A DNA stretch of 64,000 bases from positions 1 through 64,000 of the forward strand of contig CALXOW010000001.1 in the NCBI GenBank assembly GCA_944390115.1, written 5' to 3'. This document shows, in pieces, positions 1 to 64,000 of the stretch. Below the pieces are notes generated by a model that ran no database searches, was not told the DNA's origin, and saw only the letters and a program-made list of their open reading frames with translations. Position 1 is the first letter of the stretch, and every line of letters begins with the position of its first letter. Source of the stretch: an uncultured Anaerobiospirillum sp. (GTDB lineage: Bacteria; Pseudomonadota; Gammaproteobacteria; Enterobacterales; Succinivibrionaceae). The position numbers were made by a program, and so were the translations under genes.

Positions 1-2
1 AT

Positions 3-47
3 TCGGCTCGCGTTAAACTGAAACACCTCTATCCTGAGCTGAATTAA
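3..47 (+). CDS. possible C-terminal tail of a gene entering from the left
   Basis: Reading frame 3 is open from the window edge to a TAA at 45-47 and would encode a 14-residue tail ending in HLYPELN. The composition looks like a protein end, but the piece is too short to name or to prove coding. Confidence 0.25.
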   Translation, partial: SARVKLKHLYPELN

Positions 48-253
48 GTGAAAAAATTAACGTTATTCTGTACTAGGTTATGGTAATAAAGCCATCGCGC
101 ACGGCCTTATGCCATGGGGCTTGGCGCCTAGTAGTACTAAAACGCCATTGTAACGACAACGTTACGAGAAATGCAAAATGTGACAACTTCCGGTCGTCCC
201 ATCAGGTCGAAAAATGTATCAGCGATCACAAAATTTGCGCCTACCCACCAAGC

Positions 254-289
254 AAAAGCCCAGAGTTATGGCAAGAATAACTCTGGGCT
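254..289 (-). terminator. Rho-independent terminator after the first chemoreceptor gene
   Basis: A perfect 13-bp inverted repeat (257-269 and 277-289, 7-nt loop) is followed on the minus strand by TTTT. It lies about 130 nt beyond the chemoreceptor stop codon. The rest of positions 48-418 shows no convincing gene on either strand. Confidence 0.75.
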
Positions 290-418
290 TGAGCTGGTGG
301 CGCCAGGCTGCTTCATGGGCCAGACTGTGCTTGCGCTGCTTACGGTCGCTGGCAGCGCAGGTACGCACCGTGCGGTAGGTAAGCACCGCGCAGCGCGGAG
401 CGCCACGCGCTGGGGCGC

Positions 419-2065
419 TTAGGCGTTGTTGGAGCGGACCTTGAAGAAGGCCAAGGCCTTATTGAGGTGGCTTAAGTCGTTGTAAGCGCTATCCATCGAC
501 TTGTACTGATTGTCGGCGTCTTGCGCCATATCACCTGTCATCTGCGAGATATTCTGCATGTGGGTGGAGATTTCGCTCGTAGCCGTGGTTTGCTCTTCGG
601 CTGCGGTCGCAATCTGGGTGATTTGGGCGTTGACATCGCTGACATGAGTCGAGATGTCGTTGAAGATATCCATAATGTGGCTGGCGTCTTCGGCCACCGT
701 ATCCATATTGGCGACCGAGGTGTTAATGGATTCGGTCGCCATCTGAGCCTCAGATTGGATATTCTTGACCATCTGCGAGATTTCTTGGGTCGAGGAGGTA
801 GTGCGCGAGGCCAGGGCGCGTACTTCGTCGGCGACCACGGCAAAACCACGACCTGCTTCACCGGCACGTGCCGCCTCAATTGCGGCATTTAAGGCCAAGA
901 GGTTGGTTTGCGCGGCGATATCATCAATGGTCGAGACAATCGAGCCAATGTCGTGGGTTTGCTTGGCTAAGCTTTCGATCTTGGCTGCATTGTCGCGGGT
1001 ATGATCGCTTTGCTGGCGGATATTGTCGATCGCTTGCTGGACCGTATCTAAACCAGTGCTGGAGATTTCCTTGCAGCGATTTGAGCCCGCCGCCGCAGTC
1101 TCACAATTGCGCGCAATGTCTTGCGTGGTCGAAACCATTTGGTTGGCCGCAGCTGCTACGGTAACCGCCTGGTTTTGGATGTCGTTCGACATATTGGCGA
1201 AGTTGTGTGAGATGTCTTGTAAATTGCGCATCTCAGTTTGGAGCTTGTTGCACTCATCCTTGGTCATGGCAATGATGTTAGACAGGGAGTTGCGCATGTT
1301 GCGCAGCACATTGTGGCTGTGGCCAAACTCATCATTGTGGCCTTGCTTGATGTGCTCGGAGAAGTTGCCTTCGGAGAGCTGCTGGATAATCTTGATTTGG
1401 TCGGCCAGGCTGCGCGAGATATAGTTCGACATGATCAAGGTCAAGATCACCGCCAAGATCACAGCCAGAACCGTAAGACCGGCATTGAGGTAGATGATCT
1501 TGGTATCACTGGCCTGGGCGCTTAAATTGTTGCAGTACTGAGTTTGCTGGCGGAAGATCGAGGCGGCCGCGCGGGTGGCATGGGTAAAGAGTGGGGCGAC
1601 TTCCTCGTAGTACAGATCAAAGGCTTCCTTGACCTTATGGCTGCGCACTAAGGGCATGACACGGCTCTGAATAATTTCATCGGCTTGCAGTGAGGAGTCA
1701 CGCAAGGTGATGCAAGCGTCACGGTACTCAGGGGTACCCAGGTATTCAGGGATAATAGCGCGCGCTGAGGTCGTAAGGTTATTGCTTAAGGTGCTTGCCT
1801 CAGCGATCAATTGCTCCAAGGTATAAGTGTTGTCGTTTTCGTTGAGGCCATACGAGAACTTATCCTGGGCGTCCTCGACCGCATTTTGCACCGTGTAAAT
1901 GCGAGTAAAGGCGACGTTGAGGACTTCATCGATCTTGTCGGCGATTTTGCTGTTATTGCTCAGCGAGCCTAAGGTGATAACGGCGATTATCAGATTGATC
2001 ACAATGACAATGCCAAAACTGGTCATGAGTTTGGCCTTGGTGCTCAGGTTTAAAAAGAAATGCAT
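419..2065 (-). CDS. methyl-accepting chemotaxis protein (transmembrane receptor)
   Basis: This is an inner-membrane chemoreceptor that senses a periplasmic ligand and controls the CheA kinase. The 548-residue product has a short cytoplasmic N-terminus and TM1 at about residues 12-33. A roughly 150-residue helical periplasmic domain follows, then TM2 near 190-212, a HAMP linker and a long coiled-coil signalling domain. The hairpin tip is diagnostic ([20 protein letters not shown], then [10 protein letters not shown]). No C-terminal CheR/CheB-tethering pentapeptide is present; the protein ends in FFKVRSNNA. The frame is open upstream to 2137, but the Met at 2065 matches the start of the second receptor (MxxxLNxSTxxK) and is preceded by a G-rich stretch. 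Ligand unknown. A sister receptor lies just upstream. Confidence 0.93.
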
Positions 2066-2130
2066 AGACAGAGCCCCCCATATAGTGCGCGCCCCTAATA
2101 TGGGCGTAATGCTATTACTTGCAAACAGAG

Positions 2131-2173
2131 GGCACAAATTCCGAAAATGCCCGCGCGCACAACTAAGTTGTGC
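2131..2173 (-). promoter_or_regulatory. leader motif plus palindrome upstream of the first chemoreceptor
   Basis: The 16-nt string GGCACAAATTCCGAAA (plus-strand sense) at 2131-2146 recurs exactly at 7674-7689 upstream of the NhaC gene. Next to it, 2157-2173 is a palindrome (GCACAAC, TAA, GTTGTGC) that could be an operator. Both lie 66-108 nt upstream of the receptor start. Function is inferred only from position and recurrence. Confidence 0.35.
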
Positions 2174-2636
2174 ACTTATTTGCGTGGCAATAGATGCCTG
2201 GGGGCTGAGTAAAATAGCTTAGATAGCATGAAAACAACTAGATTTAACTTGTCATAGTTACAATAATGTTATATCTATCACTAAGAATGCCGCACTTGAT
2301 ATTTTTTGCTAAGAACAAGCGATGACCATTTCTGGCCATGCTTTCAGGCTTAATTGGTCAAAGTTAGTTCAGGGTGGGCCTGCCAGAAGCGCAGCTGGAG
2401 CGGCACGTTCGGGCTCTCTAAAGCAGCTCCCTGGTTAAAGCCGACCCTCTACCCGTCAGGTGTTTTATGTCAGCAGCGTCGCAGTGGGGTACTATTACCA
2501 ACACGCCTAGGTTGAGGCAAGGGTGCTGGGCTGAGGCCATTAACCACAGCGCCCCACCTAAGTGCCAAGGGCAATAGGTGAGGCGCTAGAGGCGCCCGGC
2601 CTGAAGCAGGGGCGCGGCAGCGCATGCTGGCGCAAG
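2174..2636. other. intergenic region between the two chemoreceptor genes
   Basis: No ORF with a ribosome-binding site and plausible composition was found on either strand. The right part (about 2510-2630) is GC-rich with short palindromic pieces such as GGCGCTAGAGGCGCC, but no T-run marks a clear terminator. Confidence 0.5.
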
Positions 2637-4277
2637 CTAGGCGCGGGTCTTGAAGAAGTTGAGCGCCTTGACCAGCTCGCTGAGCTTGATTAAAGCATTG
2701 TCGATCGACTCGTGTTGTGAGGTGGCCTGCATCGTCATTTCGCTTGAGGCATTGTTGACGTTGCCTGCGTTCATCGAGATCTCGGCGGTGGCCTTGGTCT
2801 GCTCTTCGGTCGAGGTCGCAATCTGGGTGATCTGACTGTTAACAGAGCCTACTTGAGCCACGATTTCGTTAAGCATCTGCTCTAAGGACTTGGCATCGTC
2901 GGCGACGGTGGCCATATTTTGGACCGAAGATTTAATCGACTCGGTGGCGTTGTTGGCATCAGCCTGAATGCCGGTTACCATCGCGGTGATTTCCTTAGTC
3001 GACTTGGCAGTCTTGTTGGCAAGCGAGCGTACTTCGTCCGCGACCACGGCAAAGCCCCGGCCGGCGTCACCGGCGCGTGCTGCCTCAATCGAGGCATTGA
3101 GCGCTAACAGATTGGTCTGATCGGCGATATCCTCAATCGTGTTGACGATGGCGCCAATCGCTTGGCTTTGCTGAGCCAGCTGCTCAATCTGATGGGCATT
3201 ATCCTTGGTGTGCTCAACTTGCAACTGGACGTTATCAAAAGCGCGCTTAACCATCTCCAGGCCGTGTAAGGAGATTTCACGACTCTGGTTGGAGCCGGAG
3301 GCCGCCGTTTCGCAGTTGCGGGCGATGTCTTGGGTGGTCGAGACCATCTGGTCGGTGGCGGCAGCCACGGTCATCGATTGGTTTTGGACATCGTCTGAAG
3401 AGGTCACAATGGCCTGCGAGGCATCACGCAGCTTTTCCAGCTCGCTCTTTAAGGCGGCACATTGCTCTTGGGTCATGATCAAAATATCGTTGACGTGGAC
3501 GCGCATCTCGTTGATTGCGGTATGCATGCGTCCAAACTCGTCCTTGATCGGATTGTGCGATTCGTGAGTGAAGTCGCCCTTGGCCATGAACTCAATTAAG
3601 TGAATGGCATCGAGCACTTGCTTGGTGATGTAGTGAGCGATAAATAAGGAGATACCGATACTCGATAAGACTACGGCGGCCGCCAGTCCTAACACCAAGT
3701 ACAAAGCGGAGCGGTCAGATGCTTGGTTGCTTACCGCGATACTTAAATCGGTTTGCATGCGCATCAGCGCGCCAATGCTATCAAGCAGCGACGAGAACTT
3801 CGGCACGAAGTCACGGGTGTAGACGGCCAAAGCCTGGTCATCGACTTGGCCCCGAGCGATGCTCGGCATAATGTTTTGCTGCAAATCGGCAATAATCGCG
3901 GCGCCTTGGGTCTTAACGTTCTGGGCCTGAGCGCGGTACTCGGGAGTATCGATATAGGCTAGGCGGATCGCATCAATGCTTTGCTGCATATCGCGCAGAG
4001 CTTGCGGCGCATAAGCTGTTAAATCGCCGGCATCATATTGCTGGTCAATATCGTTTAAGCCGCGCGCAAAGTTAAGATTGGCTTGTTGGAAGGTGTGCTG
4101 TACCCGAAACACGCGCTTGAAAGCACCATTTAACGAGTTGTCGATGGTCGCAGCTGCATTTTGAGCTTGATTGAGCACGCTGATCGAAATTGCCACGATC
4201 ACGAGGTTGATCAAGATGATGGCAATAAAGCCGCCCAAGATCTTAACCCTGGTGCTGACATTAAGCAGATTTGGCAT
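2637..4277 (-). CDS. methyl-accepting chemotaxis protein (second receptor)
   Basis: The 546-residue chemoreceptor has the same architecture as the product of 419-2065. TM1 is at about residues 11-33, followed by a helical periplasmic sensor domain, TM2 near 190-212, HAMP and a cytoplasmic coiled coil. The hairpin tip reads [20 protein letters not shown] followed by [10 protein letters not shown]. The start has a good Shine-Dalgarno (AGGGAGA) 7 nt upstream. The signalling halves of the two receptors are close while the periplasmic domains differ strongly, as expected of paralogues sensing different ligands. There is no C-terminal pentapeptide tether. Confidence 0.93.
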
Positions 4278-4407
4278 GACCGATCTCCCTTTCCAAACAA
4301 TCTTGGGCTACCATGCAAATTAGCGCCCATGTTGGCACTATGTCCCAAGGGGCCTTAGCTCCAATGATGGCCTTAGCGCCCATGATGGCTTTAGAACCCA
4401 AGGATGC

Positions 4408-4434
4408 ATTATAGGGGAAAAATGAGGGCAACAA
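4408..4434 (-). promoter_or_regulatory. possible sigma-70 promoter for the second chemoreceptor
   Basis: On the minus strand TTGTTG (4429-4434) and TATAAT (4408-4413) are separated by 15 nt, about 130 nt upstream of the chemoreceptor start. The -10 is perfect; the spacing is short. The leader between it and the gene contains an imperfect 21-nt direct repeat (around 4350-4400). Confidence 0.35.
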
Positions 4435-4469
4435 ATTTGCCCTAGGTAGCAAGATTGTGAGGAGAAGCG

Positions 4470-5099
4470 ATGAGAGTGTGGCAACTGACGCAGCAAGACG
4501 TAGACGAGTTGGTGGCCTGTGAGCCGCGCATGGCACCGGTAGTGGCCCATTTTGGCCTGATTGCCCATGACTGCTATGACGATAGCTTTAGCGGCCTGGT
4601 GGCAATTATTCTCAATCAGCAGCTATCCGATCAATCTTTTGCGCAGTGCTGGGCGCGCATCGCGCCGCCAGCACGTACCGATCCTGGTTACCTCAAAGCC
4701 TTAATCGAGCGTGGGGACTATTTGCCTTGCACTCAAGGCAAGCGCCAGGCCTTGCATGCTATCGCCACCCGCTTTGTCAGCGGGGAGTTTAGCCATCAAG
4801 GCCTGCTGGCTCTGAGTAAAGAAGAGCGCCGTGCTCAGTTGCACGCGATCAAAGGAATTGGTCCGTGGAGCTGCGATATGTTTGATTTGATGGTGGCGCG
4901 CGAGCGTGATTGCTTGCTCACCGGCGATTTGGGCGTGATGCGGGGCTTGCAGCTGTGCTTGGGGCTTGACCTTAAGGCTCTGGCGCATAAGGAGCGCCGC
5001 CTCAAGGAAGAGGAGCTCAAGGCTCACTTTAGCCCAGTAGGATCGTTTGCCACATTTTATCTGTGGGAGGCTTCCAATGCGCGCTTTAGCCCGCTGTAA
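4470..5099 (+). CDS. DNA-3-methyladenine glycosylase II-like protein (HhH-GPD family)
   Basis: This 209-residue base-excision-repair glycosylase is predicted to remove alkylated purines such as 3-methyladenine from DNA. The helix-hairpin-helix is visible as LHAIKGIGPW (residues about 124-133). It is followed at the usual distance by the catalytic aspartate in TGDLGV (Asp153), matching the AlkA family. The early part, LVAIILNQQLS, is the conserved HhH-GPD helix. The protein is shorter than E. coli AlkA (282 aa), lacking its N-terminal domain, like Mag-type enzymes. The start is supported by AGGAGA 7 nt upstream. It is transcribed away from the chemoreceptors and stands alone. Confidence 0.85.
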   Translation: MRVWQLTQQDVDELVACEPRMAPVVAHFGLIAHDCYDDSFSGLVAIILNQQLSDQSFAQCWARIAPPARTDPGYLKALIERGDYLPCTQGKRQALHAIATRFVSGEFSHQGLLALSKEERRAQLHAIKGIGPWSCDMFDLMVARERDCLLTGDLGVMRGLQLCLGLDLKALAHKERRLKEEELKAHFSPVGSFATFYLWEASNARFSPL

Positions 5100-5233
5100 C
5101 CACTTGCTGAAACTATGCGCTGGGCGCCAGGTGCTAGCGCCACGCATTTAGCCCGCTAAGTTTAAGAGAAGAAGGGAAGTAGGGGCACGGTCGGCCTGAA
5201 CCGGGGCGGGCTAAGCAGGGAGTAGGGCTCTGG

Positions 5234-5323
5234 CTAGATCAAACTCATCAACAAGACGCACAGAGCACAGATACCAAGGGTGATGAGCTTATAGGCGCTG
5301 ACTTGCTTGAGGGAGTGTGTCAC
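5234..5323 (-). CDS. tiny single-span membrane protein (29 aa)
   Basis: A GTG-initiated ORF of 29 codons has a strong ribosome-binding site (AAGGAAG, 4-5 nt before GTG). Its product has a polar, Lys-containing N-terminus and one hydrophobic helix (LITLGICALCVLLMSLI) reaching the C-terminus. This layout and size are typical of small bacterial inner-membrane proteins (compare YnhF-type peptides), but no specific family is claimed. It lies in an 800-bp region that is otherwise empty between the glycosylase and the NhaC-type antiporter. Confidence 0.5.
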   Translation of the reverse strand: MTHSLKQVSAYKLITLGICALCVLLMSLI

Positions 5324-5819
5324 GATACTTCCTTAGTGATGGTCAAAGAACATGAGCCAAGGTGAGAGCTGCTCTACCTTGGGTGCGCGCCTAAGATACT
5401 GGTTTCAGAACTGAAATACAAGAGTGTGACCTAGTTTGCACTTTTTCTAGGCAAATTGCTGTGCTTTGGTGCTATTTTGTTATCTAGGAAGTGTGTACCC
5501 AAACTCGCAACATTAGGAGATTACTTGCCATAGCGCGCTTAAGCCGGTATCTAGTAGTGAAATACAGGTAAGGCCTATTTACCCGTGTTGTGTTGCTGTA
5601 ATTAATATCTAGAGTTCTTGATACCAAGAAAATGGTAGGTCCCGTTAGGCCTCTTAGGAATGAGCTCGGTCTCTTAGGGATGAGCTTTGCTCAGAGCCAA
5701 GCTGACGTCTTAGGAGCTTAGAAATTAATAAGTACATCGATTACGCCGCCTCAGACAGTGTAGGATGAGCTCCCCCAGTGAAAACTACGCGCGTTGGGGC
5801 ACTTACCTGTGCTGAAGAA
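5324..5819. other. intergenic region without recognised gene
   Basis: An AT-richer, non-coding-looking stretch between the tiny membrane ORF and the NhaC terminator. It has several short repeats (AGGCCTCTTAGGAATGAGCT and a near copy around 5650-5690) but no convincing ORF. Confidence 0.5.
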
Positions 5820-5847
5820 ACAACAAAGCCTGCACGAGGCAGGCTTT
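5820..5847 (-). terminator. terminator after the NhaC-type gene
   Basis: A 9-bp stem AAAGCCTGC/GCAGGCTTT (5825-5833 and 5839-5847) is followed on the minus strand by the T-rich GTTGTTTC. It lies about 60 nt beyond the antiporter stop codon. Confidence 0.6.
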
Positions 5848-5904
5848 GGGGGCCCCGAAGGGCTCTTTAATGGGGCTGAGCTGGTGGCTCTGGCCCAGGT
5901 CGAT

Positions 5905-7533
5905 TTAGATGCGCTCTTTAGGCTGGCCCTTGACCTTAGGGGCGTCAGCTGCTTGCTCTGAGGCGATGGCGTGCATCATCTCGTGCTCAGCATAGGTCTC
6001 ACGCTTGAGATTTCTAAAGTGCAAGAAGGTCATGGTGCAGATCATGATGATAAAGCCCACGCCTAAGCTCAGGTAGACATTCAAGGTGAAGCCCGCCACG
6101 ATATAGCCGATGCACGCAGAAATTGCGGCGATTAAGGCAAATGGCAGCTGGGTCGAAACGTGCTCGATGTGGACGCAGCCCGCGCCGGCCGACGATAGAA
6201 TCGTGGTATCGGAAATCGGCGAGCAGTGATCACCGAAGACCGAACCTGCCAAGGTGGCCGATAAGGTGACGATGATGATCGAGCCGGTTGGGTCAATGGC
6301 CTCAGCGACTACGACGACGATCGGGATTAAGATACCGAAGGTACCCCAAGCGGTGCCGGTCGAGAACGATAAGAAGCTGGCAATGATAAAGATGATGGCA
6401 GGTAAGAGGTTACCTAACATACCCATATCATTTTGCACGATGTTCGAGATAAAGACCTGAGTCTGTAACAGGTCACGGCAAACGCCCGAGATGGCCCAAG
6501 CTAATACCAGAATCATATTGGCTGGGATCATGGCCTGGACGCCCTTTAATACGCCGCTCATGAACTGCTTTAAGGTCAAGAGGCGACGCGCGGTGAACTG
6601 GACGTAAGCGACGAACAGGGCGGCAAAGGAGGCCATGGCCAAAGCAGGACCAGCGCTGGTGTTACCAAAGGCGGCTGCGACCGTGTGGTAGGCTGGATCC
6701 TCGCCCCAATAACCACCGACGTAGAGTAAGGACAAGGTGGCAAAGACGATTAAGGCTAAGATCGGAATGACCATGTCCAAGACGCCGCCGCGCTCGGTGA
6801 CGACATCGATATTATCGTGCTCGCCTTCTGAGCTGCCTAGTGGGCCGTTCTTGATGGCGTCGATTTCACAGCGACGCATTAGACCGAAGTCAAAGTTGCC
6901 AATCGACACTAAGATCACCATCGAAATGGAGAGCAGGGCGTAGAAGTTCCACGGAATAGTGGCGATAAAGGCCTCCATTTCCGACTCAAAGGCACCGGTG
7001 GCCTTTAAGTTCGAGCCCACAGCGGCCGCCCACGAGGAGATTGGGGCAATAATGCACACTGGAGCGGCGGTTGAATCGATGATATAGGCGAGCTTAGCGC
7101 GGCTGATGCGGTACTTATCGGTGATAGGACGCATCACGGTGCCCACGGTTAAGCAGTTAAAGTAGTCATCGATAAAGATGAAGGCACCCAACAGAGAGGT
7201 CGATAAGAGTGCACTCTTACGGCCCCGAATGCGCTTGGTCGCCCAGTCACCGTAAGCGCGCGAGCCACCGGCCATCGCGATCACGTAGACGATCGAGCCC
7301 AAGACCGAGCAGAAAATAATGATGTTGAAGTCGATCTTGTTAACCATTACCGTCAAGGCGTTCTGGACGGTGTTAACTACAACGAAGTCCTGCCCCATGC
7401 CAATGGTGTAGATCAAGGTGCCGCTTAAGATACCAATGATCAGTGATGAGAACACTTCCTTGGTTAAAAGCGCCAAGGCCACCGCGATAACTGGTGGCAC
7501 CAGCGAGAGCGCACCTGCGTAATAAGGTTCCAT
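5905..7533 (-). CDS. NhaC-family Na+/H+ antiporter or related carboxylate/amino-acid antiporter
   Basis: The 542-residue polytopic inner-membrane protein begins with a helix containing LVPPVIAVALALLTKEV, the typical start of the NhaC family. It has about 11-12 membrane spans and conserved family blocks such as LSFSTGTAWGTFGILIPI, GSVFGDHCSPISDTT and a C-terminal SLGVGF span. Members exchange protons for Na+ or for organic ions such as lysine or malate/lactate, so the substrate cannot be fixed from sequence. The C-terminal tail is hydrophilic. The gene is monocistronic, with its own -10 (7703-7708) and a leader of about 165 nt that contains a terminator-like hairpin (7593-7620). The Shine-Dalgarno is GGGAGAGG. 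Confidence 0.88.
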   Translation of the reverse strand: MEPYYAGALSLVPPVIAVALALLTKEVFSSLIIGILSGTLIYTIGMGQDFVVVNTVQNALTVMVNKIDFNIIIFCSVLGSIVYVIAMAGGSRAYGDWATKRIRGRKSALLSTSLLGAFIFIDDYFNCLTVGTVMRPITDKYRISRAKLAYIIDSTAAPVCIIAPISSWAAAVGSNLKATGAFESEMEAFIATIPWNFYALLSISMVILVSIGNFDFGLMRRCEIDAIKNGPLGSSEGEHDNIDVVTERGGVLDMVIPILALIVFATLSLLYVGGYWGEDPAYHTVAAAFGNTSAGPALAMASFAALFVAYVQFTARRLLTLKQFMSGVLKGVQAMIPANMILVLAWAISGVCRDLLQTQVFISNIVQNDMGMLGNLLPAIIFIIASFLSFSTGTAWGTFGILIPIVVVVAEAIDPTGSIIIVTLSATLAGSVFGDHCSPISDTTILSSAGAGCVHIEHVSTQLPFALIAAISACIGYIVAGFTLNVYLSLGVGFIIMICTMTFLHFRNLKRETYAEHEMMHAIASEQAADAPKVKGQPKERI

Positions 7534-7587
7534 GACCTCTCCCAGTTGAGTTGAGCGGTGATACGAGCCCCAAGTTCACAACAAAAC

Positions 7588-7620
7588 GCCAAAAAGCCAC
7601 TAACCTCAGTCAGTGGCTTT
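7588..7620 (-). terminator. terminator-like hairpin inside the NhaC leader (possible attenuator)
   Basis: AAAGCCACT (7593-7601) pairs with AGTGGCTTT (7612-7620), and on the minus strand the hairpin is followed by TTTTTGG. It lies 60 nt upstream of the antiporter start and downstream of the likely promoter. It could therefore stop transcription early, or it could end an unseen short transcript. Confidence 0.45.
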
Positions 7621-7673
7621 GTGCTGTGGGGGCGCGTACCCAAAAAAATTAGGTGGGATCTGTGCACTATCAC

Positions 7674-7708
7674 GGCACAAATTCCGAAACTAAAGTGCGC
7701 GCATTATA
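7674..7708 (-). promoter_or_regulatory. -10 box and shared leader motif upstream of the NhaC gene
   Basis: A perfect TATAAT on the minus strand (7703-7708) has no good -35 at 16-18 nt. It is followed after GCGCGC by the same 16-nt motif seen upstream of the first chemoreceptor (7674-7689). The rest of 7709-7978 shows no gene. Confidence 0.4.
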
Positions 7709-7978
7709 ACCCAAGTGCTTATTTATGGCCTTCTATTGCACAACTTTGGTGAAAATAGCGCATAAAATCTAAAATGGGAACTACGTTAACTATTATTTGC
7801 CCTGTTTTGGAGCGTAATCTGCTCCTCTTTTTATGGTGAAGCAGCTACACTCAGAGTTAGAGCATCGGCACTGACTAAAAATGCGCTAAGCTCAGGCTTA
7901 GTGCTTGGGATACGCGTCAGGCAGGAGGCTTAGCGCTGACTGGCTTAATGACACATCAGGCTTAACGGCACATCAGGC

Positions 7979-9724
7979 TTAATGGGATGCTTGTGCGCTT
8001 GGGAGCTGGCGTTCCTCGGCCCAGACTTCATCAGTTTTAGCACGTTGCTCGGCCGGGTCGATTCTGCCTTCATCGATGACTTTATTTTGGCACATACGGC
8101 GCCAGGCCATGATCTGTTGCCCTCTTTCTGAGACTACCACGACTAAGCTAAAGTACTTGTGCTTGTGCTGGGGGACTTTGTAGTCAGTGTCGTGCAATTG
8201 TTTACTTCCGGCATCTAACAGGGTGGCGACGGTATCAGAACTTGATTCTTGGGGCAAGAATGAGACCGCTATCAGGTAAGGACAGCCACTGAGTTCACCC
8301 CATAAGCTCACTTGGTTGTAGTAGTTGGTCAGATCTGCGTCCATCTGAACTCCATAGGCGTAGCGCAGCAGCCACTTCACCAAGGTGCGGGCAGCGGTAG
8401 GTGATATGTGCTCCCAGTGCGCGGCGCTGATGCTTTGCAGCAAGACGTTGAGTTCCATCATGACTTGACCCATGGCCTGCCCTTGCACCATGAGGCTGAG
8501 GCGCTGATAGGTTTGATGAAACCAAGGGGCGTTGTCTTGGTGCGGTGTTGCTCCAAAAAGATAGGAAATGAAGTGACGACTGAAGCTCAACTCCACTTCC
8601 TGATTAGGTAAAGACCAGCGATAGGTGTCGGCGCTTGCCCCTTTGAGCGTAATGATCCCTACTTGCGCCAGCAATGCCACTAGGCCTTGGGTTTTGGTCG
8701 CGCTCGGCAAATAGTCTTCAGTGAGCTTGAGGGACAGTCCAGAGCCGGTCAGGGCACTGAGAAAATCGAGGCTGGGCTCGTAATGTGTGAGCAGTTCCAG
8801 GACGCGCCGCTCAGAGAAGTCGGCCCAGAAGGAATTGAACTTTAGCTTCTCCTTGGGGTGAGTTAACACTTGGTTGAAATAGAGGGCGATGGCGCGGGCG
8901 CTAGCGACGGAGGTTTGTCCTGTAGGGTCAAAACAAAAACCGCCGTAGTAAGCTTGAAGCTTTTGCCATATCTCAGGCAAGTCACGAGGATGATAGCCGC
9001 AGGCTTGCTGTTGGTACGGCGCAAAGTTGCGGTCGATTTCATCTGGGGTGAAGCCCAAAAGATCAGCAAAGTCAGGGGCAAAGCTCAGGTCGATAACGCG
9101 TGGGTCTTGGCTCACGACGCAGTCACTAAAGCGACTGACTCCGGTGATCAGGGTAAAGTGCACATTGGGCAGATTAATCAGCCAACTATAGAAATGGTTG
9201 AGGAGGGCAAGATTGGCCTCATAGTTGGCGCGCTTGAAGAGTTGTGTGGTCAGTGGACTATCCCAAGATTCAACTAACACCACGATTGGGGTAATGCTCC
9301 GCAGATCATCTAAATAGTGGCAGATGGTGAGAAGGCTGCGTTTTAGCGGCAACAGGTTTAAGGCGCGGCTATAGCCCGCTTGGGCAAAGGCACCAATTAA
9401 GTGGCAGCCTAAATCGTGCTCGAGTGTGGCAGGATTGCTCAAGCGCGAGCAATTGAGCCGTATCACCGGATAGCATCTTTGATCCCAGGTGTCAGCCACA
9501 GCAAAACCCTTGAACTTAGCAGTACCATGGGTAAAGAGCTCCTCTAGCATGCTGACCAAGGTGTGCTTGCCAAAATAACGAGGACGGGTGAAAAAGACCT
9601 TGGAGTAGTTGGTGAGAGCACAGAGCCGAGTGGTCTTATCGACCATGAAGTCGCCGCGCTTTAATGTTTGAGCAAAATCGCGACTATGCAGGGCAATCTT
9701 AGGCAGTTCAGTGGGTTGTGGCAT
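7979..9724 (-). CDS. AAA-ATPase-like / PD-(D/E)XK nuclease superfamily protein (DUF1703 type)
   Basis: The 581-residue protein belongs to the family with an N-terminal AAA-ATPase-like domain and a C-terminal nuclease-like domain, common in gut anaerobes and of unknown role. The N-terminus shows the family pattern: FAQTLKRGDFMVDKT, then FFTRPRYFGKHTLVSMLEEL, then KFKGFAVADTW and YPVIRLNCSRL. The P-loop-like segment, usually RPRRFGKS, is altered to RPRYFGKH. The C-terminal region has no clear GRxDL...ExK nuclease motif. Both features suggest a divergent or inactive member. A GGAG sits just before the ATG. It is a lone gene. Confidence 0.8.
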   Translation of the reverse strand: MPQPTELPKIALHSRDFAQTLKRGDFMVDKTTRLCALTNYSKVFFTRPRYFGKHTLVSMLEELFTHGTAKFKGFAVADTWDQRCYPVIRLNCSRLSNPATLEHDLGCHLIGAFAQAGYSRALNLLPLKRSLLTICHYLDDLRSITPIVVLVESWDSPLTTQLFKRANYEANLALLNHFYSWLINLPNVHFTLITGVSRFSDCVVSQDPRVIDLSFAPDFADLLGFTPDEIDRNFAPYQQQACGYHPRDLPEIWQKLQAYYGGFCFDPTGQTSVASARAIALYFNQVLTHPKEKLKFNSFWADFSERRVLELLTHYEPSLDFLSALTGSGLSLKLTEDYLPSATKTQGLVALLAQVGIITLKGASADTYRWSLPNQEVELSFSRHFISYLFGATPHQDNAPWFHQTYQRLSLMVQGQAMGQVMMELNVLLQSISAAHWEHISPTAARTLVKWLLRYAYGVQMDADLTNYYNQVSLWGELSGCPYLIAVSFLPQESSSDTVATLLDAGSKQLHDTDYKVPQHKHKYFSLVVVVSERGQQIMAWRRMCQNKVIDEGRIDPAEQRAKTDEVWAEERQLPSAQASH

Positions 9725-9828
9725 GGGTGCTCCGGTAGTGGTGTGGAGGGAACAGTGCTGCCTACTATAGCATTATATGTGTATTATGTATACTCAAGAG
9801 TATCAAAAATTCTTAAACTAAGACGACT

Positions 9829-9882
9829 AAGGCCGCACCAACGGGCAGCCGGGAGATGGTGCTGCACGGTCGTTGCGGCCTT
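9829..9882. other. large stem-loop downstream of the SprA-related gene
   Basis: AAGGCCGCA (9829-9837) pairs with TGCGGCCTT (9874-9882), with further AACG/CGTT and GCAGC/GCTGC pairs inside. It lies about 40 nt beyond the stop codon of the minus-strand gene at 9925. There is no strong T-run, so termination is uncertain. Confidence 0.35.
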
Positions 9883-9924
9883 GGTCAGCGCGCCTGAGGT
9901 CACGCACTTTAAGTCAGCTTGGTC

Positions 9925-11220
9925 CTAAGCTGAGAACTTCTTGGTGGTCGAAGTGCTAGGCTCTGGGACCTTAGCTGGATCTAAAACATTGCGCTGAGCT
10001 TGCTGGTTGATAGCATTAATGCCCGAGCCTTGAGTCGGCTGGCTATTCACGCCATTGGCTGCGTTGTCTTGATTGGTGGCGGCGCTAGGGTTGAGGCTAT
10101 TATCTTCTGGGATTAAGCTTGAGGAGTTCTCATCTTGAGTGAGGGTGCGGCTCATTGGGGCCACGCCTTGAGCGCGGGTGCCCTCAGCGGCGCGGCTACC
10201 CTCAGCAGCATTGGTGCCGTTAGTGGCGCCTTGGTTGCCTGGTTCATGGTTAGTGCCTTGAGCGCCATTGGTACCAGATTGTCCCTTGGACTCAGATCCG
10301 CCTTGAGCTTCTTCTTGCTTTTGCTCATTGAGCTCTTGGCGCGCCTGAGCTTCCTTTTGGCTAGCCTCAGCGTAGACTTGGCGATCTTGTGCCGATGGCT
10401 GAGCTGGAGCTAAAGCGGCACGCTTGACCACCTGCATCTTGGTGATGGTGTCCTGCGGATCGGACTCCTCGCCGATATCGATGCTGACCTCACCGTCGGT
10501 GATATAGCGCTTGCCATCAGGGCCGGTCTCGTAGGTGTAAGAAGGTGCGGCTGCGTACTGACCACCGGCGCTCTTATGAGCGTTTTCGTGGGTGCGGACC
10601 TCGGCATCGCGATCCTTCATGTCCTCGACTTCAGCCTGCTCTTCTTCGGTTAATTCCTCACCATCAATGCCCTTGTCACGCTGCTGGGCGCTGTTAGCCT
10701 GAGACTTATTAGTCTCACTCTCAGCTTGCTTTGAGGTGCCGACAGCGGAGTCAGTGGAAGCAGGCTCAGTTCCTTGCTGGATTGCAATGTGTTCGCTGCC
10801 TTGCTTAGTAGTAGCGGCGGTAGACTGGGTAGAAGCTGCAGTGGACTGGGTGGCGGCTTGGCGGGCTTGGCCGCTGGTCGAGGGATCCTCGCCGGTGATG
10901 GCGCGGTAGGATTGAGCGGCACTGGTGTCCGTGACGTCGGTGGCAGTGGTGATGACTGGCTCGGCAGACTGCTCTGAAACGCCCTGACGACCGTATTCGA
11001 TGTAGGCTTGGCGGGCGATATGGCGCTGGTGGGCGAACATATCGTTTTGATGGTCTTCATAGCGGGTCTGAGAGGTGGCCAGATCCACCAAATTATCTTG
11101 GCTTTGCCCGGTGACACGCGTCGCTTTATTTATGTCGCCCACATTTTGTTGCGGGGTAAAGCGACCTGAGTTGATTACACCAACATTTTGTTGGGTGTTG
11201 ATACCATTGACGACTGCCAT
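9925..11220 (-). CDS. SprA-related putative metalloprotease
   Basis: The 431-residue hydrophilic protein is mostly low-complexity (Gln, Ser, Thr, Ala, Asn). It carries a compact conserved core around residues 185-300: an acidic EELTEEEQAEVEDMKDRDAE helix, then EVRTHENAHKSAGGQYA. The core continues with YTYETGPDGKRYITDGEVSI and a conserved helix containing KMQVVKRAALAPAQPS. HENAH fits the HExxH zinc-protease signature, and the whole block matches the SprA-related family (PF12118 type) found in many proteobacteria. Role and substrate are unknown. No signal peptide is apparent. The start has AGGGAGA 6-8 nt upstream. The flanking Gln/Ser/Thr regions are probably disordered. Confidence 0.85.
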   Translation of the reverse strand: MAVVNGINTQQNVGVINSGRFTPQQNVGDINKATRVTGQSQDNLVDLATSQTRYEDHQNDMFAHQRHIARQAYIEYGRQGVSEQSAEPVITTATDVTDTSAAQSYRAITGEDPSTSGQARQAATQSTAASTQSTAATTKQGSEHIAIQQGTEPASTDSAVGTSKQAESETNKSQANSAQQRDKGIDGEELTEEEQAEVEDMKDRDAEVRTHENAHKSAGGQYAAAPSYTYETGPDGKRYITDGEVSIDIGEESDPQDTITKMQVVKRAALAPAQPSAQDRQVYAEASQKEAQARQELNEQKQEEAQGGSESKGQSGTNGAQGTNHEPGNQGATNGTNAAEGSRAAEGTRAQGVAPMSRTLTQDENSSSLIPEDNSLNPSAATNQDNAANGVNSQPTQGSGINAINQQAQRNVLDPAKVPEPSTSTTKKFSA

Positions 11221-11304
11221 AACTCCATCTCCCTTGGAATCAGTGCGACTTAGAACAGGCTCATTAAGGCCGTACTTATCTATAACGGCTGAGGACGAAT
11301 TTTC

Positions 11305-11997
11305 TTAAGTCCGATGCCATTCTTGGAGCGTCCAAGCAATGCCTTGGTACAAGCGCTCGGTGACTTGGGTAAAGTGCCCGCCGGGGTTGAGTACCAGCGT
11401 TTTAGCGCAGTCCTGGTAGCACTCGTAAGCCTCACGAGTGCAACGTTCGACCTCACGAAACATCTTGGAACCGCTATTCTTTTCCTTGGCACCGACCGAG
11501 AGATAAACCGAGCGCAGGGCGCGCTCCGGTGGTAAGGCGATTGCCGCCAGTACTCCAGGGTACCAAAGCGACCCTGAGCACGAAATGACCCGCTCAAAAG
11601 GGCTATCTGCTTGCGCGGCCGCCCATAAGGCAAAAAGCCCCGCCAGGGAATAGCCTGCGATAATCGAGGCCGGAGCTACGGGCGCAGAGAGCAAGGCCTT
11701 AAGTGTGGGAATCAGTATAGTGGTGAGCTTATGGTAGTACTCCGGTCCCTGCGCGCTGCTAAAGCGCTCACCGAGCTTGGGACACGGGTAGGGCAGAAAT
11801 TCGCTTTCGCTCACTCCAGTGATGGCCGCAAGATGGCAGGGATGCTGGTCATCCTTAGAAAGTTGCTGCCACAGGCTGTCCGGATCCTCAAGGTAGTGGC
11901 CCACGATGAGCGGAGGTGGATTTTCTACATTACCAGCCTCCCATTGATAGAGCGTGAGCTCATAGGGACCGAAATTGCAGCGGTGTCCTATCATCAT
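11305..11997 (-). CDS. alpha/beta-hydrolase fold esterase
   Basis: The 230-residue predicted serine hydrolase shows a nucleophile elbow GYSLAG (Ser117), a likely acid region near SVGAKE and a histidine in NPGGHF (about residue 209), in the right order for an alpha/beta-hydrolase triad. GYSLAGLFALWAA resembles the putative esterase/enterobactin-esterase-like family. There is no signal peptide, so it is probably cytoplasmic. Two adjacent ATG codons open the frame (11997 or 11994). The Shine-Dalgarno is weak. It starts only about 20 nt beyond the terminator of the pot operon, so it needs its own promoter or read-through. Substrate unknown. Confidence 0.75.
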   Translation of the reverse strand: MMIGHRCNFGPYELTLYQWEAGNVENPPPLIVGHYLEDPDSLWQQLSKDDQHPCHLAAITGVSESEFLPYPCPKLGERFSSAQGPEYYHKLTTILIPTLKALLSAPVAPASIIAGYSLAGLFALWAAAQADSPFERVISCSGSLWYPGVLAAIALPPERALRSVYLSVGAKEKNSGSKMFREVERCTREAYECYQDCAKTLVLNPGGHFTQVTERLYQGIAWTLQEWHRT

Positions 11998-12014
11998 AAC
12001 GTCTTGAAAAAGAG

Positions 12015-12045
12015 AAAAGGCTAGAGCCGTGGGCTCTAGCCTTTT
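12015..12045 (-). terminator. terminator of the potGHI operon
   Basis: A perfect 14-bp stem with a 3-nt loop (12015-12028 and 12032-12045) ends in TTTT on either strand. It is placed about 20 nt after the potI stop codon. Confidence 0.85.
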
Positions 12046-12064
12046 AGGGATTAGTTAAGCGCGC

Positions 12065-13870
12065 TTAGTGCGGGCGCTCGGTGGTGTCGACCACCTTGGC
12101 TTTGGCCAAGTTCGACTTGACGGCCTCAGCGTCTTGGGCGCGTAAGGTCACGGCCACAGCGCTGTTGTCTTGGGTTGCCTTGATCTTCTTGGCTTGTGCC
12201 TTGGCGCCGCCTAAGTCCTGCACCGTGGTGCCCTTAGGGCGTACTATACCTGCGCCACTGGTAACCGCTTCAGAGTCAGCCATCAGGTCAGCTTCCTCCT
12301 CTGGGTTGGCCTCAAAGGCTTGAACGCGGGCGTTCTTTAAGGCTGCTTGCTTGGCTTTAGCCGACGCCAGCGAGCTTGCGGTGGTGGCATTGCCCTTAGG
12401 CTTAGGCATAACCTTATCGGCAGGCTTGACTTCAGCATTTTCGGCGCTGACTTGCTCGCCCTTTTCCTCTTCTAATAGGTCAGGGGTAAGCGGAGCGCTC
12501 ACGAGCTCACTGCTGTGGTCTAAGACCTTGACCATACCTGCTTGCGCTAAAGTCGAAGAAACCAAACGCTGCTGGGCGGTGACGTCCTTGGCCGATGCAC
12601 CTAAGGCGGTGACCTCAGCCTTGGTGTCCTTTAAGGCAGCCTCAGCGGCAGCGTTAGCGGCAGCAGTGACCTCAGCGACCTTTTGGGCCTCCGAAGCTGC
12701 GGCTTGATCCATCTCAGCTTGCGGCATCGCAGCTTGGTTCATCGCAGCTTGGGCCGCATGTTGGCGGTCAAACCAAGTCGCAGGGACGGTCTCGATGTCA
12801 GCAAGACCTGGCGCCTGCTTGAATGACTCATCCTTGCTGATTAAGTCCTTGAGCTGGGTTATGGTCTGGGCGGCGATGTCTTGACCGCGCTTGACCGCTT
12901 CAGCTTGCTCCTTTAACACGGCTAAGGCTGCAGCAGGCAAGCTCAGACGCTCTAAGGTGGCAGCGTCTGGGGCACGACGGGCACCGTGTGGGGCGCTGTA
13001 GTGGAGCTTTTGCTCGCTTTGGGCTGCCTTTTCGGCCTTATCAGCATCAGCACGCTTACGCTTTTGCTTCTTGACCATGGAGAGCCAGGCAAAGAAGGTA
13101 AAGACAGAGACGATTAAGACGATGATGGTCGCTAAGGCATTGATCTCAGGGGACAGACCACGACGGACCGAGGAGAAAATCACCATCGGTAAGGTGTTGG
13201 AGTCTGGACCGGCGATAAAGCTGGTGATAACCAGATCGTCCATCGACATGGTAAAGCCTAAGAGGAAGGCAGCGATCTCAGATGGCATCAGCGCCGGTAA
13301 GATCACGGCAAAGAAGACCTTGATTGGGCCTGCACCTAAGTCCATCGCGGCCTCTTCGATCGAAATATCGAGCTCTCTAAAGCGCGAGCGAATTACGACC
13401 GTGGTGTAAGCCGAGCAGAAGGTGACGTGCGCGATCCAAATGGCGAAGATGCCCCGGTTCGCAAAGAGCTCAATTTCGCTACCTAAGGTGACGAAGATGA
13501 GCAGCATCGCAAGACCGGTGACGACCTCTGGCAGCACCATTGGGGCGGTCATGAGCAGCACAAAGAGGGTCTCGCCTCTAAAGCGGCCCACACGCACCAA
13601 GACGAAGGCGGCCAAGGTGCCGATCACCACCGAAGCACACGCGGTCATGAAGGCAATGAGCAGCGAGATGCCCACGGCGCGGATGATATCGGCGTTTTGG
13701 AATAAAGCGCGATACCAGCGCAGCGAAGTCTCCGTCCAGACCGTGACCATGCGCGAGTCGTTGAACGAGTACACGATCAAGGTGCCAATCGGCAGGTACA
13801 AGAAGATCAGGGCGCAGATCACGATCACAGCGCGAATGAGCGCGCTCTTACGTTCCTTAGTTACGTGCAT
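12065..13870 (-). CDS. potI: putrescine ABC transporter permease PotI with a long low-complexity C-terminal extension
   Basis: This inner-membrane permease of a PotFGHI-type polyamine importer has about six spans in residues 1-270. The EAA loop (EEAAMDLGAGPIKVFFAVIL), which docks on the ATPase, matches PotI/PotC. After the last span and a basic KKQKRKRAD segment, where E. coli PotI (281 aa) ends, the protein continues for about 330 residues. This extension is rich in Ala, Lys, Glu and Gln, includes AAMNQAAMPQAEMDQAAAS-type repeats, and has no recognised domain. It is in frame with no stop, so it is either a genuine cytoplasmic tail or a fusion. The start overlaps the end of potH by 14 nt. Confidence 0.9.
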   Translation of the reverse strand: MHVTKERKSALIRAVIVICALIFLYLPIGTLIVYSFNDSRMVTVWTETSLRWYRALFQNADIIRAVGISLLIAFMTACASVVIGTLAAFVLVRVGRFRGETLFVLLMTAPMVLPEVVTGLAMLLIFVTLGSEIELFANRGIFAIWIAHVTFCSAYTTVVIRSRFRELDISIEEAAMDLGAGPIKVFFAVILPALMPSEIAAFLLGFTMSMDDLVITSFIAGPDSNTLPMVIFSSVRRGLSPEINALATIIVLIVSVFTFFAWLSMVKKQKRKRADADKAEKAAQSEQKLHYSAPHGARRAPDAATLERLSLPAAALAVLKEQAEAVKRGQDIAAQTITQLKDLISKDESFKQAPGLADIETVPATWFDRQHAAQAAMNQAAMPQAEMDQAAASEAQKVAEVTAAANAAAEAALKDTKAEVTALGASAKDVTAQQRLVSSTLAQAGMVKVLDHSSELVSAPLTPDLLEEEKGEQVSAENAEVKPADKVMPKPKGNATTASSLASAKAKQAALKNARVQAFEANPEEEADLMADSEAVTSGAGIVRPKGTTVQDLGGAKAQAKKIKATQDNSAVAVTLRAQDAEAVKSNLAKAKVVDTTERPH

Positions 13871-14849
13871 TGCCCTTCTCCTGCTCTTTGCGTTCTAACT
13901 TGTAAAAGAACACAATCGGGATGACCAAGATGATCAGCATCAAGATCGCCACAGCACATGCCAGCGGCCAATCGCGATTATTAAAGAACTCTTGCCACAG
14001 AATGCGACCGATTAAGATCGAGCTCTTACCGCCGAGCAACTCTGGGATAACGTACTCGCCGACCGCTGGAATGAAGACCAGCATCGAGCCTGCAACGATA
14101 CCGGATTTAGTCTGCGGGATTAAGGTGTTAAAGAAGGTCTTGATTGGGCGGCAGCCTAAGTCGGAGGCTGCTTCAATCAAGCTATAGTCCACCTTCATCA
14201 AGGCCGAGAACAATGGCAGCACCATGTACGGCAGGTAGCAGTACACGATACCGATGTAAACGGCCAGGTCGGTTTGCAGAATCTGCACCGGTTCGCTCAC
14301 GATGCCCAGCGCCATCAAGATGTCGTTGATGAGACCATCCTTCTTCATCAAGGTCATCCAGGCGTAGATACGCACGACAAAGGAGGTCCAGCTTGGCATA
14401 ATCACCAGCATGAACAGCACATTGCGCATGGCAGGCTTGGCGGTGGCCAAGGCCCAGGCAATCGGGTAGCCGATGAGGAGGCAGAATAAGGTCGAGAACG
14501 CAGCTACCTGCAAGGATTTGAGGTAGGAGCGGATATAGGTGCCGTCCGGATCGGTGAAGATATAGGTGTAGTTTTCAAGGTGCAAGATGATCTGCATCGC
14601 ACCTTCTTCAAAGGTCACCAGCGGCGAATAAGGCGGAATCGCAATCGCCGTGACCGATAGGCTGATCTTAAAGATGATGAGGAAAGGCACCAAGAAAAAT
14701 AAGATCATCCACAGGTAAGGCACCGCGATAATGGCCGCACGACGCCACGAGTTGTTCTGGGCGTTCGAGTGCGCAGGTGTCACCACCACGCGCTTTTGCA
14801 AAAAAGCGCGGCGGATAAAGGAAAGATTGGAACTAAGGCCAGTAGTCAT
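13857..14849 (-). CDS. potH: putrescine ABC transporter permease PotH
   Basis: The 330-residue permease has six predicted spans and an EAA motif (LIEAASDLGCRPIKTFFNTL), very similar to E. coli PotH. The block LLGGKSSILIGRILWQEFFN is characteristic. It pairs with PotI to form the channel of a putrescine importer energised by PotG. The frame is open to 14891, but the Met at 14849 is preceded by GGAG and gives an N-terminus of normal length. Translation is coupled to potI by a 14-nt overlap. No potF binding-protein gene lies beside the operon in this window. Confidence 0.92.
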   Translation of the reverse strand: MTTGLSSNLSFIRRAFLQKRVVVTPAHSNAQNNSWRRAAIIAVPYLWMILFFLVPFLIIFKISLSVTAIAIPPYSPLVTFEEGAMQIILHLENYTYIFTDPDGTYIRSYLKSLQVAAFSTLFCLLIGYPIAWALATAKPAMRNVLFMLVIMPSWTSFVVRIYAWMTLMKKDGLINDILMALGIVSEPVQILQTDLAVYIGIVYCYLPYMVLPLFSALMKVDYSLIEAASDLGCRPIKTFFNTLIPQTKSGIVAGSMLVFIPAVGEYVIPELLGGKSSILIGRILWQEFFNNRDWPLACAVAILMLIILVIPIVFFYKLERKEQEKGNARN

Positions 14850-15099
14850 ACCGTCCAAGTCTCCACAAAAAGCCAAACAAGCCCTGAGCATCAGGGCGCT
14901 GAGCTACCCAATACGAGGCACTGGTCCACTTAAGCTGAGGCGCAAGGCCTCCTACTAAGTTGCTCGATAAGAGGACTCTCCTATCGGGCACCAAGCAACC
15001 AGCCCAAGGGCTAGCCATACCGGGCGCTAGGCTCCACCTAAGGGGGCATGCGGCTTGAAACTCAAGGGACGCACGGCCACCCCTATGTGGGGCGCAGGG

Positions 15100-16380
15100 C
15101 TAAATGGTTAGGGCGATGCAGGAATCTGGATCCCAGCTTAAGTAGACGTGATCGTCCCAGGTTGGCAGACCCTGCTTGAAGCGGTCGACGTTTGGTAAGG
15201 TCGAGGTGATACGACGGCCGTTGCTGAGTTTGACGTAGTAAATCGAGACGTCACCTAAGTAGGCGATGTTTTCGACCACGCCTTCGCACCAATTGGTGTT
15301 GCTATCTGGGCGCTCATGGGAGATGTAGATCTTCTCAGGGCGCATCGCGATGATGAGCGGCATGCCGTCAGCCAAGTCGATATCGTGCTCGAGCTCAATT
15401 AAGTGATTGAAGTCACGGGCCTTGATTAAGGCCTGATCCTTCGAGGAGGTCACGAGCGAGCTCTCAAAGATATTGACCGAGCCGATGAACTCAGCGCAGA
15501 AGCGGCAGTTCGGGTTCTCATAGATCTCGCGTGGGCCGCCGATTTGGATGAACTCACCTCGGTCCATAATGGCGATACGATCAGCCATGGTCATGGCTTC
15601 TTCTTGATCGTGGGTCACCATCAGGCAGGTTACACCGACCGAGTTGATGATATCGACTAACTCCAGGCGCATCTGCTCACGCAGCTTTTTATCAAGCGCA
15701 CCCATTGGCTCATCTAAGAGCAGCAGGCGTGGTTCCTTAGCCAGGGAACGAGCCAGGGCGACACGTTGGCGCTGACCGCCTGAGAGCTGGAATGGCTTGC
15801 GGTCGACGTACTGCTCCATATGTACCAGGCGCAGCATGCGGTCAACGCGCTCGGCGATCTCAGCCTTAGGTAAGCGGCTTTGCTTAAGGCCAAAGGCGAT
15901 GTTCTGCCCTACCGTCATATAAGGGAAGAGGGCATAGGATTGGAACATCATGTTAACCGGGCGCTTGTAAGGAGGCACGCCGATTAATTCTTGGTTGCCT
16001 AACATGATGGAGCCGGAGGTTGGCGTCTCAAATCCTGCCAGCATACGCAGTAAGGTCGACTTACCGCAGCCGGAGGAGCCTAGGAGTGCGAAAATTTCGC
16101 CCTCGTAGATAGTGAGGTCGACTTCATCGACGGCGATGAAGCTTTCAAAGCGCTTAGTGAGCTTCTTGATCGTTAAGATCGGCTTACGCTTTTGCTCAGC
16201 AGGAGATGGCTTTTGGCCCGGTAAATCACCTGGACGGTGGCTTAAAGTGCCGCTCTTAGCTGCGCTTTCGGCCTCTTTGGTGGCAGCATTCAGTGCCGCC
16301 CCAACCTTAGTAGTGCTTTCCACTAGATCCAAATCCAAAATGAGATCATGCCAATGCTGCCCGCACCGACACAGCCTCAA
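15100..16380 (-). CDS. potG: putrescine ABC transporter ATP-binding protein PotG
   Basis: The ATPase of the polyamine importer shows Walker A GSSGCGKST, Q-loop FQSYALFPYMTV, signature LSGGQRQRVALARSLA, Walker B LLLLDEPMGALD and switch H MVTHDQEEAMTMADRI. A C-terminal TOBE-type domain ends in WDPDSCIALTI. FGLKQSRLPKAEIA is close to PotG rather than PotA. There is no in-frame ATG before the conserved core. The longest reading starts at a TTG (16380); a GTG at 16323 is a possible alternative and would still leave a 50-residue hydrophilic leader before LTIKKLTKRF. It is the first gene of potG-potH-potI, with a 250-nt gap to potH. Confidence 0.9.
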   Translation of the reverse strand: MRLCRCGQHWHDLILDLDLVESTTKVGAALNAATKEAESAAKSGTLSHRPGDLPGQKPSPAEQKRKPILTIKKLTKRFESFIAVDEVDLTIYEGEIFALLGSSGCGKSTLLRMLAGFETPTSGSIMLGNQELIGVPPYKRPVNMMFQSYALFPYMTVGQNIAFGLKQSRLPKAEIAERVDRMLRLVHMEQYVDRKPFQLSGGQRQRVALARSLAKEPRLLLLDEPMGALDKKLREQMRLELVDIINSVGVTCLMVTHDQEEAMTMADRIAIMDRGEFIQIGGPREIYENPNCRFCAEFIGSVNIFESSLVTSSKDQALIKARDFNHLIELEHDIDLADGMPLIIAMRPEKIYISHERPDSNTNWCEGVVENIAYLGDVSIYYVKLSNGRRITSTLPNVDRFKQGLPTWDDHVYLSWDPDSCIALTI

Positions 16381-17119
16381 GCCTCAGCTTAAGGCCGTCA
16401 CGGAACACAATCTAAAAAGAAAGCAGCATGGTTGCTGGCAATGATCAAGCTCATGAAGAAAACTCGCTTACAACGAGACCCAAAATTGCCGCTTATCTTA
16501 CTGAAAAATAAAGGCAAAGGGTGATTTTTTTCAGCTAAATTCGCTCGAAAGTGCCCCCTTAAGAAAAGTCAGGCCCAAACCAGAAAATTTACCGTCCTTT
16601 ATGGGCCCCGCAAAGGCCCATAGTACGGGCGTTTGCGCCGCCGTATAGTCTCAAAGCCATAAGTTTAGCCTCAGGCTTAACCTAGATTTAATCAAGCTTG
16701 AGAAAAGCACCTGGTCGTACGACCACTGAAGCGTCCCAAAATAGCGCAGCTCCAAGAAAATACAGCAACGCCAGCCCCAACAAAGGGCAATAGGTCATGC
16801 CGACCAGATAGGCTGCCGCCCAAATAGGCGCAAGGAGCACGCTAACCAAGCTCAGCCAAATAGACTCCATGTGAGTCAAACAAGATCAGCTACCCTTCGC
16901 TCGACCAAGGCAGCTCTTCTTGTCCTTAAGACGGTGCTTACCAGCGGCCAATAGGAACTCAAAGAATAGGTCGCACCACATAGGGCAACAGGCCTTGCAT
17001 CTGTGCTCACATGAGAGCCCAGAACCTTGTTTTTGCGGCCTAATAAGGGCCAAGCGCCATGCTATACTTAGCGCCGTCGCGTTAGGACTGAAGTCAACAA
17101 AAAAGGAGAGCGCAGGGAC
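16381..17119. other. intergenic region between potG and the alcohol dehydrogenase
   Basis: This divergent region must hold the promoters for the pot operon (minus) and the dehydrogenase (plus). It contains a short inverted repeat ATGGGCC/GGCCCAT around 16600-16620 without a T-run, and one possible small membrane ORF listed separately. Confidence 0.5.
16688..16870 (-). CDS. possible small two-span membrane protein (60 aa)
   Basis: The ORF beginning MESIWLSLVSVLLAPIW predicts two hydrophobic helices followed by a short hydrophilic end. No Shine-Dalgarno precedes the ATG, so coding status is doubtful. No family recognised. Confidence 0.3.
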   Translation of the reverse strand: MESIWLSLVSVLLAPIWAAAYLVGMTYCPLLGLALLYFLGAALFWDASVVVRPGAFLKLD

Positions 17120-18367
17120 ATGCAGAACTTTGATTATCAGCGCCGCACTTACGTCTTATTCGGGCGCGGGCGCGAGAACGAAGTAGGTTCCCTGGTGAAG
17201 TTTGAGGGCGGGCGCCGCGTCTTACTGCACTACAGTGATGATGCCCAGCATAAGTCCGATCTCATTGACCGCATCAAGCGCGCCTTAGATCGCGCTGGCC
17301 TTGAGTTTTTTGAGTTGGGCGGGGTTGCCGCCAGTCCTGAAGCGGATTTGGTTTACCAAGGTATTGAGCTCTGTCGCTCCACCCAGATCGACTTTGTCCT
17401 TGCTATTGGCCAAAGCGCCGTGATCGACAGTGCTAAGGCCATTTGCGCCGGTGCGCTCTACAACGGCGATTTCTGGGACTTCTTCTCGGGTTTAAGAGAG
17501 CCGGTGCGGGCGCTGCCATTAGGTGCCATTGTCACCACGATCGACGCAGGCTCGGAGTGCTCCAGTGTCTGCACCTTGGTCAACACGGTGGGCGGCCAGC
17601 GCCGCAAGGCCAATAAGAGCTCGCCGATCTTCCTGCCGCGCTTTGCCATCTTAAATCCGGAGCTGAGCCTTAATATCGATAGCGCCACCACCGTGATTGG
17701 CGCTATGGACATGATTTCCCACGTTATCGAGTGCTACTTCACCAATACCCCGAACGTACAGGTGACCGATGAGCTGTGCGAGGGTATTTTGCGCACCATT
17801 GTCAGCATCCTGCCGCAAATCCTAGAGGACCCAAGCGACTATGATGCTCGCGCCAACCTAATGCTGGCAGGCTCGTTAGCGCAAAACGGCATGTGTGGTT
17901 TAGGCCGTGAAGCCGACTGGTCGACGCACCTGTTAGAGCTGGAGCTCAGCGCCCGCTACAACACGGTGCACGGCGAAGGCTTAGCGGTCTTACTCCCAGC
18001 GTGGATGACCTATTGCCTGCACGGTAACGTCATGCGCATGGCCCAATTTGCGACCAGGGTCTTTGGTGTCGCCATGAATTTTGAGGATCCGGTCACTACC
18101 GCAAGAAGAGGTATCGAGGCCTTTAGAGCTTGGCTCTATCGCTGTGGCCTGCCACAGAACTTTGCTGAGATGGGCCTGCCGATGGTGGACATCCCAGAGC
18201 TGGTGGCACGCTTAGGCTTAAAGCCGGGCCAGACCATTGGCAACTACGTCAAGCTCGACAGCGCGGCCTGTGAGTCCATTTACACCATTGCCTACACCTA
18301 CCGTCACAAGCGCACCTTAGTGAGCGCCGGTCGCGCCCCCGCTGCACCCCAAGTTTCCAAGCTGTAA
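17120..18367 (+). CDS. iron-containing alcohol dehydrogenase (YqhD/BdhA-like)
   Basis: The 415-residue NAD(P)H-dependent dehydrogenase is of the group III (iron-containing) ADH family, reducing aldehydes or ketones or oxidising alcohols in the cytoplasm. The cofactor loop is GQSAVIDSAKA (97-107), a variant of the usual GGGSxxDxAK. The expected metal ligands are present: Asp197 and His201 in GAMDMISHVIE, His270 in STHLLELEL and His284 in TVHGEGLAV. The HxxELEL...HGxGLA arrangement resembles butanol dehydrogenase/YqhD. AGGAG lies 12 nt upstream of ATG. It is a single gene. Substrate uncertain; a fermentation or aldehyde-detoxification role is inferred. Confidence 0.9.
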   Translation: MQNFDYQRRTYVLFGRGRENEVGSLVKFEGGRRVLLHYSDDAQHKSDLIDRIKRALDRAGLEFFELGGVAASPEADLVYQGIELCRSTQIDFVLAIGQSAVIDSAKAICAGALYNGDFWDFFSGLREPVRALPLGAIVTTIDAGSECSSVCTLVNTVGGQRRKANKSSPIFLPRFAILNPELSLNIDSATTVIGAMDMISHVIECYFTNTPNVQVTDELCEGILRTIVSILPQILEDPSDYDARANLMLAGSLAQNGMCGLGREADWSTHLLELELSARYNTVHGEGLAVLLPAWMTYCLHGNVMRMAQFATRVFGVAMNFEDPVTTARRGIEAFRAWLYRCGLPQNFAEMGLPMVDIPELVARLGLKPGQTIGNYVKLDSAACESIYTIAYTYRHKRTLVSAGRAPAAPQVSKL

Positions 18368-18824
18368 AACCAAAAGCAAAGCCGAGCTACACCATGACCA
18401 AGCAGGGAAGTACTGGGACAGCCTAGGAAAAGTTCGCTTGAAGTAAAGATAGGGCGTAGGTGGTGCTGAAGGCGCTCAGCAGACGGATAGGGAAAGGAGC
18501 GGGCGCAGTAGGTAGCCATTGAGCGGTAAAGCGCGCAAATGACTGCGCGCAAGAAGTGGGGGCTAACAGTGAACCCAAGCAGGAGCTTGGGCGATACAGG
18601 CGCTCTGGGATGGATTTTGCACAAGCGAAGGGCTAGAGGCCGGAGACATTTATCCAGCTTCGCTGTGCCGACTGGACTTAGAGTTGTGGGTTGCAGGTTG
18701 GGTGCTAGAGGCTACTCCTGAGACTCTTGCTCATTGGTTTTAGGTGCCTGCCTATTCCAACGGAATTTGCGGGTCATGCCTTCTTCTTTGGTGTCAAAAA
18801 GGCGCTACTTGAGGGACATGATTC
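18368..18824. other. intergenic region without supported gene
   Basis: Weak ORFs exist on both strands but none has a ribosome-binding site. A minus-strand reading at 18819-18712 opens with ATG just after the gene at 18825. It is interrupted by TAG at its fifth codon and then stays open for 30 codons, possibly a gene remnant. Confidence 0.45.
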
Positions 18825-19202
18825 CTAATCGCTGCCAACCCAGAGATATTGAGTGGCCCTGAAAGCTTTTCTTTGCTCAAACTCGCGCCGATCATTGGCA
18901 AGCACTTCCTTAAGGAGCCACCCTGCGTCGATGGCAGCTGCGGTTAAGGCTTTCTTGATCTGCTCTGGGGTTGAGTCATCCGTGATCTTGTAACGCTTCA
19001 CTTGTTTTAGCCAAAGATCGAACAGTGGGGTACCCTTCCAGTCAAAATTCAATAAGTCACGGAAAGCCAACCATTCAGTTGGATGGTTTTTGCACCAGCA
19101 GTACACCGCACCTTGCAAGAAGGCGTAGATGAGGTCGTGCTGCTTTTGGGTAATACCGCTTACAGATCGTAGTTTGGATTTGTCAAAGTCCTTAATTGAC
19201 AT
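18825..19202 (-). CDS. hypothetical protein, 125 aa
   Basis: The soluble, mixed-charge 125-residue protein starts MSIKDFDKSKLRSVSGITQK, with a central aromatic segment (AVYCWCKNHPTEWLAFRDLL) and a helical C-terminal half. AAGGATC, 8 nt before the ATG, supports the start. There is no signal peptide or membrane span, and I do not recognise the family. It lies just downstream of the first flagellin terminator on the same strand, but the terminator makes cotranscription with the flagellins unlikely. Confidence 0.7.
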   Translation of the reverse strand: MSIKDFDKSKLRSVSGITQKQHDLIYAFLQGAVYCWCKNHPTEWLAFRDLLNFDWKGTPLFDLWLKQVKRYKITDDSTPEQIKKALTAAAIDAGWLLKEVLANDRREFEQRKAFRATQYLWVGSD

Positions 19203-19270
19203 AATGCTGATCCTTAAGGCAAACCTTGTTAATTAGCGCAGATGCGCGTCATGATCGCAGTGTGCGCCAC

Positions 19271-19298
19271 AAATAAAAACGGCAGGTTGCCCTGCCGT
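19271..19298 (-). terminator. flagellin terminator, copy 1
   Basis: An 8-bp stem ACGGCAGG/CCTGCCGT with a 4-nt loop is followed on the minus strand by TTTTTATTT. An identical hairpin follows each of the three flagellin genes. Confidence 0.9.
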
Positions 19299-19324
19299 GA
19301 GATGACCATTTAGAGAGAGAGAAA

Positions 19325-20260
19325 TTATGAACCGAGCAGGCTTAAAGCGATGGTAGGACGCTGGTTAGCCTGGGCCAGCACGGTCTGCGAGGCCTGCTGG
19401 ATGATGTTGTTTTGGGTCAGGGCAGCGGTCTCAGAGGCGAAGTCGGTGTCGCGGATACGCGAGCGAGCGTCGGACTCGTTCTCGGAGATGTTAGCCTGGT
19501 TGCGGATGGTGGCTTCCATGCGGTTTTGGATCGCACCTAAATCCGCGCGCTTACCGTCGACGGCCTGGATATAATCATCGATCAGGCCAATAACATTTTC
19601 CGAAGCGTCACGAGTGCGAACATCGAACAGAACTTGTGTACCTGCCGAAGTTTGCCAGACACCTGTTGACTTGTTACCACCAGCCATAGCGGCGGTTAAA
19701 GATTGACCGAGATTATCGGCCATTGAGATAATGCCCGAAAGATTAAAGGCTTGACTCCAGTTTAACTGAATAATGTCATCTTTATTGGAACCAACATGGA
19801 ACGTTAACTTGCCTCCTTCTGGGATTAAGCCAACGTCCTCGCCCATTAAGATTTCTTTACCCGCAAAGGTTGTATCCTCGGCAATACGGGTGATTTCAAG
19901 GCAAAGCTGAGTAACTTCGCGTTGGATCGCCATACGATCTTCATCAGAATTGGTACCATTGGCCGATTGAACTGCCAGTGTACGGATGCGCTGGAGCATA
20001 TTGGTGGTTTCGTCGAGCGCTCCTTCAATGGTCTGGGCCAAGGCAATGCCGTCGTTGGCATTGCGGTTACCTTGGTTCAATCCATTGATCTGGGAGGTCA
20101 AGCGATCCGAGATCATTAAGCCTGCGGCGTCATCTTTAGCGGAATTGATGCGTAAGCCCGAGGCTAAGCGCTGATAGCTGACGTTCAGCGAATTGGTAGC
20201 GTTGGTCAGCTTGCGCTGGGCGTTGATCGACGAGACGTTAGTATTGACGTAAAGTGCCAT
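19325..20260 (-). CDS. fliC: flagellin, copy 1
   Basis: This 311-residue flagellin is the subunit of the flagellar filament, exported by the flagellar type III apparatus. The D0/D1 N-terminal region ([18 protein letters not shown], then [17 protein letters not shown]) and the C-terminal region ([18 protein letters not shown], then [20 protein letters not shown]) are classical. The variable D2/D3-type centre is short (about residues 130-235). The first 104 residues equal those of the two neighbours; differences begin at NGTNSDEDRMAIQ. The C-terminus ends LLGS instead of LLGQ. A promoter block and terminator shared with the other copies flank it. Confidence 0.95.
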   Translation of the reverse strand: MALYVNTNVSSINAQRKLTNATNSLNVSYQRLASGLRINSAKDDAAGLMISDRLTSQINGLNQGNRNANDGIALAQTIEGALDETTNMLQRIRTLAVQSANGTNSDEDRMAIQREVTQLCLEITRIAEDTTFAGKEILMGEDVGLIPEGGKLTFHVGSNKDDIIQLNWSQAFNLSGIISMADNLGQSLTAAMAGGNKSTGVWQTSAGTQVLFDVRTRDASENVIGLIDDYIQAVDGKRADLGAIQNRMEATIRNQANISENESDARSRIRDTDFASETAALTQNNIIQQASQTVLAQANQRPTIALSLLGS

Positions 20261-20415
20261 AGTCTTTTCTCTCTTCTCTGGTCGAAATCCTGTTTAGAAA
20301 CGTCGTATTTTTGGATTAACCAAAGTACTAGCTTCTCGAAATTACAGGAAAGGACAGTTTTTGTTCTTATTATCAAAGAAAGAAAGTACATGTACCCTTA
20401 CTAAACAGCTTATTT

Positions 20416-20443
20416 TTGTCGATAAAAATTGCGGCTAAATTTA
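20416..20443 (-). promoter_or_regulatory. sigma-28 (FliA)-like promoter of flagellin copy 1
   Basis: On the minus strand TAAATTTA (20436-20443) is separated by 12 nt from ATCGACAA (20416-20423). This resembles the FliA consensus TAAA...-GCCGATAA, matching 5 of 8 in the -10. The same block precedes all three flagellins. Confidence 0.55.
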
Positions 20444-20595
20444 GGCCTGAAAAATTCACGAAAAGCATTGGCTCTGCACTGCGTTGATTATGTTAAATAG
20501 TAAAAAACGAACTTTTGGCAGAACGTGGGAGGGGCAGGATTAGGGCAGAGGAAGAGTTAGGCTGTGCGCGATCAGGTGCCAACCTGGTACACTGC

Positions 20596-20623
20596 AAATA
20601 AAAACGGCAGGTTGCCCTGCCGT
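20596..20623 (-). terminator. flagellin terminator, copy 2
   Basis: The hairpin and T-tract are identical to 19271-19298, placed 25 nt beyond the second flagellin stop. Confidence 0.9.
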
Positions 20624-20648
20624 GAGATGACCATTTAGAGAGAGAAAC

Positions 20649-21611
20649 TTATTGACCGAGCAGGCTTAAAGCGATAGTAGGACGCTGGTTAGCCTGGGCC
20701 AGCACGGTCTGCGAAGCCTGCTGGATGATGTTGTTCTGGGTCAGCGCTGCGGTCTCAGAGGCGAAGTCGGTGTCGCGGATTCGCGAGCGAGCATCGGACT
20801 CGTTCTCGGAGATGTTGGACTGATTGCGGATAGTGGCTTCCATGCGGTTCTGGATAGCACCTAAGTCAGCACGCTTGGAGTCAACAGCTTGAATAAATTT
20901 ATCGATGTATTGGAGAGCTGAATTAGCAGCGCATTGAGTGGTAACATCCCAGATAAACTGTGCATCTGCAGTACCTTGTACATCTGGCTCTATTTCAGAT
21001 AAAGCCATCAAACCGGTGCTATGAATGCCTGCACCTGCTACTACTGCATTGCCCAAACTTATATTTGCCATGCTGGCAATGCCTGAGATGTTAAATGCCT
21101 GAGACCAATTTAAAGTAATTTGATTGTCCATGTTAGCGCCAACATGGAAAATCAATCCTTTATCGCCAGCTGGAATTAAACCAGCTCCTGCACCGTCTAA
21201 AATTGCTTCACCGGCAAAAGTTGTTTGAGATGCAATACGATTGATCTCTTTACACAGCTGAGTAACTTCTTGCTGGAGAGCTTTGCGATCTTCCGAGCTG
21301 TTAGTACCATTGGCCGATTGGACAGCTAAGGTGCGGATACGCTGGAGCATATTGGTGGTTTCGTCGAGCGCACCTTCAATGGTCTGGGCCAGGGCGATGC
21401 CGTCGTTGGCATTGCGGTTACCTTGGTTCAATCCATTGATCTGGGAGGTCAAGCGATCCGAGATCATTAAGCCTGCGGCGTCATCTTTAGCGGAATTGAT
21501 GCGTAAGCCCGAGGCTAAGCGCTGATAGCTGACGTTCAGCGAATTGGTAGCGTTGGTCAGCTTGCGCTGGGCGTTGATCGACGAGACGTTAGTATTGACG
21601 TAAAGTGCCAT
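20649..21611 (-). CDS. fliC: flagellin, copy 2
   Basis: This 320-residue flagellin has N-terminal D0/D1 sequence identical to its neighbours for about 105 residues and a nearly identical C-terminal 75 residues. The centre (about residues 135-240) is distinct, with a Gly/Ala-rich [16 protein letters not shown] segment. In the border region ([12 protein letters not shown]) it agrees with copy 3 and not copy 1. The upstream block, including the FliA-like promoter, is nearly identical to that of copy 1 for more than 240 nt. Confidence 0.95.
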
Positions 21612-21766
21612 AGTCTTTTCTCTCTTCTCTGGTCGAAATCCTGTTTAGAAACGTCGTATTTTTGGATTAACCAAAGTACTAGCTTCTCGAAATTACAGGA
21701 AAGGACAGTTTTTGTTCTTATTATCAAAGAAAGAAAGTACATGTACCCTTACTAAACAGCTTATTT

Positions 21767-21794
21767 TTGTCGATAAAAATTGCGGCTAAATTTA
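21767..21794 (-). promoter_or_regulatory. sigma-28-like promoter of flagellin copy 2
   Basis: The same TAAATTTA-N12-ATCGACAA arrangement as for copy 1, offset by exactly 1,351 nt. Confidence 0.55.
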
Positions 21795-21946
21795 GGCCTG
21801 AAAAATTCACGAAAAGCATTGGCTCTGCGCTGCGTTGATTATGTTAAATAGTAAAAAACGAACTTTTGGCAGAACGTGGAAGGGGCAGGATTAGGGCAGA
21901 GGAAGAGTTAGGCGGCGCGGGATCAGCTGAGAGCTTGGTGCGTCGC

Positions 21947-21974
21947 AAATAAAAACGGCAGGTTGCCCTGCCGT
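21947..21974 (-). terminator. flagellin terminator, copy 3
   Basis: The hairpin is identical to the other two flagellin terminators, with TTTTTATTT on the minus strand. Confidence 0.9.
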
Positions 21975-22000
21975 GAGATGACCATTTAAGAGAGAGAAAC

Positions 22001-23032
22001 TTATTGACCGAGCAGGCTCAAAGCGATAGTTGGACGCTGGTTAGCCTGGGCCAGCACGGTCTGCGAAGCCTGCTGGATGATGTTGTTCTGGGTGAGCGCT
22101 GCGGTCTCAGAGGCAAAGTCGGTGTCGCGGATACGCGAGCGAGCATCGGACTCGTTCTCGGAGATATTGGATTGATTTCGGATGGTGGCTTCCATGCGGT
22201 TCTGGATCGCACCTAACTCGGCACGACGGGAGTCAACATACTGGATAAATTTGTCAATGTTGCCAATAACCGCTTCGGCGTTATCTGCACTGGAGATAGT
22301 CCATGTTATGTACAGAAGATCTGCCGCAGCGTTACCGCCATTGGTAACCCACTTCAAACCATAGTTTTTTGAATTTCTACCAACGGTGATTTCTTTACCG
22401 TCTATACGAATTTGACTCGCCTTGAGGCCATCTGTAATGGCCATCGTTAAAATGCCGCTCATGTTAAAGGCGTCCTTCCAATCAAGTTTGATGCAGTCGT
22501 CCTGATTTGAACCGACGTGGAATACCAGTTGACCACCTTTAGACTGATAAACTCTTCCGACTTTAACACGCTCGTATTGTGGGATCAGACTTGAGCCATT
22601 TCCGGTATCAGCACCATCGAGGATCTGTTTTCCGGCAAAAGTCGTATCAGAGGCAATACGGTTGATTTCTTCGCAGAGTTGCTCTACTTCTTGTTGCAGA
22701 GCCTTGCGATCTTCCGAGCTATTGGTACCGTTAGCCGATTGAACTGCCAGCGTGCGGATGCGCTGGAGCATATTGGTGGTTTCGTCGAGCGCACCTTCAA
22801 TGGTCTGGGCCAGGGCGATGCCGTCGTTGGCATTGCGGTTACCTTGGTTCAATCCATTGATCTGGGAGGTCAAGCGATCCGAGATCATTAAGCCTGCGGC
22901 GTCATCTTTAGCGGAATTGATGCGTAAGCCCGAGGCTAAGCGCTGATAGCTGACGTTCAGCGAATTGGTAGCGTTGGTCAGCTTGCGCTGGGCGTTGATC
23001 GACGAGACGTTAGTATTGACGTAAAGTGCCAT
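22001..23032 (-). CDS. fliC: flagellin, copy 3
   Basis: This is the longest of the three flagellins (343 residues). The N-terminal 104 residues and the C-terminal 75 are shared with the others. The central domain (about residues 135-265) is the largest and most divergent, with basic segments such as RVKVGRVYQSKGGQLVFHVG and a KEITVGRNSKNYGLKW stretch. It is the upstream-most gene in transcription order; each copy has its own promoter and terminator, so expression is probably independent. No fliD, fliS or flaG gene is next to the cluster. Confidence 0.95.
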   Translation of the reverse strand: MALYVNTNVSSINAQRKLTNATNSLNVSYQRLASGLRINSAKDDAAGLMISDRLTSQINGLNQGNRNANDGIALAQTIEGALDETTNMLQRIRTLAVQSANGTNSSEDRKALQQEVEQLCEEINRIASDTTFAGKQILDGADTGNGSSLIPQYERVKVGRVYQSKGGQLVFHVGSNQDDCIKLDWKDAFNMSGILTMAITDGLKASQIRIDGKEITVGRNSKNYGLKWVTNGGNAAADLLYITWTISSADNAEAVIGNIDKFIQYVDSRRAELGAIQNRMEATIRNQSNISENESDARSRIRDTDFASETAALTQNNIIQQASQTVLAQANQRPTIALSLLGQ

Positions 23033-23187
23033 AGTCTTTTCTCTCTTCTCTGGTCGAAATCCTGTTTAGAAACGTCGTATTTTTGGATTAACCAAAGTAC
23101 TAGCTTCTCGAAATTACAGGAAAGGACAGTTTTTGTTCTTATTATCAAAGAAAGAAAGTACATGTACCCTTACTAAACAGCTTATTT

Positions 23188-23215
23188 TTGTCGATAAAAA
23201 TTGCGGCTAAATTTA
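23188..23215 (-). promoter_or_regulatory. sigma-28-like promoter of flagellin copy 3
   Basis: The same -35/-10 arrangement, offset 1,421 nt from copy 2. Homology to the other two upstream blocks ends shortly beyond it (about 23225). Confidence 0.55.
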
Positions 23216-23225
23216 GGCCTGAAAA

Positions 23226-24338
23226 TTTCACCAAAAGCATCGGGCTGTGTTTTTGGATTATGTTAAATTTATGGTGAAGAGCTTATCCTGGCTTTGCACG
23301 CAGGTATGTAGGGCTAAAGAGGTTTGTCGCAAGCTCGGAACTTGTTCTTAATAAGATGCTGCTATCTGTCTAAATAGGAGTGTCGCTGGTAAGCGCCGAT
23401 TAGTGCTGCGCGCCCTTCAATGCGGTAGTAGGGTTGTTCTTGCAGCATCCTAAAAGTAACTAAAAAGGTGATATGGTCTAGTGTTCATTGAACCAAAAGC
23501 TCATATGTAAGCGAAACTTTGGCTATATGGCAACTTCCACCCAAATTACTAGGATGATTGGTTGATTTTATATAATTACACCTTGTTTGAGGCTTATATA
23601 AGCCAATCTACTGATATTGTCTGCTTAGCTTATCACCTTTTTTGTTACTTTTAGGCAGCATCATGCGCTTCACTTCTGCCAGCGACAAACTCATTTAGAC
23701 GTGCACAAGAGGCACGAGCCCAAAGCCCATGCTTGCGTATCCTTGGCTTCGAGCTGGCTTAGCTGTTGGGCTGCTATTTGAGCCAACTATCCTCGGAGCT
23801 GCATTGGCTCTTAGCTGGGGAGCTTATTGCTTACGCCTGTGCGGGAGCTGATGTTCTAAGTCGACTTTGGCTACATGTGCTGCCTGCAGCAATGCTGGTT
23901 CGTTGGGAGCTGAGTTTTGCACTGTGCTGGAGCGGGCGGTGGATTGGCGAGTCTTGCTGGCACCGTTTTGATGCAATATTTTCGCAGTCACTCAAATTTT
24001 GGAACCAGTTTTGTGATTAAATAAGAAGGTTGACTGCCGTTTGTGCCGATTGCGCTGATGGTGCCGTCGGTTCAGTGGTCGCATGAGCGTTGCATTACCC
24101 GTTTTCTTTAGCCTTCCTGTTTCTTTTAGCTTTTCCCTTTTTCGCCTTTTGTTCGTGTGTAGTCAGCCCTTGGGCTGGGGTAGGGGATGGTGTGTGCCTA
24201 GTGGCACAGGTAGTCAGCTTTGTTGTGCTGCCCTTTTCTTTACTTGATTCTTTGGGGCGCGCGCTCGGTGAGGTTGCGCTTTGCGTGCTGATCTTGCCGT
24301 GTTTGTTGTGTTGTTGGGGTCCGTGAGGCCCCTATGCT
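23226..24338. other. gene-poor region upstream of nhaA
   Basis: More than 1 kb without a supported gene. It contains a 205-bp MITE (listed separately). Two hydrophobic ORFs at 23766-24020 and 24090-24326 lack ribosome-binding sites; the second would need a TTG start. A promoter for nhaA must lie at the right end but no clear hexamers were identified. Confidence 0.5.
23450..23654. mobile_element. MITE, 205 bp, with 24-bp terminal inverted repeats and 8-bp target duplication
   Basis: The left end starts CTAAAAGTAAC and continues TAAAAAGGTGATA; the right end is the inverse, with one mismatch over 24 bp. Both sides are flanked by the direct repeat GCAGCATC (23442-23449 and 23655-23662). The interior has no ORF of useful length. 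An 8-bp duplication is known for IS1595-type elements, among others, but the parent transposase is not in this window. Confidence 0.85.
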
Positions 24339-25778
24339 GTGAGTTATTTATTAATGAATCAACGTCTTACGAGCTTTGACTACTCGTTCCGGGCCTTCCT
24401 GCACCATCACGTCAATGGCGGTATGGTGCTGATGGTTGTGGCCTTGCTTGCCATGGTGATTGCCAACTCCCCTTGGGCTGAGGCCTATCATGCCTTTTGG
24501 AATATCCCGGTTGCGCTGCAATTAGGCGGCTTTAATCTCTTTAGCCACCATGGGGCACCTCTGACCTTAATGGCATTTATTAACGATGCCCTGATGGCCG
24601 TGTTCTTTTTCTCGGTTGGCCTTGAGATTAAGCGCGAGATCTTGGTTGGTGAGCTCTCCTCGCTGCGCCAGGCCTTGCTGCCGATCATCGCAGCCTTGGG
24701 CGGTATGATCTTCCCGGTCATCTTCTATCTGGGACTTACCTTCGGTACTTCAGCTCAGGCCGGTCTTGCGATCCCAATGGCCACCGATATCGCCTTCTCC
24801 TTAGGCGTACTGTCCTTGCTGGGCGCGCGGGTGCCGCTGACCTTAAAGATCTTTCTCACGGCCTTTGCGGTAGTCGATGATATTGGCGGTATCTTGATTA
24901 TCGCGCTGTGCTACACCGCGCATTTGCAGCTCAGCTCACTTTTGGTGGCAGGCTTGATTTTGCTGGTACTGGTTGCGGCCAACCGCCTGCGTATCATGTC
25001 CCATAACTTCTACTTCCTTCTGGGTATCGTGGTGTGGTACCTGTTCTTGCAGTCGGGCGTGCACGCTACCATTGCCGGTGTCTTGGTGGCCTTTACCATC
25101 CCATCACAGCCAGGTATCGATACCGCGCGTTACATCGCCCACATCAAGAGCTCGATGCGCGAGTTCCCTGGTGTGAGCGCCTCGACCTCGGCTTATGTGG
25201 TGCGCGATGCTAAGGTCACGCCGCGCAAGGCTGCTGCCGCGCCAGCTGGCACCACGGTCTTACTGACCCCACACCAGCTTGACCTGTTAAAGACGATTGA
25301 GTCGGCCTCTGACCACGTCATTTCGCCGTTGCAATCGATGGAAGATAAGCTCCACGTCGTGGTCAATTACGTTATCATGCCGCTCTTTGCCTTTGCTAAT
25401 GCCGGTATCACTTTGACCGGTAGTTCGGGCGCGAGTGTCGGTACTGTTACTATGGCGGTGATGCTGGGCTTAATCTTGGGTAAGTTCGTCGGCATCTTCC
25501 TCTTTACCTTCTTGGCGGTGAAGAGTGGCCTGACCTCCTTGCCTGAAGGCGTCGCCTGGAAACAGATTGCAGGCGTGGCGCTCTTGGGTGGTATTGGCTT
25601 TACCGTGGCCTTGTTTATTGCCAATCTTTCCTTTGGCGCATCAGATCCTGAGCTCTTGAACCAAGCTAAGCTTGGTATCTTACTGGGCACTATCTGCGCT
25701 GGTATCTTAGGCTATGTGGTACTGCGTTTGACCTTGCCGCATGACTCAGCCCCAGATCAAGATTTGCTGGCGCGTTAA
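24339..25778 (+). CDS. nhaA: Na+/H+ antiporter NhaA
   Basis: This inner-membrane antiporter exports Na+ in exchange for H+, giving pH and salt homeostasis. It is 479 residues long if started at the GTG (24339); ATG at 24354 is an alternative. Essential residues are visible: ATDIAFSLG (Asp150, equivalent to E. coli Asp133) and VVDDIGG (Asp180-Asp181, equivalent to Asp163-164). The VHATIAGVLVAF and ADGIGFT-like (LLGGIGFTVALFIANL) blocks are typical. It is about 90 residues longer than E. coli NhaA because of a hydrophilic insertion near residues 275-325 (Ala/Pro/Thr-rich) in a loop between helices. Monocistronic, with a terminator behind it. Confidence 0.95.
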   Translation: MSYLLMNQRLTSFDYSFRAFLHHHVNGGMVLMVVALLAMVIANSPWAEAYHAFWNIPVALQLGGFNLFSHHGAPLTLMAFINDALMAVFFFSVGLEIKREILVGELSSLRQALLPIIAALGGMIFPVIFYLGLTFGTSAQAGLAIPMATDIAFSLGVLSLLGARVPLTLKIFLTAFAVVDDIGGILIIALCYTAHLQLSSLLVAGLILLVLVAANRLRIMSHNFYFLLGIVVWYLFLQSGVHATIAGVLVAFTIPSQPGIDTARYIAHIKSSMREFPGVSASTSAYVVRDAKVTPRKAAAAPAGTTVLLTPHQLDLLKTIESASDHVISPLQSMEDKLHVVVNYVIMPLFAFANAGITLTGSSGASVGTVTMAVMLGLILGKFVGIFLFTFLAVKSGLTSLPEGVAWKQIAGVALLGGIGFTVALFIANLSFGASDPELLNQAKLGILLGTICAGILGYVVLRLTLPHDSAPDQDLLAR

Positions 25779-25793
25779 GGTTTTGTTTGTAGG

Positions 25794-25831
25794 AAGAGGA
25801 GCTAACTTAAGGAGGGCTCCTCTTGCTTTAT
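25794..25831 (+). terminator. terminator after nhaA
   Basis: AAGAGGAGC (25794-25802) pairs with GCTCCTCTT (25816-25824), followed by GCTTTATT, about 15 nt past the nhaA stop codon. Confidence 0.65.
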
Positions 25832-25887
25832 TAGGGGGAGGAGCGGGCGTAAGCTATGCTCCTCTCGCTCTTTTTATGGGGCGGGCG

Positions 25888-26652
25888 CTAGTGGACTGGC
25901 GTAGGTTCAGCTTGTGGTACAAGTTCAGCAGGTCGAGTTGGTTCTGAGTTAGTTTCTGGGGCGCGCGGCATCCGCTCTAAGGTGCTGAGTGCTATCGCGT
26001 GGGCGCTGCTCGTGCCCTCCTCGGGCAAAAATGCTTTGAACGCGAGGCTAAACCAGAGCTCAGGGTTACGCTTGATGTCGCGGTGCATGGTCACCAAATT
26101 GTGGCTAAAGCTGTTAGCAAAGACCTGCTCTAAGTTCTGATTGGCGGTGAAATAGCCGTAAAACTTACCCTTGGGATCCACAATGACCGGAGGCTTGGCC
26201 GCATAAGGATTCCACGGACTCAGATTGGACTTGGCGTTACCAAATTCAAAGAAGTCGCTCCAGATGCTGCGTGGACTTAAGGGCGAGCCATAAGGACCCT
26301 TACTATTCCACAGCGAAATGTGCATGTGCGGGGCACAATTGAGGCAGCCTAAAAAATTTGCATACTGATTGCCGCCATAGACTAAGAGCGGCTCATAGCT
26401 CCCGCTGATGAGTTCCTTGAGCTCGGCCGCTTCTTGCTTAGGGTTTGGAATGAGATAGGAAGGCAGCCGATTGGCTTCTTGTTGCCGCTTAAGCTCTTGT
26501 TGGCGTTGGAGCTCCTGCTGCTTTGCTTGCTCCGCGCGCTCACGCTGCGCTACTTTGACCGGATCTTCGGCGTATTGCGGCCCTTGCAGTGTGTAGGCCT
26601 GAGCGGGGGTAAAGGTGCTGAGCAGCAATAGGGGAAGCCAATAGGGGCGCAT
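25888..26652 (-). CDS. secreted or periplasmic protein of unknown function
   Basis: The 254-residue protein has a clear signal peptide (MRPYWLPLLLLSTFTPAQA, cleavage after AQA). A Gln/Arg/Glu-rich helical segment (about 30-62) follows. The core has YGGNQYANFLGCLNCAPHMH, repeated SxxS-W/N-PY patterns (RSIWSDF, LSPWNPYAAKPPVIVD) and a GKFYGYFTANQ motif. This pattern matches a widespread unnamed family of exported proteins with GxYGSxYSxxSIWN repeats; its role is unknown. The C-terminus is Pro/Glu-rich. It converges with nhaA. Confidence 0.7.
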   Translation of the reverse strand: MRPYWLPLLLLSTFTPAQAYTLQGPQYAEDPVKVAQRERAEQAKQQELQRQQELKRQQEANRLPSYLIPNPKQEAAELKELISGSYEPLLVYGGNQYANFLGCLNCAPHMHISLWNSKGPYGSPLSPRSIWSDFFEFGNAKSNLSPWNPYAAKPPVIVDPKGKFYGYFTANQNLEQVFANSFSHNLVTMHRDIKRNPELWFSLAFKAFLPEEGTSSAHAIALSTLERMPRAPETNSEPTRPAELVPQAEPTPVH

Positions 26653-27108
26653 GTGATCTCCTGGTAGCGCATTGTTCTTAAGACTTTCTACATTTTAGCG
26701 CGTCAAGTCTCGTTCTAACGGCAGTGTGAGTAAAAGTGCGATCTCGGTTGCCGTGTCTTATGCTGTACCTAGTTTTAAGTCTGACGGGTCGTTTTGAGCT
26801 GTATTTGGCGCTGAGATTAATACTTGGTGTGGTGCTGAGGTAAGGCGCGACTTGTGGTGGTACCGTATGCTGCTCTTAAGCCATACCTCCTATCTTGCCT
26901 ATTGTGGGGGCTCATAGCGTGCCTAATTTTGTGGCGTGACTTGGTTTTGCCGGGGCTTGGTATTATGCTGTGCGCGATGGTCAGTTTCCAGCGCTATGTC
27001 ACGCTTATTTAAAGCAGTGCAGCTGATTGCTTGGGAACTGATTTCGGGCTTGAGACTCTAAGCTTTTAGGTTGAGGCTCAAGTTAGGTCCGTTGGAGGAA
27101 ACAGTTTA
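26653..27108. other. divergent intergenic region
   Basis: This region lies between the secreted-protein gene (minus) and the oxidoreductase (plus) and must hold both promoters. No ORF, hairpin or repeat stood out. Confidence 0.5.
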
Positions 27109-28383
27109 ATGGTGTTAGGTAAGCTGCGTTTTGCTGTGGTAGGCACCGGTAATATCGCCAAACAGCATGTGCATGCTTTGCTCTCGTGTGGCCAAAACTT
27201 GGTGGGCGTATGCAATCGCCACGCTGAGAAAGCCCTGGAGTTTATGCAAAGCTTCTCGGGTTACGAAGATGTAGCCCCAGCCGTTGAGGGCGAGACCGTC
27301 TTTGACGATTTAGGGCAAATGCTCGATACCGTAAAGCCTGATGTGCTCTACGTTACCACTCCGCACTTAACTCACGTCGATCTGGCGTGCCTAGCAGTAC
27401 GTCGTGGCATTCACTGCATCATTGAAAAGCCGCTTGATATTAGCCTGGCCAAGGCTCAATATCTCAAAGAAGAGGCTGAGCGTAACCATGTCTTGGTCTC
27501 GGTGATTGCCCAAAGCCGCTTCATGCGCCCATGTGCCCGTATTATCAATGCGATCCAAGATGGTAAGCTCGGGCACCCATCCTTTGGCCAGGTTTCGGTC
27601 TTGGCTTGGCGCGATGAAGCTTACTATCGCTCGGGCGCCTGGCGTGGTACCTGGGCGGCCGAAGGCGGTGGCGTCTTGGTCAATCAGTCGGTCCATGAGT
27701 TAGACCTGTTAAGCGCCTTCTTAGGCGAGGTCGACCAAGTCTATGGCCAGTGGCGCAACGTCAACCACCCATATATCGAGGTCGATGATACCGCCATGGC
27801 GGTGGTGACCTTCAAGTCGGGCGCGATTGCCAATATCGTGGTCTCCAATAGCGTCAACCCAGCGCAAGACGCCTTTGTCCATATCACCGGCTCCAATGGC
27901 CATACCGTGGGCATTAAGACCCACGCGGGCGTCGAGGCTAGTGCCGGGATTCGCCCTTCGAGCTTTAGACCGGTCAACGATGTCTTCACTCTGATGAGTG
28001 AGGAGCAGCTGGCCGAGTACACCAAGAGCGATTACGAGGGCGTGTCCGATGAGTCGTGGTCGTACCACTTCTTTGCCGAGCAGGTCAAGGAAATGGTCCA
28101 CGCTATCGAAAACCAGCGCAATGGCATGCAGGTGCACCTGAGCAACGACATCAATTCGGCCATGGGCTGCATGACCATCTTCAATGGCATCTACTTAAGC
28201 CAGAAGCTGGGCCGCCCAGTCACCAAGGATGAAATCTTGGCCGACTCGATGGAGCAGCTGGTCAACCCAAGCACTAAGGCTGAGCCAGAGGAAGAAGCAC
28301 CAATCATCGTTCCAGCCCCTAAGCCTGCGGCCGAGACCGCCCCAAAGCCTGAGGCAGCCTCTGCGGCACCAGCCGCTGAGTAG
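27109..28383 (+). CDS. Gfo/Idh/MocA-family NAD(P)-dependent oxidoreductase
   Basis: The 424-residue cytoplasmic sugar- or inositol-type dehydrogenase has a Rossmann motif at the N-terminus (FAVVGTGNIAKQHVHAL), the EKPLDIS cofactor/catalytic block near residue 107-113, and GGVLVNQSVHELDLLSAFLG, which holds the conserved catalytic His/Asp region. The closest themes are WbpB- and inositol-dehydrogenase-like members acting on nucleotide sugars or free sugars; the substrate cannot be named. The last roughly 35 residues form a Pro/Ala/Glu-rich tail (APKPAAETAPKPEAASAAP) absent from typical members. GGAGGAAAC before the ATG supports the start. Confidence 0.88.
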   Translation: MVLGKLRFAVVGTGNIAKQHVHALLSCGQNLVGVCNRHAEKALEFMQSFSGYEDVAPAVEGETVFDDLGQMLDTVKPDVLYVTTPHLTHVDLACLAVRRGIHCIIEKPLDISLAKAQYLKEEAERNHVLVSVIAQSRFMRPCARIINAIQDGKLGHPSFGQVSVLAWRDEAYYRSGAWRGTWAAEGGGVLVNQSVHELDLLSAFLGEVDQVYGQWRNVNHPYIEVDDTAMAVVTFKSGAIANIVVSNSVNPAQDAFVHITGSNGHTVGIKTHAGVEASAGIRPSSFRPVNDVFTLMSEEQLAEYTKSDYEGVSDESWSYHFFAEQVKEMVHAIENQRNGMQVHLSNDINSAMGCMTIFNGIYLSQKLGRPVTKDEILADSMEQLVNPSTKAEPEEEAPIIVPAPKPAAETAPKPEAASAAPAAE

Positions 28384-28417
28384 GCCGCTGTTTAGGCTGT
28401 AGCCTAGGCTGCTAAAG

Positions 28418-28469
28418 CGCCCGTAGATGAGCTCAATAGCGTCCGCTCATGAGCCGCTGCGGGCGTTTG
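28418..28469 (+). terminator. probable terminator after the oxidoreductase gene
   Basis: CGCCCG-T-AG and ATGAGC on the left pair with GCTCAT and CT-G-CGGGCG on the right, followed by TTTGTGTCT. The stem is interrupted by a few unpaired bases. Confidence 0.5.
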
Positions 28470-28749
28470 TGTCTGAGCAGTCCAACGTTTACAGGTAAGC
28501 TGGAAATGTCGGGTGAGCCACTGGTACGGGTGGCTTGGTGGCTAATGGTGGTGCAAAGTTATGGTGCATTTTCGTGCAAAGCCGGGATCGGGCGCCTTTG
28601 ATTGGTGCAAATGGCGCTAACGCTTGATCCTATTGGCTAATCGGGGCACACTTAGCCCATCAGAAAGATCAATCAAACAGCCACCGGGCGCGTTACGATT
28701 GCCGCTTGGTGGGCGTTTCTTTTACTTTATTGCTGATTGGGAGCATTCC

Positions 28750-28800
28750 ATGTTCGTCTTAACCCTGAAGCTGGCTTTATTACTGCGACTTACGAGTTGA
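28750..28800 (+). CDS. leuL: leu operon leader peptide LeuL
   Basis: The 16-codon ORF MFVLTLKLALLLRLTS contains seven leucine codons (TTA, CTG, CTG, TTA, TTA, CTG, CTT), four of them nearly consecutive. GGGAG lies 6-7 nt upstream of the ATG. A rho-independent terminator follows at 28851-28880 and leuA begins 270 nt downstream. This is the classical layout for attenuation: ribosome stalling at Leu codons when charged tRNA-Leu is scarce would prevent terminator formation. Confidence 0.85.
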   Translation: MFVLTLKLALLLRLTS

Positions 28801-28817
28801 CGGCTGGGGTGTATTTG

Positions 28818-28880
28818 CAATCAGCGATTGTGTGCAATCGTTTCGGAAATAGGGCCCTAGCTTAACTAGAGCCCTTTTTT
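28818..28880 (+). promoter_or_regulatory. leu attenuator (competing hairpins and terminator)
   Basis: CAATC (28818-28822), GATTG (28826-28830) and CAATC (28835-28839) can pair in two mutually exclusive ways. The terminator stem AGGGCCCTAG/CTAGAGCCCT (28851-28860 and 28866-28875, one C-A mismatch) is followed by six T. The arrangement supports transcription attenuation of leuABCD. The remaining 28470-28749 and 28881-29069 show no other gene. Confidence 0.75.
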
Positions 28881-29069
28881 ATTTGGCCGAGTGACCAAGT
28901 GTTTTGGGGCTCTAGGGCTCCGAGGCTCAGGCCTGTTTTTGATAGTTTAGTTTGGAGCACTCCTCTTACCAGAGGGGGTCAGCGTTGGGGTCGTTACCTG
29001 TTAAGCCCTGACCTAAATCGTTACCGCAGTTGCTCTTAACCATGGGGCACGAACAATAGGACGAGAACT

Positions 29070-30650
29070 ATGTCTAACAACGATAAAAACCGAGTGATTG
29101 TGTTTGACACCACTTTGCGTGACGGCGAGCAAGCCCTGCTCCAATCGTTAAACGAGCGCCAGAAGTTGCAGCTGGCCTTAATGCTCGAACAATTGGGCGT
29201 GGACGTGATTGAGGCAGGCTTCCCAATCTCCTCCCCAGGTGACTTCAATGCCGTTAAGCTCATCGGTGAATCGTTGAAGCGTTCCATTCCATGCGGTTTG
29301 TCACGTTGTGTCGATAAGGATATCGACGCGGTGCGTGATGCTCTATGCAATTGCGAGCACTATCGCATCCACACCTTTATTGCGACCTCGGACATTCACG
29401 TCCACGATAAGCTCCGTAAGGACTTTAACGACATTATCGCCATGGCCCAAAACGCCGTGCGTCGTGCCCGTAACTATACTGATGACGTCGAGTTCTCATG
29501 TGAGGACGCAGGACGCACCCCAATTGATAACCTCTGCCGTATGGTCGAGTGCGCCATCGACGCTGGTGCCACCACAGTTAACATCCCTGATACCGTAGGC
29601 TACACCATCCCAACTGAGTTTGGCGGCATCATTCACACCTTGTTCGAGCGTGTGCCAAATATCGATAAGGCTACCATCTCGGTGCACTGCCACAATGACT
29701 TAGGCATGGCTACTGGCAATACCTTGGTCGCCTTACAAAATGGTGCTCGTCAGGTTGAGGTCTGCGTCAATGGCTTAGGTGAGCGTGCTGGTAACTGCTC
29801 GCTTGAGGAAGTCGCCATGGCCTTGCATGTGCGCAAGGAGTACTTCGGTGGCCTCTACACCAATATCGTCCCAACCAACATCGCCCGTGCTTCGCAGATG
29901 GTTGCCGGTATCTGCAATGAGAAGGTACCACCACACAAGGCGATTGTCGGCTCCAATGCCTATGCTCACAGCTCGGGCATCCACCAAGATGGTGTCTTGA
30001 AGAATCGCAATACCTACGAAATCATCACCCCTGAGAGCGTGGGCTTTAAGGAAAATAACTTACATATGACCGCTCGCTCGGGCCGTCACATGATTAAGTC
30101 GCGCCTCAATGCCTTAGGCTATAGCGATGACACCTTCAATTTGGATGAGGTCTATCGCCGCTTCTTAGAGTTGGCTGACCGCAAGGGCCAGGTCTTCGAT
30201 TACGACTTAGAAGCCCTCTTGTTCCTCTCGCACGATATGGAGGAGCAAACTCAGTTCGAGCTTGATAACTTGAACGTGGTCTGCGGTGGCTCGGGTGTCA
30301 TTCCAACCGCCTCGGTCCGCATGAAGATCGGCAATGAGACCTTTGTTGAGTCGGGCACCGGTGACGGCCCAGTTGATGCCGTGTTCAACTGCATCACGCG
30401 CCTCACCAAGATCGACTGCAAGCTGGTTGACTACAACATCGCCGCTACCTCCGAGGGTATGAACGCCCAAGGCCAGGTGGACGTTGATGTGCTCTACAAC
30501 GGCCGCAAGTACCACGGTAAGGGCTTATCCACCGATATTATCGAGTCCTCGGCCTTAGCCTTAATTCACGCTTGCAACAGTATCTACCGCGCTCAATTCA
30601 TCGAAAAGCAGCGCCACGATCTCCCAGAGGTTGACTCCCACGGGGTCTAA
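29070..30650 (+). CDS. leuA: 2-isopropylmalate synthase
   Basis: This enzyme condenses acetyl-CoA with 2-oxoisovalerate, the first committed step of leucine synthesis. The 526-residue product (E. coli 523) shows the DRE-TIM motif FDTTLRDGEQALLQ, the metal-binding HCHNDLGMATGNTL and NGLGERAGNCSLEE, and a C-terminal regulatory domain (about residues 390-510) where leucine feedback acts in the family. AGGAC precedes the ATG. It heads the leuABCD operon behind the leuL attenuator. Confidence 0.97.
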   Translation: MSNNDKNRVIVFDTTLRDGEQALLQSLNERQKLQLALMLEQLGVDVIEAGFPISSPGDFNAVKLIGESLKRSIPCGLSRCVDKDIDAVRDALCNCEHYRIHTFIATSDIHVHDKLRKDFNDIIAMAQNAVRRARNYTDDVEFSCEDAGRTPIDNLCRMVECAIDAGATTVNIPDTVGYTIPTEFGGIIHTLFERVPNIDKATISVHCHNDLGMATGNTLVALQNGARQVEVCVNGLGERAGNCSLEEVAMALHVRKEYFGGLYTNIVPTNIARASQMVAGICNEKVPPHKAIVGSNAYAHSSGIHQDGVLKNRNTYEIITPESVGFKENNLHMTARSGRHMIKSRLNALGYSDDTFNLDEVYRRFLELADRKGQVFDYDLEALLFLSHDMEEQTQFELDNLNVVCGGSGVIPTASVRMKIGNETFVESGTGDGPVDAVFNCITRLTKIDCKLVDYNIAATSEGMNAQGQVDVDVLYNGRKYHGKGLSTDIIESSALALIHACNSIYRAQFIEKQRHDLPEVDSHGV

Positions 30651-30725
30651 TTTCTTGGTTGGGGTACCGCTCCCAGGTAGGGGTGGTGCTCCTAAGTAGG
30701 GGGCTCTTATGAGCCCTGCCCCCGT

Positions 30726-30747
30726 GGGGCCAGTTTAGGTTGGCCCC
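30726..30747 (+). other. intra-operon hairpin between leuA and leuB
   Basis: GGGGCCA/TGGCCCC with an 8-nt loop lies in the 156-nt leuA-leuB spacer. T-rich sequence follows only after a further 13 nt. It could tune expression or mRNA stability rather than terminate. Confidence 0.4.
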
Positions 30748-30785
30748 CCGTGGAGCTTAGGTTTTTCTTAGTTTTTTGGTTTTAG

Positions 30786-31895
<1,110 letters not shown>

Positions 31896-31974
31896 TTGCG
31901 CGCGATAACCCGTTAGGATTTGGTTAGTGTGGGCGCGCCTTACTGGGCGGGCCCCTAAGAAAGATTTATTGTTT

Positions 31975-33405
31975 ATGGGTAAGACACTTTACCAAAAGGT
32001 TTTTGACAGCCACGTCGTCTATCAAGCAGAAGGCGAGGTGCCAACCTTATACATCGATCGTCACTTGGTGCACGAAGTCACCTCCCCTCAGGCTTTCTCG
32101 GGTCTTGAGATTGCGCACCGTCAGCTGCGCCGTCCTGACTTGACCTTAGCCACCATGGACCACGATATCTCGACTCAAGAGAGCACGATTGAGGCGTGCA
32201 GCCCAATGGCCCAAGAGCAGATTCGTACCTTGATGGCTAACACCAAGAAGTTTGGCGTTAAGCTCTTTGGTTTAGGTGACCCGAACCAAGGTATCGTCCA
32301 CATCATCGGCCCTCAGGTCGGCTTTACTTTGCCTGGTACCACCTTGGTCTGCGGCGATAGCCATACCGCCACCCACGGTGCCTTTGGTGCTTTAGCCTTT
32401 GGTATTGGCACCTCCGAGGTCGAGCACGTCATGGCCACCCAGACCTTAAAGCAAGGTCCACTCAAGACCATGAAGATCTACTGCCATGGCCGCTTAAAGA
32501 AGGGTGTTTACGCTAAGGACCTGATCTTATACATCATCGGCAAGCTCACTACCGCCGGTGGTACCGGCTACGCCGTAGAGTTCTGCGGTCCAACCATCGA
32601 GCATCTCTCGATGGAAGGTCGTATGACCTTATCTAATATGGCGATCGAGTTTGGTGCTCCTGTGGGCATGATCGCTCCTGATGACATCACCTTTGAGTAC
32701 TTAAAGGGCCGTATGATGGCACCAACCGGTGAGGATTGGGATAAGGCCGTCGCTTACTGGCGTACCCTGTACTCCGATCCGGATGCTCAATTTGATGCGG
32801 TCGTCGACATCGATGCTGCTAATATCGAGCCTCAGATCACCTACGGTACCAACCCAGGCCAAGTCTGCGGAGTCTCCAAGTCGATCCCGAAGGCTGATGC
32901 CATCAAGGATCCAGTGGTCAAGAAGAGCTTGGTTGATGCTCTTGCCTATATGGGCTTAGAGCAGGGTAAGAAGCTTGCCGGTGCCCGCATTGACGTTGCC
33001 TTTATCGGCTCGTGCACCAATGGCCGTATCGAGGACTTCCGTGCCGCCGCTGAGATCTTAAAGGGCCGCAAGATTGCTCCATGGGTACGTGCTTTAGCCG
33101 TTCCTGGCTCGGTTTGGGTCAAGGAGCAAGCTGAGCGTGAGGGCTTAGATCAGATCTTCAAGGAAGCAGGCTTTGAGTGGCGCTTACCAGGCTGCTCGAT
33201 GTGCCTGGCCATGAACGATGATAAGGCCGGGGCTGGTCAGCGCGTGGCTTCGACCTCGAACCGCAATTTCGTGGGCCGTCAAGGCAAGGGCGCCCGCACC
33301 CACCTCATGAGCCCAGCTTCGGTTGCAGCTTGCGCCATCAAGGGCTGCTTATGTGATGTCCGTGATTTCTTAGATCACGATGCAGGCGAGACGAGCGGCA
33401 ACTAA
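31975..33405 (+). CDS. leuC: 3-isopropylmalate dehydratase large subunit
   Basis: With LeuD this forms the [4Fe-4S] isomerase of leucine synthesis. The cluster cysteines are visible in [16 protein letters not shown] and [10 protein letters not shown]. The [27 protein letters not shown] region ([11 protein letters not shown]) is diagnostic. The frame extends upstream to a GTG at 31927, but the ATG at 31975 gives the family's N-terminus ([15 protein letters not shown]), 476 residues. It is 80 nt downstream of leuB and 12 nt before leuD. Confidence 0.97.
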
Positions 33406-33417
33406 GGGAGAGGCATC

Positions 33418-34029
33418 ATGGAAAAGTTTACTGTTCACACCGGCATTGCCGTACCTTTAAACTCGGCCAATATCGACACCGATCAGATTATCCCAAAGCA
33501 GTTCTTGCTGGCGACCACCCGTAAGGGCTTTGGTAAGCATGCCTTCCACGATTGGCGCTACTTAGACGATGCTGAGACCAAGTTAAACCCAGAGTTTAAC
33601 TTAAACAAGCCGGCCTACCAGGGCGCTTCGATTCTGGTCGCTCAAGACAACTTCGGCAACGGCTCCTCGCGTGAGCACGCCCCATGGGCGCTGACCGATT
33701 TTGGCTTTAAGGCCGTGATCGCCCCGTCCTTTGCCAACATCTTCCACCACAACGCCTTAGGCAATGGCTTACTGACCGTAAAGTTAACCTCCGACGAGGT
33801 CAACGAGCTTATCACCTATCTTGAAGAGCACCCAGGTGAGAAGGTCACGATTAGCCTTGAGGACATGTACGTCGAGTGCGCCGGTAAGCGCTACAGCTTT
33901 GACTTAGACCCATTCTATCGTCACTGCCTGTTAAATGGTCTTGATAATATCGACCTGACCTTAGAGCACAACGACGCCATCAGTGCCTACGAGCAGCAGG
34001 CCTCGACCTTCATGGTCCATAAGGCCTAA
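33418..34029 (+). CDS. leuD: 3-isopropylmalate dehydratase small subunit
   Basis: The 203-residue swivel subunit has [18 protein letters not shown] at the N-terminus and the conserved [16 protein letters not shown] loop that reaches the active site. Length matches E. coli LeuD (201). GGGAGAGG lies 5 nt before ATG. It is the last gene of leuABCD and is followed by a strong terminator. Confidence 0.97.
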
Positions 34030-34063
34030 CTAGGTTGCAAGTCTCGGCCAATGAGGCCTGATT

Positions 34064-34119
34064 AGCCCACTGTCTGCCCCAATTTTACTTGGGGTGAACG
34101 GTGGGCTTTGTCTTTTTTT
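34064..34119 (+). terminator. terminator of the leuABCD operon
   Basis: A two-part stem: AGCCCAC/GTGGGCT outside and CCCCAA/TTGGGG inside, followed by TTTGTCTTTTTTT. It lies about 35 nt after leuD. The remaining stretch to 34331 has no gene and should hold the lut promoter. Confidence 0.85.
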
Positions 34120-34331
34120 GCCGTCATAAAGTTCACTCGGACCGAGCGCAAGAAAAGTCAAGTGGGCTATCTCAAGCCAAGACAGTGCACCTCAGGCTCG
34201 TCAGAGGGCAAGGGTTCAGGGCTGATTGGCCCGGTGCCTATAATTTGCCTGATCTGTTACGTAATTTGTGGGACAGCAGGTCTCGCCTCTAACAAATTGC
34301 GCTAAGCCTTGTAAGGAAGTTGCACGAACCT

Positions 34332-35117
34332 ATGGAGCCAAAAGTAAATTTCTTTGCCACCTGTATGGGGGTGAGCGCCTTGCCCGATGCGGCCTTAAGC
34401 GCGGTCAAGCTCTTAACCCATTGTGGCGTTAAGGTCATCTTTAAGCAAGACCAAACTTGCTGTGGCCAGCCTGCCTATAACACCGGTTTTACCGACGAAG
34501 CCCGCCGCATTGCGCGCTATAACGTCGAGCTCTTCTCCGACAATGACTACCCGATCGTCGTGCCGTCAGGCTCATGCGCGGGCATGATGAGCAAGGAGTA
34601 CGCGGAATTATTTGTGGATGCCGATGAGAAGACTAAGGCTCAGGTTGCTGCCTTTAGCGCCCGTGTCACCGATTTATCGCAATACCTGGTCGACGTGCTT
34701 CAGGTTAAGCTCCAAGATCGCGGCGTTCCCACTAAGGCCACCTTTCATGTGAGCTGCCACAGCCTGCGCGTTCAGCACTGCGTGCCCACACAAAAGGCCT
34801 TGCTGCAATCCTTGGCGCAAGTCGAGTATGTGCCGCTACCTTATGAAGAGGAGTGCTGCGGCTTTGGTGGCACCTTCTCGGTGCTTGAGCCGGAGCTTTC
34901 GGCGGCCATGGTGGGCGATAAGATTCGCCATATCAAGGAAACCGGGGTTGAAGTGGTGATTGCTGCCGATCACGGCTGTATCCTCAACATCAGCACCGCG
35001 CTGCACAAGCAGGGCCTCGACCACATCAAGGTCTACTCGCTCTACGATTTCATTTGGCAACGCGTCAGCCCTAATCTTACCGAGACAATTCCTTGTGCTG
35101 CGGTGGGAGGTGTGTAA
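34332..35117 (+). CDS. lutA: lactate utilisation Fe-S protein LutA (LldE/YkgE)
   Basis: The 261-residue subunit of the LutABC L-lactate oxidising complex carries two CCG domains: QDQTCCGQPAYNTG with PSGSCAGMMS, and SCHSLRVQHC with YEEECCGFGGTFSV. The cysteine-rich CCG motifs bind an Fe-S cluster, as in heterodisulphide-reductase-like proteins. The frame opens at a TTG (34320), but AAGGAAG directly abuts that codon, so the ATG at 34332 is preferred. The stop codon overlaps the next start (TAATG). Confidence 0.93.
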   Translation: MEPKVNFFATCMGVSALPDAALSAVKLLTHCGVKVIFKQDQTCCGQPAYNTGFTDEARRIARYNVELFSDNDYPIVVPSGSCAGMMSKEYAELFVDADEKTKAQVAAFSARVTDLSQYLVDVLQVKLQDRGVPTKATFHVSCHSLRVQHCVPTQKALLQSLAQVEYVPLPYEEECCGFGGTFSVLEPELSAAMVGDKIRHIKETGVEVVIAADHGCILNISTALHKQGLDHIKVYSLYDFIWQRVSPNLTETIPCAAVGGV

Positions 35118-35773
35118 TGGCGACGATCGACCAAATTTCCGCTCGCGCCCGGCAGGCTCTGTTTGCGCGCTTACCGCAGACTGATGACGTCTTACCTCGG
35201 ATTCCGGTAGGTGATGCGGCCTGCCATGTCAAGACCTCAGGTGATCTCAAGGCTAACTTCCTGGCGACCGCTGCCGCCAATAAGTTTCAGGTGCACAGCT
35301 GCACTCAGGCCGAGCTGCTTAATACTGTGAATTCATTGTTAGCCCAGCACGCCGTCAAGTCCTTGCTCTGCAGCGCGGATCTGCCCTTTGCCTTAAGTGA
35401 GCTTAATGGGGTCGAGCCCTTGGTCTTTGACCGCCCGCTCGAAGAGATGCGCGAGCAAGTTTTTGGGGCCGATGCCGCCCTGTGCGTGGGAACGGCGGGC
35501 GCCTCGAGCTCGGGCAACGTCCTTTGTGCCTCGTCGCCGCAGGCACCACGCTGCTTGACCTTGGTACCGCCGATCTTAGTGCTCTTGCTACCCGAGTCGC
35601 GCCTGGTGGCCAGCCCGGAGGCGGCCATTAATTTGGCCTTAAAGTCGGGGGCTCATCCTGCTAACTTGGTCTTTACCGCCGGTCCGGCGCGTACCGCCGA
35701 TATTGAGCTCATCACGATCTTTGGCGCGCACGGTCCGCACACGGTCGAGCTCGTGGTTTATGGGGAGGATTAG
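35117..35773 (+). CDS. lutC: lactate utilisation protein LutC (LldG/YkgG)
   Basis: This 218-residue LUD-domain protein is the third component of LutABC-type lactate oxidation. Recognisable blocks are GADAALCVGTAGASSSGNVL, ILVLLLPESRLVAS and the C-terminal FTAGPARTADIELITIFGAHGPHTVELV (GPSRTADIE-HGP motif of the family). ATG at 35117 overlaps the lutA stop and is preceded by GGGAGG. Here lutC precedes lutB, unlike the lutA-lutB-lutC order of Bacillus and E. coli ykgEFG. Confidence 0.92.
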   Translation: MATIDQISARARQALFARLPQTDDVLPRIPVGDAACHVKTSGDLKANFLATAAANKFQVHSCTQAELLNTVNSLLAQHAVKSLLCSADLPFALSELNGVEPLVFDRPLEEMREQVFGADAALCVGTAGASSSGNVLCASSPQAPRCLTLVPPILVLLLPESRLVASPEAAINLALKSGAHPANLVFTAGPARTADIELITIFGAHGPHTVELVVYGED

Positions 35774-35775
35774 GG

Positions 35776-37209
35776 ATGAGTCAGATTGTTTCGCATAAGG
35801 ACGCAGTGCGCGCCAAGCTCAAGGAACAGGATTTACATCAGGCGCTTGATCATGCGGTGCACAATATCCATCGTAATCGTACCCAGTGTTTAGCTGAGCA
35901 TTTCCCCCAGTGGGAGGAAATGCGCACTGAGGCCCAAGCCCTCAAAAGCGCAGCGGTGGAGCACCTGGGTGCCTTAGTCGCGCAATTTGAGGCTCAGGCG
36001 ACCAAGAATGGCATCAAGGTCCACTATGCCCAAAACGCCGCTGATGCCTGCGCCATCATTGAGCAGCTCATCACCGAGCACCAGATCACGCGCGTGATCA
36101 AAGCCAAGACTATGGTGAGCGAGGAAATCGGGCTACAAGACTATCTACATGAGCATGGCCATGAAGTTGAGGTGTCGGACGTGGGCGACCTCATCGTCCA
36201 TCTCAATCACGAGCATCCGGTGCATATCTTGGCGCCTGCGATGCACCATGACCGCTACTCGATCGGCAAGATCTTCGCTCAAAACCTTCACGTGGCCGAA
36301 GAGCACGAGCCGGAGCGTCTGATGTTAATTGCGCGTCAGCATTTACGTACGGCCTTTGAGCACTTGCAAATGGGCATCAGCGGCGTGAACTTTGCCGCCG
36401 CCAAAGAAGGCGCTCTGTGGCTGATTGAGAATGAGGGCAATGGCCGCATGTGCACGACGATGCCAGATATCCACGTCGCCCTGTGTGGTATTGAGAAAAT
36501 CGTGCCCTCGCTTCACGAGGCCAGCACCTTAGCCCAAATGGTACCGGCCGCCGGTTTGGGCCAATTTGTCCCGACCTTCAATAACGTCATCTTAGGACCA
36601 CGCCGCAAAGGCGAGTTAGATGGTCCGCGTGAGGTGCATGTTATCTTGCTTGACAATGGCCGCGCCGCCATTGCCACCAAGCCGGAATATCGCAGCGTAT
36701 TGCGCTGTCTGCGCTGCAGTGCCTGCATGAATTTCTGCCCAGTGTTCAAGCAAGTAGGTGGTCATGCTTATCTCACCACGTACCCAGGCCCGATTGGCTT
36801 AGCGCTCTCGCCCCAGCTGCACAACCTGGCCCAATGCGGCCACATGCTCACCATGTGCTCGCAGTGCAAGCGTTGTGCGGAGGTCTGCCCGGTCAAGATT
36901 CCATTGCCTGATCTCATCTTGCAGCTACGCCGTCACTATGTGGAGCAAGCGGCACACCCCGATCAAGAAACGGTCAAGCGGCTGCGCTTACTGCGCCTCA
37001 CCTTTGCGCTCTTTGCTCAGATGGCAGTCAGTGGCAAGCTATGGCGCAATCTGATGAAGAAGTCCTATGCCGCCGACTTCTTTGTGCAGCTCACCGGCAA
37101 GGCCTTATTGCCTCCAGCCAAGCGCTGGGCCTATGGCCACACGCTACCGCGCCTTAAGAGCACCTTCTACCGCGATATCGCTCAGCTCGAGGGCGTGGAA
37201 GTCCAATAG
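35776..37209 (+). CDS. lutB: lactate utilisation Fe-S protein LutB (LldF/YkgF)
   Basis: The 477-residue Fe-S subunit has an N-terminal LUD domain (VIKAKTMVSEEIGLQDYL, then AAKEGALWLIENEGNGRM) and two 4Fe-4S motifs: CLRCSACMNFCPVF and CSQCKRCAEVCPVK. Electrons from lactate probably pass through these clusters to the quinone pool. It starts 2 nt after lutC. No lactate permease (lldP) or regulator is adjacent. A 24-nt imperfect tandem repeat (CAGTGGCCAGCCCGGTAGCT-like) lies just behind it at about 37230-37280. Confidence 0.95.
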   Translation: MSQIVSHKDAVRAKLKEQDLHQALDHAVHNIHRNRTQCLAEHFPQWEEMRTEAQALKSAAVEHLGALVAQFEAQATKNGIKVHYAQNAADACAIIEQLITEHQITRVIKAKTMVSEEIGLQDYLHEHGHEVEVSDVGDLIVHLNHEHPVHILAPAMHHDRYSIGKIFAQNLHVAEEHEPERLMLIARQHLRTAFEHLQMGISGVNFAAAKEGALWLIENEGNGRMCTTMPDIHVALCGIEKIVPSLHEASTLAQMVPAAGLGQFVPTFNNVILGPRRKGELDGPREVHVILLDNGRAAIATKPEYRSVLRCLRCSACMNFCPVFKQVGGHAYLTTYPGPIGLALSPQLHNLAQCGHMLTMCSQCKRCAEVCPVKIPLPDLILQLRRHYVEQAAHPDQETVKRLRLLRLTFALFAQMAVSGKLWRNLMKKSYAADFFVQLTGKALLPPAKRWAYGHTLPRLKSTFYRDIAQLEGVEVQ

Positions 37210-37412
37210 CGCGTCAGGGGCGGCTCAGCCAGTGGCCAGCCCGGTAGCTTAGCCGATGGCCAGTTCGGTGGCTAGCCTGATCTTGGAGTGCCGCCCGATC
37301 TCCTCCCGAGGGTGTTTATAGCTCTGTTAGTGGGGCGAGGCTTGGTACTGTTTAGGGACTAGGCTTAGCCCCACCTTTGCGCTAAGCTAAGGATATGGCG
37401 CGGGAGGGTGTT

Positions 37413-38339
37413 ATGAGATATCGCAATGCCATCGAAGATAGCTTGGTCATTGAGGACAATGAGCTCTTGCCCTTAGTGACGCTGCGTCCTAGTGACCCTA
37501 TGGTGCGTTACGACGAGACCGGCACCAAGGTCTTGCTCCTCAATGTCCATTGCCACCCTGAGACCTTTAAGCCCCAGACTGCGGGTTATTTGATCTTTCA
37601 CCTCTGGACTTTTACCGACCTTGAGTTCTTAGCGTGGCTTGAAGCGCGCGGCATCAAGTATCATGGCGCTAATTGGGCGGTGCGCCTAAATCAGCTCTTA
37701 GGCATGCCCGCCACGCGCTATAGCACCCATGTTTCCGGCTTTTGGGTCAAGCCCGAGTCCGTGATTCGCCCCGCCTATAGTTTCGACGTCTTCAATCCCA
37801 TCCCCACTCCTTCCTTCCGCTCCACGCTCGATCTCTACCGAGCATTACGCGCCCACCATACCAAACAGGAACAACGGGCGTCGCAGGACACCCCCAGAGC
37901 GCCAGCTGCTCAGCCGGGGCCAGCTGCCACGAAGGAACCAGGCACCAAGCAGGATGCTGAGTTAGAGCCAGGCACACCGCAGAATGCTGAGTTGGAGCCG
38001 GACTTTGCGCTGGAGCAAGATTGGGATGCGGTGCTGCGGCAGGCTCAGGCGCACGGCGCGCAGTATCGGCGCTGGTTTGACCATCAGGCTCTCATCGCTT
38101 ATGGGCGCCAAGATGGCTATCCCTGGACCCGGATTGGCTATACCTACGATTGGGGCAATGCTCAGCCTGATGATAGCCGCAGCAAGTATGGGGTGAGCGA
38201 GTTTATGATTCCGCTGGGGACTAAGGTCGAGGTGGCATTTACCCTGAGCGTCAACGATTTCATGGCGGCCGCACTGAAGACAGTGCAAACGGGGGCTAGC
38301 GACGCACCCTGCTACATCGCGGGGCAAAATGCGCGCTAA
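37413..38339 (+). CDS. hypothetical protein, 308 aa
   Basis: This soluble protein was not recognised. It has an N-terminal globular part (about residues 1-150, with LLLNVHCHPETFKPQTAGYL). A low-complexity linker (about 155-205) holds two near-identical short units (TKQDAELEPG and TPQNAELEPD). The C-terminal globular part contains GYPWTRIGYTYDWGN and VSEFMIPLGTKVEVAF. There is no signal peptide. The frame opens at 37395, but GGGAGGG lies 5 nt before the ATG at 37413, which is therefore chosen. It stands alone between lutB and metQ. Confidence 0.7.
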   Translation: MRYRNAIEDSLVIEDNELLPLVTLRPSDPMVRYDETGTKVLLLNVHCHPETFKPQTAGYLIFHLWTFTDLEFLAWLEARGIKYHGANWAVRLNQLLGMPATRYSTHVSGFWVKPESVIRPAYSFDVFNPIPTPSFRSTLDLYRALRAHHTKQEQRASQDTPRAPAAQPGPAATKEPGTKQDAELEPGTPQNAELEPDFALEQDWDAVLRQAQAHGAQYRRWFDHQALIAYGRQDGYPWTRIGYTYDWGNAQPDDSRSKYGVSEFMIPLGTKVEVAFTLSVNDFMAAALKTVQTGASDAPCYIAGQNAR

Positions 38340-38360
38340 TGAGCTAAAGTTGCACTTGTC

Positions 38361-38389
38361 TTGAGCGCGCACCAAAGCGGTGCTATAGT
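38361..38389 (+). promoter_or_regulatory. sigma-70 promoter of metQ
   Basis: TTGAGC (38361-38366), 17-nt spacer, TATAGT (38384-38389). The predicted leader of about 100 nt contains GGCTCGACC, TTGGTGGT and GGTTTTT, which recur in the metN leader (50415-50458). Confidence 0.6.
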
Positions 38390-38497
38390 GGCCTTAGCTT
38401 GCTGGCATGGGTCAGCTAGTCACCCTCAGAACCCTTATCAAAGTTTAGACAGGAGACGGGGCTCGACCATCTTGGTGGTTGGGGTCACCGGTTTTTA

Positions 38498-39292
38498 ATG
38501 AAAAAGTCTGTTTTAGCCGTAACTTTAGCCTTAGCGGTAGGTTCTTTACTGGGCACTGCCAGTGCCGGTACGTTGAAGGTTGGTGCTACCCCAGTGCCTC
38601 ACGCTGAAATCTTAGAGCACGTTGTCCCAGGCTTAAAGGCCCAGGGTGTTGACTTACAAGTTATCGAGTTCAACGATTACGTCCAGCCTAATTTAGCTTG
38701 CGACGACGGCGAGCTTGATGCCAACTTCTTCCAGCACCGTCCATACCTTGATGTCTTCATCAAGGATCACGGTGTTGATTTAGTTCCGGTTGCCGGTGTT
38801 CACATCGAGCCAATGGGCATTTACTCCGATAAGATCAAGGACTTAAAGGAGTTAAAGAAGGGCGATAAGGTCGCTATTCCAAATGACCCAACCAACGGCG
38901 GTCGTGCTCTGTTATTACTGGCTACTGCCGGTATTATCAAGGTACCTGATATCAATGACGTTACCGTCACCGTGCTTGATATCAGCGAGAACCCATTAGA
39001 CTTAGAGTTTGCCGAGTTAGAGGCAGCTCAATTGCCACGTGCCCTGCCTGATGTTGCTTGCGCTGTTATTAACACCAACTATGCGATGCCAGCAGGCTTA
39101 AATCCATTAAAGGACGCCCTCTACATCGAGAATGCTGACTCCCCATATGTCAACATCTTAGTTGCCAATAAGGACAGCGCTGAGACCGATGACATGAAGG
39201 CTTTAGTTAAGGCTCTGACCTCCGAGGATACCGCTGAGTTTATCCGTACTAAGTACCAAGGCGCCATTGTGCCAGTCGGCGGTGCTAAGTAG
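38498..39292 (+). CDS. metQ: methionine-binding protein MetQ (NlpA family)
   Basis: This is the substrate-binding component of the MetNIQ D/L-methionine importer. The 264-residue product shows NlpA-family blocks: LKVGATPVPHAEIL, DYVQPNLACDDGELDANFFQHRPYL, EPMGIYSDKIKDL and PNDPTNGGRALLLLATAGII. The signal peptide ends in TASAG with no lipobox cysteine, so the protein looks periplasmic and soluble rather than lipid-anchored as in E. coli. Codon use is strongly biased (TTA for Leu, GGT, GAT), as expected for high expression. The cognate metN and metI genes are 11 kb downstream. The SD region before ATG is weak. Confidence 0.93.
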   Translation: MKKSVLAVTLALAVGSLLGTASAGTLKVGATPVPHAEILEHVVPGLKAQGVDLQVIEFNDYVQPNLACDDGELDANFFQHRPYLDVFIKDHGVDLVPVAGVHIEPMGIYSDKIKDLKELKKGDKVAIPNDPTNGGRALLLLATAGIIKVPDINDVTVTVLDISENPLDLEFAELEAAQLPRALPDVACAVINTNYAMPAGLNPLKDALYIENADSPYVNILVANKDSAETDDMKALVKALTSEDTAEFIRTKYQGAIVPVGGAK

Positions 39293-39369
39293 CAATTAAT
39301 AACACGGCCTTACCCTACGGCTAGGGGTGAGGGCGCAGGTGCTGCGGCTATCGGCACCTGCCAACGTCC

Positions 39370-39414
39370 AGCCCGACTCATTCCCCAGGGATGAGCCGGG
39401 CTTTGTCATTCTTG
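39370..39414 (+). terminator. terminator after metQ
   Basis: AGCCCG-A-CTCAT pairs with ATGAG-C-CGGGCT (39370-39381 and 39391-39402), followed by TTGTCATTCTT. Confidence 0.75.
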
Positions 39415-39536
39415 CCTCATGATAATTTTGCGCTCGAGTCAATCTTGCGTCCCAGCACGCAAATCGGCACAATAAGAGGGCGCTAGATGCACCATATTGC
39501 TTAATGGTGGCAAGCGCGATCTCTGCATAGAGCTAA

Positions 39537-39690
39537 GCATAGGGCGCACAAACGCGATCTAAGAATTAGGAACACAAGAAGAATAGGGGCGCTAAGAGCG
39601 CTATCGCAATTAGGGGCGCATCAGCGCCGAAAGTATAGGGTGCGCGAGCGCCGAAAACATAGGGCGCAAGCTGCGCCCAAGCGCCGTGCT
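39537..39690 (+). repeat. array of iterated GC-rich mini-hairpins
   Basis: The unit AGGG(C/G/T)GCGC recurs about every 30 nt. Each unit is followed by a short loop and a complementary GCGC(C) arm: GGCGC-TAAGA-GCGC, GGCGC-ATCA-GCGCC, GGTGCGC-GAGCGCC and GGGCGC-AAGCT-GCGCCC. They are separated by A-rich spacers such as GAAAGTAT and GAAAACAT. The block lies between the metQ terminator and the J-domain gene and continues weakly to 39770. Confidence 0.55.
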
Positions 39691-39770
39691 TGAGGTCAGG
39701 CACAGCGCCAAGTGAGCGCCGTAAGGCGCTGGGTTTATGCGCGGTGGCGCACAGAGCAAAAGGGCACGAA

Positions 39771-41153
39771 GTGACGCGACTTTTTCTGATTCATTTAGGC
39801 CGCTTTCTCCGCTGCTATTTGCTAGCATGCTTTGGCAGCGTCTTGCTCGTGCCGCTTTCCTTTAATATCTACGATGTCATCACCCAAAATGGCTATCGTA
39901 ATGACCTCATGTTTCTGTGTACAGCGGTACTGCCGGGCGTGATCGCGGCAGGCTACACTTGGTACCAGCGGCGCCGCGTTAACTCCGATGAGATTTTGTT
40001 CTTTGTGCGCAATCGCTTGCGCTTGCATCCTGAGCTGTTACGCCCGTACTTTGCCTTAACGGGAGTGTTGCTCAGGGAAGTGGGCTTTGACCTCAATGAG
40101 CATCAGCGCAAGTTCTTAGCGGCATTGCACCTGGCAGATGAGATCGAGCGCGAGGCGCTGGCCACCCAAGCGGCCGCCAATGCCACTGCGATGGGCCTGG
40201 GTGATTTTGAGCTCAAACGCGAGCCTGGGGTGATCAATGAACTGCGCTTAGATCAGCTCGCAGCAGCTGCGGCCCAAACCGAGGCCTTAGGCTGTGTTGA
40301 GACGATCGTGCTCGCCAGCAATCTCATTTTAAAGCGCAAAAATCTTGAGTTAAGCAAGCAATACTTGTTACAGGGTTTAAACCCAGAGGGGATGAGCTTA
40401 GAGCAGGCGCTTAAAGATTTGCAGACGGCAATCAGCGGTTATGGGCCTTACTTTGAGGCTTGGGTCGCTATTTCCTTGACGCGCTCGGTCATGAATGCAC
40501 TGCCCCCAGAGCAGCATCGCGACTTTAATGCCCTGCGGCAAAACCCAGTGATCCACCAAGTAGCAGCTGCGCTGTTAGCCAATGAGGTGGCCTATCGCTG
40601 CGCCCATAATTTCTCGTTTATGCTCAATCAAGAGGTCTATCGCCTGCGCCATCGGGCCGCCTTTATTCGCCAGCAATTTGAGCAAGCGCAAGCGGCGGCG
40701 CGGGCGCGCCGTCAAGGTGAGACCGAGCAAACTCAGGGCACCAAGCAGCATAATGGCTACAGCTTTAGGCAAGGCCCCGACGACGCCTTTTCCTATGGCT
40801 CCTACTATTATCACGGCTATTACGAGCCGGGCCAAGATCCGCGTTATGGCGCTGAGCATGAGGACTTTGAGGGCTCGCGCTACAGCTATCGCGATCACTA
40901 CAAGCGTGACGCGGGCGCAGATGAACCCAAGGAAGAGCTCACGGAGCTGCAAAAGGCTTATCAGATCTTGGGAGTGAGTGCAGATGACTCAGTTAGCACC
41001 ATCAAAGCCCAGTATCGCCGCCTGGCCTTTCGCTTCCACCCTGATCACATCAAGGATTACTTGCACCTAAGTCCAGGGCAGCAGCGCTTGCTCAATGCTA
41101 AATTCCAAGAGATCTGCGCCGCCTATAGCACGGTTATGGCCTCACGCCAGTAG
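39771..41153 (+). CDS. membrane-anchored J-domain protein (DjlA-like)
   Basis: This predicted co-chaperone recruits DnaK/Hsp70. Near the N-terminus is a hydrophobic pair of segments (about residues 8-30 and 40-60), then a helical, TerB/DjlA-like cytosolic region. A Tyr/Gly/Asp-rich linker (GSYYYHGYYEPG) leads to a C-terminal J domain with LQKAYQILGVSADDSVSTIK and the essential HPD (His423-Pro-Asp in FHPDHI). The layout resembles DjlA (N-terminal TM, TerB region, C-terminal J domain). The frame opens at a TTG (39690), but GTG at 39771 has AAAGGG 6 nt upstream and begins right before the first TM segment. 460 residues. Confidence 0.8.
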   Translation: MTRLFLIHLGRFLRCYLLACFGSVLLVPLSFNIYDVITQNGYRNDLMFLCTAVLPGVIAAGYTWYQRRRVNSDEILFFVRNRLRLHPELLRPYFALTGVLLREVGFDLNEHQRKFLAALHLADEIEREALATQAAANATAMGLGDFELKREPGVINELRLDQLAAAAAQTEALGCVETIVLASNLILKRKNLELSKQYLLQGLNPEGMSLEQALKDLQTAISGYGPYFEAWVAISLTRSVMNALPPEQHRDFNALRQNPVIHQVAAALLANEVAYRCAHNFSFMLNQEVYRLRHRAAFIRQQFEQAQAAARARRQGETEQTQGTKQHNGYSFRQGPDDAFSYGSYYYHGYYEPGQDPRYGAEHEDFEGSRYSYRDHYKRDAGADEPKEELTELQKAYQILGVSADDSVSTIKAQYRRLAFRFHPDHIKDYLHLSPGQQRLLNAKFQEICAAYSTVMASRQ

Positions 41154-41489
41154 CACGGTAAGCCGCGCACATAGCAGGGCAAGCAGCGTACGTAGCACGA
41201 CAGAAGGTGCGGGCAACTTGCCAGAATGTGAGCGCCTAACCTTGTTGGCTGGCCTGAGAGGTTGCATAATGAGCTCAGATCTCAGTCTCAATGGCGGGCG
41301 AGAGCCGCTCTAACCTGCGGTCAGTCTCATCTGCCAATGGAGCTGTCCCTAATCGAGCTTAATGCAGGAGCCAGCACGCTTAGCCAAGTCTTGGGGTGCG
41401 CTCTAAGTTGGGACGCAAGTGCGCAGCGCGCGCAGTGAGGCGACGGTGCATGTGCCTCCAAAAATTTCAATCAAGAGGAAGGAATCCCC
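41154..41489. other. intergenic region before the pRiA4b-like cluster
   Basis: No supported ORF. The first part repeats GCGCACGTAGCA-like and AGCACG motifs. A promoter for the cluster is expected near the right end but was not identified. Confidence 0.45.
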
Positions 41490-42935
41490 ATGTCAAAGAA
41501 AGCGCAACAAAACGCGAGCCGCCGCGCCGCCGCTAAACGGGTCGCCCGCCAAAAGGCTTTAGCCAAGAAGGCTCAGGCGGGAAATTCAGCGCCAAGCAAA
41601 GCGTCCAATCAGGAGCCAATTTTTGGTACTGGGGGCATGCCTGATTTCTTTTCGATGAAGTGGCAACAAGAACTGCTGGGGAGTGTTATGCCAACTAATG
41701 CCAAGTTGGTCGAAGAGCACGACACTGCCGTGCCTGAGCAGTTCTATCTGGTCAAGGTAAAGCTCAATAACGCTGACAATAAGGTGTGGCGGCGCATCTT
41801 AATCAGCAATAAGGAGCGCCTGTCGGATCTGCATAACGAGATCAAGAGAGTCTTTACCTGGGACGATGATCGTGAGGCCTTCTTCTATGATGATGCCACC
41901 TGCCGTAATTTAATAAGCTGCACTGAACTGCGACCAGGCCACTTTTTTCCTGATTGTAGGCTCGACCAAGTGTTAAAGTCGGGTAAGAAATTAGGTTATG
42001 TTTTAGATCAGTTCAGCGGATGGCAACACACCATCACGGTCGAACAGGTCGTGGCCGATCGCAGTGAACTACCGGCAGACTTAGTCTGGAGTCAGGGCAA
42101 TGATGTCGAGCAGTTTCTAGGCTCCGATGCTTTCTCTGAGATCGATGAAGAGACTAGGAACGAGGCCGCCAAGTACAAAGGGGCGTACACGTTCAAAGTT
42201 GAGCTTCTGGGCACCAAGGAGCCAGTTTGGCGCACTATTGTCTGCCCAGCTAGCGACTATTTTGGCAATCTTTCCAATAGCATTCATGATAGCTTTGGCT
42301 GGACAGAAGGCTATTATCCGGGCGCTTTCTACAGCGACCCAGAGTGCCAGCAAGTGCTGAGCAGTGCGTTGAACGCAACGGGATATTTTGGGCATGATTA
42401 TTTAGGGGCGGTGCTTAAGCCTGGCATGCAATTCATCTTTACCTGTGGTATTGAGCAAAGCAAACGCTTCCTAGTTACGGTGGAACGTTGGGCCTCTTGT
42501 CAAGGGGAAGCGGCAGCAGGAACTATCAGGGGCGTAGGCGACTTCAATAAAGAAGACTTACAGCCTGATGTTAGCTACTTGCTCAAGGTTGAGCGCAGCA
42601 ACTCCACTACTCCATTATGGTTCCGCGTATTGCTTAACAACAAGGACAACTTTGAGGACTTGTTCGAGGCAATCAAGGAGCAGCTCACCAGGCAACAAAA
42701 GACACTTGCGACTTTCTATTTGGATTCAAGTTTTCAGGTCAAACTGTGTGCGTTCAACCAATATTTTGGGGGGATCTTCCCTAACCCTAAGCTGTTCAAG
42801 TGGCTCGAACCAGGCCTAAAGTTTGGTTTTAGCTCAGGGCCTGAGCAGCAGTACACCATCACGGTCGAGCAAGTGGTAGCTGATAAGAGTGAGTTGCCGA
42901 GCGATTTGCAGTGGTCGCAAGGCGTAAACGCCTAA
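41490..42935 (+). CDS. three-domain pRiA4b ORF-3-like protein
   Basis: The 481-residue protein has a Lys/Arg/Ala-rich N-terminal 45 residues (RRAAAKRVARQKALAKKAQ) and three tandem domains at about 84-210, 232-345 and 362-481. Each domain follows the pattern (Y/F)xLKVxL...WRRIxxxxxxxxSDLHxxI...FxW, then Y/F-x-D...PDP, G, and (F/V)TVE...LP.DLxWSQG. This is the plasmid pRiA4b ORF-3 / IS1096 TnpR-passenger-like fold (PF07929), whose function is unknown. Domains 1 and 3 end in the same ADRSELPADLVWSQG-type motif. GAGGAAGG precedes the ATG. It is the first gene of a six-gene, same-strand run. Confidence 0.8.
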   Translation: MSKKAQQNASRRAAAKRVARQKALAKKAQAGNSAPSKASNQEPIFGTGGMPDFFSMKWQQELLGSVMPTNAKLVEEHDTAVPEQFYLVKVKLNNADNKVWRRILISNKERLSDLHNEIKRVFTWDDDREAFFYDDATCRNLISCTELRPGHFFPDCRLDQVLKSGKKLGYVLDQFSGWQHTITVEQVVADRSELPADLVWSQGNDVEQFLGSDAFSEIDEETRNEAAKYKGAYTFKVELLGTKEPVWRTIVCPASDYFGNLSNSIHDSFGWTEGYYPGAFYSDPECQQVLSSALNATGYFGHDYLGAVLKPGMQFIFTCGIEQSKRFLVTVERWASCQGEAAAGTIRGVGDFNKEDLQPDVSYLLKVERSNSTTPLWFRVLLNNKDNFEDLFEAIKEQLTRQQKTLATFYLDSSFQVKLCAFNQYFGGIFPNPKLFKWLEPGLKFGFSSGPEQQYTITVEQVVADKSELPSDLQWSQGVNA

Positions 42936-42985
42936 GCTGCGGTAAGTGAGGCCAGCAGAGGTTGGCCTTGTTAAGGAGAATTGTC

Positions 42986-45900
42986 ATGGCGTCAAAAAAT
43001 AAGAACAAGGCCAAGCCTCAGCAGGCAGCGGCCAACAACAGAGCCTCACCGCAACAGGCGTCAGGCAGTAACAAGGCCAAGTCTCAACAGGCTGGTAGCA
43101 ATAAGCCCAAGTCGCAGCAGGGGGCGAGCAAAAAGACAGCGCCGCAGCAGACTGTGGGCGGTAAGAAGTCCGGGCCGCAGCGCGGGAGTAACGGCAAGTC
43201 CCCTGCTCAGCACAATACGGCGCAACAAAAGGTTAAGGCTCAGTACGAAGAGGCTAAGGCTAAGATCGTTCAGGCCAATCAGGGCATTAACTTTTTCCTC
43301 TTTAAGGTGCAGAACTTGCGCGCCTATCCGCCGCAGTGGCATCGTATCGTGCTGCGCGCCGACGCTAAATTATCGGAGCTGAGCCGTCAGATCGAAGAAA
43401 ACTTTGGCCACGCTCAGGGTAAGGCCAGCTTCTACCGCGATTCAGGCTGCGTCGATAAGGTCAGCTCGCGTGGTGCGCACTCCACTAAGTTCAACCCTGA
43501 TTTGACGCTGCGCGAGGTCTTTATTAAAGGCCATTGCTATGGCTATCTGTGCGGCGAGCATAACGAGTTGCGGCACACCGTGATGGTCGAGCATGCTGAG
43601 GCCAAAGAAAGAGACCTGCCTAATGCGCTTCAGATGCACGAGTTTGGCTATCGCCCTCGTGATTATTACGACGATGACTTCGACGAAGATGATGAGGAGT
43701 TCATCTTCGATGACGAAGACGACGAGTTAGAGGATGAGTTCGAGGATGACTACGAGGACGATTCCGACGAGTACGAGGATGATGTCGACGAGTACGACGA
43801 CGATGACTCTGAGGATGAGGAGGCCCCGGTCGGTTGCTTTTCCCTCAAGGTTGAGCTGGTAGGGGCTCAGCCACCGGTACGCCGCGTGATCGACCTCAAT
43901 GCCAATGACCAATTCTCGGATTTAGTCGAGCAAATGCTTGAGGCATTTGACATCGAGCATGAGTTGCTGGGCACCTTCTATCGCGATGCCAAGTGCACAA
44001 AGAAATTGTGCAGCTCGCTCAACGACGATGATGAGATGCATCCGAATCATTATCTGGGCTCCGAACTCAAAAAAGGCCAGCGCTTTTACTTCGCCTTTGG
44101 CTTAATGCAAAGCAAGAAGTTTGCGCTCACAGTTGAGGATTATGCCTTAGAGCGCAAGGATTTAGCGTATGACTTATGGGGTGGTGAAGGCGATCTTGAT
44201 GATATCAATGGCCCTGAGTGCTATTACCTGCTTAAGGTCACGCTCAAAGGCTTTAACAAGAAGATTTGGCGTCGCATCGCTATCAGCAACCAGGCCCATT
44301 TCTCGGGCTTGCAAAACGCGGTGATTGATCGGTTTGACTGGGAGGATTCCTACAGCTACGAATCTGTCTTCTACTGCGACACTGAGTGTCTCTATACTTT
44401 TTGCCAAACGGACGAGGATGAGTGGACCTTTGATTACGATCCACCGCTGTTCCAATTTTTGGAGCCGGGCATCAAGTTTGGTCTGACGATTGACTTGGCC
44501 GAGCACGTGATCGAGGTGGAGCGGGTGATTAAGGGCCAAAACGATCTGCCGCAAAACTTAGTCTGGTACCACGGTGACTTTACCCCGCGCGATTTCTTCA
44601 TCAACAACTTCAACGGCCTCGATGACGATGATGACGACGAACTTGACGCCGAGGAAGATGACATCGAGGACGAGGATGACTCGCCCGCGTATCAAGGTAA
44701 CACCGATGCTGCCTTGGCCGGTTACTTTGCTCTCCAGTTTGAGCTGGTGGGCGCCCAGCCGCCGCTGCGCCGCAACATCGTAATCAGTGCTGACTCCCAA
44801 TGCTCGGATTTAGTCTATGAGATGTTCGAGGAGCTGGGCTATGATCTACATTTGCTCGGTACTTTCTTTAGCGACCTCAAGTGCACCAAGCGTTTGTGCA
44901 GCTCGCTCAATGACGATGAAAAGATGCTGCCTGACCCGTATCTGGGCCATGAGCTCAAAAAAGGTCAGCGCTTGTGCTATGCCTATGGCTTGAGGCAGCG
45001 CCAGAAATTGGCGATCACGGTGGTCGATCGGGCCTTAGAGCAGCAGGACTTAAAGTTCGATGCCGACTACAACACTGGCTCCCTAGCAGAGCTCAAGATC
45101 CCTAAGCGCACTTATCTGCTCAAGGTTACGGTCAAAGACATTAAGAAGCAGGTCTGGCGCCGAATCGCAATCAGCAACCAGGCTCATTTCTCTGACTTGC
45201 AAGTCGCAATCCTCTCTGAGCTGGGCTGGGACCAAATTTATAGCTTCGACACCGCTTTCTACTGCGATCCTGAGTGCAACTACATCTTTTGCCAAACGAT
45301 TACGGATAAGTGGACCTATGATGTAGATCCGCCGCTGTTCCAATTTTTGCAGCCGGGCATCAAGTTTGGTGCCGAGATCGATTTAAACGAGCTGGTGATT
45401 GAGGTAGAGCGCGAGGTCAAAAGCAAGAGCGAGTTACCTGCCAACTTAGTCTGGCGTCAAGGTAGCTTTGTCCCGCAAGCTTTAGACTCCAGCGACGATG
45501 AGCTGGACGACGATGAGTTTTATTTCCTGCTCGACGACGATGAACTTGAGGACGAAGACGAGTTTGAGGACGAGGATGACGACGAAGATGAGGTTCCGGT
45601 CGGCTGCTTTGCCGTCAAGTTTGAGCAGGTGGGAGCGCAGCCGCCGCTACGGGGCACTTTATTGGTCAATGCTAACAAGGGCTTCTCTGATTTAGGTGCC
45701 GCTATGTTGCATGCGCTGGGCTTTGAGCAAGACTTCTTGGGCTCCTTCTACCGCGATGCTAAGTGCAAAAAGCTCATTTGCAGCTCGTTTAACAATGACG
45801 AAGAGATGCAGCCTGATCCGTACTTGGGATCGGAGCTCAAAAAAGGCCAGTGTCTGTACTTCACCTATGGCTTGATGCAGCGCAAGAAGCTCAAGATCAC

Positions 45901-46345
45901 GGTGTCAGATTACGGCTGGTTGCCTGAGAATTTAGCAATGGACCCAGACTATGCCGTGGGCTCGGTTGAGGATGCCTCAGGAATTGAGGAGTGCTCTTAC
46001 CTGCTCAAGATCGCTGTCGAAAGATCCAAGCACCAGGTCTGGCGCCGGATCCTGATCGGCAACAAGCAGCGCTTCTCAGACTTGCAAAACGCGCTCAGCA
46101 AGAGCTTGGGTTGGGATAAGCACGACTTAATTTCAAGCTTTTACAGCGATCCTGAGTGCAAATTCGTCTTTTGTCAGACGGATGAGGGTGAGGACCTTGA
46201 TGCTGATCCGCAACTGTGCTATTTCTTAGAGCCCGGTATCAAGTTTGGCTTCAAGCTTGGCCGCAAGCAATGCGTGATCGAGGTGGAGCGCGTGCTCAAG
46301 AGCAAAGACGAGTTGCCACCAGACTTAGTCTGGAGCCAGGGCTAA
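42986..46345 (+). CDS. giant seven-domain pRiA4b ORF-3-like protein with acidic linkers
   Basis: The 1,119-residue protein starts at ATG 42986 (AAGGAGA 7 nt upstream; the frame is open from 42962). Residues 1-90 are Lys/Gln/Ser-rich and basic, with SQQ-type repeats. Domain A is at about 100-215. Then a two-domain unit B-C occurs three times: B at 281-391, 578-690 and 872-985; C at 411-530, 709-830 and 1004-1119. Asp/Glu-rich linkers (about 225-277, 543-568 and 834-870) precede each B. B domains share VGAQPP(V/L)RR, LCSSLNDDDEM-like and GSELKKGQ motifs. C domains share KKxWRRIAISNQAHFS, FYCDxEC and FLEPGIKFG. The internal triplication is evident. Function unknown. Confidence 0.8.
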   Translation: MASKNKNKAKPQQAAANNRASPQQASGSNKAKSQQAGSNKPKSQQGASKKTAPQQTVGGKKSGPQRGSNGKSPAQHNTAQQKVKAQYEEAKAKIVQANQGINFFLFKVQNLRAYPPQWHRIVLRADAKLSELSRQIEENFGHAQGKASFYRDSGCVDKVSSRGAHSTKFNPDLTLREVFIKGHCYGYLCGEHNELRHTVMVEHAEAKERDLPNALQMHEFGYRPRDYYDDDFDEDDEEFIFDDEDDELEDEFEDDYEDDSDEYEDDVDEYDDDDSEDEEAPVGCFSLKVELVGAQPPVRRVIDLNANDQFSDLVEQMLEAFDIEHELLGTFYRDAKCTKKLCSSLNDDDEMHPNHYLGSELKKGQRFYFAFGLMQSKKFALTVEDYALERKDLAYDLWGGEGDLDDINGPECYYLLKVTLKGFNKKIWRRIAISNQAHFSGLQNAVIDRFDWEDSYSYESVFYCDTECLYTFCQTDEDEWTFDYDPPLFQFLEPGIKFGLTIDLAEHVIEVERVIKGQNDLPQNLVWYHGDFTPRDFFINNFNGLDDDDDDELDAEEDDIEDEDDSPAYQGNTDAALAGYFALQFELVGAQPPLRRNIVISADSQCSDLVYEMFEELGYDLHLLGTFFSDLKCTKRLCSSLNDDEKMLPDPYLGHELKKGQRLCYAYGLRQRQKLAITVVDRALEQQDLKFDADYNTGSLAELKIPKRTYLLKVTVKDIKKQVWRRIAISNQAHFSDLQVAILSELGWDQIYSFDTAFYCDPECNYIFCQTITDKWTYDVDPPLFQFLQPGIKFGAEIDLNELVIEVEREVKSKSELPANLVWRQGSFVPQALDSSDDELDDDEFYFLLDDDELEDEDEFEDEDDDEDEVPVGCFAVKFEQVGAQPPLRGTLLVNANKGFSDLGAAMLHALGFEQDFLGSFYRDAKCKKLICSSFNNDEEMQPDPYLGSELKKGQCLYFTYGLMQRKKLKITVSDYGWLPENLAMDPDYAVGSVEDASGIEECSYLLKIAVERSKHQVWRRILIGNKQRFSDLQNALSKSLGWDKHDLISSFYSDPECKFVFCQTDEGEDLDADPQLCYFLEPGIKFGFKLGRKQCVIEVERVLKSKDELPPDLVWSQG

Positions 46346-46386
46346 CTCAAGCCACTTGATTTCATCTGTAAATTTTAGGAGCTGCT

Positions 46387-47304
46387 ATGGCTACAACCTC
46401 AAAGAAGACCAAGCCTGAGCTTGAGGCAGAACGTGCTGACCTCGAACCAGATGGGGTTGAACTCGACGACGAGTTCGAGGATGACTTTGAGGAGGACTAC
46501 GGCGAGGCGAAAGGCTGGTTCTTGCTCAAAGTCGAGCTGCTGCAATATAAGGTGCCAGTGTGGCGCCGTATCACGCTCCCTGACAATGCCCAATTGAGCG
46601 ATCTTAAGGATTGCATCCTGGAGCATTTTGGCTTGGACGATGATGTCGATACCGAGTTCTACGCGGGCGACAGCTTCAAGAAGTTTGTGACCTGCACGGG
46701 GCTTGTGGCGGATTATTATGACCCGGATCCTACCTTGCGCCAATTGCTAAATCCGGGTAAGTACCTTGGTTTTCAGCTTGCTGATGCCAAGAAGTCACGC
46801 TTCCTGGTCACGTTCGAGCAGTTTGTGCAAAACCGAGGTGAGCTGCCTCTTGATTTGGTGATGGAGCAAGGCGTGATTGAGGATGATGTCCCTGAGTACT
46901 TTTTCCTGCTCAAGGTGCAGCTCAAAGGTGCTAAGCCTCCGGTCTGGCGCCGCATCTTAATCTCGAGCAAGAAGCGTTTTTCGGATTTGCATCGCGAAAT
47001 CCAGTTCAAGTTTGGCTGGGATAACGACCACTTGGCGGCCTTCTACGCTGACAAAGGCTTTCGCAATGAGTTTTGCGTGGCCGACTATCCTGGTGAGTTC
47101 ACACCTGATCCCAAGCTGGAGCGCTTTCTTGCGGTGGGCGTAGCCTTTAGCTACCTCTTTGACTTTGGCGACTGCTGGCGCCATGTCATCACGGTCGAAA
47201 AGGTGGTGTCCGATCGCAGCGAGCTGCCGCAAAAGCTGATTTGGTCCAAGGGCGATAACGTCCCACAGTATCCGAACTTCGACGACGAAGAAGATTTTGA
47301 GTAA
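46387..47304 (+). CDS. two-domain pRiA4b ORF-3-like protein
   Basis: The 305-residue protein has an acidic N-terminus (DDEFEDDFEEDYGEA) followed by two domains at about 43-165 and 172-295. The second is the most canonical in the cluster: LLKVQLKGAKPPVWRRILIS, DLHREIQFKFGWDNDHLAAF, FSYLFDFGDCWRHVITVEKV and LPQKLIWSKGDNVPQYPNFD. The first lacks the DFGDxWxH signature. The tail is acidic (DDEEDFE). TTTAGGAGCTGCT precedes ATG. It starts 41 nt after the seven-domain gene and ends 10 nt before the next, so cotranscription is likely. Confidence 0.82.
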   Translation: MATTSKKTKPELEAERADLEPDGVELDDEFEDDFEEDYGEAKGWFLLKVELLQYKVPVWRRITLPDNAQLSDLKDCILEHFGLDDDVDTEFYAGDSFKKFVTCTGLVADYYDPDPTLRQLLNPGKYLGFQLADAKKSRFLVTFEQFVQNRGELPLDLVMEQGVIEDDVPEYFFLLKVQLKGAKPPVWRRILISSKKRFSDLHREIQFKFGWDNDHLAAFYADKGFRNEFCVADYPGEFTPDPKLERFLAVGVAFSYLFDFGDCWRHVITVEKVVSDRSELPQKLIWSKGDNVPQYPNFDDEEDFE

Positions 47305-47313
47305 GGAGCCAAT

Positions 47314-48036
47314 ATGGCAAAGAAAACTTCAGCCTCACGCAATGCCAGTAAGAAGGCGATGCAAAAGAAGGCTGCACGCCAAAAGGCCTTAGCCAAGAAG
47401 GGAAGCGGACCAAGCCGCGATAATTCCGCCTTTGGCTTTGATGGCATGGACATGTCAGGCATGGGGATGCCTAATTTTGGCTCAATCGGCGCGGGCGATA
47501 TGGACTCGTTTTTTGCGCATATGGATCAGGCCAATGCATGGGCGCAACGCCAGAGAGAGCTCAAGGCACCGCGCAATAAGGCGCGTTTTGCCCAGAACGC
47601 TCAGGCTAACGAGGGTGTTAATTTCTTCCTCGTTAAGGTGAGCTACACCAAGGCCGCAAGCCCGGTGTGGCGTCGTTTGGTGATCTCCGCTGACGCTCCT
47701 GTCTCTGTCCTGCATTCCGACATTCAAGATGCCTTTGATTGGGACAATGACCATATGTCGTGCTTTTGCTGGGACACGGCCTGCCACGATGATTTTTCGG
47801 TCACGGTCGACAACCCTTGGACCTTTGTCCCTAATCCAAAAGTGCGCGAAGTGCTGCGGGAAGGGGCCAAAATTGGCTACAACTACAACTTTTTCCATGA
47901 CATGATCCACGTGATCGAAGTGGAAAAGGCCATGGTCGAGATTAACGACTACGATCCGGATCTTAAGATGGAGCAGGGGGAGCCTCCTGAGATGCCAGGT
48001 ACAGCGATCCTGATGCCGTTCTCAATGGACCATTAG
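47314..48036 (+). CDS. single-domain pRiA4b ORF-3-like protein with basic N-terminus
   Basis: The 240-residue protein has a Lys/Arg/Ala-rich start (SRNASKKAMQKKAARQKALA) resembling the N-terminus of the first gene in the cluster, then a Gly/Met/Phe-rich segment (about 40-65). One domain lies at about 104-225 (FLVKVSYTKAASPVWRRLVI, SDIQDAFDWDNDHMSCF, NYNFFHDMIHVIEVEKA). The DFGDxWxH signature is altered to NFFHDMIH. GGAGCC lies 6 nt upstream of ATG. The following 236 nt (48037-48272) hold no gene. Confidence 0.8.
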   Translation: MAKKTSASRNASKKAMQKKAARQKALAKKGSGPSRDNSAFGFDGMDMSGMGMPNFGSIGAGDMDSFFAHMDQANAWAQRQRELKAPRNKARFAQNAQANEGVNFFLVKVSYTKAASPVWRRLVISADAPVSVLHSDIQDAFDWDNDHMSCFCWDTACHDDFSVTVDNPWTFVPNPKVREVLREGAKIGYNYNFFHDMIHVIEVEKAMVEINDYDPDLKMEQGEPPEMPGTAILMPFSMDH

Positions 48037-48272
48037 GCGCCAAAAATGGCCGTTCTTGCGAAGTGATTCCATTTTCCGTGAGCCCGGCCATGTTATCGCA
48101 AGCAAAGCGCAGCAACCAGATCAAAACACGCTAAAACACCGTAAAATGGTGTAAAACCAAGTCCTCATGATCGCACTATTGCGTGAATCGTTTTCGATGA
48201 GATCTGGTCCGCTGCTATCAGCTGAGCTCACTTGAGCTCAAGCCGTGCTCCTCACAAATTTAGGTTCTCATT

Positions 48273-49385
48273 ATGGTCAAAGCAACTACCAAGAAGGCCG
48301 CTCTCACCGAGTCGGATGCAACTGAAACCACCGCCAAGAGCGTCGCTAAAAAGCCAAGTGCCAAGCGCACCTGCGCTAAGAAGACTGCTGCTAAGGCAGC
48401 TCAGGTCCCGGAAGCCCCAGCTGAGGTTGCAGTAGCCGAAAAGCCAGCAGCTAAGAAAGCTTGCGCCAAGCGTACCTGCGCTAAGAAGACTGCCGTCAAG
48501 GCCGATTCGGTTCCGGAAGCTCAGGCTGAGGTTGCAGTAGCCGAAAAGCCAGCAGCTAAGAAAGCTTGCGCCAAGCGTACCTGCGCTAAGAAGACTGCCG
48601 TCAAGGCCGATTCGGTTCCGGAAGCTCAGGCTGAGGTTGCAGTAGCCGAAAAGCCAGCAGCTAAGAAAGCTTGCGCCAAGCGTACCTGTGCTAAGAAGTC
48701 TGCCGTCAAGGCCGATTCGGTTCCGGAGGCTCCAGCTGACACGGCTAAGCCTGCTAAGAAGGCGAGCACCAAGAAGTCTGCTGCCAAGACTGCTCCGGCT
48801 CAGGAGACTCCAGCTGACGTGGCTAAGCCTGCTAAGAAGGCGAGCACCAAGAAGAGCGCTGCCAAGGCTGCTCTGACCCAGGAGGCTCCAGCCGACGAGG
48901 CTAAGCCTGCTAAGAAGTCCAGCACCAAGAAGACTGCCGCTCAGGCCAGTTCTAAGAAGGTTGCTGGGGGCCTGTTCCTGCTGAAGGTCGAGCTCAGCGA
49001 CAATTTCAATGATGTGTGGAGTCGCAATCCGCACCAAGTGTGGCGTCGTATTCTGATCTCTGGTAACAAGCGCTTCTCTGATTTGCATGATGAAATTCAG
49101 CATGCATTTGACTGGCTCGATGACCACTTAGCTGGTTTCTTCTGGGACAGGCCTTATGGTGAGACCATCAGCGAAATCGTTGAGTCGGGGGCGTTTGTGC
49201 CTAATCCTAAGCTCAATGCCAAGCTAGAGTCAGGCATGCAAATCTACTACGTCTTCGATTTCGGTGATGACTGGACGCACCTCATTACCGTTGAGGGGGT
49301 CTATGACTCTGAGGCTGATGTACCGCAAGATTTGGTCTGGAGTGAGGGTGAATCCTTCGATCAATACCCTGACTTCGAGGATTAG
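48273..49385 (+). CDS. histone-H1-like tail fused to a pRiA4b ORF-3-like domain
   Basis: In this 370-residue protein, residues 1-230 are a Lys/Ala/Pro-rich, strongly basic tail like histone H1 or bacterial H1-like proteins. It comprises three 35-residue repeats (AAKKACAKRTCAKKTAVK core) and then three 26-residue repeats (AKPAKKASTKKSAAK core). Residues about 233-370 are one canonical pRiA4b-like domain (LFLLKVELSDNFNDVWSRN, HQVWRRILISGNKRFSDLHD, YYVFDFGDDWTHLITVEG) ending in an acidic FDQYPDFED. A DNA-binding role for the tail is inferred from composition. Cysteines occur regularly in the first repeat set (KKACAKRTCAKK), unusual for H1-like tails. The SD is weak. Confidence 0.8.
   Translation: MVKATTKKAALTESDATETTAKSVAKKPSAKRTCAKKTAAKAAQVPEAPAEVAVAEKPAAKKACAKRTCAKKTAVKADSVPEAQAEVAVAEKPAAKKACAKRTCAKKTAVKADSVPEAQAEVAVAEKPAAKKACAKRTCAKKSAVKADSVPEAPADTAKPAKKASTKKSAAKTAPAQETPADVAKPAKKASTKKSAAKAALTQEAPADEAKPAKKSSTKKTAAQASSKKVAGGLFLLKVELSDNFNDVWSRNPHQVWRRILISGNKRFSDLHDEIQHAFDWLDDHLAGFFWDRPYGETISEIVESGAFVPNPKLNAKLESGMQIYYVFDFGDDWTHLITVEGVYDSEADVPQDLVWSEGESFDQYPDFED
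48421..48735 (+). repeat. three 105-bp in-frame tandem repeats
   Basis: Units start at 48421, 48526 and 48631 (beginning CTGAGGTTGCAGTAGCC) with only a few substitutions. They encode the 35-residue H1-like repeat. A second in-frame set of about 78 bp follows (48736-48960). Near identity suggests recent expansion and likely length variation. Confidence 0.9.
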
Positions 49386-49466
49386 GAACATCGGCAGCGT
49401 GCTGTGTTAAGAACCACGGGGCTAGGGAGCTTTCCTTAGCCCTGTGCTGGATAGAAGGAGCTTGCA

Positions 49467-50063
49467 ATGAACTCTGATGAAGCGCAGCGCTTCTTATCGT
49501 TCCTTAATGGAGATGTATCTGAGATAGAGAGACGCTGTGGCGCAGGTTTTTAGCGCTTTAATCTAGATGACCAGGCTCTTGCGGGGCGGTCCATTAATCA
49601 ATGGGATGGCGAGAGTCTGGAGAGTAAGACTTTTCCTAAACCTTCGTGCTATTTCCAGCTCAAGGTGACCCTAAAAGACACCTCGGAGCCTTGCTGGCGC
49701 CGGATTATTATTCCCAATACTGCGCGCCTGTCCGATCTGCACGACGAGATTAAGTATCGCTTCGATTACTGTGGCCCATTTATGGCCCAGTTCTACTGGC
49801 CGAAGGAGCGCATCTATATTGCTGATACCGACGGTGAAATGAGCGATGACTACGTGCTGGTGCCAGATTACAAGGTGGGTAACGTGCTAACCGAGGGCAT
49901 GCGTTTCCAGTACACTTACGATTTTCGTCGCTTCTATGAGCACACGATTGTCGTGGAAAAGGTGCTCAAGAGTCCCGATGAGGTCTCACCGCGCTTGCGC
50001 ATGGAAAAGGGAGATAACCCTGAAGTGCTGCATGGTGACTTCACGGACTTTTATGAGGAATAG
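49467..50063 (+). pseudogene. pRiA4b ORF-3-like gene interrupted by an in-frame amber codon
   Basis: ATG at 49467 has AGAAGGAG 6 nt upstream and opens a frame that meets TAG at 49551-49553 (codon 29). The same frame then continues without a stop to 50063. The downstream part encodes a full domain (CYFQLKVTLKDTSEPCWRRI, DLHDEIKYRFDYCGPF, YTYDFRRFYEHTIVVEKV). A single substitution (for example TGG to TAG) explains the break. Amber read-through or internal initiation cannot be excluded. It is the last member of the cluster. Confidence 0.75.
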
Positions 50064-50474
50064 CATTATCACGTGTGCTGAGAGCAAGGCCTAATCTGGC
50101 TGATAGGGCGTGGAGCCTTTGCTGCTCCTGATGTTGTGCTCAAGGTCAGTTTGTTGGGCCAGCAAACGACCTTGGGCTGCCGCGTTGAGGGCAAGGGCTT
50201 AACTAGGAGCAAGGGTAGTGGCGCACTGCAGCAAAGCTGCTGCTCAAAACAGTGCGCCTAGGTTCGAGTGACGGCACGATAGGCGCGTTAATCTTAATCT
50301 GACGCTATGCACCGGGCCTTGCGCTCCCATTAGCTTTCGCTCAATGCTAAGTGAAGCAAGGGCGCGGCGGTGATCCTGTTCTATGCTAAAATAGCGCACC
50401 CCTCAATTTCGGCTCGACCCGCAAGACATGGTTTGGTGGTGCGAGCATGGTTTTTGGTAACTTAGGATCATCGC
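50064..50474. other. intergenic region and metN leader
   Basis: No supported ORF. Near the right end a likely -10 (TAAAAT, about 50386-50391) precedes a leader (about 50400-50474) in which GCTCG (in GGCTCGACC) can pair with CGAGC. Its GGCTCGACC, TTTGGTGGT and GGTTTTT elements recur in the metQ leader. Confidence 0.45.
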
Positions 50475-51617
50475 ATGATCGAACTTAAGAACATCGAGAA
50501 AGTGTACAACCAAGGCACCTCCAAAGAGGTCAGAGCCTTGCGCAACATTTCTCTTACCATTGAACGGGGCGAGATTTTTGGTGTGATTGGTCTGTCAGGT
50601 GCAGGTAAGTCCACCTTGATCCGTCACATCAATATGTTGGAGCGGCCAAGCTCAGGTCAGGTCATCGTAGACGGTCAGGATTTGACCGCTATGAATGAAA
50701 AGGAACTGCGCGAGGTGCGTCGCCATATCGGCATGATTTTCCAGAGCTTCAATCTGCTCTCCTCGGCCACGGTAGCTGAAAATGTCGCTTTCCCACTTAA
50801 GCTGGTCTCAGGCCCTGAGCGCTTAAGCGATGAGGCGATTGCCGCCCGCGTCAAGGAGCTTTTGGAGTTAGTTGAGCTCTCGGACAAGGCTGAGATGTAT
50901 CCAGCCCAGCTCTCTGGTGGTCAAAAGCAGCGCGTTGGTATTGCCCGTGCCTTAGCCGGTAATCCAAAGATCTTACTGTGCGACGAGGCAACCTCTGCGC
51001 TCGATCCTAAGACCACGATGTCGATCTTGAAGCTCTTGATGACGTTACGCGATAAGCTCAACCTCACGATCGTCATCATTACCCACCAGATGGAAGTGAT
51101 CAAGGAATGCTGCGATCGCGTTGCAGTGATTGACGGCGGTGTCATTTCCGAGCTGGGTACTTCGCTTGATATCTTCACTGAGCCAAAGCAAGCCTTAACT
51201 AAGCGCTTAGTAAGTGCGGCGGTGCGCCGTGGCCTGCCAGAGCTCTTGCGTCATACCGAGATTGTCTCCGAGTACCATGAAGGCGCCAAGGCGGTGATTG
51301 AGCTCTTATTCTTGGGTCCTAAGGCCGACGCTCCGGTCATTGTTGAGGTCGCCCAAGAGTGTAAGGTTGCAATCAGTATCTTAGGTGGCTCGATTGACCA
51401 CATTAAGACCGAGCCATTTGGCTTGCTCGTTATTGAGGTCGGAGGCAGCCGCGCTGAGATTGAGCACGCTATTGAGGTGCTCACCGAGCGCGTCCACAAG
51501 GTCGAGATCTTAGGCTACGATCAGCGCGTCCAACTCGCTGATTTAAACGATGCGGCGCACGTTGCTGCTGCATCAGCTGCTACGGCACCAGCAGCCACTG
51601 TAAGCGAGGGCGAGTAA
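50475..51617 (+). CDS. metN: methionine ABC transporter ATP-binding protein MetN
   Basis: The 380-residue ATPase of the MetNIQ importer has Walker A GLSGAGKST, Q-loop FQSFNLLSS, signature LSGGQKQRVGIARALA, Walker B ILLCDEATSALD and H-loop IVIITHQMEV. A C-terminal NIL domain (about 262-345, LLFLGPKADAPVIVEVAQ, then ISILGGSIDHI) in this family senses intracellular methionine and inhibits transport. An Ala-rich tail of about 25 residues extends beyond E. coli MetN (343). The stop overlaps the metI start (TAATG). Confidence 0.95.
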   Translation: MIELKNIEKVYNQGTSKEVRALRNISLTIERGEIFGVIGLSGAGKSTLIRHINMLERPSSGQVIVDGQDLTAMNEKELREVRRHIGMIFQSFNLLSSATVAENVAFPLKLVSGPERLSDEAIAARVKELLELVELSDKAEMYPAQLSGGQKQRVGIARALAGNPKILLCDEATSALDPKTTMSILKLLMTLRDKLNLTIVIITHQMEVIKECCDRVAVIDGGVISELGTSLDIFTEPKQALTKRLVSAAVRRGLPELLRHTEIVSEYHEGAKAVIELLFLGPKADAPVIVEVAQECKVAISILGGSIDHIKTEPFGLLVIEVGGSRAEIEHAIEVLTERVHKVEILGYDQRVQLADLNDAAHVAAASAATAPAATVSEGE

Positions 51618-52288
51618 TGGATATCAATTGGAATGCCTACATGAAGATGGCCTCGCTCTTAGGCCAGGCCACCTTAGAGACCTTATACATGGTGGGCGCC
51701 TCTTCGGCTATCTCCATTGCCTTAGGCGTACCTTTAGGTGTGCTCTTGCTCGTTACCTCTAAGGGCTATTTCTTTGAGCACCTTAACTTCTACCGCGTCT
51801 TAAGCACGATCGTTAACGCCTTGCGTTCGATTCCATTCATCATCTTGATGGTCGCGATTTCGCCTTTGACCAAGTTCATTGTGGGCTCGAGTATCGGTAC
51901 CACAGCGGTGATTGTGCCTTTAGTTATCGGCACTATTCCATTTACCGGCCGTTTGGTTGAGACCAGCTTACGTACCGTCCCAAGCGGTTTAATTGAGGCG
52001 GCAACCAGTATGGGCGCGAGCCCATGGCAGATTGTGCGTAAGGTACTGCTGCCTGAGGCTTTGCCAGAGCTCATCCAAAACTTCACTATCACGGTAATCG
52101 TGATTATCGGCTGCTCGGCGATGGCTGGTGCAATCGGTGGCGGTGGCTTAGGTGACGTCGCTATTCGCTACGGCTATATGCGCTTTAGACTGGATATGAT
52201 GATCGGCACTGTGGTCATCCTCATTGTCATGGTGCAATTGGTCCAGTTCATCGGTGATTACTTAACGCGCAAGTGCGATCACCGCTAA
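51617..52288 (+). CDS. metI: methionine ABC transporter permease MetI
   Basis: The 223-residue inner-membrane permease has five predicted spans and the EAA loop LIEAATSMGASPWQIVRKVLLP. The ALRSIPFIILMVAISPLTKFIVG and GGGGLGDVAIRYGY blocks match MetI (E. coli 217 aa). It is translationally coupled to metN by a 1-nt overlap and followed by a terminator. Confidence 0.95.
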   Translation: MDINWNAYMKMASLLGQATLETLYMVGASSAISIALGVPLGVLLLVTSKGYFFEHLNFYRVLSTIVNALRSIPFIILMVAISPLTKFIVGSSIGTTAVIVPLVIGTIPFTGRLVETSLRTVPSGLIEAATSMGASPWQIVRKVLLPEALPELIQNFTITVIVIIGCSAMAGAIGGGGLGDVAIRYGYMRFRLDMMIGTVVILIVMVQLVQFIGDYLTRKCDHR

Positions 52289-52340
52289 CCAAGTGTGAAC
52301 ACGCCCATGCAGTGAGAGCTGCTGGAGCGCGCACACCAAG

Positions 52341-52369
52341 AAAAGGGGGCAGCAGGGGCTGCCCTTTTT
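52341..52369 (+). terminator. terminator of metNI
   Basis: A GGGCAGC/GCTGCCC stem extended by G-T and A-T pairs is followed by TTTTT, 52 nt after metI. Confidence 0.8.
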
Positions 52370-52409
52370 GCTGCTCTGTGCCCCGCTATGGGGCGCGTCT
52401 AAGTAAAGC

Positions 52410-52437
52410 TTGCAGCACTTGACCTTTGCACTATAAT
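52410..52437 (+). promoter_or_regulatory. sigma-70 promoter of the ArsB-type gene
   Basis: TTGCAG (52410-52415), 16-nt spacer, perfect TATAAT (52432-52437). A 7-bp hairpin ATGCAAC-AGGG-GTTGCAT (52451-52468) lies in the short leader. Confidence 0.65.
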
Positions 52438-52492
52438 GGCCGGTTCGTTGATGCAACAGGGGTTGCATTAGCTTGTCGCTGAGCTCACTGCT

Positions 52493-53812
52493 ATGGCCTT
52501 CTTAATCTTCATCACTACCTTACTGCTCATTATCTGGAAGCCGTTTCGCCTCAAGGTCTGGATTTACACCTCCTTGGGCACTATCTTCGTCTTTGCCTTC
52601 AAGCTCATCACGTATGAGGACGTCAAAGAGATCTTTGACCTGACTTGGGACAGCTCGCTGACCTTAATTGGTCTCATCATCATCTCGCTGTGCCTTGAGA
52701 ATATGGGCTTCTTTGACTACTTGGTGGGCAAGATCTTGCAGCGCGGTAAGGAGTCGGGCGATGGCACCGTACTCGAGCTCAATACCCGTAAGTTCTGCGT
52801 CCAAATCATTATCTTAACCGCCCTGACCTCGGCCTTATTTGCCAATGATGGCGCGGTCTTGATCTTCACTCCGCTCATGGTGGCGCTCTTTGCGCGCTTT
52901 GCTAAGGCCGAGGCCAAGCTCGCGACTGTGCTCTTGCTGACTTCCGCCTTTGTCTGTGACGCCGCGTCCTTGCCGTTAGTGGTCTCGAATCTGACCAATA
53001 TCATCACCGCCGGTTACTTTGAGCTGACCTTTGCCAGCTTTGCCGCGACCATGATTCTGCCGACGATCGCCAGTGTCATCACGATGCTGATTTGTTTCTT
53101 CATTGGTTGCAGCCGCTTGTTGCCGCCAGTCATTTCCTTTAAGAAGGGCGGCTCAACTGAACTCAGCCCTGCCTTAAAGCGCTTCTGCTTTGGCTTTATT
53201 CTGTGCTTCGTGGTCGGCCTCTTTGCCGCTGAACTCACCTCGGCTCCAGTGTGCGTGCCAGTGCTGTGCTTTGCTGCTGTTATCACGATCGTGATGCTGG
53301 TTAAAAACAAAGGGCACAATGCCAAGATCCTGCTCAAGGCTCCGTACGATATCGTGATCTTCAGCTTCACTTTGTACCTGATCGTTTTTGCCATGTACAA
53401 GGGCGGCTTAGGCCAGCAGCTGGTGAATATCTACGGCAATATGTCGCATATCAGCCTGGTGGAGATGCTCTCGACGGCCTATATCTCAGCGGCGGGCGCA
53501 GCTATCTTCAATAACCTGCCGATGATTATGCTGGGCAATTTAGCGCTCAACGACTTCTTTGTCGCAGGTAGTGCGATTAGCGCCAGCCACGATTCCTTAA
53601 TCTACAGTCACTTGGCCGCCTGCAACATCGGCGCAAAGCTCACCCCAATTGGCTCGCTCTCGACCCTGTTATGGCTGGGTTTCTTAGAAAAGCGCGGTTT
53701 TGCCATCAGCGTCAAGCAGTACTTCCGCTTTAACTTCACTATGGCGATTCCGGTACTCTTTGTGGTGGTCGCGGTTATCTGGCTCCAAGACTACTTGGTC
53801 CAGATTCTCTAA
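52493..53812 (+). CDS. ArsB-type membrane permease (arsenite efflux family)
   Basis: The 439-residue protein has about 11-12 membrane spans and is colinear with E. coli ArsB (429 aa). Shared blocks are LFANDGAVLIFTPL, DAASLPLVVSNLTNIITA, NNLPMIMLGNLAL and the C-terminal GAKLTPIGSLSTLLWLGFL. ArsB exports arsenite or antimonite using the proton gradient, but the wider ion-transporter superfamily moves other anions. No arsR, arsC or arsD is nearby, so arsenite specificity is only inferred. There is no strong Shine-Dalgarno before the ATG, which matches the ArsB N-terminus. Confidence 0.82.
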   Translation: MAFLIFITTLLLIIWKPFRLKVWIYTSLGTIFVFAFKLITYEDVKEIFDLTWDSSLTLIGLIIISLCLENMGFFDYLVGKILQRGKESGDGTVLELNTRKFCVQIIILTALTSALFANDGAVLIFTPLMVALFARFAKAEAKLATVLLLTSAFVCDAASLPLVVSNLTNIITAGYFELTFASFAATMILPTIASVITMLICFFIGCSRLLPPVISFKKGGSTELSPALKRFCFGFILCFVVGLFAAELTSAPVCVPVLCFAAVITIVMLVKNKGHNAKILLKAPYDIVIFSFTLYLIVFAMYKGGLGQQLVNIYGNMSHISLVEMLSTAYISAAGAAIFNNLPMIMLGNLALNDFFVAGSAISASHDSLIYSHLAACNIGAKLTPIGSLSTLLWLGFLEKRGFAISVKQYFRFNFTMAIPVLFVVVAVIWLQDYLVQIL

Positions 53813-53860
53813 ACCGGAGATTATCTCCAAAGCCGCTTGCTTAGGCGCAAGCGGCGCTCT

Positions 53861-54193
53861 TTAGTGCACCGCCATATGCGACCAGAGGTTGATTACCATC
53901 ACCCCGGCCATAATGAGGCCAATGCCGATCAGGGCTGGTAAGTCTGGTTGCTGCTTAAAGACAAAGACACCGATCAAGGTGATAAGGACAATGCCAATGC
54001 CAGACCACAGGGCGTAAGCAATACCAATAGGCACCGTGCGCAGCGCCATGCTGAGCAGGTAGAAGGAGGCGACATAGCCCACCACCGTAATCACCGATGG
54101 AAGCAGGCGCGTAAACTGGTGAGTGTAATTGAGCGCAGTGGTGGCCGTGACCTCGCACGCGATCGCGGCGAGTAAACAGATAGCGTTGTGCAT
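53861..54193 (-). CDS. small multidrug resistance (SMR) efflux protein
   Basis: The 110-residue, four-span proton-coupled efflux protein is of the EmrE/SugE type. The essential membrane glutamate is at position 14 (AAIACEVTATTAL). The YALWSGIGIVLITLIGVFVF block and the closing GLIMAGVMVINLWS are typical. The frame is open to 54250, but ATG 54193 has TGAGGATC upstream and places Glu at 14 as in EmrE. A decayed paralogue lies directly upstream on the same strand, so this was once a tandem SMR pair. Confidence 0.93.
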   Translation of the reverse strand: MHNAICLLAAIACEVTATTALNYTHQFTRLLPSVITVVGYVASFYLLSMALRTVPIGIAYALWSGIGIVLITLIGVFVFKQQPDLPALIGIGLIMAGVMVINLWSHMAVH

Positions 54194-54259
54194 ATTGATC
54201 CTCAGAACAAGACTCAAATGGCGTGAGGATTGTACCAACTTTGCGCGCAAAAGAAATGA

Positions 54260-54645
54260 CTAGGGCGCACAGGGTGAGCCCTGAGTGAGCCTCTTGCGTA
54301 CAAAGAGGTTAAGCATGACCACGCCTGCGCTGATGAGGTAGTGACGGAGTTTAAAAGTATTTGCCACAAAGTCTATGTGGTTGAGTGTGCAACAAACCTC
54401 TTATACAAGCCATCAAAGGCCGATTTTGTGCGTTAAAAACTTTTAAACTCCCTCAGTAGATGCCCTCGCTCGTCGGAACTTCGAGCTGTTGCCTAAAGGC
54501 AAAGATACCGATGATGGCGGTAAGGATGATACCCCAGCCTGACCACACGGCGGGGCTATCCTAAGTTGTGCGAGCGGCGTGGCTGAGGCAATAAAACGCA
54601 GCCTGATGATCGTTGGAAAAGTCGTGTGAACTGATGGGCATAGGC
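54260..54645 (-). pseudogene. decayed SMR-family gene split by a MITE
   Basis: Minus-strand fragments match the intact neighbour. HQFTRLF corresponds to HQFTRLL, AAFYCLSHAARTT to ASFYLLSMALRTV, and AVWSGWGIILTAIIGIFAFR to ALWSGIGIVLITLIGVFVFK. After the MITE, YLISAGVVMLNLF corresponds to GLIMAGVMVINLW. There are frameshifts and an internal TAG before the WSG block. The N-terminal part with the essential Glu was not found. Confidence 0.8.
54339..54458. mobile_element. MITE, 120 bp, with 20-bp inverted ends and TA target duplication
   Basis: The ends TAGTGACGGAGTTTAAAAGT and (inverse) TACTGAGGGAGTTTAAAAGT match at 18 of 20 positions. The interior has no ORF. Removing the element with one TA joins ...EGIY to LISAGVV... 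of the SMR pseudogene in frame, which proves insertion and a TA duplication. TA duplication is typical of IS630/Tc1-mariner-type elements; no such transposase is in the window. Confidence 0.88.
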
Positions 54646-54648
54646 AAG

Positions 54649-55143
54649 CTATGTCTCGCCTTGCTTTGTGCAGCTACGTGTTTGGCTTTGAGTTAGTGCT
54701 TTTGTTGCTCGCATTAGCCTTTTCTTGCTCGCATAGGCCTTTTCTTGCTCGCGTTGTTCTTTTTTTATAATCTGATAGTATTCACGATAAAAAGGAATAA
54801 CGAATACTATAAGAAAGGTGCCTAAAATTACGACCTGTGCGGTCGGCGACCATTGCGAGACCAAAACCTTGAAGTTTGCAGGTTTGCTGATGGCTATCGG
54901 TTGACCTGGACTCAAATCATAGTCATCGATAGCAAACCAAATATCAAGGTGCGTACTGGTATGGTCGCTGACCGCACAGCTCGTAAAATTACAGTCACGC
55001 CAATGAGCATGAGAATCCCTGTGGACATATATCAGCTTACTCCACTGTTTGGTTATGAATGGGGACTGGTGCTGGTAGAATTTGTTTTTGAGCTCGCTCT
55101 TGTTTCGTAACTTTGTAGTAGTCATAGAACAAAGGAATGACAA
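54649..55143 (-). CDS. hypothetical protein with C-terminal membrane span and charged tail
   Basis: An open frame of 164 codons. The C-terminal 75 residues look real: FKVLVSQWSPTAQVV, a membrane helix (VILGTFLIVFVIPF) and a Lys/Glu/Gln-rich tail. The middle (THLDIWFAIDDYDLSPGQPI) looks like a small extracytoplasmic domain. The first 35 residues overlap another frame encoding a related small membrane protein (55037-55207), so the true start is probably internal or non-ATG. The helix plus YYxxxKxE tail is similar in both proteins, indicating duplication. Function unknown. Confidence 0.45.
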   Translation of the reverse strand: MSFLCSMTTTKLRNKSELKNKFYQHQSPFITKQWSKLIYVHRDSHAHWRDCNFTSCAVSDHTSTHLDIWFAIDDYDLSPGQPIAISKPANFKVLVSQWSPTAQVVILGTFLIVFVIPFYREYYQIIKKEQREQEKAYASKKRLMRATKALTQSQTRSCTKQGET

Positions 55144-55207
55144 ATATTACAAGCAGACCGCCACAAATTGCAATTATACCAAGTAGCAAAAGTAAACCAT
55201 TCGACAC
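55037..55207 (-). CDS. small membrane protein, 56 aa
   Basis: The GTG-initiated ORF has AAGGAG 12 nt upstream. An N-terminal membrane helix (LLLLLGIIAICGGLLVIFVI) leads into FYDYYKVTKQERAQKQ. This resembles the C-terminal module of the neighbouring protein (LIVFVIPF-YREYYQIIKKEQREQEK), which supports coding. Function unknown. It ends inside the other ORF in a different frame. Confidence 0.5.
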   Translation of the reverse strand: MSNGLLLLLGIIAICGGLLVIFVIPLFYDYYKVTKQERAQKQILPAPVPIHNQTVE

Positions 55208-55258
55208 GGCTGTAGCTGCTCCTTATTCTGCTACTGAGATTATCGGGTTGCTGTGCAA

Positions 55259-55280
55259 GGCCCGCCCCAAGGGGGCGGGC
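55259..55280 (-). terminator. weak hairpin after the FtsK-like gene
   Basis: GCCCGCCCC/GGGGCGGGC with a 3-nt loop lies just beyond the stop codon of the gene ending at 55289. It lacks a T-run, so it may be a processing or stability structure instead. Confidence 0.4.
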
Positions 55281-55288
55281 GCTGACAG

Positions 55289-58200
55289 TTAGAGCAGGCC
55301 TTGCTCTTTGAGTTTGGTCATAACCTTTTGCGCGGTCAGCGAGTTGAGCTCCAAGCGGTGGCGCAGGTCGCGCTCAGTGAGGCGCTGGCCCTGAGCTGCA
55401 GCGATGATCGTCTTGGCTTGCTCCACTAGTTGCTCTAGCTCGCCCGTGGTTATGATGGTATCACTATCACAGAGCTGCGGTACGTACTCGGGATCGCCGT
55501 AGCGCTGATGCCAAGCGTCGATCATGGACTTGATGTCCTGCTCGGTGACGTAGGCGCCGTGAGCGCGGTGCGTGGTCTCATTGCTGAAGCGATGGAGCAT
55601 GTCACCGCGACCCAAGAGCATCTCGGCTCCATTTTCGTCCAGAATAATCTGCGACTCGTGGTAATCGCTGACCTTAAAGGCAATGCGTGCTGGCAGATTG
55701 CTCTTGATGAGGCCGGTGACCACGTTGGCGCGCGGTGATTGGGTCGCGAAAATCAGGTGAATGCCTGCAGCACGGCACTTGCCCGCCAGCTGCGCAATCA
55801 AGTTCTCAAACTCGCTGCCCTTGGAGCGCCCGCCCGCCCGAGTTTGCGCCATTAAGTCGTTGAACTCGTCGATCAAAACCACGATGCGTGGCAGCGGCTC
55901 CAAGTACTCCACGACCTTTTCGTCCTTGATAAAGTAGTTTTGGACCTGATGACCGTGGGCGCGCTCTTTTGTGATGAAGTCGTTGTAAACCTTCATGCTG
56001 CTGGTTTGCGTGACGTCATCAAAGAGCTTATAGCGACGCTCCATTTCGGCGATACACCAGCGCAAGGCGGTCATGGCATCGACCGTGACATCCTTGATCG
56101 GCGGTACCAGCATGTGCGGCAGCTTCTCGTAGGCTTGGAACTCGCGCTTCGGGTCAATGATGATAAGACGCAGCTCCTGCGGCGAGTGCTTGGCGATGAG
56201 CGAGAGCAAAATCGCGTTTAAGCCTACTGACTTACCTGCGCCCGTAGTACCTGCCACTAAGAGGTGCGGACCACCTTCCACCAAGTCGCGCACAACTGGC
56301 GTGCCATCAGGGGCTAAACCCAAGGCTAAAGGCAGAGCGGCCTGGCTTTGGGCAAACTCGGTGCTGACCAGCACGTCGCCTAAGGCAATGGTCTGGCGCT
56401 TCTTGTTAGGTACTTCCAAGCTGACATTGCTGGCGGTAAAGCGCACTAAGTCCACCCCTAGCTTGCGCGGCATTTCGCCGACGATGCGCTCAATTGCTTT
56501 GGTGGTTTCGCCATAGCCTAGTTGCAGCACAAAGCGGGTGATGACCGGGCCTGGGACGTAACACTTGCGGTTGACCCTAGCTTTGACTCCAAACTCACGC
56601 AGCACATCATCGATCTTATTGGCCATTTCCTCGAGCTTGCGCTCACTGGCCTCTTGATCGTACTGCGAGCGCGGTAAGAGCTCAGCTACCCGTGGGCGCC
56701 ATTCGTTGTAGGCGCGGCGCGGTACCGTGGCCAGCCATTCGCTGCGCTCTGGTGCCAGAACTTCAGATTCAGGCTGCGGCGGGGTTACAACCGGAGGCTC
56801 AACCGGTGGTTGCGGTGGCATAACTGGCGGCTCAACCGGCGGTTGCGGAGGCACAACTGGCGGTTGTGGCGGAACCGGTGGAACCTGAGGTGGATCCGGA
56901 ATTACAGGAGGTTGAGGCGGTTCAGGCATGACCACTGTCGTTGGCTGCGGCTCATCCTCAGGCTGTGGCGTTACCACGGTCTCTTCTGGCTGAGTGAACT
57001 CATCGTGAATGAGCGGTGCAGTTTGCCCGCCTAAGATGGGCTCGAGCCCTAAGCCTGAGTCACGGACGAGTTTTTCATGGTCGAGCTGGAAATTGTCTTG
57101 GGCTGAGGTTTCGACTTGGTTCGAGGTCTCGACCTTAGTTGAAGTCTCTTCCTTGGTTACTGCTACCGTCTGAGGCTCAGAGCTTGGCTCAGTCTTAATC
57201 TCTGGTTCTGGCTTTACGGTGGCAGGCAGCTGCGCTTGCAGCAAGAACTTAGGATCGTCCTTGATGCAGTACTGCTTGATCGTGTCATCGTGGCACTTCT
57301 CGGCGATGGCCTCCAGGGCCTGGTAGTTGCCCTTGCCTTGGTGCTGGTGGAATGTAGTCAGCACGGTAGTGACGCCCGCGCCGGTGAACTTGGCTTGCAC
57401 CAGTGGGAAGCCTTGGTTTGGACTTGATTTATCGAGCTTAGGATCGATATTAGCCTCGCACAGTGGTGGGGTGAGGTTGAGGCTCTCCCCTTCGTCCGCG
57501 CCACTGCTGCGGGCAAAGACCAAGGAGCAGCCCTTGAGCAGAATGTCGACCTGGCCGTTGCGAATGAGCTGCTGCACCCGGCTAAACTCGTCGGAGCCGA
57601 GGTTTTGCTCGGCGCTGAGCGGACTTAATTGATCGCTGTTGTCGACCAGCATGTCGGCGATGCGCGCCAGCCACTGTTTGCGATCTAAGCTGTGACGCGT
57701 GGCGTAGAGCTTAAAGGCGCGGTGCAAGAGTTCGGTGGTCTCGCGCGTCTGCTTTAAGGACTTATTGGCGGCATCGGTGCTGGTGCACTCTAAGAATTTG
57801 CTCTCCATGACTACCAGGTTTAACAGGTAGTGCGCCTCCCCGTTGACCTCGTGCTTGATAAGCTGAATACCTAAGAGGTCGGCCAGGCGCTTTTGGCGCT
57901 GCGACCCCACTGCTTGGAAGATGCTCTTGTAGTCATCGAGGTAAATCAAGCTGCGATAGGTCTGACCCTGAGCCTGATAGTGCTGAGCGATCAGGTCCAT
58001 CATGCTTTGCGCCATAAAGCCGGTTAGGACCACGCCCATCAGCTCATAGGCGTGTTGACGGCGCAGCTGCGCGTGCATCAGCAGACGCCCTGAGATATTA
58101 AGCGAGGCCTCGGCGACTTGAGCAAGGCAACTTGCTTGCTCTTCAGGGCTTAAGTTGGTGTCAGCCACCAACTCCTGCAAGAACTGGCGGGTCTTGGCCT

Positions 58201-61200
58201 CGACATTGACTTGGGTCGCGATGATGAAGTTGAGGCTATTGTGTGGCAGCTTTTGATAGTACAGGACGCGAATGCTCTGGCTCTTGAGCTGCTTGCGATC
58301 GAGCAAGTCATCAAGATAGAACACGGCATCACACGACTTGTGGATCTGCGTGATCGCTTGGGTCAGGCGATCGTTGCCGAGCGCGCGGTATTCATCTTCG
58401 ATGGTGCGCTCATAAAGCGGCGTCGGGACCGTCAGGGTGCTGGAGCTTGGCTCAGTTAAGCCCAGAGCGAGTGCGGCCTGTCCTGCTTGACTCAGGCTTA
58501 CTTGCTGCGCGGTCAGGGCTTGCTCGAGTTGTACTTGCGCCTTTTTGAAGTCTTGGTAGGAGCCAATCTTTAAGTAGTAGATACTGTGCAAGAGCATAAT
58601 CTTGCTTAAAGGCAAGACCGGACTGACCACAAAGCGCCCTAAGGCCTGGGTCGGCGTGGCGTCAACCATATTGATGAGCGATGGCTGGTAGTGCACCTCA
58701 TCGCTGACCACTGGGACCTCGTACGCCGGGGTGAATTGGAAGCTCGAGCGAGCATCGAAGGCATGCACCATCAGGCCAATTTGGGCAAAACGATCGTTGC
58801 CCGAGCTCTCATTGCTGTGCGCGCTGTCGTAGGTGTAGGTGTTTCCGTAGGTGCTGCCATAGCTGTTGGCGCTGACCGCATTTTGCTGCAAGCTCATGCG
58901 CTCTAAGTAATCGTTGAGCGTGCCAAAGCGCTTGCTTAAGCCGACGCCATTATCCTCGAGCAAGATGGTGACGCTGACGTCCTTGACGAACTCCGGGCCT
59001 TCAAGTGATTGCTTGAGGGCAAAGCGCTCACCTTCAAAGAGGGCAAATACCTCTTGGGCTTGCTGGGCGCTTGGGCACAATATGACCAAGTTCAAACGAG
59101 TGCCACTCCAGTTTTCGTGCTGCTCGTGCTGCAAGGTGCGATAGAGCTCCAAGGCAAAGCCTGGTACCGGGCAATGACTTAAGATCAGGGTGCATTGACT
59201 GAGCGGATAAGGGTGATGCTTGAGGTAAGCACCAATTTGCGCGCTCAAAGCACCTAAGGCTAATTCGCTGGAGTTGCTGCTGGCGTTAGCGCCACCAATG
59301 CCCGAGCAGCCGCCACCGCCTTGGGCACCGTTAGAGAGATTGGTCGTGATGGCCTTCTTCGGGCGCCCACGGCCCTTGAGATTGACGGGACGGGCAAGGT
59401 TCTCACCTAAGTCCGAGCGCAGCTTGTTGGAGGCCACATACAGGGTGTAGCCGCCTAAGGCTTGGGTGGCAATAAGTTCGCTATAACGGGCATTGACCGG
59501 GGCATCATGCTGACTTAAGCCATTGAGGCAGAGCTCGGGGGCGTCGTAGTAGTTGAGATCTTGCTCTAAGGAGGCCAAGAACACATCGCGATCGTTGATC
59601 GAAATTGGCTTTTCCAAGATGTCGCAGATGAGCTCTTGAGTGCGCTCGAGCTTGCAGGCGTGGCTGCGCAAGGCCTCGACCGTAAATGGAGTGGCAATGG
59701 CGTAGCTTGAGTCTTGGGCGCTGGCACTCTTACGATAGGCCATACCTACTTGCAAGATGAGAGCAAGCAGTTCCTTGAGCTTAGCGGTCGCCGGGCTCAA
59801 GCCTTGTTGCAGCTGATTAATCGGGCTCTGTAAGAGCTCGTACTGGAGGGCGCTATAGCTGTGGCTGAGCTCATGGCAGGCGTGCGGCTGCAAGGTGCAG
59901 TCTTTGAGCTGCTGTAAGCAGTCGTGATAGTGCTGCTCAAATTGAACAAAGCAATCTTTGATTGGTTGGGTAAGGCTAGGGTCGTTGAGCTGCTGCTCTA
60001 AGCTCTCCATCGTGGCCTGCCAGCGCGCGCTTAAGTCACAATCAGCGCTGTCGCTGACGTTAAAGAAGGTGCGCTCACTCTTCTCTGGAATCAAGAGCGT
60101 GGTGCTATTGTAGAGACTTAAGTCTTGGAGCGTGCCTTGCGCCGTAAACTCATCATGCTCAAAGAGGCCACAACGTAAGATTGGGCCTGAGGTGAGGGCC
60201 TCTAAGTCAGCACTGAAGAAGGAGCTGACGCGCTCAGGGCGCAGCTGCCAAGTGAGCTTAAACGGCTTGCCTTGCTCGAGCGTATTGCCTTCCTTTTTAC
60301 GATAGGTTGGAGTGAGCACCAAAACTAAGGTGAGATCGCGTTCCTTAGTGGACTTGGCAGGCTGTTTTTTCCCGCGTGCGGCAAAGAACTTTTGGTAGTT
60401 AAAGAGCGGATTGAGGTCGGGCTCGTCCTGGGACTCTGCTTGCTTCGAGGTGGTATTGCTCCCGGCGTAATCCACCACCAAGCGCCCGCCCAGGCGCTCG
60501 GTCAGGCCACGCAGGAACGCGCCATAGCGCAGGCTAAAGTACGACATCACCGCCGCATTCTTCTCTAAGATCTTCTGGGCGGTGCCATCTAAGGTGATGG
60601 TGAGGCGCTCGAGCAGCTCCTCGCTGTCGTCGCCGCTGCGGGCTAAGTTGAGCACCGCCTTGCTCAGCGATAAGAGGAAATTAGGCTCGGCGTAATTGTC
60701 CTCGTAGTAGATGTACTTTTCCCATTCCTTGCTGATCGACGTCTCTTGGTCGAAGATAGCGCGGCGGCTTTGGTAAAGCTCATTGAGCTCATTGCGATTG
60801 TCACGGGTCAGGGCCTTGACGTCTTGCTTGACCAACTCAATCGTGGTTTCTTCTTGGGTGGTGAGCTTGGCCTCGTTGGTCAAATTGTCCTGGAACATGG
60901 CCATGGTGCGCTCGTAGAGGCTCTTCTTTTGCTCGGCCTTAGGCTCAGGGTTAAAGAAGAGTTCGAGCTTGCCCGTCCATTCAATCGTGCACAGCTGCGC
61001 AAAAAGTGCCTCGCGCTTGCTTTTGGGAGCGACAAATTCCTTGAGCAGGCCTGACTCCCATTCAGCAAGCAGTGGTACTTCCTCCTTAGTGCCCTCAATC
61101 ACAGTCGTGGCCGTGAGCAGTGGGCTCAGGTTCTCTTTGAGCTTGTTAAGCTTGAAGCTCTCTAATGGCTGGCCAGCGGCGACCGCATAATTAAAGAGGG

Positions 61201-62137
61201 TCGGGCGTTCTTTTAAAATGCCGCTCACTAAGCGCTTAACTTGCAGTTTGGTGTAAGGCTTAGGGCTCTTGCTCTTAGTTAAGAAGAGCTCTTCTTGGCG
61301 CGGGATCTGGAAGGTAGGCAAGGCCTGACCTAAGGCTGAGCGCACATTGCGTGCTCCGGCGGCCAAAGCTAACAGAACCTGGGCGATATAGGCGCTGACA
61401 TCACTGGGCTTGACGCTTAAGGTGTCGCATAGGGCACTTAAAGTGGTGGCTAAGTCATCGCGCAGCGGGTCGGTCAAGAGCGCGGCCAAGATGCGCGGCA
61501 CGTCCTTGATCTGGGCTTGTTCATAAGGCGTAAGTTCGGTGCTAAGCTCAGGTAGAGCTTGCTGTAAGGAGGTTAAGACCTCGACTAACACCGCTTTGTC
61601 TGAGAGGTGCTGCTTTAAGCTCTCGGAGTTGATGCGATCGGTGATATTGCTTAAGGTGTCCTCGTTCTCACCGCTGGAGATAGCGCAGAGCTTGATGGTA
61701 TTAGGCTCAATATTGTTGCGCCAATAGGTCGCGTTTTGGTCATTGGCCACGACCCACGAGGGTATGTTTGGACCTAAATCCAAGTCTTGCAGGGCCTTTT
61801 GCGTGATCGCAATCGAGAGATTGCTGGCGATCTCACCTTGCTCCTGCAGCGCCTGCACTTTAGCCACAATGGCCGTGAGGTAGTGCGGATCTAAATGTTC
61901 AAATAAGATCAGGCGTGATGGAGCAAAGTCTTGCTCGTCATCATCACCTGTTTCCTCGCCTTGCTCGGGCAAAAACTCCAGCACGCACTGCGCGCCCACT
62001 AAGCCTAAGATTTCTTGGGCTAAGCGTGCGGCCACGGCATCGTGAACCGTTTGCAGCTCACGCTGATAGGCTAAGGCCTGATTTTCAGCGACCGTCAGCT
62101 CCAGGTTAACGGTCGGTGGAGTGGTTTGAGTGGACAT
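55289..62137 (-). CDS. giant protein with FtsK-type DNA translocase motor and candidate nuclease motif (possible DptH-like defence protein)
   Basis: The protein is 2,282 residues long. Residues 1 to about 1,720 are mostly soluble, with no membrane span. Around 1398-1450, LDDYKS, ADLLGIQL and VVMESKF (Glu1445, Lys1447) fit a PD-(D/E)XK nuclease core. A Pro-rich linker (about 1726-1793) follows. The last 480 residues are a full FtsK-type motor: GPVITRFVLQLGYG, VPNKKRQTIALGDVL, Walker A GTTGAGKS (1963-1970), IIIDPKREF, Walker B IVVLIDEFNDL (Asp2090), ATQSPRANVVTGLIK and a winged-helix-like C-terminus. Cell-division FtsK has N-terminal TM helices; this protein does not. A DptH-like or other HerA/FtsK defence role is inferred. 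Start chosen at ATG 62137, 27 nt after the upstream gene. Confidence 0.8.
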   Translation of the reverse strand: MSTQTTPPTVNLELTVAENQALAYQRELQTVHDAVAARLAQEILGLVGAQCVLEFLPEQGEETGDDDEQDFAPSRLILFEHLDPHYLTAIVAKVQALQEQGEIASNLSIAITQKALQDLDLGPNIPSWVVANDQNATYWRNNIEPNTIKLCAISSGENEDTLSNITDRINSESLKQHLSDKAVLVEVLTSLQQALPELSTELTPYEQAQIKDVPRILAALLTDPLRDDLATTLSALCDTLSVKPSDVSAYIAQVLLALAAGARNVRSALGQALPTFQIPRQEELFLTKSKSPKPYTKLQVKRLVSGILKERPTLFNYAVAAGQPLESFKLNKLKENLSPLLTATTVIEGTKEEVPLLAEWESGLLKEFVAPKSKREALFAQLCTIEWTGKLELFFNPEPKAEQKKSLYERTMAMFQDNLTNEAKLTTQEETTIELVKQDVKALTRDNRNELNELYQSRRAIFDQETSISKEWEKYIYYEDNYAEPNFLLSLSKAVLNLARSGDDSEELLERLTITLDGTAQKILEKNAAVMSYFSLRYGAFLRGLTERLGGRLVVDYAGSNTTSKQAESQDEPDLNPLFNYQKFFAARGKKQPAKSTKERDLTLVLVLTPTYRKKEGNTLEQGKPFKLTWQLRPERVSSFFSADLEALTSGPILRCGLFEHDEFTAQGTLQDLSLYNSTTLLIPEKSERTFFNVSDSADCDLSARWQATMESLEQQLNDPSLTQPIKDCFVQFEQHYHDCLQQLKDCTLQPHACHELSHSYSALQYELLQSPINQLQQGLSPATAKLKELLALILQVGMAYRKSASAQDSSYAIATPFTVEALRSHACKLERTQELICDILEKPISINDRDVFLASLEQDLNYYDAPELCLNGLSQHDAPVNARYSELIATQALGGYTLYVASNKLRSDLGENLARPVNLKGRGRPKKAITTNLSNGAQGGGGCSGIGGANASSNSSELALGALSAQIGAYLKHHPYPLSQCTLILSHCPVPGFALELYRTLQHEQHENWSGTRLNLVILCPSAQQAQEVFALFEGERFALKQSLEGPEFVKDVSVTILLEDNGVGLSKRFGTLNDYLERMSLQQNAVSANSYGSTYGNTYTYDSAHSNESSGNDRFAQIGLMVHAFDARSSFQFTPAYEVPVVSDEVHYQPSLINMVDATPTQALGRFVVSPVLPLSKIMLLHSIYYLKIGSYQDFKKAQVQLEQALTAQQVSLSQAGQAALALGLTEPSSSTLTVPTPLYERTIEDEYRALGNDRLTQAITQIHKSCDAVFYLDDLLDRKQLKSQSIRVLYYQKLPHNSLNFIIATQVNVEAKTRQFLQELVADTNLSPEEQASCLAQVAEASLNISGRLLMHAQLRRQHAYELMGVVLTGFMAQSMMDLIAQHYQAQGQTYRSLIYLDDYKSIFQAVGSQRQKRLADLLGIQLIKHEVNGEAHYLLNLVVMESKFLECTSTDAANKSLKQTRETTELLHRAFKLYATRHSLDRKQWLARIADMLVDNSDQLSPLSAEQNLGSDEFSRVQQLIRNGQVDILLKGCSLVFARSSGADEGESLNLTPPLCEANIDPKLDKSSPNQGFPLVQAKFTGAGVTTVLTTFHQHQGKGNYQALEAIAEKCHDDTIKQYCIKDDPKFLLQAQLPATVKPEPEIKTEPSSEPQTVAVTKEETSTKVETSNQVETSAQDNFQLDHEKLVRDSGLGLEPILGGQTAPLIHDEFTQPEETVVTPQPEDEPQPTTVVMPEPPQPPVIPDPPQVPPVPPQPPVVPPQPPVEPPVMPPQPPVEPPVVTPPQPESEVLAPERSEWLATVPRRAYNEWRPRVAELLPRSQYDQEASERKLEEMANKIDDVLREFGVKARVNRKCYVPGPVITRFVLQLGYGETTKAIERIVGEMPRKLGVDLVRFTASNVSLEVPNKKRQTIALGDVLVSTEFAQSQAALPLALGLAPDGTPVVRDLVEGGPHLLVAGTTGAGKSVGLNAILLSLIAKHSPQELRLIIIDPKREFQAYEKLPHMLVPPIKDVTVDAMTALRWCIAEMERRYKLFDDVTQTSSMKVYNDFITKERAHGHQVQNYFIKDEKVVEYLEPLPRIVVLIDEFNDLMAQTRAGGRSKGSEFENLIAQLAGKCRAAGIHLIFATQSPRANVVTGLIKSNLPARIAFKVSDYHESQIILDENGAEMLLGRGDMLHRFSNETTHRAHGAYVTEQDIKSMIDAWHQRYGDPEYVPQLCDSDTIITTGELEQLVEQAKTIIAAAQGQRLTERDLRHRLELNSLTAQKVMTKLKEQGLL

Positions 62138-62163
62138 AGACGACAATCCCCAGCAAGGATGGA

Positions 62164-64000
62164 TTAAGATTGAGGGTTTGGACCCGCCGCACAAAATGGG
62201 TTTTTAACGAAATCACAGCCGTCGCTTAAGACCAACAAGAAGCCTAAGCGCTCGAGCTTAATACGCAGGGCACGTTCGTTTTTGCGAAATTCCTCATCGA
62301 GATCGCCCAAGCGCAAGCTGCCATAGTAGCGGCCGCCTTTAGCGTAATTGGCCCGTGCCTGCTTGACGCCAATGATGATGTGATAGCGCTCGGCGAGCGC
62401 TTGCAAAAAGTCTTGCCAAGGCAAATGACGGTTCTTGCCTAAGATCGCCATCACCAAGGTCGTGACCAAGTGGTCACTTAAGACATAGCAGTGGCCGGTG
62501 GTGAGCTCGGTGGTGATAAGGCCAATCTGGCGCCCCAGCACGCGATGATAGTTGTTGTCGTAGGCGCGCTGATCTTGGAAGTAGCCCAAGAATACCGTGA
62601 CAAAATCCTTGTAGCCGACCCGCAAGGCCACAATGCGCTCGTACGGCGTGCCGACCGGATTTTTGCCCTTGAGGAGCGCCAGCTTGTCGGCCAGGTAAGT
62701 TAAGAGCTCAGTTTGCCCAGTTTGATTGAAGCTAAAGAGGGCAAAGATTGCCTTCAAGATTAGGTTAACCTTGTCGGCCGTGAGCACGCCCCCTTTAAAA
62801 CCGGGTTGTACTTCCTCGAGGAAGAGGCGTAAGTGCGCATAGGCGTATTGCTTTAACATCAGGGCATGGAGCTCGTAGTTGGCCTTACAGCGCATAAGCG
62901 CGGCCTTGCGCATCCGGTCTTTAGGCGAGGTATTGACCGCTGGAATGATGCTGATATCGACTGCCTTATCGGGATCGTAGAGCGCTATCGCGCCTTGGCT
63001 TTGCTCAAGTCCCAACACCATAAAATTGAGCAAGGTGATAGTACCTAAGGCCTCAAAGAGGTCTTGGTGGGTTAGACTTTGGGCCAAGATATTGGCATAG
63101 TCACCTAAAAGCTGGATAAAGATACGGTGGCCTTGCAGTGGGAAGGAGTTGAGGTGATTGAGCTTATCGACCGCAATCTGACCTATCGGCCACGAGGCTT
63201 TCTGCTTATCTCTGAAGTAGTTAAAGTCACTGTCGTCGGCATTGGTTGCCAAAGCCCCGGCATGCGCTGCAAGGTATTGGCACAGCTCCAGCTCGGCTTG
63301 GGCATAAGGCCCTTCGACTTGTTGGGCGCAGCGATTGAAGATATTAGGTTGCTCTAAGAAACGTTGATAGAGCTCCCGTCCCACTTGCTGGGTGAGCGCT
63401 AATACTTGGCCGCTAAAGCGCTTGGACTTGACCTCTAGTCCCAGCTCCGGATAGAGCGAGCGCTCATGAGCGCTGCTGGCCCAATTCTGAAATTGCTGGA
63501 GACTAGCCTTGGTGGGGGCGCGCATCAGGGCAAAGTAAAGGATTTGCCCTGAGCCGCTTAAGTCAGGACTGATCGGCTTGAGCTCTTGGTTGAGCTGCCA
63601 AAAACAGGTGTAGGGACCACACGGAATTAAAAAACGTGAAGTCCAAGCAACCCCATCACCGCTGTCCATCGCCCAGTTTTGCAAGAGGCGTAAGGCGGTG
63701 GTAAAGGTGGCAAAGTCTTTAAAACTGCGCTTGAGGTAGCTCAGATCCAAGGCGGGACTGTCCTCAGTACCATTAATCCAGTTGTTGGCACTGACGAATT
63801 GTTGCTGCCATTGCTCCCACTTGTGTTCGTCGGTTAAGTCATTGCGCTGATTAATCGGACCCACCGTATTGTTGTTGAAGATCAGGGCCCGCAGCAGCAC
63901 ATGCTTGGTGCGGATAAAAGCGGGGTAGAACTCAGAACTTAAGCGTACCTGCGGTTCTTGCCAGTAGGGCATCAGCGCAAAGTTACGCGGCTGGCACATG
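62164..64000 (-). CDS. partner protein of the FtsK-like giant, partial at the right edge
   Basis: At least 611 residues, ending 27 nt before the giant gene, so the two are almost surely cotranscribed. It is soluble, with many aromatic/Gln-rich helices and no catalytic motif recognised. The last 60 residues (YYGSLRLGDLDEEFRKNERA, then LERLGFLLVLSDGCDFVKNP) look like a winged-helix module of the type that ends DptG-like or MADS-like defence components; this match is from memory and not certain. An ATG lies at 63999, but the frame may continue beyond the window, so the N-terminus is undefined. Confidence 0.7.
   Translation of the reverse strand, partial: MCQPRNFALMPYWQEPQVRLSSEFYPAFIRTKHVLLRALIFNNNTVGPINQRNDLTDEHKWEQWQQQFVSANNWINGTEDSPALDLSYLKRSFKDFATFTTALRLLQNWAMDSGDGVAWTSRFLIPCGPYTCFWQLNQELKPISPDLSGSGQILYFALMRAPTKASLQQFQNWASSAHERSLYPELGLEVKSKRFSGQVLALTQQVGRELYQRFLEQPNIFNRCAQQVEGPYAQAELELCQYLAAHAGALATNADDSDFNYFRDKQKASWPIGQIAVDKLNHLNSFPLQGHRIFIQLLGDYANILAQSLTHQDLFEALGTITLLNFMVLGLEQSQGAIALYDPDKAVDISIIPAVNTSPKDRMRKAALMRCKANYELHALMLKQYAYAHLRLFLEEVQPGFKGGVLTADKVNLILKAIFALFSFNQTGQTELLTYLADKLALLKGKNPVGTPYERIVALRVGYKDFVTVFLGYFQDQRAYDNNYHRVLGRQIGLITTELTTGHCYVLSDHLVTTLVMAILGKNRHLPWQDFLQALAERYHIIIGVKQARANYAKGGRYYGSLRLGDLDEEFRKNERALRIKLERLGFLLVLSDGCDFVKNPFCAAGPNPQS

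Follow-up and report, generated by a model that had tools for sequence, protein, structure and literature searches.

Bacterial operons with tandem ubiquitin-like domains have been published, and the polyUbl proteins of a 2006 survey carry two or three such domains in the part of it examined (PMC1779556). Homogeneous polyimmunity loci show, as far as the examined part of their description goes, same-orientation tandem paralogues, multi-domain proteins, content that varies between close relatives and usually one locus per organism (PMC3482391). The PF07929 family (PRiA4_ORF3) is connected with mobile DNA, as the preliminary description of the present locus had claimed: in the examined part of PMC3942029, a pRiA4-like ORF is common to 12 transposable elements assigned to the ISAzba1 group. 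No function for PF07929 was found in the literature searched, where the accession is named in no paper.

The window is the whole stretch analysed, 64,000 nucleotides from an uncultured Anaerobiospirillum sp., a gut bacterium. Within it, six plus-strand genes (g1-g6, Table 1) form an island. Their products score 60.7-128.5 bits against PF07929, all six exceeding the curated threshold of 26.6 bits (g6 scored from GTG 49665). With an iterated profile built from the island, we found 15 domains, split 3, 7, 2, 1, 1 and 1 over g1-g6. Because the matches of this profile also served to train it, the single domain g3-B was searched against the genome as an independent check; all 15 domains were recovered together with a single copy elsewhere (G000:C6), giving 16 matches at E ≤ 0.1. 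Both the domain count and the family assignment made previously are thus borne out. Scored by piece, the Pfam profile alone detects 13 of the 15 domains at E ≤ 10, some of them individually below the cut-off, and misses domains 1 and 6 of g2, while 27 of 28 isolated domains from the island and its relatives match at E ≤ 1. The island matches stop at positions 47-138 of the 173 profile positions, unlike those of many phylum members, which extend to 171-173; we therefore regard the island domains as a short form of PF07929, and the cut-off does not demand a match through the final position (173).

Table 1. Features of the island and its neighbours, in window positions; charges are net values
Feature	Position	Strand	Remarks
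Left neighbour, site A	39690..41153	+	C-terminal J domain, weak DjlA likeness
g1, 481 aa	41490..42935	+	Basic tail, stand-alone domain, A-B pair
g1 basic tail	41490-41741	+	+6; NASKKA-type motif
g1 stand-alone domain	41742-42098	+	
g1 A-B pair	42183-42923	+	
g2, 1119 aa	42986..46345	+	Basic tail, diverged domain, three A-B pairs
g2 basic tail	42986-43288	+	+17
g2 diverged domain (one)	43289-43642	+	
g2 acidic linker before pair 1	43643..43831	+	-38
g2 A-B pair 1	43832-44575	+	
g2 acidic linker before pair 2	44576..44719	+	-19
g2 A-B pair 2	44720-45463	+	
g2 acidic linker before pair 3	45464..45601	+	-26
g2 A-B pair 3	45602-46342	+	
g3, 305 aa	46387..47304	+	Acidic N-terminus (-12), A and B domains; structure predicted
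g3 A domain	46513-46872	+	
g3 B domain	46900-47253	+	DFGDxW retained
g4, 240 aa	47314..48036	+	Basic tail (+10) with NASKKA-type motif, one domain
g4 domain	47620-47979	+	
g5, 370 aa	48273..49385	+	Lysine/alanine-rich tail, then one domain
g5 tail, 232 aa	48273-48968	+	+32; tandem repeats inside
g5 domain	48969-49349	+	DFGDxW motif
g6	49467..50063	+	One domain (49647-50012); in-frame TAG at 49551-49553
Right neighbour, site A	50475..51617	+	metN-type ABC ATPase with NIL domain

All five A domains in the window precede a B domain. A and B together make up the fixed repeating unit; pairs with extra domains make up g1 and g2, one pair makes up g3, and g4, g5 and g6 each encode one specialised domain. 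In the tree, support is moderate for the A group and for the B groups, with several long branches flagged. The DFGDxW motif is kept in two of the 15 domains (g3-B and g5), and 13 of the 15 carry a negative net charge (-1 to -14), so that the domains themselves are unlikely candidates for binding nucleic acid. The basic and acidic segments reported before are real, as the charges of the tails, the linkers and the g3 N-terminus in Table 1 indicate, whereas the term "histone-like" is weak: the g5 tail, low in complexity, lysine/alanine-rich and partly built of tandem repeats (one at 93% match), reaches 35.1 bits against the HC2 cut-off of 40 (PF07382) and 26.4 against the NF038053 cut-off of 80. 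Judged from the sequence, ATG 42986 is a more likely start of g2 than TTG 42962. For g6, GTG 49665 is not convincing, being located within the domain; ATG 49467 is the natural start, and the in-frame TAG interrupts the frame. The orthologue in one relative (G003) is open across this stretch, and in the genome studied here g6 has probably been disrupted. Promoter-like sites are no commoner than expected (6 against 7.4), and 19 terminators were found against 15.4 expected.

The predicted structure of g3, a check that had been suggested for single and tandem domains, adopts a ubiquitin-like (β-grasp) fold with the order β-β-α-β-β. This fold agrees with that of 2i1s, a solved PF07929 member (MM3350 of Methanosarcina mazei) and the sole solved relative convincingly matched by sequence; two other sequence matches to solved structures (E 0.32 and 1.2) were put down to chance. 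The orientation of A against B in the model is uncertain (pTM 0.51). The closest functionally described structural match of g3 is SNAPC3, a promoter-binding subunit, at a level of likeness that a common arrangement can explain. SNAPC3 is absent among the 50 Foldseek matches listed, and it gives no sequence-profile match to the island domains. The DFGDxW stretch may also resemble SNAPC3. SNAPC3 by itself is a poor DNA binder, according to the examined part of published work.

Relatives in the genus hold the same kind of set at another chromosomal address (site B, as against site A in the window), and the island therefore looks like a real gene module. Each address has empty counterparts in other genomes, the metN-type ABC ATPase gene beside site A having served as a flank in locating empty sites, and the domain types and their order are kept between the two addresses. 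All these relatives are draft assemblies, with the set in G003, G010 and G002 split over contigs or lying at a contig end. The J-domain neighbour was ruled out as a member of the module because the site B set lies without it; a 565-aa gene adjoining the site B set was ruled out as a core part, with no match in the genome of the window. No match at all occurs in 4 of the 11 genus genomes, so that the set is dispensable, and the g4 type is also present in G003, G008 and G010. Purifying selection acts on most island genes: dN/dS, from an experimental Biopython module, is below 0.5 in five of six, and the value of 0.80 for g1 is uninformative because dS is only 0.0099. The expansion is real and local, as the preliminary description had held; most segments match PF07929 and the genes are neither scattered nor unrelated, so that the contrary outcomes it had named beforehand did not occur.

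The same comparison bears on an unlikely alternative, in which tandem duplication and exchange keep producing mostly unneeded copies that share no assembly. Copy number at one address ranges from 2 to 15. Next to its two genes, G009 shows a pair of short, weak matches (E 0.003 and 0.08) of the kind expected from decayed copies; G002 holds six full domains and a partial g4, and the interrupted g6 and the repeat in the g5 tail point the same way. Such drift is at odds with the low dN/dS values, with the order kept across two addresses and with the invariable A-B succession in the window.

We tentatively favour the reading that the island is a module specific to its lineage and encodes multivalent scaffold proteins built from ubiquitin-like domains. 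The copies that retain DFGDxW would be the probable carriers of an ancestral binding site; the others would have kept the fold and lost the site, serving as structural or partner-specific modules. We infer that the proteins may co-assemble, as the preliminary description had suggested together with a possible role in nucleic-acid binding or mimicry, that the basic tails may tether them to something acidic, with nucleic acid or the acidic linkers of partner proteins as the likeliest candidates, and that these linkers may hold the A-B pairs apart. The set, which may move as one block, would come and go and be reassembled at a handful of chromosomal addresses, in the manner of an accessory module for conflict or stress and not of a core function. 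A clearly unlikely version of this architecture is a chromatin-like or condensate-forming system, in which ubiquitin-fold chains, joined through acidic spacers and held in place by histone-like tails, would serve to organise nucleic acid or to sequester foreign DNA, the whole travelling as a block between addresses; if so, the likeness to SNAPC3 would reflect a shared nucleic-acid-bound ubiquitin-like domain.

It is improbable that the set is a DNA-transaction accessory derived from transposon cargo, with PF07929 helping a mobile element and the set still moving or silencing DNA. The shared ORF of the ISAzba1 group, the relatives of g3 in 599 plasmid records (E ≤ 1e-5), the occurrence at more than one address, the SNAPC3 match and a sub-threshold helix-turn-helix match in one relative suit this idea, but the neighbours scanned in the window and at site B include no recognised family of transposases or recombinases, the island is not bracketed by any of the 25 inverted repeats listed (of 26), and the island matches are of the short form described above. 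A scan of viral contigs with g3 also gave no relative, and a viral origin was ruled out on this ground; two phage records have distant matches, and PHROGs gave three one-off weak matches (E 0.02-0.03).

Elsewhere the protein family mostly gives one match per genome: 18 of the 20 other match-bearing genomes in the phylum sample have exactly one match. In a second phylum draw, 33 of 292 genomes have matches, at most nine per genome; where there are nine (G417), six share one score and lie on separate contigs. Another genome (G455) has two domains in one frame and a third match nearby. Two further genomes of the bacterial family (G352 and G361) have four matches each, partly fragments of one domain. 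Multi-copy sets and short tandems therefore exist elsewhere, and none near 15 was seen in these draws, which are samples of two phyla. The relatives compared from outside the genus had been picked up through peptide patterns including LFDFGDCW, so that their agreement in DFGDxW is by selection.

A polyimmunity-like locus, whose tandem paralogous domains would each neutralise a different incoming toxin and whose multi-domain members would be polyvalent, is unlikely. The island does follow the pattern in its tandem same-strand paralogues and its content differing between relatives, and g3-B weakly matches a CDI immunity family (CdiI_4, E 0.0016). However, this match lies below the cut-off and is confined to one domain out of 28, and kinship with CdiI_4 seems doubtful; PADLOC gave no defence model match for the six proteins at E ≤ 1, and a known anti-phage defence system was rejected on this result. 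The 50 VIA structural matches listed include no immunity protein, which carries no weight for or against. In the examined part of PMC3482391, moreover, multi-domain immunity proteins tend toward small loci and possibly do not occur with extended ones, unlike here, and pRiA4 is not mentioned. It is highly improbable that the domains act as modifiers in a ubiquitin-like conjugation system such as that of the bacterial polyUbl operons: the fold occurs in tandem, but E1, E2-like and JAB families were not found among the genes scanned around the island in the window and around the site B set, a few of which match no family, and none of the six products ends in Gly-Gly.

The plasmid-borne relatives of a family for which the literature searched gave no function are a reason for interest, and an array of specialised copies that keep or lose the motif is a natural experiment on the role of the domain. 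If the proteins assemble, the seven domains of g2 would be the longest bacterial tandem ubiquitin-like run among those compared. As in the polyUbl operons, tandem ubiquitin-like domains occur in one bacterial protein; those operons, in the examined part of PMC1779556, have E1/JAB and E2-like fold proteins, and none were recognised beside the island. SNAPC3, from the eukaryotic snRNA promoter complex, differs in its zinc fingers in the sources as far as examined. Multi-domain members are common to the island and the polyimmunity loci (examined part of PMC3482391), from which the charged tails and linkers set the island apart. An array in another genus of the same bacterial family (G357) resembles the island in having a charged linker and, in two genes lying side by side, three PF07929 matches, but has three copies only and weak matches to the island profile. 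Finally, the other PF07929 carriers of the phylum sample mostly have one match each, whereas the six island genes hold 15 copies and add charged tails and linkers.

Six consecutive genes (g1-g6) form the island, and all six products pass the curated cut-off of the Pfam profile PF07929 (PRiA4_ORF3), the search that the preliminary description had proposed. With a profile built from the island we found 15 domains, distributed as 3, 7, 2, 1, 1 and 1 over g1-g6, in agreement with the organisation claimed there; 13 of them are separate matches at E ≤ 10 with the Pfam profile alone. As a check independent of the island profile, the second domain of g3 (g3-B) was searched against the whole genome and returned the same 15 and one lone copy from a different contig, giving 16 matches (E ≤ 0.1). 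The motif DFGDxW is retained by g3-B and g5 only (2/15). The most likely start of g2 is ATG 42986 and that of g6 was most likely once ATG 49467, with an in-frame TAG at 49551-49553 interrupting the gene; the g6 copy of G003, one of ten other genomes of the genus (G001-G010), is open at this point.

Coordinates of the island and of other features in the window
Feature	Positions	Strand	Remarks
Island, g1-g6	41490-50063	plus	six consecutive genes
Coding tandem repeats, g5 tail	48360-48937		105 bp and 78 bp units
Large FtsK/HerA-type protein and neighbour	55289-62194 and 62164-63999	minus	PADLOC matches
Three adjacent genes	19325-23032	minus	first 60 residues identical; presumably flagellin-like, judging by the start of the sequences

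A tree of 56 domains of the genus, several long branches of which are flagged, places the first domains of the g1, g2 and g3 pairs in one group, A (support 92/90), and the second domains in two B groups, one from g1 and g2 (85/84) and the other joining g3 with G008 and G002 (89/88). The unit is therefore the A-B pair, of which g1 contains one, g2 three and g3 one, with intra-pair spacers of 20, 9, 10, 12 and 9 residues. In g4, g5 and g6 the only domain clusters with its counterparts from other genomes (97/92, 98/96 and 100/100). Judged from their sequences, the domain copies are not interchangeable.

The basic and acidic segments noted earlier are borne out: g1, g2, g4 and g5 carry basic tails, g3 has an acidic start, and an acidic linker precedes each g2 pair (net charge -38, -19 and -26); 13/15 domains are themselves net negative. 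All nine matches of the tail motif type NASKKAMxKKAxRxKALAKK, from 5/11 genus genomes, lie on PF07929 genes. In the window the motif belongs to the g1 and g4 types, whereas in G008 and G002 it is the g5 type that carries it; tails have thus been swapped between domains. The 105-bp repeat in the g5 tail has 3.6 copies (93% match), and the g5 frame is shorter in G003; thus the tail length differs between relatives. A ubiquitin-like fold is predicted for g3, yet it is very improbable that the island domains would act by polyUbl conjugation, whose enzymes were not recognised among the neighbours scanned in the window and at site B and whose Gly-Gly ends are absent from the island products.

In a phylum draw, 20 of 298 other genomes match PF07929 (E ≤ 0.001), 18 with one match, one with two and one with three, in line with the claim that the family is normally a single-domain protein. 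In a second phylum 33/292 genomes match; the maximum is nine, in G417, where six matches have equal scores and lie on different contigs, the pattern expected of insertion-sequence cargo. Matches occur in 30/57 genomes of the family, the genus counted in, and in 7/11 of the genus; one genome of another genus of the family has a small array (three matches in two genes). At L126:3256-5409 and L127:841-2118, from other genera of the family, each match is divided into two parts with about 160-210 residues between them, and the former protein has a sub-threshold N-terminal helix-turn-helix match.

The window's 15 domains lie between a J-domain gene and metN (site A). At this address G003 has the same set, spread over two contigs; G009 has two single-domain genes; G010 has three domains at a contig end, its metN-side contig bearing one short weak match; and in G005, G002 and G007 the two flanking genes share a contig, but none of these domains lies between them. 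Occupancy could not be judged in G001, G004, G006 and G008. Site B lies between ftsL and ftsI. In G008 it holds nine domains, arranged AB, g4, AB, g5, AB, g6, and a Mur ligase comes after ftsI; in G002 the cluster, which is spread over contigs C183 and C200, comprises six complete domains and part of a g4. G002 is thus empty at site A and filled at site B. The ftsL and ftsI matches are ≤ 1.3 kb apart in the window's genome, G003, G009, G005, G006, G007 and G010; G001 has no ftsL match and the contig ends in G004. The type order is identical at sites A and B, rather than the genes being scattered and unrelated in relatives. At a third place, in G001, a two-domain gene lies between glpX and an elongation-factor gene. 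No transposase or recombinase adjoining site A or B was recognised among the neighbours scanned. Neutral turnover of copies, with which the partial copies and the interrupted g6 agree, is an unlikely explanation.

Adjoining the site B set in G008 and G002 is a 565-aa protein without a recognised Pfam family (L044:6502-8196), with a weak match in G001 and none in the window's genome. Measured stop to stop, the G008 FtsL frame (L044:14343-15893) has 517 aa, with Pfam FtsL at 422-513, and the FtsI frame (L044:2758-5775) has 1006 aa, with alignments to most relatives starting near residue 456; the two frames thus seem to be considerably extended at the N-terminus.

Comparison of the window with G003 gives dN/dS values of 0.17 for g2 (C-terminal 840 codons), 0.26 for g3, 0.11 for g4, 0.49 for g5 and 0.21 for g6 (the part after the stop), and 0.21, 0.05 and 0 for flanking genes. 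The value of 0.80 for g1 says little because g1 is nearly identical (dS 0.0099). Sequence identity varies along the region in a mosaic fashion, which may reflect recombination between relatives. About 5 kb beyond the island, the FtsK/HerA-type protein and its neighbour match SspH (E 7.8e-163) and SspG (E 1.1e-50) and therefore constitute a candidate Ssp restriction system.

Our tentative reading is that the island encodes multivalent scaffolds of ubiquitin fold, bearing charged tails and spacers, and that this module would be gained and lost as a block. A polyimmunity model as described in PMC3482391, which the gene organisation of the island would fit, seems rather improbable. For the scaffold module, nucleic acid would be a candidate target, favoured by the basic tails, the sub-threshold helix-turn-helix match in a relative, the structural match to SNAPC3, a subunit of the eukaryotic snRNA promoter complex, and the PF07929 family members that transposable elements carry, as described in PMC3942029.
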